From assembly GCA_030834095.1 (NCBI GenBank), contig JAURGA010000012.1, forward strand, positions 1-37,585: DNA of 37,585 nt, read 5' to 3'. The position numbers and the translations under genes were made by a program. The first letter of the stretch is position 1, and each line of letters begins with the position of its first letter. A model generated the notes under the pieces. It was given only the letters and a program-made list of their open reading frames with translations, did not search any database and was not told the DNA's origin. Shown here piece by piece: positions 1 to 37,585 of this stretch. Origin of the DNA: Candidatus Nanopelagicales bacterium (GTDB taxonomy: Bacteria; Actinomycetota; Actinomycetes; Nanopelagicales; Nanopelagicaceae).

Positions 1-619
1 CAGTTTCGCGGAAGGAATTTCTAATCTCTGCTGAAAGGCGTTGCAAGTAATTTGCCTGCGAAAGTCTTTTAAAATCTCCAGTCGTAGCAATGAGGGCTGC
101 TACTCGTCGCTCTGCAGTTGGAAATGCAACTCCACTTACCGCGAACTTTTCACCAGGAATCAGATTTATGAATTTAGAACTTGTAATTCGAACTGGCAAC
201 CTTATTGATTTAACTTCACCCTCAATATTTACACTCGAGACCGAGGCAAGCGCGGTCATTGATTTACTGCGAAATCTCGACCCAATTACTTTGGGCTTGC
301 TCCAATTAGGGTCAGTCTTTAAAGTTCCAATAATTTCAACGCTGGGTTTGTTAACTAGAGATTTGGCCAGAAAATTTTCAGTCAGTCCGATCTGTCTAAT
401 AGCGCTGCCAGCGCTGCCAGTTAAGAGCGCAGCGATAAGTATCAGGGCCAAACTTCGTTTGAGTCCCGCAAGAAATAGGCAGAAAAGAATTGCCAAATAA
501 CTCCATGGCGCATTTAGGATTCCGGCGATCCCAGCACCAAGCCAAATTGCTAAGCCAATTGCAAGAAGTCGAAAGTCATATTCTCTTAGATTCGGACCAA
601 CTTCGATATCTCCGCGAAT
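1..619 (-). CDS. comEC: ComEC/Rec2 competence channel protein, N-terminal part (cut by window edge)
   Basis: This is the N-terminal portion of the inner-membrane DNA-uptake channel. The frame is open from the left edge to about 620. It translates as a short leader, then DFRLLAIGLAIWLGAGIAGI, two closely spaced hydrophobic segments, and a soluble stretch with VEIIGTLKTDP and LIPGEKFAVSG, which fits the DUF4131 region of ComEC. It lies directly downstream of comEA, the usual comEA-comEC order. The start is odd. The frame is closed by a stop at 623-625, and no ATG, GTG or TTG occurs before the first membrane segment. The only near-start codons are ATT at 617-619 and ATC at 605-607, both inside the 3' end of comEA; the larger span is given. 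Identity rests on position and hydrophobic pattern, because the conserved competence and metallo-beta-lactamase domains lie outside the window. Confidence 0.75.
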   Translation of the reverse strand, partial: MRGDIEVGPNLREYDFRLLAIGLAIWLGAGIAGILNAPWSYLAILFCLFLAGLKRSLALILIAALLTGSAGSAIRQIGLTENFLAKSLVNKPSVEIIGTLKTDPNWSKPKVIGSRFRSKSMTALASVSSVNIEGEVKSIRLPVRITSSKFINLIPGEKFAVSGVAFPTAERRVAALIATTGDFKRLSQANYLQRLSAEIRNSFRET

Positions 620-1224
620 GTGGCATCACCAATCCCGGAAACCTTCTTTAAATCATCAATCAAAGTAAATGGCCCATTTAACTTCCGGTAAGCAAAAATC
701 CGATTCGCCATAACTGGCCCAATGCCAGGCAAGGTATCTAATTGTGCGAGCGTTGCTGAATTTAAGCTAAGCGGACTGGCTGCAGTGGGTGCCTTTGCTT
801 TGGCTGGACTTCCCGAATTTGAAGAATACGAAACTTTGGGTGCACCAACAATTATCTGTTCGCCATCAAACAAGATATGAGCCAAGTTGATGTCACTCAA
901 ATTAACTCCAGGAAGCGCACCCCCTGCAAGATTTATCGCATCAATTGCCCGCGAACCCTTATCGAGTGAATACACACCCGGCTTTCGCACTCGCCCTGAA
1001 ACATCAACGATTAATACTTCAGCTACCGCTGGAGTTGTTGGAGTAATAATTTCCGGGATAACAGTTTCGACAGGTTCGGAACCTCGCCCTTGCGCCAGAG
1101 TGAAGAAGAGAAATGCAAGGGCTATGAATGCAGCAAAGACGATTAATACCGCCTTGCGCTGCTCGTCGGTAAAACCAAAGTCTAAATACTTGTCCCGAAT
1201 AGTTTCCTTGAGTTGATTTAACAT
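586..1224 (-). CDS. comEA: ComEA-like DNA-binding competence protein
   Basis: A 212-residue membrane-anchored DNA receptor for transformation. A cytoplasmic N-terminus is followed by one transmembrane helix at about residues 26-44 and a Pro/Thr-rich linker. An SLBB-type domain follows at about 70-128 (VDVSGRVRKPGVYSLDKGSRAIDAI), then a low-complexity Ala/Pro/Ser linker. The C-terminal helix-hairpin-helix pair begins with LNSATLAQLDTLPGIGPVMA and ends with KKVSGIGDATFAEI. This SLBB plus HhH layout is standard for actinobacterial ComEA. Its 3' end overlaps the probable start of comEC, implying co-transcription and possibly translational coupling. Only a weak ribosome-binding site lies ahead of the ATG, with GGGG almost touching it. 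Lineages of this kind often keep comEA/comEC, so DNA uptake for nutrients or repair is possible but not shown here. Confidence 0.9.
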   Translation of the reverse strand: MLNQLKETIRDKYLDFGFTDEQRKAVLIVFAAFIALAFLFFTLAQGRGSEPVETVIPEIITPTTPAVAEVLIVDVSGRVRKPGVYSLDKGSRAIDAINLAGGALPGVNLSDINLAHILFDGEQIIVGAPKVSYSSNSGSPAKAKAPTAASPLSLNSATLAQLDTLPGIGPVMANRIFAYRKLNGPFTLIDDLKKVSGIGDATFAEISKLVRI

Positions 1225-1281
1225 CCCCGAAATCTAACTATGCGAAGAGCTTAAATTACGAGAGGCAATGCCCTCTGTGAA

Positions 1282-3738
1282 TTAAAGAACGATGTTAACT
1301 AATTTTGGCGCACGTGTAATAACTTTTGAAATTGTGGCACCGGCAATAGCTGCTGCGATTTCTGAGTTCGCCATCGCAAGCTTCTCTAATTCGGCATCAG
1401 AAATGTTTGGTGAAACTTCAATTCGATCTTTGATCTTGCCATTTACTTGAAGGATTGCAGTGACCGCATCTGCTTCGAGCAATTTCGGATCAACTTCTGG
1501 CCACCCAGCAAGTGCCACACCTGGCTTGTGTCCAAGAATTTCCCACATCTCTTCTGCGGTAAATGGGGCAACCAAGGAAAGTGAAATCGCAATCGCTTCT
1601 GCCGCCTCGCGAACTGCCGGATCTGCAGGACCACACCCAGAATCAATCGCTTTACGTGTTGCATTTACTAATTCCATTACCCGGGCAACAGCGACGTTGA
1701 ATCTAAATGATTCGACTGCGAAACCAACATCGTGCAGCGCCTTATGTGTAACCTTGCGAAGCGCAACATCGCCCTTTGAAAAATCTATTCCTGCTGGGCT
1801 GGTTACATCGCCGGAGATACGCCAGGCGCGATTTAAGAATTTAACCGAACCAGATGGTGAAACATCTGACCAATCAACATCATCTTCTGGTGGTCCAGCA
1901 AATACCATCGCAAGGCGGATGGCATCGACGCCATGGTTAGCAAGTTCATCAGAGAGTCGGACCAGATTTCCGCGAGATTTAGACATCGCAGATCCATCCA
2001 TCAGGACCATTCCTTGATTTAGCAATCTGGTAAATGGTTCAACAAAATTTAGGTGCCCAAGATCATGTAATACCTTTGTAAAGAATCGGGAATACAACAA
2101 GTGCAGAATCGCATGCGTTACGCCACCAACATATTGGTCAACCGGCAACCAAGTTTCGACAGCCTTTTTATCAAATGCAACATCATGGCGATCTGTGCTG
2201 GTGTAGCGAAGGAAATACCAAGATGAATCGAAGAAGGTATCCATTGTGTCGGCATCGCGTTTTGCTGGTGCCCCACACTTAGGACAATCAACATTTACCC
2301 AATCTGATGCAGCGCCAAGAGGCGAGGTTCCCTTTGGCTTTAGATCTAAGCCGGCAGCAGATGGAAGTTCAACCGGCAATTGATTCTCTGGAACTGGGAC
2401 TTCCCCGCACTTATCGCAGTGAATAATTGGAATCGGAGTTCCCCAGAAACGTTGGCGCGAAATGAGCCAATCACGCAGACGATAATTCTTCGCAGCCTTA
2501 CCAAGTTCTTTTGCTGCAAGCTCTTCAATAATCTTTGCGATTGCCGCATCTTTCGAAAGTCCATTTAGCGAGCCAGAATTAACTAGCTTTCCATCGCCTG
2601 TTGTTGCGATACCGGTTTCATTTGGATCGCCCTCTTCGCTAGAAACCACAACTTGAACTGGAAGTTTCATCGCTCTCGCGAAATCTAAATCTCGTTGATC
2701 GTGTGCCGGAACCGCCATGATTGCGCCCGTGCCGTAATCAGCAAGAACATAATCACTCGCCCAGATTGGAAGTTTTGCACCATTAACTGGATTGATTGCA
2801 TAGCGCTCTAAGAAGATTCCGCTCTTTGGTCGATCAGTAGCTAGGCGATCAATATCAGTCGCAGCCTTAACGCTCTCAAGATACTTGGTGAATTCACCCT
2901 CAACATTTGAACCAGACACTAATTCAGCAGCTAACGCAGAATCTGCAGCCACAACCATAAATGTTGCGCCATACAAAGTATCGGGGCGGGTTGTGTAAAT
3001 AGTGACAGGTTCATTGCGCCCTTCGATAACAAACTTAACTTCGGCGCCGATTGAACGTCCGACCCAGTTGCGCTGCATCATCAGAACTTTCTCAGGCCAC
3101 TGACCTTCAAGTTGTTGCATGTCATCTAACAAGCGGTCGGCATAATCTGTAATCTTCAAATACCACTGATTCAATTTTTTCTTAGTAACAGCAGTATCGC
3201 AGCGCTCGCAAAGTCCAGCGACAACTTGTTCGTTAGCTAAAACTGTCTGACAACTTGGGCACCAGTTTACTGGTGAATCCTTGCGGTATGCCAGGCCCTT
3301 CTTATACATCTCAAGAAATAGCCATTGATTCCATTTGTAATATTCAGGATCGCAAGTATGTAGAACGCGATCCCAATCAAAGGAGCATGCCAATTTGCGC
3401 ATTGATGCTTTCTGCACTGCAATGTTTTCGTAGGTCCAAGCACGTGGATCTTCATTTCGCTTAATCGCAGCGTTTTCAGCCGGCAATCCAAAAGCATCCC
3501 AACCAATCGGATGCATAACGTTGAAACCTTTTTGAATCCAATAACGAGCAATCACATCACCAAGTGCGTAAGCCTCGGCATGTCCCATATGTAAATCGCC
3601 TGAAGGATAAGGAAACATATCCAAGACATATTTCTTTGGGCGGTTGTCATCGCTGCGGCCAGATTTAAATGGTTCTAGCTTGTCCCAAATGGGCAACCAT
3701 TTCTCTTGGACATATTGAATGTCATAGGCCTCATGCAT
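1282..3738 (-). CDS. leuS: Leucyl-tRNA synthetase
   Basis: Class I aminoacyl-tRNA synthetase charging tRNA-Leu, 818 residues, slightly shorter than many bacterial LeuRS but complete. The HIGH-type motif is HMGH at residues 50-53 within [20 protein letters not shown] zinc-knuckle-like CPSC...CERC follows at about 160-180. The CP1 editing domain contains the conserved [12 protein letters not shown] and a threonine-rich region. The KMSKS loop is present as AMSKSRGN, with Ala replacing the first Lys. The anticodon-binding and C-terminal domains end in [13 protein letters not shown]. The ATG at 3738 has GGGAG about ten bases upstream. tRNA-Ala lies between this gene and the phosphatase gene on the same strand. 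Confidence 0.98.
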
Positions 3739-3796
3739 AACGAGAATTCTCCCATGACCAAACGATTGAGATTTACCGAATCAGATTTAAATTGAG

Positions 3797-3869
3797 TGGA
3801 GCTGAGGGGACTTGAACCCCTGACCCCCTGCATGCCATGCAGGTGCGCTACCAGCTGCGCCACAGCCCC
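3797..3869 (-). tRNA. tRNA-Ala (anticodon GGC)
   Basis: A cloverleaf can be folded on the minus strand. The acceptor stem is GGGGCTG with CAGCTCC (one G-U pair), the D arm is GCGC...GCGC, and the anticodon stem CCTGC/GCAGG encloses loop ATGGCAT with anticodon GGC. The T arm is AGGGG TTCAAGT CCCCT, and the discriminator is A. It is 73 nt without an encoded CCA, since CTC follows. It reads in the same direction as its neighbours, between the histidine phosphatase and leuS. Confidence 0.96.
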
Positions 3870-3918
3870 AATTTTTATTTGAACTTTTTACTTTCGAGGG
3901 CAGACTTTATCTTAAAAG

Positions 3919-4584
3919 TTACGCCTTAGCCTCCAGAGATTCGTTGCCGAATACTGGCTCTGGAATGGATCCCGCATTGTGTTCAACCAGAGTCCAGCCA
4001 ATTTTTGTGAAGGATTTTGGTTCTAGGACGGACCAGGAAGCATTTGAAAGCCCGCCAAGAGTCGCCCATTTATCAAATGGCATATCCAATATCGAACCAA
4101 GAAGTGCCCGGGATGTGCCGCCATGCGTTACAAAAATAATTGTTCCAATCGCTTCAGCAATTCCACGTTCGATTGCGTTGCGTGCACGCCTTGCAACCTC
4201 AGATCTGGATTCTCCGATTTCGCCAGCTTTAACATCTACGCCGAACATCCATTGCTTAAATCTCTCGCCATCTTCTTCACGATTTTGTTGACCGGTTTTG
4301 CCCTCCCAATTTCCGCCATTTGTTTCACGTAAATCCGGATCGATCTCCATTTTAATTCCAGTTAAATCAACTAAGGCTTGCGCAGTCTGCTTAGCCCGAA
4401 TTAAATCACTTGCAATAATCCGATTTGGATTCATTCCAGCTAAAACTTTTGCAGCATGTCCAACTTGGTATTGCCCTACATTATTCAACGGAATATCTGA
4501 ATGTCCTTGATAGCGATTTTCAACGTTCCAATCAGTCTGACCATGGCGCCATAGAACGACTCGAAGTTTAGATTTTTCGCTCAT
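3919..4584 (-). CDS. Histidine phosphatase family protein, GpgP-like
   Basis: A 221-residue member of the phosphoglycerate mutase/histidine phosphatase superfamily. The N-terminal RHG catalytic motif appears as LWRHGQTDWNVENRYQGHSD, with the phospho-accepting His at about residue 14. The second catalytic His is in FVTHGGTSRALLG, and the conserved Arg and Glu lie between them (SDLIRAKQTA and RETNGGNWEG). In Mycobacterium the gene next to rsfS and nadD in this order encodes glucosyl-3-phosphoglycerate phosphatase (GpgP). The same synteny here makes a GpgP-like role in methylglucose or glucosylglycerate metabolism plausible, but family members are promiscuous and substrate cannot be read from sequence. 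A good AGG ribosome-binding site precedes the ATG at 4584, and the gap to rsfS is only 6 bp. Confidence 0.88.
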   Translation of the reverse strand: MSEKSKLRVVLWRHGQTDWNVENRYQGHSDIPLNNVGQYQVGHAAKVLAGMNPNRIIASDLIRAKQTAQALVDLTGIKMEIDPDLRETNGGNWEGKTGQQNREEDGERFKQWMFGVDVKAGEIGESRSEVARRARNAIERGIAEAIGTIIFVTHGGTSRALLGSILDMPFDKWATLGGLSNASWSVLEPKSFTKIGWTLVEHNAGSIPEPVFGNESLEAKA

Positions 4585-4590
4585 TTGAAA

Positions 4591-4953
4591 TTACCTAGCT
4601 TCAGATACCAATAGTGGGATTCGTGGGCAATCATTCCAAAGGCGATCGAGCATGTAGTAATTACGAAGCTCTTGGCTTTGAATATGAACAACTAAATCTG
4701 AGTAATCGAGCAGAATCCACTGCCCCTTTCCTTCACGACGAATCGGCTTCTCGCCAATCGCAGCCATAGCTTTGAAAACTGCATCAGAGATTGCATCAAC
4801 CTGAATTTCATTTGCGCCAGTCGCAATTAAGAATACTTCAGATAAAACCATCTGCTCGGTCATATCTATCGCGACAATATCGACACCAAGCTTCTCAGCA
4901 ATTGCTTCTGCCGCAACTTGTGCCAAATTTATAACGCTCTTACCTGCTGCCAT
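4591..4953 (-). CDS. rsfS: Ribosomal silencing factor RsfS
   Basis: A 120-residue protein of the RsfS/YbeB/Iojap family, which binds ribosomal protein L14 and blocks joining of the 30S and 50S subunits during starvation. Family hallmarks are visible: DIVAIDMTEQMVLSEVFLIATG near residues 25-45, then EKPIRREGKGQWILLDYSDLVVHIQSQELRNYYMLDRLW. The start overlaps the end of nadD by 14 bp, the classic nadD-rsfS pairing. The histidine phosphatase follows 6 bp downstream. The gene is full length with nothing unusual. Confidence 0.96.
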   Translation of the reverse strand: MAAGKSVINLAQVAAEAIAEKLGVDIVAIDMTEQMVLSEVFLIATGANEIQVDAISDAVFKAMAAIGEKPIRREGKGQWILLDYSDLVVHIQSQELRNYYMLDRLWNDCPRIPLLVSEAR

Positions 4954-5509
4954 AAAGGCCTCTATCTTTTATGTAATTAAGCACTGAAGGAGAGATTGTG
5001 TCGGGGGTCTTCCCTTTTGCAAAATCTTCACGGATTTGTGTTGCACTAACATCAAGAGCGTTTATCTCGATCTCTTTGAATTCTGATTTTGCTTCGCCTG
5101 GTCGTCTTACAACCAAGATTTCGGCCTGCTTTCCTACATCATCGCTGCGCTTCCACTTATGAAAAGTTGCGGCTGCATCGCTGCCCAGAACTAAGGTGAA
5201 TTCATCTTTTGGAAAGAAGGCACGAAGTGATTGCAAGGTATCGAAAGTGTAAGTAGCGCCCTTGCGTGAAGTTTCGATATCGAGAACAACTACTTTCTCC
5301 TGAAGCTCTTCCGATAAATCTTCAAGGGCTTTGCTGCACATCTCTAAGCGTTCACCAGGTGTTGCTATTGGATTGGCTGGTCTCAAATATGGGTCACCTG
5401 TTGGAATCATCATTATCTGATCAAATTTCTTAGCGAGAGCTTCGATGATATGAAGATGGCCAAGATGTGGTGGATCAAATGTCCCACCAAGAATTGCTAC
5501 TTTAGAGAT
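4940..5509 (-). CDS. nadD: Nicotinate-nucleotide adenylyltransferase, probable ATC start
   Basis: NAD biosynthesis enzyme that adenylylates nicotinate mononucleotide. With the start proposed here it is 189 residues, normal for NadD. The N-terminus reads SKVAILGGTFDPPHLGHLHI, giving the GxFDPxHxGH nucleotidyltransferase signature. The C-terminal ISATQIRE-type motif appears as VSATQIREDFAKG. The only ATG/GTG/TTG in this frame is at 5413, after the signature, and would delete the catalytic GTFDPPHLGH loop. The frame is otherwise open to a stop near 5536. The true start is therefore probably ATC at 5507-5509 (giving M-SKVAILGG) or ATT at 5516-5518. It overlaps rsfS by 14 bp downstream and follows a small membrane ORF by a few bases. 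Confidence 0.92.
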   Translation of the reverse strand: MSKVAILGGTFDPPHLGHLHIIEALAKKFDQIMMIPTGDPYLRPANPIATPGERLEMCSKALEDLSEELQEKVVVLDIETSRKGATYTFDTLQSLRAFFPKDEFTLVLGSDAAATFHKWKRSDDVGKQAEILVVRRPGEAKSEFKEIEINALDVSATQIREDFAKGKTPDTISPSVLNYIKDRGLYGSR

Positions 5510-5513
5510 GAGA

Positions 5514-5633
5514 TTAATCCCGGTCCATGCGAAGTGTTAAATAGAGAAGTAGTGAAAGAACTCCGAAGGCAAAGAGGCCAAAGAAAACTGGCGACGCTGG
5601 AAGTTCGCGAACGATTTCGGAATGCAGAATCAT
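5514..5633 (-). CDS. Small membrane protein (39 aa) between ligA and nadD
   Basis: A 39-residue ORF starting at ATG 5631-5633. A short polar N-terminus (MILHSEIVRELPASPV) leads into one hydrophobic helix, FFGLFAFGVLSLLLYLTL, and ends with the charged tail RMDRD. The stop TAA sits immediately upstream of, or overlapping, the proposed non-canonical nadD start, so the two may be translationally coupled. Short single-helix proteins ending in a basic/acidic tail are often found next to nadD in actinobacteria, as I recall, but I cannot name a family. The predicted topology and the absence of any other gene in this gap support it; no strong ribosome-binding site is visible. Function unknown. Confidence 0.6.
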   Translation of the reverse strand: MILHSEIVRELPASPVFFGLFAFGVLSLLLYLTLRMDRD

Positions 5634-5643
5634 AGGCAGAACT

Positions 5644-8769
<3,126 letters not shown>

Positions 8770-8770
<1 letters not shown>

Positions 8771-9930
8771 TAGCTCAACTCACTAACTACGAATGCATTG
8801 CGTGCTCTTTCAACAACGCTGGGCATTACTGCAAGAACTTGGTCGATTTCGCTCTTGGTATTTGTAGTTCCAATTGATATTCGAAGTGAAGCATCTGCAT
8901 CACTTTCGCTTAAACCAAGTGCAACCAGCACATGGCTTGGTCTTGGAACGCCTGCGCTGCAAGCTGATCCCGCAGATGCACTGATGCCTTCGGTGTCTAG
9001 CAGAAGTAGAAGAGCATCACTTTCGGTGCCAGGAAAAGTCGCATTAACAATTCCAGGCAGAGCTGGATCTGCAACTGAATTTATTGAAACATCTGGAACG
9101 CAATTCTTCAGACCGACAACAAAGTAATCTCGAAGTTCGCGAATCTTCGCAAAGTTGCTGGCCATATTTGCAATTGCATATTCGGCTGCGGCTGTAAACG
9201 CCACAATTGAAGGAGCGTTAAGTGTTCCACTTCGAATTTCGCGCTCTTGTCCCCCGCCATGCAGAACCGGAGTTAAATCGAGTCCGCGTTTCAAAACAAG
9301 TGCTGCAACTCCAAGCGGGCCACCAATTTTATGTGCACTAATTGTTGCTGCAGTGACTTCAAGTTTCGAGAAATTAAATTCAACTTTTCCGAAGCTTTGA
9401 ACCGCATCGGTATGAACCGGAATATCGCCAGCAATCTTTACAATTTCGGCAATCGGCTGAATCGAGCCAAGTTCATTATTTGAATGCATGATGCTTATGA
9501 CTGCGATTTCTTTGCCTCTTGTTGCGACCACCTTTGCCAGAAAATCCAAATCAATAACACCAGATTTTGTGATTGGAATCAGAACTTGTTCGGCACCTTC
9601 GTGTTCGACCAGCCATTCAACTGGATCCAAGATTGCATGATGTTCAAAGGCAGATGTGACAATTACATTTCGGTCAGGGTGCTGCCAGAAGAATCCCTTA
9701 ATTGCTAAGTTGTTTGCTTCAGTTCCCGATCCAGTAAAAATAATTTCTGAAGGATTAGCGCCAATTAATTCAGATAATTTGTGGCGAGCGTCTTCGACAT
9801 CTTTGCGGACTGAACGACCAGGATTGTGAATGCTCGATGCATTGCCGAGTTTGCGCATCTGGGTGTTGAGCGCAGTAATCGCAGCCTCATTGATCGGTGC
9901 TGTAGCAGCATGATCAAGATAAATCGTCAT
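8770..9930 (-). CDS. Cysteine desulfurase (IscS/NifS family)
   Basis: A PLP enzyme converting cysteine to alanine and an enzyme-bound persulfide for tRNA thiolation and Fe-S assembly. It has 386 residues. The N-terminal YLDHAATAP is typical. The PLP lysine is Lys201 in [10 protein letters not shown]. The active-site Cys324 is in [11 protein letters not shown], with the longer loop of group I (IscS/NifS-like) enzymes. [10 protein letters not shown] and [10 protein letters not shown] provide cofactor contacts. It is placed directly upstream of mnmA with overlapping stop and start, so delivery of sulfur to MnmA is its most likely main role. The gene is 26 bp downstream of etfA on the same strand. 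Whether it also serves Fe-S assembly cannot be told here. Confidence 0.95.
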
Positions 9931-9956
9931 GCGCTAAGGATAACTAAGTTAAGTGC

Positions 9957-10895
9957 TTAAGCCTTCTTCGCGGCAATCGCCGTGGTTGCTTGTGGCAGAA
10001 CATTGAATAAATCGCCAATAACCCCGTAATCGGCCAATTCGAAGATTGGGGCTTCAGGATCCTTGTTGATTGCGACAATCATCTTGCTGGTCTGCATGCC
10101 TGCGCGATGTTGAATCGCACCAGAGATTCCGCACGCAACATAAAGTTGTGGGCTAACAGTTTTTCCGGTCTGACCAACTTGATGAGTGTGTGGATACCAA
10201 CCGGCATCAGTAGCTGCGCGAGATGCGCCGACCGCTGCACCAAGAATATCTGCGAATGCTTCAACTGGTTTGAAATCACCATTTGTTCCACGACCCCCAG
10301 AAACCACGATTGAAGCTTCAGTTAATTCTGGACGTCCACCTTTAACAGCTGGCTGCGTTGATGTAACAACACCAAGCTTTGCTGCATCAGAAATAGTTGG
10401 TGTGAAATCTTCTGTCGATGGGGCTGCGCTTCCAGCAATCGGTTCGATGGAATTAGCACGAATTGTGGCGATTGTTGTTCCGTGAGTAACAGCAGCATGA
10501 ACTGTTGTTGAACCACCAAATACCGCTTGTGTTGTAATTAAATCGGTATCGATTGAAGTTGCATCAGTGATGATTCCGGAATTTGTTGCAACTGCCAGAC
10601 GACCAGCAATCTCTTTGCCTCTTGATGTTGAAGTAATTAGAACTGCTGCTGCAGATTTGCTAGCAACGAGCTGGGCCAAGGTATGTGCAATTGGACCAGG
10701 TGAAAACTTTGAAACATCGATTCCAGAACAGACAATTACATTATCGATTGCGTAGGCACTTAATTGCGAGACCAGAGCGGCATCAAAAACAACTGCGTTT
10801 ACCTTGCCAATTGATTTAGCAAAAGTTGCCAGTTCGCCAGTTGATTTCGAAACTTTTCCATCTACCGAGTCAACCAGAATTAATACTTCGCTCAT
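9957..10895 (-). CDS. etfA: Electron transfer flavoprotein alpha subunit
   Basis: The alpha subunit of the ETF heterodimer, which accepts electrons from acyl-CoA and other flavin dehydrogenases. It has 312 residues. The C-terminal FAD-binding domain is clear: [20 protein letters not shown], then the [11 protein letters not shown] region, [26 protein letters not shown], and [25 protein letters not shown] near the end. The N-terminal domain is the less conserved ETF fold. It overlaps the 3' end of etfB by 1 bp, so the two subunits are co-translated. ETF could receive electrons from catabolic dehydrogenases elsewhere on the chromosome; no direct link to the right-hand cluster is visible. Confidence 0.97.
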
Positions 10896-11704
10896 CAGAC
10901 AACCCGCTTCTCAGCTAAATAATCGACTAATTTGGCGCCACCATCGCCACCATCTTCAACCTTGATTCCCGCGCTTCGGGCCGGACGCAGGACTGCATCT
11001 TTCACTGTTGACCAAGATGCACTGCTGCCAACTTGATCTGCTGAAATTGCGATATCAGCAAGAGTCTTTACAGTAATAACTTTCTTCTTTGCAGCCATGA
11101 TTCCCTTAAACGATGGATAACGCGGCTCATTAATTTTCTCGATAACACTTATTACTGCTGGGAAATCAGCTTCCATATTCTCAATTCCAAATTCAGTTGA
11201 TCTGGCGATTGAAACCTTTGAAGCACTTGGATCTACTGCAACTGAACCGGCAAAAGTTAATTGCGCCCAACCTAAACGCTCGGCCAACATCGCAGGGACA
11301 ACGCTCATTCGTGCATCTGTTGATTCGGTTCCACAGATAACTAAATCAAAGCCACCATCGGAAATTGCTTTACTTAAAACTAGTGAAGTTGCGAGCGCAT
11401 CTGAACCAGCGAGCGCACCATCGCAGATATGAATCGCATCATCTGCGCCCATTGAAAGTGCTTTACGAATCGCTTCAGTTGCGCGATCTGGTCCCATTGA
11501 AATCAAAGTAATTGTGTGGCCGCTACCTTCGCCAGCTTCTTTAGTTGGTGAATTAGCTTCAACAATTCGCAGCGCTTCTTCAACAGCATATTCATCTAAA
11601 TCATTTAACACTGCATCAATACTTGCGCGATCTAAGACGCCACCTGACATTTTTTTCTCGGCCCATGAGTCAGGAACTTGCTTTACGCACACTGCAATTT
11701 TCAT
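10895..11704 (-). CDS. etfB: Electron transfer flavoprotein beta subunit
   Basis: The beta, AMP-binding subunit of ETF. From ATG 11704 it has 269 residues and begins [18 protein letters not shown], the canonical EtfB N-terminus. The in-frame start upstream at 11722 adds only MSNIWL and is not favoured. The conserved [24 protein letters not shown], and the family signature around [18 protein letters not shown] are present. It is the first gene of the long minus-strand run and is divergent from fabD, with about 96 bp between them for both promoters. Confidence 0.97.
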
Positions 11705-11800
11705 GAGCCAAATGTTACTCACGAGTAACCAAATGCGCCACTTTCATAGGCTCGATTTGAATACTCGGCAGTATCGGTGGTGCAACCTTAAACTTTCCTG

Positions 11801-12724
11801 ATGCTCGCTCTACTCGCTCCGGGACAGGGTTCCCAAACTCCGGGCTTTCTTGCACCTTGGCTTGAAGATGCGAACGCAGCTGAATTAATCGGAAACTGGT
11901 CAGAAGTAATAGGCCTAGATCTAAAGCGCCTTGGCACAGTGGCAGATGCTGATGAAATTCGCGATACTGCAAATGCCCAGCCGCTCTTGGTGGCCGGTGG
12001 CCTTATAGGTGCGGGACGATTATTTGGAGAAAATCATTCAAGTATCAGTTACACCGCAGGACATTCGGTTGGCGAGATAACAGCAACCGTTTTTGCTGGC
12101 GTTCTTGATGGAGATTCTGCAATGAAATTAGTTGCTGCCCGCGGCGCCCAAATGGCAATTGCAGCAAAGGGGTCAGAGACTGGAATGTCAGCAGTGTTAG
12201 GTGGCGAGCGCGATGTAGTTGTTGCAGCCATTAACGCAGCTGGCCTAACTGCTGCGAACGAGAATGGTGCAGGACAGATTGTTGCAGCTGGTTCTCTTAC
12301 TGCACTTGCAGCCCTAGCCGAAAATCCGCCAGAAGGTTCACGAGTTCGTGCGCTCGCAGTTTCTGGCGCATTCCATACTTCAACAATGGTTCCTGCAGTT
12401 TCACATCTAGCAGCACTTGCCGCTTCGCTAACTGCAACTGATCCAGCCATTCCATTCATATCTAATAAGGATGGTGCGGTTGTCGAGAACGGTCGCGAGA
12501 TATTGGATCGAATTGTTGGACAAATTGCTGGTCCGGTTCGCTGGGATCTCTGCATAGAGACTATGGCTAAATGTGGAGTAACCGGAATTATTGAAGTTCC
12601 ACCAGCTGGAACTCTTGCCGGATTGGTAAAGCGCGCCCAAGGTGAAATTCAAACCTTTGCCCTAAAAGGGCCAGAAGATTTAGAAGCTGCGCAGAAATTT
12701 ATGGCTGAGCATGGTGGCAACTAA
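11801..12724 (+). CDS. fabD: Malonyl-CoA:ACP transacylase
   Basis: Loads malonyl groups onto ACP for type II fatty-acid synthesis. It has 307 residues. It begins LALLAPGQGSQTPGFL with the conserved GQGSQ oxyanion element. The nucleophilic Ser89 lies in GHSVGE (87-92), and the catalytic His192 is in SGAFHTSTM. A conserved Arg of the MAT fold is near ARGAQM (114). The stop overlaps the fabH start (TAATG), starting a four-gene FAS-II operon typical of actinobacteria. The ribosome-binding site is weak, so leaderless initiation is possible. Confidence 0.97.
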   Translation: MLALLAPGQGSQTPGFLAPWLEDANAAELIGNWSEVIGLDLKRLGTVADADEIRDTANAQPLLVAGGLIGAGRLFGENHSSISYTAGHSVGEITATVFAGVLDGDSAMKLVAARGAQMAIAAKGSETGMSAVLGGERDVVVAAINAAGLTAANENGAGQIVAAGSLTALAALAENPPEGSRVRALAVSGAFHTSTMVPAVSHLAALAASLTATDPAIPFISNKDGAVVENGREILDRIVGQIAGPVRWDLCIETMAKCGVTGIIEVPPAGTLAGLVKRAQGEIQTFALKGPEDLEAAQKFMAEHGGN

Positions 12725-13755
12725 TGTCACTTAAATTTACTCAAGATGTAACTAACGCCCGAATCCTTTCAGTGGGCGCTTATCGTCCACCTCGGGTAGT
12801 CCCAAATTCTGAAATTATTCAACGAATTGATTCGACAGATGAGTGGATTCAACAGCGCACCGGAATCCAGACTCGCCACTTTGCAGATGCGGATGAATCA
12901 CTAATTGATATGGCTGAAAAATCAGCACTGATTGCAATCGAGCGCGCAGGTATGACTGCTCAAGATATCGATGCTGTAATTTTTGCAACAATTAGTTACC
13001 CATATCAAGCACCAAGTGCTGCTACTGAACTTCTGGTTCGCTTGGGGAATGTTAAAGCTGCCGCTTTCGATATCTCAGCCGCTTGTGCTGGCTTCTGTTA
13101 TGGCGTTGCCCTTGCTAATGATTTAGTTCGAAACAAAACTGCCAAGAATGTTTTGGTGATGGGCGCCGAAAAATTATCTGACTTTACTGATCCTGAAGAT
13201 CGCGCGACTGCATTTATCTTTGCTGATGGTGCTGGTGCAGTGGTCATTGGACCATCGCAAGACATTGGAATCGGTCCTACGGTTTGGGGCGCAAGCGCCG
13301 AAACCCGTGAAGCAATTGTTTTAGAGCCATCATTTTTAGAGTTTAAAAAGAATCCGGGAAATGCAGATATTGGCTGGCCGAATATTATTCAACAGGGCCA
13401 AACTGTTTTCCGTTGGGCAGTTTATGAAATTGCGCCGATTGCACTTCGCACTTTAGAAGCAGCTGGATTGACTCCGGAAACCCTAGAAGTATTTATCCCC
13501 CACCAAGCCAACGACCGAATAATCGAGTCGCTTGTGAAATCTATGAAATTGCCAGAATCAGTTGTTGTTGCCCACGATATCCGCACCTCGGGCAATACTT
13601 CTTCCGCTTCGATTCCACTGGCAATGGACGCGCTACTCGCCGAGAAGCCAGAACTTCACGGAAAGAGCGCACTTCTCGTAGGATTTGGCGCAGGGCTTGT
13701 ATACGCCGGCCAAGTAGTTGAACTACCCTCAAGACCAGTCCAAAAAAGTAACTAA
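12724..13755 (+). CDS. fabH: 3-oxoacyl-ACP synthase III (KAS III)
   Basis: Primes fatty-acid synthesis by condensing an acyl-CoA with malonyl-ACP. It has 343 residues with the full Cys-His-Asn triad. Cys121 is in DISAACAGFCYG, His260 in FIPHQAND and Asn291 in TSGNTSSASIPLA. DEWIQQRTGIQTR near residues 39-51 is the usual KAS III CoA-binding segment. The gene overlaps fabD by 1 bp and is followed 27 bp later by acpP. Acyl-CoA primer preference (straight or branched) cannot be read from the sequence. Confidence 0.97.
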   Translation: MSLKFTQDVTNARILSVGAYRPPRVVPNSEIIQRIDSTDEWIQQRTGIQTRHFADADESLIDMAEKSALIAIERAGMTAQDIDAVIFATISYPYQAPSAATELLVRLGNVKAAAFDISAACAGFCYGVALANDLVRNKTAKNVLVMGAEKLSDFTDPEDRATAFIFADGAGAVVIGPSQDIGIGPTVWGASAETREAIVLEPSFLEFKKNPGNADIGWPNIIQQGQTVFRWAVYEIAPIALRTLEAAGLTPETLEVFIPHQANDRIIESLVKSMKLPESVVVAHDIRTSGNTSSASIPLAMDALLAEKPELHGKSALLVGFGAGLVYAGQVVELPSRPVQKSN

Positions 13756-13782
13756 CGCTCAACAATAATAAGGAGAACCAAG

Positions 13783-14031
13783 ATGGCACTAACAGTTGAT
13801 GAAGTTCTAGCAGGAATCAAGGAAATCGTTGTTGAAGTAGCGGGCATTGATGCCAACATCATCGCAATGGATAAGAAGTTCACTGATGATCTAGATGTTG
13901 ATTCACTCAGTATGGTTGAAGTTGTTGTTGCAGCTGAAGAAAAATTCGGCGTAAAAATTCCTGATGAAGAAGTCACAAAAATGGCAACTGTTGGCGATGC
14001 AGTTAATTTCATCGTTACAAACGGTAAGTAG
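13783..14031 (+). CDS. acpP: Acyl carrier protein
   Basis: An 82-residue acidic carrier of fatty-acyl intermediates. The phosphopantetheine attachment site is Ser41 in DDLDVDSLSMVEVV, followed by the usual helix III sequence EEKFGVKIPDEEV. A strong AGGAG is 7 bases before the ATG, the clearest ribosome-binding site of the operon, which suits the high abundance of ACP. It sits between fabH and fabF. Confidence 0.98.
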   Translation: MALTVDEVLAGIKEIVVEVAGIDANIIAMDKKFTDDLDVDSLSMVEVVVAAEEKFGVKIPDEEVTKMATVGDAVNFIVTNGK

Positions 14032-14046
14032 AAGTCTCTTCACTAA

Positions 14047-15288
14047 ATGACACGACGTCGCGTAGTTGTAACTGGACTTGGTGCCACTACTCCGCTCGGT
14101 GGTGACGTTCCCTCAACTTGGGAAGCACTGCTTGCTGGCAAGAGTGGTGTGCGCAAACTTGAAGATGAGTGGGCGCAAAACGCTTCAGTTACCTTCGCGG
14201 CGAGAGTTGCAGTAGAACCTTCAGAAGTTATGGAGCGCGTAGAAATGCGCCGCTTAGATCGTTCCGAACAATTTGCGATGATTGCATCACGTGAAGCTTG
14301 GAAAGATGCTGGATCGCCAGATGTAGATAAAGAGCGATTGGGTGTTGTAATTGCATCAGGTATCGGTGGCGTAATCACTCTGCTTGATCAACATGATGTC
14401 TTGAAAGAGAAAGGTGCGCGCTTTGTAAGTCCGCACACTGTCCCAATGCTTATGCCAAATGGACCGGCCGCAAATGTTGGACTTGAATTACAAGCAAAAG
14501 CTGGTGTTCATGCCCCCGTAAGTGCATGTGCTTCTGGCGCAGAAGCTGCCGGATATGCACTTGAAATGATTCGCAATAATCGCGCAGATATTGTTGTTAC
14601 TGGTGGCGTCGAAGCGGCAATTCATGAATTGCCGATGGCTGGCTTTGCTTCAATGAAAGCACTATCAACTCGCAATGATGCACCTGCAAAGGCATCTCGC
14701 CCTTACGATAAAGATCGCGATGGATTTGTTCTTGGTGAAGGTGGCGGAGTTTTAGTCTTTGAAGAGCTTGAACATGCAAAGGCGCGCGGTGCAAAGATTT
14801 ATGCCGAAGTTATGGGCCAGGGCTTAACTTCTGATGGTTTCCATATTGCAGCACCAGACCCAGAAGGCCACGGTGTTACTCGCGCCGTTAAATTAGCGCT
14901 GGCTGATGCAGGTATTCCACTCTCTGAAATTGTTCACTTAAATGCCCACGCAACTTCAACACCTGCTGGCGATGTGGCAGAAGCTAATGCCTTAGCAAAT
15001 GCACTTGGCAGCGATATTTCGCACGTTGCGGTCTCTGCTACAAAATCAATGACCGGACACTTACTTGGTGGCGCTGGCGCCATCGAATCTATTTTCTGTG
15101 TGCTTGCTATGCATCACCACAAAGCCCCGCCAACAATCAATATCGAGAACTTAGATGAAGCAGTAACCGTGGATGTTGTGCGCGATGTTCCGCGCGATCT
15201 GCCAAAAGGTTCTATTGCCTGCTTGAACGACTCATTTGGCTTTGGTGGCCATAACGTCGTTCTGGTCTTTAAATCTTTTGAAGGTTAA
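14047..15288 (+). CDS. fabF: 3-oxoacyl-ACP synthase II (KAS II)
   Basis: The elongating condensing enzyme of FAS-II, 413 residues. The catalytic Cys161 is in PVSACASGAEAAGYA, His301 in LNAHATSTPAGD, and Lys333 and His338 in ATKSMTGHLLGGAGAIES. The N-terminal RRRVVVTGLGATTPLG and C-terminal SIACLNDSFGFGGHNVVLVF are typical. It follows acpP by 15 bp and closes the fab operon. It ends 14 bp from the convergent SIMPL-domain gene with no clear terminator between them. Confidence 0.97.
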   Translation: MTRRRVVVTGLGATTPLGGDVPSTWEALLAGKSGVRKLEDEWAQNASVTFAARVAVEPSEVMERVEMRRLDRSEQFAMIASREAWKDAGSPDVDKERLGVVIASGIGGVITLLDQHDVLKEKGARFVSPHTVPMLMPNGPAANVGLELQAKAGVHAPVSACASGAEAAGYALEMIRNNRADIVVTGGVEAAIHELPMAGFASMKALSTRNDAPAKASRPYDKDRDGFVLGEGGGVLVFEELEHAKARGAKIYAEVMGQGLTSDGFHIAAPDPEGHGVTRAVKLALADAGIPLSEIVHLNAHATSTPAGDVAEANALANALGSDISHVAVSATKSMTGHLLGGAGAIESIFCVLAMHHHKAPPTINIENLDEAVTVDVVRDVPRDLPKGSIACLNDSFGFGGHNVVLVFKSFEG

Positions 15289-15302
15289 ACAAGTTAAGAG
15301 AA

Positions 15303-16055
15303 TTAGTTAACTTTAAAGCTAACTGAAACCGTAACGCTGACGCTCTTCTCAATAGAAGATGTGTCATACATTCCACCAGCAGATGCATCAACCGAATCAG
15401 GTTGAGTAACTTGGACTGGCCCACTTGTTACTGCCAAGACTGGACCGAGTTCTGAATCAACAGCTTTGGTAATTGAAAGTCCACGCTCTTTTGCATCAAT
15501 TGTTGCTTCAGCTAAAAGTTGTGGACGTAATTTATCTAAATACGAAACATAAAATTGCGGACCATAGTTATTGATATTTACACCGGTTTGCAAAAGTGAA
15601 CCCATACCGTTTGATAATTTCTTTATCAGCTGAACATCTTTAGATCTTACAGTTACATTCTGATTCGCCTGGTAACTGATGATTCGACCAGTTGAATTTC
15701 CATTCACATATTCGTTATTGGCATATGTTGTGACTCCACCAACTTCGATCGCTTCAGAATCTAGACCGCCAGCAATTAGATACTTTGAAAGCGCATCAGT
15801 GCTTGTGTCAATTTTTTTAACAGCCACTGAAACTTGTTGCGACATCTCGCTCACATTCAATGTCCAGACCGCATTATCCGCAACTGCAGATGTTTTCGCT
15901 GAACCTGTTACGGTAATTGAATTTCCAGATCTTGCTGAAAGCCCGGAGCCAACAAGGCTCAAGCCATATCCCAGACCAACTGCAAGAATTAATGCAGCTG
16001 CAATGGTTGTGATTGAACGACGGGACAAATTCTTCTCTTGGAATTCATTACTCAT
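15303..16055 (-). CDS. SIMPL (DUF541) domain protein, membrane-anchored
   Basis: A 250-residue predicted surface or periplasm-side protein. The N-terminus has one transmembrane or signal-anchor segment at about residues 14-36 (TTIAAALILAVGLGYGLSLV). The remainder resembles the SIMPL/DUF541 family (BP26/OMP28-like): SITVTGSAKTSAVADNAVWTLNVSE, then repeated VxxxDxxxxL patterns, ANQNVTVRSKDVQLIKKL, a segment YLDKLRPQLLAEATIDAKERG, and a C-terminal beta strand VSVTVSVSFKVN. Some members oligomerise into channel-like assemblies, but its role here is unknown. It follows the DUF3145 gene closely on the same strand (start 16055, previous stop 16058). Confidence 0.85.
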   Translation of the reverse strand: MSNEFQEKNLSRRSITTIAAALILAVGLGYGLSLVGSGLSARSGNSITVTGSAKTSAVADNAVWTLNVSEMSQQVSVAVKKIDTSTDALSKYLIAGGLDSEAIEVGGVTTYANNEYVNGNSTGRIISYQANQNVTVRSKDVQLIKKLSNGMGSLLQTGVNINNYGPQFYVSYLDKLRPQLLAEATIDAKERGLSITKAVDSELGPVLAVTSGPVQVTQPDSVDASAGGMYDTSSIEKSVSVTVSVSFKVN

Positions 16056-16057
16056 GG

Positions 16058-16570
16058 CTAAATATTAACTGCTCTTATCTCACCGATGCTACCAACGCCC
16101 CTGCGGTAGCACTCAAGTTCTAAATCCCATGCAATCCCAAGGGCGTTTGAAAGTGAATCGCGAAGCGCTTCATAACTTCTAGTATTTTCTAAGGCTGTCA
16201 TTAACCTATTTTCATGAACCATGACATCCCCTGTCGATGCCGTTACTGCTTGATGTAATCCAAGATCTGGCGTGCATCGATAAAGAACACCTTCGCCGCT
16301 GATGTTTGAAAACTCGCGAACTTCAAAACGTAAGTAATGCCACGATTTCAAGGTGCTGGCAATCTTTGATGCGACTGGTTTTAACTCTCGCCATTGCAAT
16401 TGGGTTGCGAGCGCACCTGGGGCCAGATTTTGTTGCTCCCAATTCAATTCAACGGGGTATCCAAATATTTCATTTAGCGACCATTGGATATGTCGAAGTA
16501 ATGCTTTCGGGGCCGAGTAGATCCGTAGATCTCCAGCCAATAGCCCGTTACTGCTCGGTAATGAAACCAC
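16058..16570 (-). CDS. DUF3145 family protein
   Basis: A 170-residue protein of the actinobacteria-specific DUF3145 family. Recognisable family features include the N-terminal LRIYSAPKALLRHIQWSLNEIFG, a central stretch LKSWHYLRFEVREFSNISGEGVLYRCTPDLGLHQA, ENRLMTAL, and the C-terminal ALGIAWDLELECYRRG. DUF3145 genes lie next to fabF in Streptomyces, as far as I recall, and this synteny is kept. The start is set at GTG 16568-16570 because AGGAG stands seven bases upstream. A longer frame reaching 16630 would lack a ribosome-binding site and add 20 unlikely residues. Function unknown; the fab linkage suggests a connection with lipid metabolism, which is inference. Confidence 0.85.
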   Translation of the reverse strand: MVSLPSSNGLLAGDLRIYSAPKALLRHIQWSLNEIFGYPVELNWEQQNLAPGALATQLQWRELKPVASKIASTLKSWHYLRFEVREFSNISGEGVLYRCTPDLGLHQAVTASTGDVMVHENRLMTALENTRSYEALRDSLSNALGIAWDLELECYRRGVGSIGEIRAVNI

Positions 16571-16884
16571 TGTAATTCTCCTAGAACCGTCAATCAGGTT
16601 GCCTTGGTGCGACCTTCCCCAGCCCACCAATTACACGCTCAAATTGCGCTTCTAGAACTTACTGATTCGACAATTATGGCCGATTTACCCAACCTTTGGC
16701 TAGTCCTATTTCCTCGGACTACCCCAGAACATGCTTAAAAGTTTTTCGCTATTGACCGATATGCAGTTACACTTTCGCCTAGTCCGACGCTTGGCAGTAC
16801 CCGTTCACTCGGTAAATCTGTACAGAGGAAGACCGATCTTTAAGGAATTCTTATTGATCACATTTACCGTAAGGAAAAAGCTAC
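16571..16884 (+). promoter_or_regulatory. Intergenic region with long leader of the cold-shock gene
   Basis: A 314-base gap without a gene between the DUF3145 gene and csp. Its left end holds the DUF3145 ribosome-binding site on the minus strand. The remainder can serve as promoter plus long untranslated leader of the cold-shock gene; long leaders that refold with temperature are known for many csp genes. A possible promoter is TTCGCT (16745-16750), 17 bases, then TACACT (16768-16773), which would give a leader of about 105 bases. The -35 match is poor, so this is tentative. Ribosome-binding site TAAGGAAAAA precedes the csp ATG. No ORF worth calling was seen. Confidence 0.4.
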
Positions 16885-17088
16885 ATGGCAACAGGTACAG
16901 TTAAGTGGTTCAACTCTGAAAAGGGTTTTGGTTTCATTGCAGTTGATGGTGGCGGACAAGATGTTTTCGTTCACTACTCAGCAATTCAAGGCAATGGATA
17001 CAAGTCTCTAGACGAGGGTCAAGCCGTGACATTTGAAGTAGTTCAAGGTCCAAAGGGCCCACAGGCTGACGCAGTTAATCCTGCATAA
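16885..17088 (+). CDS. Cold-shock protein (CspA family)
   Basis: A 67-residue single cold-shock domain that binds single-stranded RNA and DNA and melts RNA structure. It begins [20 protein letters not shown], with RNP1 as KGFGFI (residues 14-19). RNP2 is DVFVHYSAI. It ends with [13 protein letters not shown]. The length is exactly typical. It is monocistronic: a long leader precedes it and a strong intrinsic terminator follows within 25 bases. Such genes are abundant-transcript loci in actinobacteria. Whether expression is cold-induced or constitutive cannot be told. Confidence 0.98.
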
Positions 17089-17108
17089 CCAACCATTAAC
17101 AAAAGAGA

Positions 17109-17135
17109 GCCTCACCTTCGGGTGGGGCTTTTTTT
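17109..17135 (+). terminator. Rho-independent terminator of csp
   Basis: An 8-bp stem, GCCTCACC with GGTGGGGC (one T-G pair), closed by a stable TTCG tetraloop. It is followed at once by seven T residues. It lies about 20 bases after the csp stop and is the clearest intrinsic terminator in the window. Confidence 0.95.
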
Positions 17136-17151
17136 ATTTGGCTAGCTTTAT

Positions 17152-17766
17152 TTAATAGCCAACGCGTATAGGGACTTCTCCGACTTTTCTCAATTTCTTA
17201 AATACTTCTTTTGCTGGACTTAAATCTCTGCCGGCTTTCCAGGCATCCAAAAATTTCCAAGGATAAATCATGCCGCGACGAACCCACCAAATTCCCGCAT
17301 CTGTCGGCCAAGAAATTCCAAAGTGTACATGTGGAGCTGTGCCCGCAGCATCTCCTGAAGTTCCTACAAGTGCCATAAGTTCGCCAACTCCAATGCGATA
17401 ACCAGGAACTATTTTTGGATAAATCTTTGAGAAATGAGATCCGTAATATCGGACCCCGTCATCACCAATCATTGATACTGAAAGTCCACCACGAATCGCG
17501 CCATCATTATTTTTCCAAGAGTATTTATCTACTGCGCTAACTTCATCAATCACACCAGCTGTTGGTGCCACAAAGGGGCAACCTTTTTTAGCCAAAATAT
17601 CAGTGGCCGGATAATTGTGATGCGCTCTGGAATAAGTGCTCATGCACCCATCGATTGGGTAGGCATATTTTGGAGCAGCGCTTGCCGGCAATGCGGTTGC
17701 TATTAAAAGCAGGCAAATCAAGGCAGATATTCGGTGCATCACGCGAGTTAGCATAGACTTAGTCAA
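17152..17766 (-). CDS. Secreted M23-family peptidase (LytM-like)
   Basis: A 204-residue exported protein. A signal peptide covers about residues 1-30, with a basic start (TKSMLTRVMHR), hydrophobic core and cleavage after ASA. The mature part has the zinc-peptidase layout of M23: HHNYPATDI gives the first His and Asp ligands, and TAPHVHFGIS gives the final HxH ligands. The substrate would be peptidoglycan cross-links. The shortened pattern HxxxxxxD in the first motif is within family range. It is convergent with the csp gene across its terminator and divergent from the tRNA gene. Confidence 0.88.
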   Translation of the reverse strand: MTKSMLTRVMHRISALICLLLIATALPASAAPKYAYPIDGCMSTYSRAHHNYPATDILAKKGCPFVAPTAGVIDEVSAVDKYSWKNNDGAIRGGLSVSMIGDDGVRYYGSHFSKIYPKIVPGYRIGVGELMALVGTSGDAAGTAPHVHFGISWPTDAGIWWVRRGMIYPWKFLDAWKAGRDLSPAKEVFKKLRKVGEVPIRVGY

Positions 17767-17787
17767 CCCTTGTAAGTAAAAAACTTC

Positions 17788-17864
17788 GGGGCGGTAGCTC
17801 AGTTGGTTAGAGCCCCGAACTCATAATTCGGTAGTCGTCGGTTCGAGCCCGACCCGCCCCACCA
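17788..17864 (+). tRNA. tRNA with CAT anticodon (elongator Met or Ile2)
   Basis: A cloverleaf folds on the plus strand. The acceptor stem is GGGGCGG with CCGCCCC, the D arm is GCTC...GAGC, and the anticodon stem CCGAA/TTCGG encloses loop CTCATAA, giving anticodon CAT. The T arm is GTCGG TTCGAGC CCGAC, followed by discriminator A and encoded CCA. The anticodon stem lacks the three G-C pairs of an initiator and pairs at position 1-72, so it is not tRNA-fMet. Elongator Met and lysidine-modified Ile2 cannot be separated by eye. Confidence 0.95.
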
Positions 17865-17894
17865 AAGAATTTAGAAGCGAATTAGACTCTTCTC

Positions 17895-18734
17895 ATGAAA
17901 CCAATCCTTTGGAACACGGCAAAGAGTAAGAAATGTCTAGTTGTTCCAAAATCTTATGATCACAAATATTCCAGGGGCGTGCTCGGCGTAATTACGGGCT
18001 CGGCACAATATCCAGGTGCTGCAGTTCTCTCGACGAAGGCCGCTGTTGCAACCGGAGTCGGAATGGTTCGTTTTTATAGTTCATCAGGTTTGGCTCACTT
18101 AGTTCTGCATTCATCGCCAGAAGTCGTGGTCCAACCAGGTGCGGTTACAGCTTGGGTTGCCGGGTCTGGAATTGTTGATAAGAAGTTTGATGACTACACA
18201 ACTTGGCTTCGCCATCGCTGGTTTAAGGTAATTGAAAGACAGAGTGTTCCAACTATTTTAGATGCCGGCGCACTTTACCTGGCAGAGAAGTTGGAGCAGC
18301 CAACTTTGATAACTCCACATGCTGGTGAATTAGCGAAGCTGTTGAAGAAGAATGGAATCAATACTTCGGCGGATGAGATTTCAGATGACCCAAAGCGTTG
18401 GGCGCAAGAGTGCGCAGATATCTTGGGCGTAACCGTATTGCTAAAGGGGCCGAAAACTGTTGTAGCAAATAATGAAATGATTATTGAATTACCGACCGCT
18501 ACCCCATGGCTTGCAACTGCGGGTTCGGGTGATGTCTTGGCAGGAATCATCGGATCGCTTGCCGCAACAAATGAGATAGAGATTTTGAATTCTGTTAATC
18601 GCTTTGCCGAGGTCGCTGCTACGGGTGCATTCATTCACGACCGGGCCGCCCGACTTGCATCGAAGGGTGGGCCAATATCAGCTACATCGATTATTGATTA
18701 TGTGCCAGAAGCAATTAGAAAGATTCTTGGTTAA
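17895..18734 (+). CDS. nnrD: ADP-dependent NAD(P)H-hydrate dehydratase
   Basis: Repairs hydrated NADH and NADPH (NADHX) using ADP; a ribokinase-like fold. It has 279 residues. Diagnostic elements are GVLGVITGSAQYPGAAVLSTKAAVATGVGMVR near residue 29, then VPTILDAGALYL and TLITPHAGELAKLL. VLLKGPKTVVA and the nucleotide-site motif TPWLATAGSGDVLAGIIGSLAA follow. Only the dehydratase domain is present; the N-terminal NAD(P)HX epimerase domain of the bifunctional form is absent, so an epimerase would be encoded elsewhere. It lies just after the CAT-anticodon tRNA. It is the last recognisable housekeeping gene before the accessory cluster, with the cupin gene 10 bp downstream. Confidence 0.93.
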   Translation: MKPILWNTAKSKKCLVVPKSYDHKYSRGVLGVITGSAQYPGAAVLSTKAAVATGVGMVRFYSSSGLAHLVLHSSPEVVVQPGAVTAWVAGSGIVDKKFDDYTTWLRHRWFKVIERQSVPTILDAGALYLAEKLEQPTLITPHAGELAKLLKKNGINTSADEISDDPKRWAQECADILGVTVLLKGPKTVVANNEMIIELPTATPWLATAGSGDVLAGIIGSLAATNEIEILNSVNRFAEVAATGAFIHDRAARLASKGGPISATSIIDYVPEAIRKILG

Positions 18735-18744
18735 GGTTTCGCTT

Positions 18745-19104
18745 ATGTCAGATAAGTATGAATTGATATCAAATCAATCCACACCAAAGATTTTAGAGCC
18801 AGAAAATAGCCTTGAATTGAAGACCTTGCTTAATTCTGCAAAGTCCAATAGCGCCATAAGCGTTACCGAAGTTGAAATTTCGGGCGAACATCTCAGGCTT
18901 AGAACTAATTCAATTCTTCGCACTTATTATTTAGTTTCTGGATCTCTGGAATTTGAAGTTGATGGAGAAACCGGAATCTTCTTAAATCCAGGAGATCTAC
19001 TTACTCTAAAGCAGGGCTGCGAATATAGCCTCAAAGGAGATGCAAAATACCTGGTGATAAATACGCCAGCATTTAAAGATGGTGACGATACCTATCTAAT
19101 GTAA
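18745..19104 (+). CDS. Small cupin-domain protein
   Basis: A 119-residue protein predicted to form a single cupin barrel. Visible cupin elements are the strand SILRTYYLVSGSLEFEVDGETGIFLNPGDLLTLKQGCEYSL, equivalent to cupin motif 1 and the PGD turn, followed by AKYLVINTPAF. The usual metal-binding His-x-His of motif 1 is not present, so metal binding or enzymatic activity is doubtful and a small-molecule-binding role is possible. The start is ATG 18745, because the longer frame overlaps nnrD out of frame. Its stop overlaps the stop of the convergent SDR gene by 13 bp. Function not assigned. Confidence 0.7.
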   Translation: MSDKYELISNQSTPKILEPENSLELKTLLNSAKSNSAISVTEVEISGEHLRLRTNSILRTYYLVSGSLEFEVDGETGIFLNPGDLLTLKQGCEYSLKGDAKYLVINTPAFKDGDDTYLM

Positions 19105-19859
19105 GTAGCACCGTTTACATCAAAAGTTGAGCCAGTCATCTGCTTGTTCCTACCGGAAGCAAGAAAAGCGACAAGGTTTGCAATCTCACTTGGCGGAACC
19201 CACTCGCCCATCGAAAGTGTTGCAGTAACAGCGTCCTCACCACCTAAAGACTTGGCCGATGCTTCAGACATTGCAGTTCTTACAATTCCAGGTGAGATCA
19301 AATATGCGTAGATCCCATCCTTTGCATAAGCCCGAGCAACAGTTTTCAAGAGCGCGGCAATTACTGATTTCGACGCTGCGTATCCCCCAAGTTTTGGATT
19401 CCCAGATCCACGTTGTGCCGCCCAACTTGAAATACCAATTATGTTTCCACCACCGTTTTCTAAGAAGTGAATAACTGCTTCACGAATTAGAAATGCTGGT
19501 GTAGTTGCATTTACAGCAAGTGCATCGTTCCAAGCTTTGCCCCAAACTTCGACAGGTTCTGTAATCGCTGCCTCGGGCATGATTGCGGCATTTGGAATCA
19601 AGACATCAATGCGACCCTTCCAAGCAAGGGCTTTCTGCCAAAGTTCTAAATAACTATCTGGCTGACTTAGGTCAACGCTAATCAGCAATTTGCGATCTTC
19701 AGGAATGTCTTTTGTTGCATCCTGTGCGCCTTGCGCATCTTTTCCGTAGTGTGCAACTACAAATGCTCCACATCGACCAAGGGTCGCGGCAATCTCACTA
19801 CCAATCCCTTTGGATGTGCCTGTTACTAAAATTACTTTGCCTGTTAAATCTTCGCTCAA
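19092..19859 (-). CDS. SDR-family oxidoreductase (paralogue of the 31685 gene)
   Basis: A 255-residue classical short-chain dehydrogenase. The cofactor motif is TGTSKGIG (residues 13-20). The active site has Ser near 144 (IGISSW), Tyr160 and Lys164 in GGYAASKSV. NAA is seen as PNAAIM, with Pro replacing the usual first Asn. The C-terminus reads GSTFDVNGATYIR. It has the same length, the same motif positions and nearly the same C-terminus as the gene at 31685-32452, so the two are clear paralogues at opposite ends of the cluster. The substrate is unknown, probably a hydroxy or keto intermediate of the local pathway. It is divergent from the FAD oxidoreductase gene. Confidence 0.88.
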   Translation of the reverse strand: MSEDLTGKVILVTGTSKGIGSEIAATLGRCGAFVVAHYGKDAQGAQDATKDIPEDRKLLISVDLSQPDSYLELWQKALAWKGRIDVLIPNAAIMPEAAITEPVEVWGKAWNDALAVNATTPAFLIREAVIHFLENGGGNIIGISSWAAQRGSGNPKLGGYAASKSVIAALLKTVARAYAKDGIYAYLISPGIVRTAMSEASAKSLGGEDAVTATLSMGEWVPPSEIANLVAFLASGRNKQMTGSTFDVNGATYIR

Positions 19860-19969
19860 TTTAATTCCCCCGGAAGCATCCTATAAATTGCCACTGCGTT
19901 AACCTATGATAGAGACAATTGAGCATTATGGAAGAAAAATTTGCAAGTTACTTGGTCAGGAGTTTTTAA
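19860..19969. promoter_or_regulatory. Divergent promoter region between SDR and FAD oxidoreductase genes
   Basis: A 110-base gap between divergently transcribed genes must contain both promoters. On the plus strand a TATGAT box at 19906-19911 could be a -10 element, but no convincing -35 stands at the right distance. AGGAG at 19959-19963 is the ribosome-binding site of the GTG start at 19970. No clear regulator palindrome was found. Confidence 0.35.
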
Positions 19970-21703
19970 GTGCGAGTCAAGGTTAAGGGCGTCGATTCTT
20001 ACGGCCCCTCTTGCACATTTGAATTTAATCAGAAAAAACTAGAGGGCGTAGTCGGTGATTCGATTGCATCGGCGCTAATAAATTCTGGTGAATATGGTCT
20101 TCGAAATACTGAGGGGTCTGAGAAGCGTGGACTCTTCTGCGGTATGGGTGTCTGCAACGAGTGCATAGTAAAAGTAAATGGTGAAGAGGGTCTGCTTGCT
20201 TGCATGACTCCGCTAAAACCAGATATGGAGATAACAAATCAGGAGCAGCATATTTCAAAACCCAACTTTGAAACTGAACCTGAATTAAATCAGCTGCCTG
20301 AAATCAAGCTCTCCCCTCATGTTCTAGTAATTGGTGGTGGGCCAGCGGGCTTGAGCGTCGCTGCAAAATTAGGAAGTGCCGGAAAGCAAGTGCTTTTAAT
20401 TGACGAACGCAAATCATCTGGTGGCCAATACTTTAAACAGCCCGCTAGTGACTTTGAAATTTCAGAGGAGAAGTTAGATTCGCAGTATCGCAAAGGTAAG
20501 GCGCTAATCAGAAAGTTTGAAGCGAGTGGTGCAAAATCAATTTTTAATATGAGAATCTGGGGTGTTTTTGGGCCAGAAAAAATCTTGGGTTATGACAGTT
20601 CAAATCGCTATGTGATCACGCCAAAGCATATTGTCATTGCAACTGGTGCTTTTGAGCGCGGGTTCGTCTTTCCGGGTTGGACTCTTCCAGGAGTTCTTAC
20701 CACTGGTGCGGGCCAGAGTTTGTTGCGCAGTTATCTGGTATCCCCTGGCAACCGAGTAGCGATTGCTGGAAACGGTCCACTAAATATGCAGTTAGCCGCA
20801 GAGTTGATTCGGGCTGGTGTAGATGTAGCTGCACTTGCTGAAAGTGCAAAGCTCTTTAAGTTAAAGAATCTAATTCTCGGTGGACTTCTCTTCCTTAGGT
20901 CCCCGAAGCTGGCTTTAACTGGTGTCGGTTATCTATACACAATCGCAAAAGCTAAAACCAAAATATTGTCAGGCCATGTTGTCGCAAGAGTCGACGGCAA
21001 AGAGGCGGTAGAGACCGTTGAATTCAAGAGATTAGATAAATCAAATTCAAAGTCTTTCAATATCGATGCCATAACAATTGGCTACGGCTTCATCCCTTCA
21101 AATGAGATTGCCCGGCTCTTAGGGTGCGCTCACGAAGTAGATGATCGTTGGAAATATCTTGGCGCAAAGAAAACACTTAATGGATCGACAAGTGTTCCCA
21201 ACGTTTGGATTGCCGGAGATGGTTCAGGTATAAATGGCGCACAGGTTGCGCAATCAAGTGGCACTCTCCTTGCGCATTCGCTGCTGGCCCAAGATGGCGC
21301 CCGAAAATCTTTATCGGACCGCGTCTCCAAATTGGTGAGTTATATCCAGCTACGAAATCAACTCGGCTTCCAGAAAGTTTTATGGAAAATATTTAGCGCC
21401 CCAGTTTTAATCGATGAATTAGCAGAAGAAGATACCGTCGTATGTCGCTGCCTAAGTATCAGTTACGCCCAAGTTAAGGCTGGAATTTCTGAAGATACGC
21501 TAAGTGCAGGTGCATCAAAGCGGATTAGCCGAGTAGGCATGGGACGCTGTCAGGGTCGTTATTGCTCACCAGTAATCCAGAAATTGATCTCTGAAAACTC
21601 TGGTTATGACATAAGTGAGCGCTCAGGTTTTGCGCCGCAAATTCCGATTAAGCCAGTCGAAATTGGCGTTGTTGCATATGCGCAAGAGAGAACGAATGAG
21701 TAG
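19970..21703 (+). CDS. Fused 2Fe-2S/FAD oxidoreductase of HcnA-HcnB (opine/hydroxyproline oxidase) type
   Basis: A 577-residue protein joining two subunits that are usually separate. Residues 1-95 form an HcnA/OoxC-like ferredoxin domain with Cys57, Cys62, Cys65 and Cys78 (CGMGVCNEC...C). From about 115 an FAD-dependent pyridine-nucleotide-type reductase domain begins with VIGGGPAGLSVAAKLGSAGK, and contains a second nucleotide site near ALAESAK. The C-terminus has a BFD-like 2Fe-2S motif with Cys492, Cys494, Cys527 and Cys532 (VCRC...GRCQGRYC). Such proteins are partners in hydrogen cyanide synthase, octopine/nopaline oxidases and D-hydroxyproline dehydrogenases, where the third subunit (HcnC, DAO fold) oxidises the substrate. 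A GTG start has AGGAG eight bases upstream. The likely catalytic partner is encoded at the right edge of the window. Substrate unknown. Confidence 0.87.
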   Translation: MRVKVKGVDSYGPSCTFEFNQKKLEGVVGDSIASALINSGEYGLRNTEGSEKRGLFCGMGVCNECIVKVNGEEGLLACMTPLKPDMEITNQEQHISKPNFETEPELNQLPEIKLSPHVLVIGGGPAGLSVAAKLGSAGKQVLLIDERKSSGGQYFKQPASDFEISEEKLDSQYRKGKALIRKFEASGAKSIFNMRIWGVFGPEKILGYDSSNRYVITPKHIVIATGAFERGFVFPGWTLPGVLTTGAGQSLLRSYLVSPGNRVAIAGNGPLNMQLAAELIRAGVDVAALAESAKLFKLKNLILGGLLFLRSPKLALTGVGYLYTIAKAKTKILSGHVVARVDGKEAVETVEFKRLDKSNSKSFNIDAITIGYGFIPSNEIARLLGCAHEVDDRWKYLGAKKTLNGSTSVPNVWIAGDGSGINGAQVAQSSGTLLAHSLLAQDGARKSLSDRVSKLVSYIQLRNQLGFQKVLWKIFSAPVLIDELAEEDTVVCRCLSISYAQVKAGISEDTLSAGASKRISRVGMGRCQGRYCSPVIQKLISENSGYDISERSGFAPQIPIKPVEIGVVAYAQERTNE

Positions 21704-21803
21704 GCGCGGAATTTACCTATCAACATCTAAGAAATTGGGTACTCAGCCCCTGCCAATGTAAGTATTCTTCCACTCTTAAAGGCAGAACTATTTAGGGAGA
21801 ACC

Positions 21804-22586
21804 ATGGACGAGAAGGAATTAGCTAGGTCCAAAGATTTCGTTCAATCTTTAGGGCGCGGCCTTTCGATCATGAAAATATTTAGCGCCGAGAATCCAAGGC
21901 TTACACTCTCTGAAGTCGCTGAATTAACCGGATATACCCGCGCAACAGCTAGAAGGTTTCTCCTAACTCTAGAATCACTTGGTTATGTCGGAAGCACTGA
22001 AAGACATTTTTACCTAAAATCTCAAGTTCTTACTCTGGGATATGCCTACTTGTCCTCCTTCAGCTTGGTCTCAATTGCGCAGATGCATCTTGAAGAATTA
22101 TCTGCGGACCTACGAGAATCCTGTTCAGCTTCGGTGTTGGAAGGTGAGAACGTAATTTATGTCTGCCGGGTTACTGCAAACCGAATTATGACGATCAACT
22201 TAGCGGTCGGAACCCAGTTGCCGGCTTATTGCACTTCCATGGGAAGAGTTCTGCTTGCATCCATGAAGCCAGCAGAAATTGATTCCTATTTCGCAAATGC
22301 CAAGTTAGAGAAGTTAACTTCAAAGACTGTCACCGATGAAGCAAAACTCCGGACAATTGTTGAACAAGTTCGCAAAAATGGTTATTCCATAGTTTCGGAT
22401 GAACTCGAGGAAGGCTTGGAATCTGTTTCCGTGCCAATTCACAGCAGAGATGGGAAAGTCCTTGCTGCTGCAAATATAAGTGCCCATGCAACCCGTGTTA
22501 GCGTCGATAAATTGCAGAACGAGTTCCTACCAAAACTCCAAAAGGCTGTAAAAGAGATAGAAAAAGCTCTTGCTATGCAATCGTAA
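21804..22586 (+). CDS. IclR-family transcriptional regulator, PcaR/PobR-like subgroup
   Basis: A 260-residue regulator. The N-terminal winged helix spans about residues 10-75, beginning SLGRGLSIMKIFSAENPRLTLSEVAELTG with recognition helix TRATARRFLLTL, and continuing LGYVGS...YLKSQVLTLGYAYLSS. The C-terminal effector domain includes SCSASVLEGENVIYVCRV, VGTQLPAYCTSMGRVLLA and ELEEGLESVSVPI. The LGYAYLSS and RIMTINLAVGTQLPAY segments are characteristic of the PcaR/PcaU/PobR subgroup that controls aromatic and beta-ketoadipate catabolism. It sits between the fused oxidoreductase and the aminotransferase genes, same direction, with GGGAG before the ATG. It is the only transcription factor in the right-hand cluster and most likely controls it; whether it activates or represses is not known. 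Confidence 0.93.
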   Translation: MDEKELARSKDFVQSLGRGLSIMKIFSAENPRLTLSEVAELTGYTRATARRFLLTLESLGYVGSTERHFYLKSQVLTLGYAYLSSFSLVSIAQMHLEELSADLRESCSASVLEGENVIYVCRVTANRIMTINLAVGTQLPAYCTSMGRVLLASMKPAEIDSYFANAKLEKLTSKTVTDEAKLRTIVEQVRKNGYSIVSDELEEGLESVSVPIHSRDGKVLAAANISAHATRVSVDKLQNEFLPKLQKAVKEIEKALAMQS

Positions 22587-22684
22587 TAATGGATTTAGCA
22601 AAATAGGCTAGACACCTCATTCCAGACTCGCTAGATTTGAAGCGGTCTAAAATCCGCATTACGAACAGAAATGGTGGCATTTGA

Positions 22685-24070
22685 ATGGGTAAAGATTCGG
22701 GACTTTCACTTACCGAAAAAGATAAAAATTTCTTCTTCCATCCATTCACGGCTCTAAAGTCGCATGCGTCAACTGGTGGACGAATTATCGTTGAAGGTAA
22801 AGGTTCGACACTTACTGATTCTGAAGGAAACAAATTACTCGATGCCATGGCTGGCTTGTGGTGTGTAAATCTTGGTTACGGCAATACTGAACTTGGGGAA
22901 GCAATTCACGACCAAGTTAAAAAGCTCTCCTACTATCACACCTTCTCTGGAATGAGCACAGATCTTGCTGCGCAACTCTCGGAGCGAATTATCAATATGT
23001 GTCCAGTGCCAATGTCAAAAGTTTTCTTCGGCAACAGCGGGTCTGATGCAAATGACACCCATGCAAAAATTATCTGGTTCTACAACAACGCACTTGGCCG
23101 TCCACAGAAAAAGAAGATTATTTCGCGCCACCGCGGTTATCACGGTGTAACCGTTCTATCTGCAGGTCTTACCGGCTTAACTAATTTGCACGAAGGCTTC
23201 GATTTGCCGCTTGACATGATTAGACATGTTCGCCCACCACATCGACTTTGGGAGAAAGCGACGGGTGCAACTGATGCTGAATTCTCACAGACTTTGGCTG
23301 ATGAACTAGAAGCAATGATTATTAAGGAAGGTCCAGACACGGTTGCGGCATTTATAGCTGAACCTGTGCAAGCTGCGGGTGGTGTGATTGTTCCACCAAG
23401 TGAATACTTCCCAGCAATTCAGAAGGTGCTTAAAAAATATGATGTTCTTCTAATTGCAGATGAAGTAGTAACTGCATTCGGACGCCTAGGAAAAATGTTT
23501 GGAACAAGCGTTGTTGGCATGGAGCCTGATTTGATGACCATTGCTAAGGGTCTGACCTCGGCATACATCCCACTTTCTGGATCAATCGTTTCTGAAAAAG
23601 TTTGGCAAGTCTTGCGCGATGGAAGCGAGAAGTACGGCGCCTTCGGTCACGGCTATACCTATTCAGCTCACCCAATTGCTGCTGCTTGTGCACTTAAAAC
23701 TTTAGAGATTGTCGAGCGCGATAACTACGTAGGTATGGCGGCTAAGAAGGGTGTTGTCTTGCATCAACTTCTACAAACTCATTTCGCAGATCATCCACTT
23801 GTTGGCGAAATTCGTGGCCAAGGTTTAATTGGCGCAGTTGAACTAGTTGCAGATCGAGATAAGCCAGAAGCATTTGATCCTTCGCTAAAGATTGCACCAA
23901 GAGTTGCTAAGCGTTCAATGGAACTTGGCGTAATTACTCGCGCCCTTCCTGCTGCGGATACCGTTGCATTTTCACCACCATTTATTGTCACTGACTCTGA
24001 ACTCGAAACTATGGTTAAAACAGTCCGCAAGGCGGTTGATGAAATAGCCAAAGAAATCGGACGCATGTAA
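22685..24070 (+). CDS. Class III (omega-amino acid) aminotransferase
   Basis: A 461-residue PLP enzyme of aminotransferase class III, the group containing putrescine-, beta-alanine-, taurine- and GABA-pyruvate transaminases. LLDAMAGLWCVNLGYG starts the fold. GNSGSDANDTHAKI (residues 116-129) binds the PLP phosphate, and RHRGYHG follows at 149-154. The Asp contacting the pyridine nitrogen is Asp259 in LIADEVVTAFGR, and the Schiff-base Lys288 is in TIAKGLTSAYIPLSG. The sequence looks closest to the SpuC-like broad omega-transaminases. It would move an amino group from a terminal amine, or from an amino acid, to pyruvate or another keto acid. It is followed 3 bp later by the AcoX-like gene and then by the GcvP-like pair, so these four genes are likely one transcript. 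Confidence 0.92.
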   Translation: MGKDSGLSLTEKDKNFFFHPFTALKSHASTGGRIIVEGKGSTLTDSEGNKLLDAMAGLWCVNLGYGNTELGEAIHDQVKKLSYYHTFSGMSTDLAAQLSERIINMCPVPMSKVFFGNSGSDANDTHAKIIWFYNNALGRPQKKKIISRHRGYHGVTVLSAGLTGLTNLHEGFDLPLDMIRHVRPPHRLWEKATGATDAEFSQTLADELEAMIIKEGPDTVAAFIAEPVQAAGGVIVPPSEYFPAIQKVLKKYDVLLIADEVVTAFGRLGKMFGTSVVGMEPDLMTIAKGLTSAYIPLSGSIVSEKVWQVLRDGSEKYGAFGHGYTYSAHPIAAACALKTLEIVERDNYVGMAAKKGVVLHQLLQTHFADHPLVGEIRGQGLIGAVELVADRDKPEAFDPSLKIAPRVAKRSMELGVITRALPAADTVAFSPPFIVTDSELETMVKTVRKAVDEIAKEIGRM

Positions 24071-24073
24071 TAA

Positions 24074-25261
24074 ATGCAAAAGCCTGGTGTTTTGAAGATT
24101 GGATTATTGATAAATCCAATCGCAGGCATGGGCGGCAAAGTTGGGCTACACGGAACTGATGATTCACTAGCCGAGCGCGCTAAAGAGCTTGGCGCAAAGA
24201 GCGCCTCAACAGAGCGCGCTGCAAGAGCAATTAAGGCCCTGCTGCCTCAAGGCGAAAAGATTTCTTTTTATGCGCCATCTAAAGCTATGGGAGCGGATTT
24301 ACTTCAATCCTTCAATATTGATTGTCAGAAAATCTACGAAACTGACAGCCTGAAAACATCTTCGGAAGATACAAAAGCGGCAGCCCTTGCCTTTCAAGCA
24401 CAGGGCGTCGATTTAATTCTCTTTGCGGGTGGAGATGGAACCGCACGGGATATCTTCTCAGTTGTTGGCGAAGCTATTCCGATCTTGGGAATTCCCGCAG
24501 GTGTAAAGATGCGAAGTGGCGTCTTTGCAAATTATCCGGAAGAAGCTGCTGAGATTATTCTGGATGCCATTGCTTCAATCGAAAGTAGCAAAGAATTAGA
24601 GTTTGCTAATACCGAGATTTTGGATCTCACGGATTCAGAGCTCGATTATTCTCAATCTCACTACTTTGGCAGTGCCAGAACTTTTTCAGCGCCAAGCAAG
24701 ATAACTAGCCCAAAGGTTAATTCCAATGCGAGCAGCGATGTTGCGCTCAAGGAGCTCGCAAAACATTTGTCATCCGAACTTGCGAAAGATCGACTCTATT
24801 TTTTTGGACCTGGCAGAAGTGCAAAATTAATCCTTAATGAATTGGGTCTCACTGATTCAGGACATTCCCTTGCTGGAGTAGATGCCCTTTTTGACGGCGA
24901 ACTCATCGGAGAGGATCTTGATGAGAGTCAGATTCTTGAGCTTATAAGTTCGCATTCAAAAGCGGCAGAGCCCTTTATATTTCTAGGCGTTATCGGCGGG
25001 CAAGGATTCTTGCTAGGCAGAGGTAACCAACAGTTGAGCCACCAGGTCATGTCACGTATTGGGGCAGATAATGCTTTTGTATTGGCGAGTGCCAGCAAAA
25101 TGACCGGAACCGTGCCGACCCGGCTTTATGTGGACTTTGAAGATGCTCTTTCCAAGAAGCTATTTCCAGATTTTATTCAAGTTCACGTTGCGAAAAATCG
25201 AACCCTAGTATGTAAAGTTGTCTCATCAGGATTTGTTCCAAATAGCGTTAAAGCCAGTTGA
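24074..25261 (+). CDS. AcoX-like / NAD-kinase-fold protein (COG3199 type)
   Basis: A 395-residue protein of the predicted ATP-NAD kinase family that includes AcoX of acetoin catabolism. The N-terminal signature KIGLLINPIAGMGGKVGLHGTD is nearly diagnostic. The kinase loop GGDGTARD occurs at residues 119-126. A downstream segment with LGIPAGVKMRSGVFA also fits the family. The C-terminal half includes a GGQGFLLGRGNQQLS motif. The biochemical role of AcoX has not been firmly set, as far as I know; the NAD-kinase loop predicts binding of ATP and a nucleotide or small polyol substrate. No ribosome-binding site is seen, and the start is 3 bp after the aminotransferase stop, so translation is probably coupled. 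Its setting beside a GcvP-like pair rather than acetoin dehydrogenase is the interesting point. Confidence 0.85.
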   Translation: MQKPGVLKIGLLINPIAGMGGKVGLHGTDDSLAERAKELGAKSASTERAARAIKALLPQGEKISFYAPSKAMGADLLQSFNIDCQKIYETDSLKTSSEDTKAAALAFQAQGVDLILFAGGDGTARDIFSVVGEAIPILGIPAGVKMRSGVFANYPEEAAEIILDAIASIESSKELEFANTEILDLTDSELDYSQSHYFGSARTFSAPSKITSPKVNSNASSDVALKELAKHLSSELAKDRLYFFGPGRSAKLILNELGLTDSGHSLAGVDALFDGELIGEDLDESQILELISSHSKAAEPFIFLGVIGGQGFLLGRGNQQLSHQVMSRIGADNAFVLASASKMTGTVPTRLYVDFEDALSKKLFPDFIQVHVAKNRTLVCKVVSSGFVPNSVKAS

Positions 25262-25291
25262 TATGTTCGCAAAACTGAGAGGAAAGTAATA

Positions 25292-26707
25292 ATGGAGAAG
25301 AATAAGGATTTGCCGACACCACATCCTTTTATGGCGAACTCCGCGGAGGCGAGCTTCAATGAAATGCTAAAGGTTGCAAATGTAACCGACATTGACGAAT
25401 TATTTGAGCAGATTCCAAAAGATCATGTTTTCAAGGGCGACTGGAATTTCGATCCACAAATTCCCTCCGAAGCTGCGCTCTACAAGCATCTAACGAGAAT
25501 TCTTAGAAAGAACTCATCTGCCGAAGAAAACTTAAATTTCCTTGGTGCGGGTTGTTGGCAACATTACGTTCCAGCAATTTGTGATGAAATGGTCACAAGA
25601 ACTGAATTCCTGACTCCGGTTTGGGGAACTCCATCTTCTGATCACGGTCGAAATCAAGTCTGGTTTGAATTCCAGAGCCAGATTGGTGAATTAGTAGGAA
25701 TGGAATTCGTTGGGCTACCGCTCTACAGCTTTGGAACAGCCGGTGGTCACGCAATTCGAATGGCAGCACGAATCAATAAGCGCAGCAAAGTATTGGTTCA
25801 ATCTTCAATTGACCCTGAACGTCTTGCAGTTTTCAAAACTTACTGCGGTTACCCAGAATTAGATGGTTATCTTGAAATCGTCATGGTCGATATAGATGCA
25901 AAAACTGGACGCATAAACCTTGATGATCTAAAGGCAAAGATTTCAAAAGATGTCTCTTCGCTCTACTTCGACAATCCAAATTATCTAGGAGTCATTGAAA
26001 GCGAAGCTAAAGAGATAGCGAAAATTGCCCACGATGCTGGCGCAGAGGTAATCATTGGTGTTGATCCAATCTCACTTGGCGTCCTGCCGTCCCCGAGCGA
26101 ATATGGCGCAGACATTGTGGTTGGCACGACTCAACCAATGGGTGTTCACATGAATGCTGGTGGTGGCGTAGGTGGATTCATCGCCACAAGAGATGATGAA
26201 AAATATGCCCACGAGTATCCAACTCTGCAAGTAAGTTTGACCGGAACTTCCGAGCCAGGTGAAATGGCATTTGGTCTAACCCTCTTCGAACAATCTTCAT
26301 ACGGATCTAGAGAGCACGGTAAAGATTGGACTGGTAACTCGGTCTATCTCTGGACTGTTGCAAATGCGACTTACATGTCACTACTTGGACCAAATGGTTT
26401 TGCAGAAATTGGTAAGACAATTCTGCAACGCAGCCACTACGCAGCAAAGAAGCTTGCTGAGATTCCAGGAATCTCTGTGACTTGGCCATCAGGTTTCTTC
26501 AAAGAGTTCGTAGTCAATTTTGATGGCACAAAGAAAAAAGTATCTGAAATAAATAAATCACTTCTATCAAAGAAGATTTTTGGTGGAAAAGATCTCTCTG
26601 GAGACTTCCCGCATTTAGGACAATCTGCGCTTTACTGTGTAACCGAGATTCATACCTTGGAGGATTTAGATTCCTTAGTTTCTGCAATAAAGGAGGTAAC
26701 AAAATGA
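25292..26707 (+). CDS. Divergent glycine dehydrogenase subunit 1-like PLP-fold protein (GcvPA-like)
   Basis: A 471-residue protein of the GcvP N-terminal (subunit alpha) family; canonical GcvPA is about 450. Conserved backbone features remain: NLNFLGAGCWQHYVPAICDEMVTRTEF near residues 83-110, FEFQSQIGELVGMEFVGLPLYS, SVSSLYFDNPNYLGVIE-type strand, EVIIGVDPISLGVLPSPSEYGADIVVG, then GVGGFIATRDDE. Signature segments differ: canonical YTPYQPEISQG is replaced by LTPVWGTPSSDHGRNQ, and the DGAT segment by SFGTAGG. This subunit lacks the PLP lysine, as is normal. The stop overlaps the GcvPB-like start by 4 bp (ATGA), so a heterodimer is expected. No gcvH, gcvT or lpd is nearby, so it is unlikely to belong to the normal glycine cleavage system. 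Reaction unknown. Confidence 0.82.
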   Translation: MEKNKDLPTPHPFMANSAEASFNEMLKVANVTDIDELFEQIPKDHVFKGDWNFDPQIPSEAALYKHLTRILRKNSSAEENLNFLGAGCWQHYVPAICDEMVTRTEFLTPVWGTPSSDHGRNQVWFEFQSQIGELVGMEFVGLPLYSFGTAGGHAIRMAARINKRSKVLVQSSIDPERLAVFKTYCGYPELDGYLEIVMVDIDAKTGRINLDDLKAKISKDVSSLYFDNPNYLGVIESEAKEIAKIAHDAGAEVIIGVDPISLGVLPSPSEYGADIVVGTTQPMGVHMNAGGGVGGFIATRDDEKYAHEYPTLQVSLTGTSEPGEMAFGLTLFEQSSYGSREHGKDWTGNSVYLWTVANATYMSLLGPNGFAEIGKTILQRSHYAAKKLAEIPGISVTWPSGFFKEFVVNFDGTKKKVSEINKSLLSKKIFGGKDLSGDFPHLGQSALYCVTEIHTLEDLDSLVSAIKEVTK

Positions 26708-28260
26708 TTAAGTCAAAGATTCGTAAGTATCACGCCCCGGTTTGGGATGAGCCCCTTGTTATGCAGATGGGCCAGAGCGGTCGCCGCGGATCAATTGCGC
26801 CGAAGACTGAGTCAAAAATTGCTGACACTGTTGGCAACGCTCTAGATCTGCTGCCTGCAGGCATGAAGCGAGCTAATCCCCTAAATCTTCCCGAACTATC
26901 CGAGTTTGAAGTTCAACGTCATTATTTACATCTGTCCCAACAAACTCTGGGAATGATGGGAATCAGCTTGTTCGGAACTTGCACAATGAAATACAACCCA
27001 AGAGTTAATGAGCGAATTGTTTACCAACCATTCGTAGCTGAAATGCACCCTCATCAAGATCCAGAAACAATGCAGGGAATCTTGGAAGTTGTTAATCGCT
27101 TTGATCACTTGCTTCGCAAGTTATCGGGTCTAGATAAGTTCGTATTCCAAGCAGGAGGTGGCGCAGATGCTGCTTACACTCAAGCTTGTATGACTCGGGC
27201 ATATCACGCATCACGTGGTGAACTCGAGCAACGAAATGAAATCATCACTACTGCGCAAGCACACCCATGCAATCCAGCTACTGCAGCTGCTGCCGGCTTT
27301 AAAATAATCACGCTGCCTCTTGAAGATGACGGTTTTCCTTCAGTCGAAGCGCTAAAGGCTGTAGTTTCCAATCGCACTGCTGCTTTGATGGTAAATAATC
27401 CAGACGATATCGGAATCTACAATCCACATATCAAAGAGTGGGTAAAGATTGTTCATGATGCTGGCGGGCTATGTTTCTATGACCACGCTAATTTCAACGG
27501 TGTTATGACTCGTATTCGCGCAGCTGATATTGGTTTCGATGCCTGTATGTATATGTTGCATAAGACATTCGGTGGACCTAAGGGTGGTGGCGGCCCTGCC
27601 GTCGGTGCTTATGGATGTAACGAAAAATTGATTCCATTCCTAGCTGGTCCAACCGTCGAGACAAATGCTGATGGCAGCTTCTACCTTAAAGAAGGTGGCG
27701 AAAATAGCGTTGGCCGAATCCGCGAATTCTTAGGAAACATTCCAACAGTTATTCGCGCTTATTCATGGACCAGATCTATGGGCATAGAAGGTCTGCGCGA
27801 TGCTGCAAATATTTCAGTTCTTGCCAACAACTATATGGAGAAAAGACTCCTTGAAATTCCTGGAATCACAAAAGGTATGCCTGATGTAAAGGGTCGCCGT
27901 CTAGAGATGACTCGATACAGCTTGGGTGAACTAACTGCGGATACCGGAGTCTCCTGCTTCGATGTTCAGAATCGGATGACCGATTACGGAGTTGATGCTT
28001 ATTGGTTAAGCCACGAACCATGGTTTATTCCAGAACCATTTACACCTGAAGCTGGTGAATTGTGGTCGGTAGAAGATATCGATTATTGGATTGATGTTCT
28101 TGAAACAGTCTGTAATGAAGCAAGAACTAATCCAGAGTTAGTCAAGACTTCACCACATAACCAGGTTGTTCACAAGCAGAATTCAACGAACTTGAGCGAT
28201 CCTGCTAAGTGGGCGACCACCTGGCGCGCGTACAAGCGCAAATACGGAGTCACTAATTGA
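26704..28260 (+). CDS. Divergent glycine dehydrogenase subunit 2-like PLP enzyme (GcvPB-like)
   Basis: A 518-residue catalytic partner of the preceding gene. The PLP lysine is Lys287 in MLHKTFGGPKGGGGP, identical in layout to GcvP. Asp260, which contacts the pyridine nitrogen, is kept but in DHAN rather than canonical DGAN. The ring-stacking His187 is kept but in QAHPCNPATA rather than SAHGTNPAS. GTCTMKYNPRVNE at 91-103 matches the GcvPB glycine-loop region. A C-terminal segment (residues 440-518) includes an unusual tail, HNQVVHKQNSTNLSDPAKWATTW. The combination of a preserved PLP scaffold and altered substrate-loop residues argues for a decarboxylase or lyase acting on an amino acid other than glycine, or with a different acceptor than lipoyl-GcvH. 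This is inference; no substrate can be named. Confidence 0.85.
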   Translation: MIKSKIRKYHAPVWDEPLVMQMGQSGRRGSIAPKTESKIADTVGNALDLLPAGMKRANPLNLPELSEFEVQRHYLHLSQQTLGMMGISLFGTCTMKYNPRVNERIVYQPFVAEMHPHQDPETMQGILEVVNRFDHLLRKLSGLDKFVFQAGGGADAAYTQACMTRAYHASRGELEQRNEIITTAQAHPCNPATAAAAGFKIITLPLEDDGFPSVEALKAVVSNRTAALMVNNPDDIGIYNPHIKEWVKIVHDAGGLCFYDHANFNGVMTRIRAADIGFDACMYMLHKTFGGPKGGGGPAVGAYGCNEKLIPFLAGPTVETNADGSFYLKEGGENSVGRIREFLGNIPTVIRAYSWTRSMGIEGLRDAANISVLANNYMEKRLLEIPGITKGMPDVKGRRLEMTRYSLGELTADTGVSCFDVQNRMTDYGVDAYWLSHEPWFIPEPFTPEAGELWSVEDIDYWIDVLETVCNEARTNPELVKTSPHNQVVHKQNSTNLSDPAKWATTWRAYKRKYGVTN

Positions 28261-28277
28261 TTTCAAGAGGAATTTAA

Positions 28278-29219
28278 TTGTCTGATCTTAAGTTTTCCAT
28301 AATTGGGTCAGGCAGTATTGGCATCGGCTGGGCCATTGTCTTTGCCCGCGCTGGTTACAAAGTAAAGGTTTACGATATTGAAGAATCTGCCCTACGCAAC
28401 TTTGAAAACCAAGTAAAAAACCGCCTTGAATTACTTGATGCCAATAAGTTGCTCACAAATTCCCCTAAGAAAATTGCGGCAAGAATTAAGACAACTCTGG
28501 ACCTAACCGACGCAGTATCCGATGCGGATTTTGTTCAAGAGTGTGGTCCAGAAAACCTTGAGATCAAACGAGAGTTATTTACGAAACTGGCAAACTTAGC
28601 CAAATCTGATGCAATTATCGCTAGCTCTTCATCTGCGCTGCGCCCAAGTGAATTCGCTTCGAATATTGCAAGCAATGAGAGATGTCTGGTCGTTCACCCA
28701 GGTAATCCGCCTTATTTAATTTCAATTGCTGAAGTTGTTCCAGCAGAATTTACATCCGAAGAAGCAATAAAAACTTGTATAGATCTTCTGACTAAGGTTG
28801 GGATTATTCCAATTCGGGTTAACAACGAACCCCAGGGTTTTGTTTTCAATCGACTACAAGGCGCAATTTTGCGAGAGGCTTATTGTTTAGTGCGAGATGG
28901 CGTCATATCGCCAACAGATTTAGATTTGATCGTTACAGAAGGTTTAGGTAAACGCTGGTCGATTGTTGGGCCGTTCGCTACATCGGCGCTAAATGTTCGT
29001 GGCGGGATCAAAGCGCACGTAGCGCGAATGGGTAAGAGTTATTTTGAAATGGGCAGAGAACGTGGCCAGAACGATCCTTGGGATGGAGCGCTAGTGGAGC
29101 GCGTTGCAGCTGATATCGAAAGCAAATTGCCCGATGCTAAATGGGAGAAAAATACCCAGAAGCGCGATCTTGCACTTATGAAATTGACTAAGTTATTTGA
29201 AAAAGTAATCAAGCCCTAA
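28278..29219 (+). CDS. 3-hydroxyacyl-CoA dehydrogenase family protein, lambda-crystallin/L-gulonate 3-dehydrogenase-like
   Basis: A 313-residue NAD-dependent dehydrogenase. The Rossmann motif is GSGSIGIGWA (residues 10-19), with Asp33 (VYDIEE) favouring NAD over NADP. SSSSALRPSEFA occupies about 117-127. The catalytic His140 is in VVHPGNPPYLISIAEVVP, and the partner Glu152 is present. The HPxNPPYL form and single-domain size (about 310 residues) match lambda-crystallin, L-gulonate 3-dehydrogenase and carnitine dehydrogenase rather than the beta-oxidation FadB type. The free 3-hydroxy acid, rather than a CoA ester, may therefore be the substrate. The TTG start has AGAGG seven bases upstream. 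The gene ends one base from the convergent CoA-transferase gene. Confidence 0.87.
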   Translation: MSDLKFSIIGSGSIGIGWAIVFARAGYKVKVYDIEESALRNFENQVKNRLELLDANKLLTNSPKKIAARIKTTLDLTDAVSDADFVQECGPENLEIKRELFTKLANLAKSDAIIASSSSALRPSEFASNIASNERCLVVHPGNPPYLISIAEVVPAEFTSEEAIKTCIDLLTKVGIIPIRVNNEPQGFVFNRLQGAILREAYCLVRDGVISPTDLDLIVTEGLGKRWSIVGPFATSALNVRGGIKAHVARMGKSYFEMGRERGQNDPWDGALVERVAADIESKLPDAKWEKNTQKRDLALMKLTKLFEKVIKP

Positions 29220-29220
29220 A

Positions 29221-29994
29221 TTATTTATCGGATGTGCTCACCAGAGCGCGGACTTTCTCAAGTTCTGATTGTTCTGGCGCCTTAGTAGTCTTTAGATTTG
29301 GCGAAACCTTTAATTCCCAACCAGTATTTTCAATAGCCTGATCTATATCAACACCTGGATGTAGATATGTCATTGTCAGCTCTAAAGTTTCTGGATCTGG
29401 TTCTAAAATTCCTAGGTCGGTAATAACTCGACTTGGACCACCGCCACGTAATCTATTTTTCGCTCTTGAGCCAGGACCTTCGCCAAAGCCCATTGAGGTT
29501 ATGAAATCAACCTGCTTTACAAATGTTCTGGTTGTCTGACGAATAATTATTGCGACCTCTTTACAAGAAGCTGCGATCTCAGTTGCTCCTCCGGCTCCAG
29601 GCAAGCGAACTTTTGGCGAATCATAAGTTTGCCCAATGAAAGTCGTATTTATATTTGCAAATTTATCAATCTGAGCTGCACCTAAAAATCCAACATCAAT
29701 CCGGCCAGATTGCAGCCAGTAATTAAAGATTTCTGGCATACTAACAACAGTAAGTGCATGGTTGGCTAATTCGCCATCACCAATTGACAGTGGCAATTTT
29801 TGTGGGTTTGTATTGACTGTGCCAGATTCGTAAATCAGAAAGAGATTTGGGGCTTGCATCGACTTAGCGAGAATCGCTGCAGTGCTGGGAATACCGATAC
29901 CGACAAAGCAGGTATTTCCATCTTTAAGTGTTCGGGCAGCTGCGATTGTCATCATTTCATCTGCAGTCCAGGTGGAATTCAAGTTTTCACTCAT
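29221..29994 (-). CDS. CoA-transferase subunit B, CatJ-type (3-oxoadipate/glutaconate family)
   Basis: A 257-residue beta subunit of a family I CoA-transferase. CFVGIGIPSTAA (residues 29-40) is the GxGxPxxAA oxyanion element. The catalytic glutamate is Glu56 in LIYESGTV. LSIGDGELANHALTVVSMPEIFNYWLQSGRIDVGFLGAAQIDKFANINTT is typical of the family. The likeness to CatJ of the beta-ketoadipate pathway is strong, but related enzymes use glutaconate and other dicarboxylic or branched acids. It overlaps the end of the subunit A gene by 1 bp (TAATG), so the pair is co-translated. It is convergent, with a one-base gap, to the 3-hydroxyacyl-CoA dehydrogenase gene. Confidence 0.9.
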   Translation of the reverse strand: MSENLNSTWTADEMMTIAAARTLKDGNTCFVGIGIPSTAAILAKSMQAPNLFLIYESGTVNTNPQKLPLSIGDGELANHALTVVSMPEIFNYWLQSGRIDVGFLGAAQIDKFANINTTFIGQTYDSPKVRLPGAGGATEIAASCKEVAIIIRQTTRTFVKQVDFITSMGFGEGPGSRAKNRLRGGGPSRVITDLGILEPDPETLELTMTYLHPGVDIDQAIENTGWELKVSPNLKTTKAPEQSELEKVRALVSTSDK

Positions 29995-30821
29995 TACTTC
30001 TTACCTGCCGTGCTCTTGCTATAGATCTCGTCATCCAACCATTTACTAAAGATCTCTCGCTCTTTTGAAATCTCATCCCAGGCAATATATTGATTATTAT
30101 CGCGCTCGTAAAAATCTGATGCATAGGATGGCCAAGCACCATTTGGAACAACTGAGATCGCATCGATCAAGTTACTTGGAATAATCATTGAACTGAACTT
30201 AGGTGAGAATTTTTCGACTACCTCTTCGACGGTAACAATTACTTTAGACGCGGCAAATACCGCTTCCTTTGCAACACCTGTAATCCCCCACATCATTACA
30301 TTGCCAGCTTTATCAGCTTGCTGAGCATGAAGAATTGTTACATCAGGATTTATGGCTGCTACAGCTGTCAGAACTTCATCTGAGAAAGGCGATTTAACTT
30401 CTGAAACGTTCTTTGTGTGCTCTCCCAAATCCGACCCTGAATAACCCTTGAGAACTGCGAAACCAATTCCTGAAGCACCAGCAACATATCTGTTTGTTAG
30501 ACCGGCATGTGTGTGCTCTTCAATTTCGATCTTATTTGGCCAGCCATTTTGATAGGCATCTCGGAAGCGATGTAGCGAACCAACGCCGGGATTTCCGCCC
30601 CAAGAGAAAATCAGTTTCTTAATGCAGCCAGCGCCAATCATTTGATCATAAATTAAATCTGGCGTTAAGCGAACCGCGGTTAAGTCCTTAACCTTCTGGC
30701 GGATGATTTCATGGCCTGCTGCAAATGGAATCAGGTGAGTGAAGCCCTCCATGGCTATGAGGTCGCCACTTTTCACATAACTCTCTATCGCTTGGGGTAG
30801 CTCTAGAAATTTTGACACCAT
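29994..30821 (-). CDS. CoA-transferase subunit A, CatI-type (3-oxoadipate/glutaconate family)
   Basis: A 275-residue alpha subunit. It contains GDLIAMEGFTHLIPFAAGHEIIRQ near residues 18-41, LTPDLIYDQMIGAGCIKKLIFSWGGNPGVGSLHRFRDA, HTHAGLTNRYVAGASGIGFAVLKGYSGSDL, and VTILHAQQADKAGNVMMWGITGVAKEA. These match the CatI/GctA family closely, nearest to my recollection of the Pseudomonas B13 3-oxoadipate CoA-transferase. The enzyme would move CoA from succinyl- or acetyl-CoA to an organic acid made by the pathway. No ring-cleavage gene is in the window, so a non-aromatic source of the acid is likely. GGAG precedes the ATG by four bases. It is divergent from the SDR at 30922. Confidence 0.9.
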   Translation of the reverse strand: MVSKFLELPQAIESYVKSGDLIAMEGFTHLIPFAAGHEIIRQKVKDLTAVRLTPDLIYDQMIGAGCIKKLIFSWGGNPGVGSLHRFRDAYQNGWPNKIEIEEHTHAGLTNRYVAGASGIGFAVLKGYSGSDLGEHTKNVSEVKSPFSDEVLTAVAAINPDVTILHAQQADKAGNVMMWGITGVAKEAVFAASKVIVTVEEVVEKFSPKFSSMIIPSNLIDAISVVPNGAWPSYASDFYERDNNQYIAWDEISKEREIFSKWLDDEIYSKSTAGKK

Positions 30822-30848
30822 TTAACTCCATCTATTTATCTTGTCGTT

Positions 30849-30876
30849 ATCATAAAGGTAGTAGCGCGAAAGTTAA
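30849..30876 (-). promoter_or_regulatory. Possible promoter of the CoA-transferase operon
   Basis: On the minus strand, TTAACT (30871-30876), a 16-base spacer and TATGAT (30849-30854) give a sigma-A-like promoter about 30 bases upstream of the subunit A start. The -10 is near consensus and the -35 matches four of six positions. It is the only reasonable match in the 100-bp divergent gap. Confidence 0.4.
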
Positions 30877-30921
30877 ATAATAAGTACGCTTCAATTTAAG
30901 TAAAACAAATTAGGAGTTCGG

Positions 30922-31683
30922 ATGACGCACAGCAATATGGCTACAAATATGGCTAATAAAATAGCTGTTGTAACCGGTGGTTCATCTGGCATTGGATCCG
31001 CAATTGTTAACAGATTTGTTATAAATGGCGCACAGGTAATTTCAATTGATTTAAAGAAACCTGAATTTGAAATTGGAACTGTCCAACATTTCGACTGCGA
31101 TTTGACCGATGCGAACGCGGTTTCGCAGGTGTTCGAAGAGATTGCAAAGCTGCACCCTCAAATTGACGTTTTATGCGCCAATGCTGGAATAGTGCCGGCC
31201 TGGAGCCGCATCGCTGAAACAAATTTTAGTGACTGGAAAAAAGTCATTGATATCAATGTGAATGCGCTCTTCCTGACTATTTTACACGGCGCAAAGTTAT
31301 TGAGAAAAGGTTCTGGAACAGTCGTTGTTACCGGTTCCATAAACTCGATAAAGGGTGATCCCAATATCGCTTCTTATGTTGCGAGCAAACATGCTGCTCT
31401 TGGGATTATAAAGGCAGCCGCACTAGACCTTGGGCAAGATGGAATTAGAGTAAACGGGGTCGCACCTGGTCCCATCGCAACCAAGGCGCTGATTTCAAGA
31501 ATCGAAAAACGATTGGCGGACACCAACGGTACGCTCGATGACTATTTGGCAAAAATTGCAGACCAAACTGCACTTGGCAGAATTGCAACCGAGGAAGAAG
31601 TCATAAACACAATAGAATTCCTGGCTCTTGAACTTTCATCAGGAATTACCGGTCAATTAATTTCAGTAGATTGCGGAGCATAA
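30922..31683 (+). CDS. SDR-family oxidoreductase
   Basis: A 253-residue classical short-chain dehydrogenase. The cofactor motif is TGGSSGIG (residues 18-25). Asp43 in ISIDLKKP suggests NAD preference. CANAG (86-89) replaces NNAG. The active site is Ser139 region (TGSINS), Tyr152 and Lys156 in SYVASKHAALG. VNGVAPGPIATKAL and the C-terminal LISVDCGA complete the fold. AGGAG is five bases ahead of the ATG. It is not a close paralogue of the other two SDRs. The next SDR starts one base after its stop, so they form a two-gene operon. Substrate unknown. Confidence 0.9.
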   Translation: MTHSNMATNMANKIAVVTGGSSGIGSAIVNRFVINGAQVISIDLKKPEFEIGTVQHFDCDLTDANAVSQVFEEIAKLHPQIDVLCANAGIVPAWSRIAETNFSDWKKVIDINVNALFLTILHGAKLLRKGSGTVVVTGSINSIKGDPNIASYVASKHAALGIIKAAALDLGQDGIRVNGVAPGPIATKALISRIEKRLADTNGTLDDYLAKIADQTALGRIATEEEVINTIEFLALELSSGITGQLISVDCGA

Positions 31684-31684
31684 A

Positions 31685-32452
31685 ATGAGTTATGACTTAA
31701 CCGGAAAGACAGCGCTAGTCACTGGAGCATCTAGAGGCATAGGTGCAGCTGCTGCTCTTTCACTAGCTTCAGCTGGTGCACATGTAATTTCTCACTACAG
31801 TTCTTTTAGCGAAGGTGCAATTGAAAACTTAGCTGATATTCCTGAATCTCGAAAAACTTTCATCAAAGAAGATCTTTCAATTCCAGGATCGGGCAGAACC
31901 CTTTGGCAGAAGTCAATTGCCGCCGTGCCAAAAATAGATATTTTTGTAAATAATGCAGCCGTCAATATTGAAACACCATTCGAAGGAACGGCAGAAGTTT
32001 GGGATAAGGGCTGGGCTGATACCTTTGCAATAAATGTTTTTGAAGCTGCAAATATCATGAAGGAAGCGGTTGAGCATTTTCGTAAAATCGAAGGCGGCGT
32101 CATCATTTCGATGTCTAGCTGGTCGGGACAACGTGGATCAGCGCTTCCAACACTGCCGGCTTATGCAGCGTCTAAAGCAGCCGTGAAAGCGTTGACGCAG
32201 ACTATTGCAAAGAACTTTGCCAGAGAGGGCGTCCTGGCCTACATAATCTCCCCGGGAATAGTTAAGACTCGAATGTCAGATTTAGCAGCAGTTGTTCGAG
32301 GTGGCGAAGAGGCTATGAAATCTCAACTTGTAATGGGTGAACTAGTTAAACCAGAAGAACTTGGTGAGCTTATTGTTTTTCTCTCATCAGGGTCATGCCG
32401 ACATTTAACTGGTTCAACAATTGATGTAAATGGTGCTTCTTATATCCGTTAA
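31685..32452 (+). CDS. SDR-family oxidoreductase (paralogue of the 19092 gene)
   Basis: A 255-residue short-chain dehydrogenase. The cofactor motif is TGASRGIG (13-20), the NNAA strand is at 89-92, and the active site is Ser144-145 region (SMSSW), Tyr160 and Lys164 (PAYAASKAAV). The C-terminus is GSTIDVNGASYIR. Length, motif positions, the LYxxLxxDIPE segment (DIPESRK here, DIPEDRK in the other) and the C-terminus match the SDR at 19092-19859, pointing to an old duplication with both copies kept at the two ends of the metabolic cluster. GGAG within the previous gene's end serves as ribosome-binding site. It may act on an intermediate related to that of its paralogue. Confidence 0.9.
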   Translation: MSYDLTGKTALVTGASRGIGAAAALSLASAGAHVISHYSSFSEGAIENLADIPESRKTFIKEDLSIPGSGRTLWQKSIAAVPKIDIFVNNAAVNIETPFEGTAEVWDKGWADTFAINVFEAANIMKEAVEHFRKIEGGVIISMSSWSGQRGSALPTLPAYAASKAAVKALTQTIAKNFAREGVLAYIISPGIVKTRMSDLAAVVRGGEEAMKSQLVMGELVKPEELGELIVFLSSGSCRHLTGSTIDVNGASYIR

Positions 32453-32473
32453 GAATCCGCTTGATTTTTGACT

Positions 32474-32929
32474 TTATTTTCTACCATTCGAATGCATAGT
32501 GTTTCTATGAAAATCTTGCATCCCAACACCAAAGAGTTTTAAACTTTTTATAAGCCAAACTCCCTCAATCTTTGCAAACTCGTGTTCATATCCGCCCCAG
32601 AGATGGCCAATTTCTTCCTTATTGTGATATTTGTGCCAGGCGTAAAGATATGAAGTTGATTTGGCAGAGTCATCACTTTGAAGAGTAATCACTAAGTTTG
32701 AGATGTGATGGCTGGTAGCTAAGAAGGTTTCTGATAAACCTTTTGACACCATTTCAAGAATCTTATTTCGTCCTACCAAATTAGCTACCTCGGGGCCGTA
32801 ATCAACAACTGCGCCCTCTGCAAAGAGCGCGGCTAAATCTTCTGGCATATTTCGATCGAAGTAATAGCAGTATCTATAAACAAGTTCTTCAATGGTCTGT
32901 CGGTCAAGTTGAGAATCTGCTGTATTCAT
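32474..32929 (-). CDS. SnoaL-like (NTF2-fold) protein
   Basis: A 151-residue protein with the alpha+beta-barrel pattern of the SnoaL-like family. The opening helices IEELVYRYCYYFDRNMPEDLAALFAEGAVVDYG are typical. It continues with ILEMVSKGL, TSHHISNLVITLQSDDSAKSTSYLYAWHKYHN, and YEHEFAKIEGVWLIKSLKLFG. Members include steroid isomerases, dehydratases and many binding proteins; His-containing strand SHHISN may line the pocket. The start is placed at ATG 32929 because AGAGGA lies about ten bases upstream; a longer frame to 33004 would extend into the promoter region without a better site. It is convergent with the SDR pair and divergent from the importer operon. The substrate is unknown. Confidence 0.75.
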   Translation of the reverse strand: MNTADSQLDRQTIEELVYRYCYYFDRNMPEDLAALFAEGAVVDYGPEVANLVGRNKILEMVSKGLSETFLATSHHISNLVITLQSDDSAKSTSYLYAWHKYHNKEEIGHLWGGYEHEFAKIEGVWLIKSLKLFGVGMQDFHRNTMHSNGRK

Positions 32930-33084
32930 TCCACTAGGTTCCTCTAGATTGACAGAAATATCTAGCGCCTGATTCATGCGGCGCCCAGCGAGCATTGTTC
33001 GCAATGAGAACTACCGAGCAGTAAGAATAAAAAAGTTATTATTTTGTAACCATTTCCCCTGTTAAGTACGGAACTTTCATGTAA

Positions 33085-33113
33085 AGATTTCCCTCAGATT
33101 TCACCTAGATTTC
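33085..33113 (+). repeat. Three AGATTTC repeats at 11-bp spacing upstream of the importer operon
   Basis: AGATTTC occurs at 33085, 33096 and 33107, exactly one DNA helical turn apart. The array lies 29 bases before the GTG start of the ABC ATPase gene. TTTCATGT flanks the array at 33075-33082 and again at 33111-33118. The phasing suggests protein binding on one face of the DNA, perhaps for importer regulation. The function is inference. Confidence 0.5.
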
Positions 33114-33141
33114 ATGTTGTCGTCGAAGGGATTAACCAAGC

Positions 33142-33909
33142 GTGCCAACTAGCTCAAATAACGAAGTACTGATGGAGCTTTCTGGAGTTCGTAAAACTTT
33201 TGGCACTATCGAAGTTTTACATGGAATTGATTTACAGATAAGTAAGGGAAGTCATGCAGTAATTTTTGGTCCTTCTGGTTCTGGTAAATCAACCGTCCTG
33301 CGTTGTATGAATTTACTAGAGGAACCTCAAGAAGGTTCTATTAAATTTCTAGGAACCGAATATGGCCCAGGCAATGGTAAGGATGATGTGAAGCGTGGCA
33401 AGCCAATTGAATTAAGAAGAAAAGTTGGAATGGTTTTTCAACAATTCAATTTGTTCCCTCATCTTTCCGCGATTGATAATCTTGCGCTCCCGTATCGATC
33501 TATTCGCGGTGGGTCAGTTCAAGAAGCTCAAGAACGAGCTGCGCATGAACTAAATAAAGTTGGTCTCTTGAAATTCGCCACAAACTATCCTTCACAGCTC
33601 TCTGGTGGTCAGCAACAACGGGTTGCAATCGCTCGTGCGCTGAGTCTTGATCCAGAATTAATGTTATTTGATGAACCAACCTCTGCTCTGGATCCAGAAC
33701 TGGTAGGTGAAGTTCTGGCGGTAATGCGCCAACTAGCTGAATCAGGAATGACAATGGTAGTTGTGACACACGAAATGAACTTTGCGCGGGAAATAGGAGA
33801 TCTAAACGTCTTTATGGAAGCGGGAAATATAGTCGCCACTGGCGGGTCAGACTTCTTTGAGAATTGCACAAACCAACGTGCTCAGGAGTTTATTGGATCA
33901 GTTCTATGA
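33142..33909 (+). CDS. Amino-acid ABC transporter, ATP-binding protein
   Basis: A 255-residue nucleotide-binding subunit of the polar-amino-acid importer family (GlnQ/HisP type). Walker A is GPSGSGKST (residues 43-51), the Q-loop is in GMVFQQFNLFPHLSA, the signature is LSGGQQQRVAIARAL, Walker B is LMLFDEPTSALDPE, and the switch His is in VVVTHEMNFA. It has an insertion GPGNGKDDVKRGK between the first two motifs. A GTG start lies 11 bases after AAGGG. The stop overlaps the permease start (ATGA), so ATPase, permease and binding protein form one operon. It likely feeds the nearby catabolic genes. Confidence 0.95.
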   Translation: MPTSSNNEVLMELSGVRKTFGTIEVLHGIDLQISKGSHAVIFGPSGSGKSTVLRCMNLLEEPQEGSIKFLGTEYGPGNGKDDVKRGKPIELRRKVGMVFQQFNLFPHLSAIDNLALPYRSIRGGSVQEAQERAAHELNKVGLLKFATNYPSQLSGGQQQRVAIARALSLDPELMLFDEPTSALDPELVGEVLAVMRQLAESGMTMVVVTHEMNFAREIGDLNVFMEAGNIVATGGSDFFENCTNQRAQEFIGSVL

Positions 33910-34667
33910 TGCGCAGAGAAGAAGAGGGCGTTGCGCCAATTAACTTTATGTGGCACCTGGTCTGGGATTTCAAATGGGATCTCTTTAAGGGCCTTTTAAC
34001 AGCAGTCAACGTTTCGATTGCTGCTCTAATTCTTTCCATGGTAATTGGAATGATTTTCGCCTTGGCGCGGATGAGTCGATTTAAAGTCTTCTCAATATTT
34101 GCAACTGTTTATGTAAATATCTTTCGTGGTATTCCAGCTCTTGTGAGTGTGATCTGGGTTTATTTTGGTTGGTCCTTGCTATTTGGTCATAACTTCACCG
34201 TCTATCAAGCCGGTGTGATTGCTTTGACCCTTCTTTACTCCTCTTTCTTCTGCGAAATTTTCAGATCCGCACTTCAGGCAATCCATAAGGGACAGCGCGA
34301 AGCCGGAATGGCACTCGGGCTTACCCGAGGAAGAATCTTTAGATCAATTATGTTGCCACAGGCAACAAAGATTGCGATTCCAAATATTGGCAGCATGTAT
34401 ATCGGAATGATCAAAGATACCTCGACCTTTGCCATCATCGGGATGGTTGAAGTGGTTCGCGTTACTCAAAATTTGAACTCAACATACTTCCAGCCTTTCG
34501 TTCTTTACACCGCAGCAGCCGGACTTTATGTAGTCATCGCTTTCTTAGTTGACTTTATTTTCAGAAATGTAGAGCTCAATTTCTCATATCCGCCGCAAGG
34601 CCGAATCGCTAAATTTCTCAGCCGGAAAAAGAAGAAGAGGGTCGAAGGGTTGATGAAATCAACCTGA
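33906..34667 (+). CDS. Amino-acid ABC transporter, permease
   Basis: A 253-residue HisM/GlnP-type permease with about five membrane segments, for example AVNVSIAALILSMVIGMIFALA and the segments around VSVIWVYFGWSLLF and VIALTLLYSSFFCEIF. The EAA-loop is present as REAGMALGLTRGRIFRSIMLPQA, the contact site for the ATPase. The start is placed at ATG 33906, overlapping the ATPase stop. An upstream in-frame start at 33864 would add 14 residues from inside the ATPase gene and is not preferred. Only one permease gene is present, so the transporter may be a homodimer. The charged C-terminal tail ends in SRKKKKRVEG. Confidence 0.93.
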   Translation: MMRREEEGVAPINFMWHLVWDFKWDLFKGLLTAVNVSIAALILSMVIGMIFALARMSRFKVFSIFATVYVNIFRGIPALVSVIWVYFGWSLLFGHNFTVYQAGVIALTLLYSSFFCEIFRSALQAIHKGQREAGMALGLTRGRIFRSIMLPQATKIAIPNIGSMYIGMIKDTSTFAIIGMVEVVRVTQNLNSTYFQPFVLYTAAAGLYVVIAFLVDFIFRNVELNFSYPPQGRIAKFLSRKKKKRVEGLMKST

Positions 34668-34727
34668 TGATCTTCAATTTCCGGAGGAGAAAGCCCGGGA
34701 CGTCCCAAACAAATGAAAGGTAATCAA

Positions 34728-35552
34728 ATGCGCAAAAAGATTAGCTTGGCTGCAATAGCTGCACTTGTTGCATCCACTGTAATTTTTGCTGGAGCGAATA
34801 CTTCAGCAAATGCCGATACAAAGAACCGACTGAATCTGGTTAAGCCAGGCTCATTAATAGTTGGAATGACTCTGCAATTCAAGCCACAGATGTATCTAGA
34901 TGAAGATGGAAAGCCAGCTGGATACGATGTTGCATTGGTAAAGCGTCTGGCTAAGGCTCTCCGACTAAAGCTCGAAATCAAGAATATGGACTTTGCTGGC
35001 CTGATTCCTGGCCTTGTTTCAAAGCAATTTGACTTGGTATCAGTTGGATTAACAAAGAATCCAGATCGCGAAAAGTCAATTCAATTCGTCCGTGAATACA
35101 TGCCTTATACAACAGTATTGGCTGCACGCACAGGTGATTCAACCGGCAACACCAAAGAAGTTTGGAACGTTGCTGGCAAGAAAGTAACTGCACTGCAAGG
35201 TGCTGCTGCTTCTCGCATTGTAAAAGCAGATTTCCCTAACACAACTCTTGTTGAGTTCCCTCAACAAAATGATGCATTCCTAGAAGTAGTTTCTAGGCGC
35301 GCTGATGCAATTGTGGTTGAAGAGAATCTTCTAAACCAATTCAATAAGACCAACCCTGGTCAACTTAAGAAGGTTTCACTTCCTGCACCACTTAGCCAGG
35401 CTTTTGGTCAATGGACGGTTCAACTTGGTAACGATGCACTAGATGCGAAGTTGACTCGTTGGTTATGTTCAAACCAAGAGGGTGGATATTTGGCAAAAAC
35501 CTTTAAGAAGACAATGGGATACACCCAGCCAGCTCTTCCTGAGTGCGAATAG
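34728..35552 (+). CDS. Amino-acid ABC transporter, substrate-binding protein (SBP_bac_3)
   Basis: A 274-residue exported binding protein. A signal peptide spans residues 1-29 (MRKKISLAAIAALVASTVIFAGANTSANA). It lacks a lipobox cysteine, so release or another anchor is expected. The mature domain has the family-3 pattern: SLIVGMTLQFKPQMYLDEDGKPAGYDVALVKRLAKAL, then DFAGLIPGLVSKQFDLVSVGLTKNPDREKSIQF, and ADAIVVEENLLNQF. The start is ATG 34728, because AAAGG is seven bases upstream; an in-frame ATG at 34713 gives a longer signal. Missing lipid anchor is unusual for a Gram-positive binding protein. Ligand specificity is unknown, although polar amino acids and opine-like compounds are typical for this family. 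Confidence 0.93.
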   Translation: MRKKISLAAIAALVASTVIFAGANTSANADTKNRLNLVKPGSLIVGMTLQFKPQMYLDEDGKPAGYDVALVKRLAKALRLKLEIKNMDFAGLIPGLVSKQFDLVSVGLTKNPDREKSIQFVREYMPYTTVLAARTGDSTGNTKEVWNVAGKKVTALQGAAASRIVKADFPNTTLVEFPQQNDAFLEVVSRRADAIVVEENLLNQFNKTNPGQLKKVSLPAPLSQAFGQWTVQLGNDALDAKLTRWLCSNQEGGYLAKTFKKTMGYTQPALPECE

Positions 35553-35566
35553 TATAAATAGCTAGG

Positions 35567-35596
35567 AAATCTCGAAGTAAGATAACGTCGAGATTT
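35567..35596 (+). repeat. Perfect 9-bp inverted repeat after the binding-protein gene
   Basis: AAATCTCGA (35567-35575) and TCGAGATTT (35588-35596) are exact reverse complements around a 12-base loop. It starts 14 bases after the binding-protein stop. It may protect the 3' end of the abundant mRNA or act with the next hairpin; no T run follows it. It could also be a protein-binding palindrome. Confidence 0.6.
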
Positions 35597-35607
35597 GCAA
35601 GGAACTC

Positions 35608-35638
35608 GAACTGGCAACCTGAATAAGGTTGCCAGTTC
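35608..35638 (+). terminator. Perfect 12-bp hairpin, likely terminator or attenuator
   Basis: GAACTGGCAACC (35608-35619) and GGTTGCCAGTTC (35627-35638) pair perfectly around the 7-base loop TGAATAA. A modest T-rich tract, TCTTAATT, follows. It lies between the binding-protein gene and the second FAD oxidoreductase, so it probably ends or reduces transcription into the latter. The weak U-run means partial termination is plausible. Confidence 0.7.
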
Positions 35639-35688
35639 TCTTAATTAGGGTGCGAAAAATTGCGAGATAAGTGGAAGGATTTCAACTG

Positions 35689-37125
35689 ATGAAAGCCTTC
35701 GACTTGGTAATTATTGGCGGTGGTCCCGCTGGAATCGCGGCCGCAGCTACTGCTGCCAGCCATGGACTCGAAGTTGCGCTTATTGATGAGCGTCCAACTC
35801 TTGGTGGCCAGATCTATAAGCGAGTTGGACCTGGCTTTAAGGTAAAGAAGGCCAGCGAGGTCGGAAAAGATTATTATCTCGGTGAGAAGTTAATTGCAGA
35901 ACTAGATAATTTAAAAGTTGATATTTATTTTGAGACCTTGGTAGCCACAATTGAACAATCTGAAGTAGTCGTTATACAGAACGGCATAAGCGCAGAGCGG
36001 TTGTCCTTTAGAAAATTATTGATTTCGCCAGGTGCTTATGATCGTCCGGTTGTCTTTCCCGGATGGACACTTCCAGGTGTCATAACTGCAGGCGCCGCGC
36101 AGTCGCTAGTCAAAACCCAACGTGTTGCACCTGGCTCTCGGATATTTTTTGCAGGAAGCGGACCACTTGCTTTGGCCTTTCCAGCGCAATTGAGCGGTTA
36201 TGGCGCAAACATTGTAGGAATAATCGAGGCCGCACCTCGCCCTGGAATTCTAAAATCGATCCAAATTGCGCTCTCGGCTCTTGGTAATTTTGATCTTCTG
36301 CGTGATGCTGCAAAGTATCAACTTCACTTAATTTCTAATCGGATTCCCATGCATTACCGAAGAATTATTGTCAGTGCGAATGGTAAGAATCGAGTTGAGT
36401 CAGTTACTCATGCCCGGGTTGATAAGAATTGGCAAGTAATCCCGGGCAGCGAAAAGACTGTTGAAGTAGATGCACTCTGTATTGGTTATGGCTTCTTTCC
36501 TTCCGTCGAACTCTTCCGCTTACTTGGATGCGAATTAGGATATGAAGAGAACCGCGGTGGCACTGTAGTTAAGTTAGATGAGTGGGGCGCGACCTCTGTC
36601 GCCAATGTATTTGGAGCAGGCGATGGAACTGGAATATCAGGCTCATATGTGGCGATTGCTCGAGGCCGTCTGGCTGCACTTAAAATCGCAGAAGAACTTG
36701 GAAAGATATCCGAGAGTTCGCTACTCAAGTTAGCGGTGGATTTTAGAAAAATACTTAATCGCAGAGTTAAGTTTCAGAGCGCAATTAATAATGCTTATGA
36801 AATTAAGACTGGTATCTATGAACTTGCAGACCAGGAAACCATAATTTGTAGATGCGAATCAGTGAAGTTAGAGAGCATTCTTCCATCACTAGAATCTACG
36901 ATTGATCCTTCTATTGTTAAGGCTTACACCAGATGTGGAATGGGTCTCTGTCAGGGCCGTAACTGTCAACGACAGATCTCTGCGCTGATTGCGAAGAAGT
37001 ATGGCATCGCGATTTCGGAAATTACTCAAGCTACGCCAAGATTTCCATCAAAACCAATCAAGCTCGGGCAGATTGCTGATGCATCGATTCGTGATGAGAA
37101 ATACTTTGTAGATGCTGAACAGTAA
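35689..37125 (+). CDS. FAD-dependent oxidoreductase, HcnB/OoxA-like (opine/amino-acid oxidase subunit)
   Basis: A 478-residue HcnB-type protein. The N-terminal FAD motif is IGGGPAGIAAAATAASHG (residues 9-26). LIDERPTLGGQIYKR follows. A second nucleotide-binding motif is FAGSGPLALAFPAQL. The C-terminus has a BFD-like 2Fe-2S motif with Cys387, Cys389, Cys421 and Cys426 (IICRC...GLCQGRNC). Unlike the fused protein at 19970 it has no N-terminal ferredoxin domain, so a separate HcnA-like small subunit is expected, perhaps beyond the window edge. AAGGAT lies eight bases before ATG 35689. The gene overlaps the next oxidase by 14 bp, consistent with an OoxA-OoxB or HpdB-HpdC style pair. Confidence 0.9.
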   Translation: MKAFDLVIIGGGPAGIAAAATAASHGLEVALIDERPTLGGQIYKRVGPGFKVKKASEVGKDYYLGEKLIAELDNLKVDIYFETLVATIEQSEVVVIQNGISAERLSFRKLLISPGAYDRPVVFPGWTLPGVITAGAAQSLVKTQRVAPGSRIFFAGSGPLALAFPAQLSGYGANIVGIIEAAPRPGILKSIQIALSALGNFDLLRDAAKYQLHLISNRIPMHYRRIIVSANGKNRVESVTHARVDKNWQVIPGSEKTVEVDALCIGYGFFPSVELFRLLGCELGYEENRGGTVVKLDEWGATSVANVFGAGDGTGISGSYVAIARGRLAALKIAEELGKISESSLLKLAVDFRKILNRRVKFQSAINNAYEIKTGIYELADQETIICRCESVKLESILPSLESTIDPSIVKAYTRCGMGLCQGRNCQRQISALIAKKYGIAISEITQATPRFPSKPIKLGQIADASIRDEKYFVDAEQ

Positions 37126-37585
37126 TTTCCTTGCTGGGTATCTCAGTCAGGCCGAGAATATCGAAGAGCTCCCAACGCAGAGCGATGTGGTAATTATTGG
37201 TGGCGGACTTTTAGGAACTGCCCTCTCTTACTATTTAGCTAAGTCTGGAGTTGAAGTTACGCTGCTCGAGCGAAGTGATTTAAACCGCGAGGCCTCCGGG
37301 ACTAATGCTGGAAGTTTCCACTTTCAAATTGCACTTCACCAGCTAACCGAGAATATGACAGCCGCCGACGATAAGCGTTTGGCTGATGAAACTAAGTTGA
37401 TGTTAGATGCTGCAAAGTTGTGGGATGAGATTGAAAAAGAGTTGGATGCTGATCTTGGCGTTCACTTTACTGGTGGATTTATGGTTGCCGAGACTCAAGA
37501 AGAGCTTCAAGTCCTGCGTGATAAACAACGAATCGAAAGCGTTGCTGGCCTTGAGACTCATGTTATGACTGGAAATGAGATGCGG
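37112..37585 (+). CDS. HcnC/DAO-family FAD oxidase, N-terminal part (cut by window edge)
   Basis: A frame open to the last base of the window encodes 158 residues and continues beyond it. After a 24-residue lead, VVIIGGGLLGTALSYYLAKSGVEVTLLERSDL is the DAO-type FAD-binding fold, and ASGTNAGSFHFQI follows, as in glycine/sarcosine/D-amino-acid oxidases and HcnC. The end reads ETHVMTGNEMR. The start ATG 37112 lies inside the end of the HcnB-like gene, giving a translationally coupled pair. This subunit would be the one that oxidises the imported substrate at a C-N bond. The C-terminal substrate-binding domain is missing from the window, so specificity cannot be judged. Confidence 0.85.
   Translation, partial: MLNSNFLAGYLSQAENIEELPTQSDVVIIGGGLLGTALSYYLAKSGVEVTLLERSDLNREASGTNAGSFHFQIALHQLTENMTAADDKRLADETKLMLDAAKLWDEIEKELDADLGVHFTGGFMVAETQEELQVLRDKQRIESVAGLETHVMTGNEMR

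Follow-up and report, generated by a model that had tools for sequence, protein, structure and literature searches.

The window, a stretch of 37,585 nucleotides from a Candidatus Nanopelagicales bacterium, carries a pair of genes whose products resemble the two subunits of glycine decarboxylase, GcvPA and GcvPB. It is well supported that this pair, which keeps the P-protein fold and the PLP lysine, is something other than the usual P-protein of a glycine cleavage system. A sequence-only reading of the same DNA had taken it not to be an ordinary glycine-cleavage P-protein, and this was borne out: the pair belongs to a clade of its own, canonical gcvP, gcvH and gcvT are encoded separately, and active-site residues and predicted H-protein contacts have been replaced family-wide. 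We infer that the enzyme acts on another amino acid or transfers its product to another acceptor.

The GcvPA/GcvPB-like pair and its surroundings

The two open reading frames were found where that reading had placed them, on one strand and with a 4-bp overlap in the ORF list. The motifs quoted from them are present: LTPVWGTPSSDHGRNQ in the GcvPA-like subunit, and QAHPCNPAT, DHAN and HKTF, with Lys287, in the GcvPB-like subunit. The features of this part of the window are:

19092-19859, - strand, SDR-family dehydrogenase (cluster 5, 41 loci)
19970-21703, + strand, 2Fe-2S/FAD oxidoreductase, sarcosine-oxidase-alpha/proline-dehydrogenase-like subunit (Pfam Fer2_4, Pyr_redox_2; PDB 1y56_A; cluster 6, 39 loci)
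21804-22586, + strand, IclR-family regulator, PcaR/PcaU/PobR subfamily (NCBIfam TIGR02431, 321 bits; cluster 9, 38 loci)
22685-24070, + strand, class III (omega-amine/GABA-type) aminotransferase (Pfam Aminotran_3; nearest PDB entries named as 4-aminobutyrate transaminase; 28 of 89 loci)
24074-25261, + strand, ATP-NAD kinase/AcoX-like predicted small-molecule kinase, 395 aa (Pfam NAD_kinase, 81.3 bits, and DAGK_cat)
25292-26707, + strand, GcvPA-like alpha subunit, 471 aa (NCBIfam GcvPA, 431.8 bits; Pfam GDC-P, 176 bits)
26704-28260, + strand, GcvPB-like beta subunit with PLP Lys287, 518 aa (NCBIfam GcvPB, 488.6 bits)
28278-29219, + strand, 3-hydroxyacyl-CoA dehydrogenase-family protein, lambda-crystallin type (NCBIfam PRK06129, 382 bits; best PDB match lambda-crystallin; cluster 3, 50 of 89 loci)
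29221-29994, - strand, CoA-transferase subunit B (Pfam CoA_trans, 135 bits; cluster 22, 12 loci)
29994-30821, - strand, CoA-transferase subunit A (Pfam CoA_trans, 74 bits; cluster 21, 12 loci)
30922-31683, + strand, SDR-family dehydrogenase (cluster 4, 42 loci)
31685-32452, + strand, SDR-family dehydrogenase (NCBIfam SDR matches; cluster 5)
32474-33004, - strand, SnoaL-like domain protein (Pfam SnoaL_4, 96 bits; cluster 24, 10 loci)
33142-35552, + strand, ABC importer (ATPase 33142-33909, permease 33864-34667, binding protein 34713-35552)
35671-37125, + strand, second FAD oxidoreductase (ORF list)
37112 to the contig end at 37585, + strand, start of a further FAD-dependent oxidoreductase (ORF list)

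Retention of the GcvP fold and of the PLP lysine, also claimed beforehand, was upheld. In structure comparison the alpha model matched 1wyt_A with Z 46.1, which identifies the P-protein fold, the family profile of the beta subunit matched 1wyt_B at E 7e-99, and the Lys, Asp and His of the PLP site are present in 89 of 89 beta chains. Aldolase-type and decarboxylase enzymes are among the structural neighbours of the alpha model. Both subunits exceed the NCBIfam equivalog cut-offs (431.8 against 364 bits for GcvPA, 488.6 against 441 for GcvPB) and annotation pipelines therefore call the pair glycine dehydrogenase; as a consequence, metabolic reconstructions may credit its carriers with a glycine cleavage capacity that goes unused.

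The class III aminotransferase and the ATP-NAD-kinase/AcoX-like gene lie upstream, and gcvT, gcvH and lpd are absent nearby, as had been described. A second, canonical set, consisting of a fused gcvP, gcvH and gcvT, was found in the genome away from the pair. More widely, canonical GcvP was found in 28 and GcvH in all 29 of the carrier genomes tested, while neither gcvT nor gcvH stood beside the pair in any of 91 loci checked; the only GcvT-like match fell in locus L045, within a large soxA/GcvT-like ORF some 9 kb from the pair.

Phylogeny and distribution

The pair is not peculiar to the window: a single genome scan yielded 249 relatives, and the closest 80 of these, together with 8 plasmid loci and the window, made up the compared set (n = 89). 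Their distribution is patchy, with carriers among many soil, marine and freshwater bacteria. In the alpha and beta trees 36 family members share one side of a branch (SH-aLRT 99-100), and the pair thus forms a clade apart from canonical P-proteins on a very long stem (1.4-2.1 changes per site). Since the trees are unrooted, the family may still descend from a two-subunit glycine decarboxylase. Scores against PF02347 are bimodal, at 130-182 bits for the pair and 380-608 for canonical N-terminal halves and GcvPA.

A Deinococcus pair without gcvT or gcvH (L137) was weighed as a possible member but excluded, since its loop is the canonical one and it clusters among the canonical enzymes. A sister subfamily (Salinibacterium L143 and L014) occupies its own branch, separate from the family. 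Like the family it has PA-PB, or PB, beside an AcoX/NADK-like gene, lacks Tyr98alpha and carries the beta changes Thr214 to Asp, His375 to Glu and Tyr333 to Trp; unlike the family it retains Tyr95alpha and beta His261, Asn263, His272 and His400.

Active-site and H-protein-facing residues

Residues were compared between 88 alpha and 89 beta family sequences and 36 canonical ones, in T. thermophilus numbering. It is clear from the alignment that the cofactor site of the beta chain is preserved; Lys266, Asp239, His166, Asn242 and His265 are retained in 89 of 89 sequences and the glycine-rich loop is mostly retained. The alpha loop TxYTPYQxE, in which Tyr95, Tyr98 and Glu101 are Tyr, Tyr and Glu in 36/36 canonical sequences, is rewritten in the family: Tyr98alpha is deleted in 88/88 chains, Tyr95alpha is substituted, by Val in 76 of the 88, and Glu101alpha does not occur among the residues listed for the family. 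In the human enzyme the two tyrosines correspond to Tyr161 and Tyr164, which have been classed as active-site residues (PMC7259800). In the single-chain model this alpha loop has low confidence.

A salt bridge to H-protein has been predicted at human Arg373/Lys376, from an interface that is a docking model (PMC7259800). The equivalent positions, Arg311 and Lys314, are Arg in 36/36 and Lys or Arg in 36/36 canonical sequences; in the family these predicted contacts are lost, or replaced by mostly acidic or neutral residues (mostly Ser, Leu, Met or Ala, and Glu, Asp or Asn in 56 of 88). The surrounding H-protein-facing segment, canonically QTREQHIRRxKATSN, reads xQSSYGxRExGKDWTGN. Furthermore, several canonical-invariant beta residues are exchanged (Glu136 to Ala, Thr214 to Asp, His272 to Lys, His375 to Glu, Glu376 to Met). 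These departures are fixed or nearly so over 88-89 sequences from Actinomycetota, Pseudomonadota and a haloarchaeon, and so the motif differences are not chance. Beta-chain identity between the window and distant phyla is around 51-61%.

Set against T. thermophilus GcvPA/GcvPB (1WYT/1WYU), the pair shares a heterodimer encoded by overlapping genes, the fold, the PLP lysine, most PLP-site residues and the glycine-rich loop; it differs in its rewritten YTPY(Q)xE loop with Tyr98 deleted, in the replaced H-protein-facing segment, in the many canonical-invariant beta residues that have changed, in forming its own clade and in having no gcvT or gcvH neighbours.

A kinase-like partner

The AcoX-like gene had previously been listed as a mere neighbour, a description that understates it, for no other gene accompanies the pair so constantly: it is present in 85 of 89 family loci and adjoining PA in nearly all. 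These genes were recounted by tblastn because spurious antisense ORF clusters (14, 20 and probably 29), which were set aside, hid some PA, PB and NADK genes. The relatives of the kinase-like protein are also those of PB. GGDGT (52 sequences), GxKMxS and GRGN are invariant in its family. The model has a pLDDT of 87, and its N-terminal domain matches NAD kinase and diacylglycerol kinase at Z ~11.7 over ~145 residues, a score with which unrelated proteins tie; Foldseek gave no match below E 0.001 and there was no sequence match in the PDB. Structure-model alignments covered the window and genome-contig loci.

AcoX of acetoin operons is of the same superfamily, being likewise a predicted NADK/DAGK-like protein, and is co-transcribed with an enzyme that cleaves C-C bonds, the lipoyl/TPP acetoin dehydrogenase (PMC6722718). 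AcoX stands beside a TPP enzyme whereas the window protein is paired with a PLP P-protein-like one, and the likeness is one of superfamily and context.

Recurring neighbours

Catabolic genes recur around the pair: for uptake, for amine-oxidising enzymes (flavoenzymes among them) or a class III aminotransferase, for dehydrogenases and for CoA activation. Of 75 longer loci, 60 encode an amine-handling enzyme; in Gemmobacter an amine oxidase adjoins the pair. An SSADH-like gene occurs in 25 of 89 loci, in 16 of them together with the class III aminotransferase. Both gene types make up GABA/omega-amino acid modules; their association with a P-protein-like pair is newly seen here and does not extend to every locus. 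To our knowledge, the known GABA pathways use decarboxylases other than a P-protein-like pair. The ABC importer clusters (7, 13 and 16) recur in 38, 18 and 15 loci; the importer was assigned to the polar amino-acid type from sequence features rather than a family match, and its binding protein had no NCBIfam match at 1e-30. In the close relative L025, cluster 6 is followed by the DAO-type cluster 8, which may be compared with 35671-37585 of the window. As for the substrate, routes through glycine betaine, hydroxyproline, opine and D-lysine were weighed against the neighbour sets, and none fits all loci.

Discussion

Our preferred, if tentative, explanation is that the pair serves a catabolic cluster as a decarboxylase-type PLP enzyme and is not a glycine cleavage component; it probably performs an undescribed step in the breakdown of some other amine compound. 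An amino acid other than glycine, either taken up as such or freed by the flavoenzymes of the cluster from an N-substituted amine that had been taken up, would bind the PLP on Lys287 and lose its alpha-carboxylate as CO2, just as happens in the half reaction of the P-protein. The carbanion would then be protonated and an amine released, in place of attack on lipoyl-H. The class III aminotransferase, or in Gemmobacter a copper amine oxidase, could convert the amine to an aldehyde, to be oxidised onward by SSADH-like, SDR or lambda-crystallin-type dehydrogenases and the CoA-transferase. As for the kinase, its target is probably a hydroxyl group on the substrate or product, or else a cofactor, and of all the proposed steps this phosphorylation is the least certain. 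Not every locus calls for amine formation, since the aminotransferase and SSADH-like genes are each confined to a minority of them.

Two observations sit against an amine-forming decarboxylase: one Mesorhizobium cluster already carries a diaminopimelate-decarboxylase-like gene, and the NCBIfam equivalogs accept both subunits as GcvPA/GcvPB.

Alternatively, though this is doubtful, an amino acid, possibly glycine, may be decarboxylated and the carbanion attack an aldehyde, a ketone or a phosphorylated molecule supplied by the AcoX-like kinase. The near-strict kinase linkage with its matching set of relatives, the company that AcoX keeps in acetoin operons (PMC6722718), and the H-protein-facing segment, remade as a new conserved motif (GxRExGKDWTGN) and not merely lost, would all suit such an acceptor; the catabolic context of the cluster argues against it. 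In similarly guarded terms, the P-protein-fold enzyme and a dedicated AcoX-like kinase could, without lipoyl-H, decarboxylate a phosphorylated or kinase-activated substrate, either simply or with coupled formation of a C-C bond. We know of no such reaction type for the P-protein fold. Literature on GcvP-like, lipoyl-independent or NADK-linked enzymes held nothing on point, which is weak evidence as most subscription journals lay outside its scope. Should the preferred explanation hold, the pair would represent a non-lipoyl branch of a textbook family best known solely for glycine decarboxylation, and the long unexplained AcoX/ATP-NAD-kinase family would gain its first defined genetic partner. 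The trio of adjacent genes occurs in culturable hosts such as Rhodococcus jostii RHA1, on plasmid pRHL1, and Mesorhizobium.

It is unlikely that the P-protein scaffold has here given up decarboxylation for a different C-alpha reaction, such as retro-aldol cleavage, deamination or transamination. The five exchanged beta residues lie near the PLP/lipoyl path, fold type I scaffolds host many reactions, and the alpha model has aldolase-type as well as decarboxylase neighbours, all of which would allow it; however, His166, Asp239, Lys266 and most of the glycine-rich loop are retained, and the characterised two-subunit relatives all decarboxylate.

An ordinary glycine decarboxylase isoenzyme served in trans by the genome's own GcvH is improbable. 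GcvH is encoded in every carrier genome tested, so that lipoyl-H could be used in this way, the equivalog cut-offs are passed, and the sarcosine-oxidase-like flavoenzymes of the cluster could release glycine. Yet in essentially all members both conserved tyrosines of the active site have changed, as have the predicted contacts to H-protein, the family forms a separate clade, a canonical GcvP is already present in the genome, and the constant partner is a predicted kinase and not gcvT or gcvH. Finally, a degenerate, non-catalytic paralogue, whether pseudo-enzyme or regulatory subunit pair, could be read into the patchy distribution and altered catalytic-site residues but can hardly be credited, as all 89 sequences keep the PLP lysine and cofactor residues and this, with the beta-chain identity seen across distant phyla, points to selection for catalysis.

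A divergent P-protein pair in the window

The pair consists of two overlapping open reading frames on one strand:

25292-26707, PA, GcvPA-like alpha subunit
26704-28260, PB, GcvPB-like beta subunit

The motif changes cited in the sequence-only reading, including QAHPCNPAT and DHAN, are all present in PA and PB, and by alignment the PLP lysine it named, Lys287 of PB, is the counterpart of Lys266 of the T. thermophilus beta chain. NCBIfam models accept PA and PB as GcvPA and GcvPB equivalogs, respectively, and relatives in plasmid records are given these names by the pipeline too; the Pfam score of the window PA is only 176 bits.

One scan of GTDB species genomes gave 249 PB relatives, the best 80 of which were compared as genome loci. 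Eight further pairs lie on plasmids (Rhodococcus, Sphingomonas, Rhodobacterales and the haloarchaeon Natronosalvus; 51-61% identity), below which the next matches are about 36% identical and canonical. These loci and the window, 89 in all, are termed the family. The family is widespread, though patchy within the window's own taxonomic family: of 60 relatives from that genus or family, 4 have PB, with 5 copies between them. Genome G034 has two diverged copies of PA, PB and the kinase-like gene described below, on contigs C28 (locus L008) and C75 (L012), with 82-83% identity to the window PB. Loci L025 and L027, from MAG records titled Bifidobacterium breve, have PB 98% and 90% identical to that of the window; the labels look wrong, and the window's relatives are small-genome actinobacteria.

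Active-site and H-protein-facing residues

Family chains were aligned jointly with canonical ones (alpha, 88 against 37; beta, 89 against 38). Tyr95 and Tyr98 of the T. thermophilus alpha chain are invariant among canonical alpha chains; in the family Tyr95 is replaced (by Val in 76 of 88) and the Tyr98 position is a gap in all 88. Where exactly the gap falls within so short a loop varies with the aligner, and the YTPY motif is missing from every family alpha chain. Human Tyr161 and Tyr164, equated here with these tyrosines by motif match, are active-site residues with disease mutations (PMC7259800). Docking predicted H-protein binding by human Arg373 and Lys376 (PMC7259800), which sit in the canonical segment QTREQHIRRxKATSN; the family counterpart is xQSSYGxRExGKDWTGN, with the Arg311 position replaced, mostly by Ser, Leu, Met or Ala, and the Lys314 position acidic or Asn in most. 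The single-chain model of PA matches the T. thermophilus alpha chain (1wyt_A) with Z 46.1, and its low-confidence stretches, 109-115 and 333-338, are exactly the tyrosine loop and the H-protein-facing segment.

Lys266, Asp239, His166, Asn242 and His265 are retained in 89/89 family beta chains. Other residues are fixed, or almost fixed, at the positions of Glu136, Gly167, Thr214, Tyr237, His261, Asn263, His272, Tyr333, His375, Glu376 and His400.

Canonical glycine cleavage genes in carrier genomes

A separate canonical set, for which the sequence-only reading had suggested looking, was found outside the window in the same genome: a fused gcvP (957 aa, 530.9 bits) and gcvH share contig C21, and gcvT is on contig C3. 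In the 29 carrier genomes examined, PF02347 scores fall into two groups, canonical proteins at 380-608 bits and the pair at 130-182, with one member of a sister lineage between them at 206. GcvH is present in all 29 and canonical GcvP in 28; none was found in G498, a genome of unstated completeness.

Genomic neighbours of the pair

Open frames were clustered across the 89 loci (88 and the window). PA adjoins PB in all 88 loci where both are readable. An AcoX/ATP-NAD-kinase-like gene is present in 85 of 89 loci; clustering detected it in 74 and tblastn in a further 11, of which three or four are cut by contig ends. It usually lies on the same strand, ending within about 130 bases of PA, and is otherwise divergently transcribed. 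The loci outside the 85 are L072, L084, L073 (truncated) and Natronosalvus, whose plasmid has the gene about 56 kb from the pair, surrounded by the set of gene types also present in the window: class III aminotransferase, DHDPS-family, SDR and CoA-transferase. When 59 relatives were searched for PB and the kinase-like gene, three had PB, and these same three alone had the kinase-like gene (chance about 3e-5 if independent, ignoring shared ancestry).

Other clustered neighbours are a lambda-crystallin-type dehydrogenase, in 50 loci, and SDRs, each in about 42. Subunits of 2Fe-2S/FAD type occur in 39 loci and of DAO type in 38; these are similar to sarcosine oxidase or proline dehydrogenase. An IclR regulator and an ABC ATPase are present in 38 loci each, DHDPS-family lyases in 32 in total, a class III aminotransferase in 28, an SSADH-like dehydrogenase in 25 and a CoA-transferase in 12. 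An amine-handling enzyme is found in 60 of 75 longer loci; the Gemmobacter pair adjoins a copper amine oxidase, an amino-acid permease and an acyl-CoA synthetase. Neither gcvT nor gcvH was found beside the pair in family loci. The sole GcvT-like match among them, L045:19191-21527, lies about 9 kb from the pair and encodes 778 aa whose C-terminal half is GcvT-like and sarcosine-oxidase-alpha-like. In a Mesorhizobium cluster a diaminopimelate-decarboxylase-like gene (L067:13087-14514) stands between SDR and DHDPS-family genes. Within one cluster the window encodes two distinct 2Fe-2S/FAD oxidoreductase subunits, at 19970-21703 and 35671-37125; an FAD-dependent oxidoreductase that runs off the contig end follows the second.

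Proposed reaction and classification

The pair is a member of the P-protein superfamily, and probably works like the P-protein half reaction. Because scaffold and PLP site are common to both, its chemistry is expected to be that of P-protein, with external aldimine and quinonoid intermediates. A different substrate and acceptor are suggested by the missing tyrosine loop and the missing predicted H-protein contacts. Aminotransferase or amine oxidase genes recur together with genes for aldehyde oxidation, which suggests that the enzyme releases an amine and so may simply decarboxylate an amino acid other than glycine; the released amine would be handled by the aminotransferase or amine oxidase and the aldehyde then oxidised. 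The kinase-like protein may act before or after decarboxylation. The functional-family label 'glycine decarboxylase' is withheld since the defining features tested, namely the loop, the H-protein segment and the association with gcvT/gcvH, all depart from the canonical pattern. A literature search with thin coverage of subscription journals turned up no published account of the family.

Phylogeny and a sister lineage

In quick maximum-likelihood trees (alpha, 65 rows; beta, 67 rows) a branch with SH-aLRT support of 100 and 99, respectively, sets off the 36 family members, so that the pair falls in a clade apart from canonical GcvP. The trees are unrooted, the search was quick and some canonical rows are long-branched; the family is separate, but it may have originated from two-subunit canonical enzymes. 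Nearest to it is the sister lineage L143/L014, and then a very long stem (1.36 changes per site for alpha and 2.1 for beta).

L143 (G497:C1:8500-17500) and L014 represent a second divergent P-protein lineage, with the loop YAGEPYEDHGRFQ and their own adjacent AcoX/NADK-like gene. A Salinibacterium locus of this lineage adjoins a GH42-like gene, and the same genome also has a window-type pair and canonical GcvP. L137, on a plasmid of Deinococcus sp. QL22, is a GcvPA/GcvPB pair without gcvT/gcvH; it adjoins a class III aminotransferase and a MOSC protein, and its loop is canonical.
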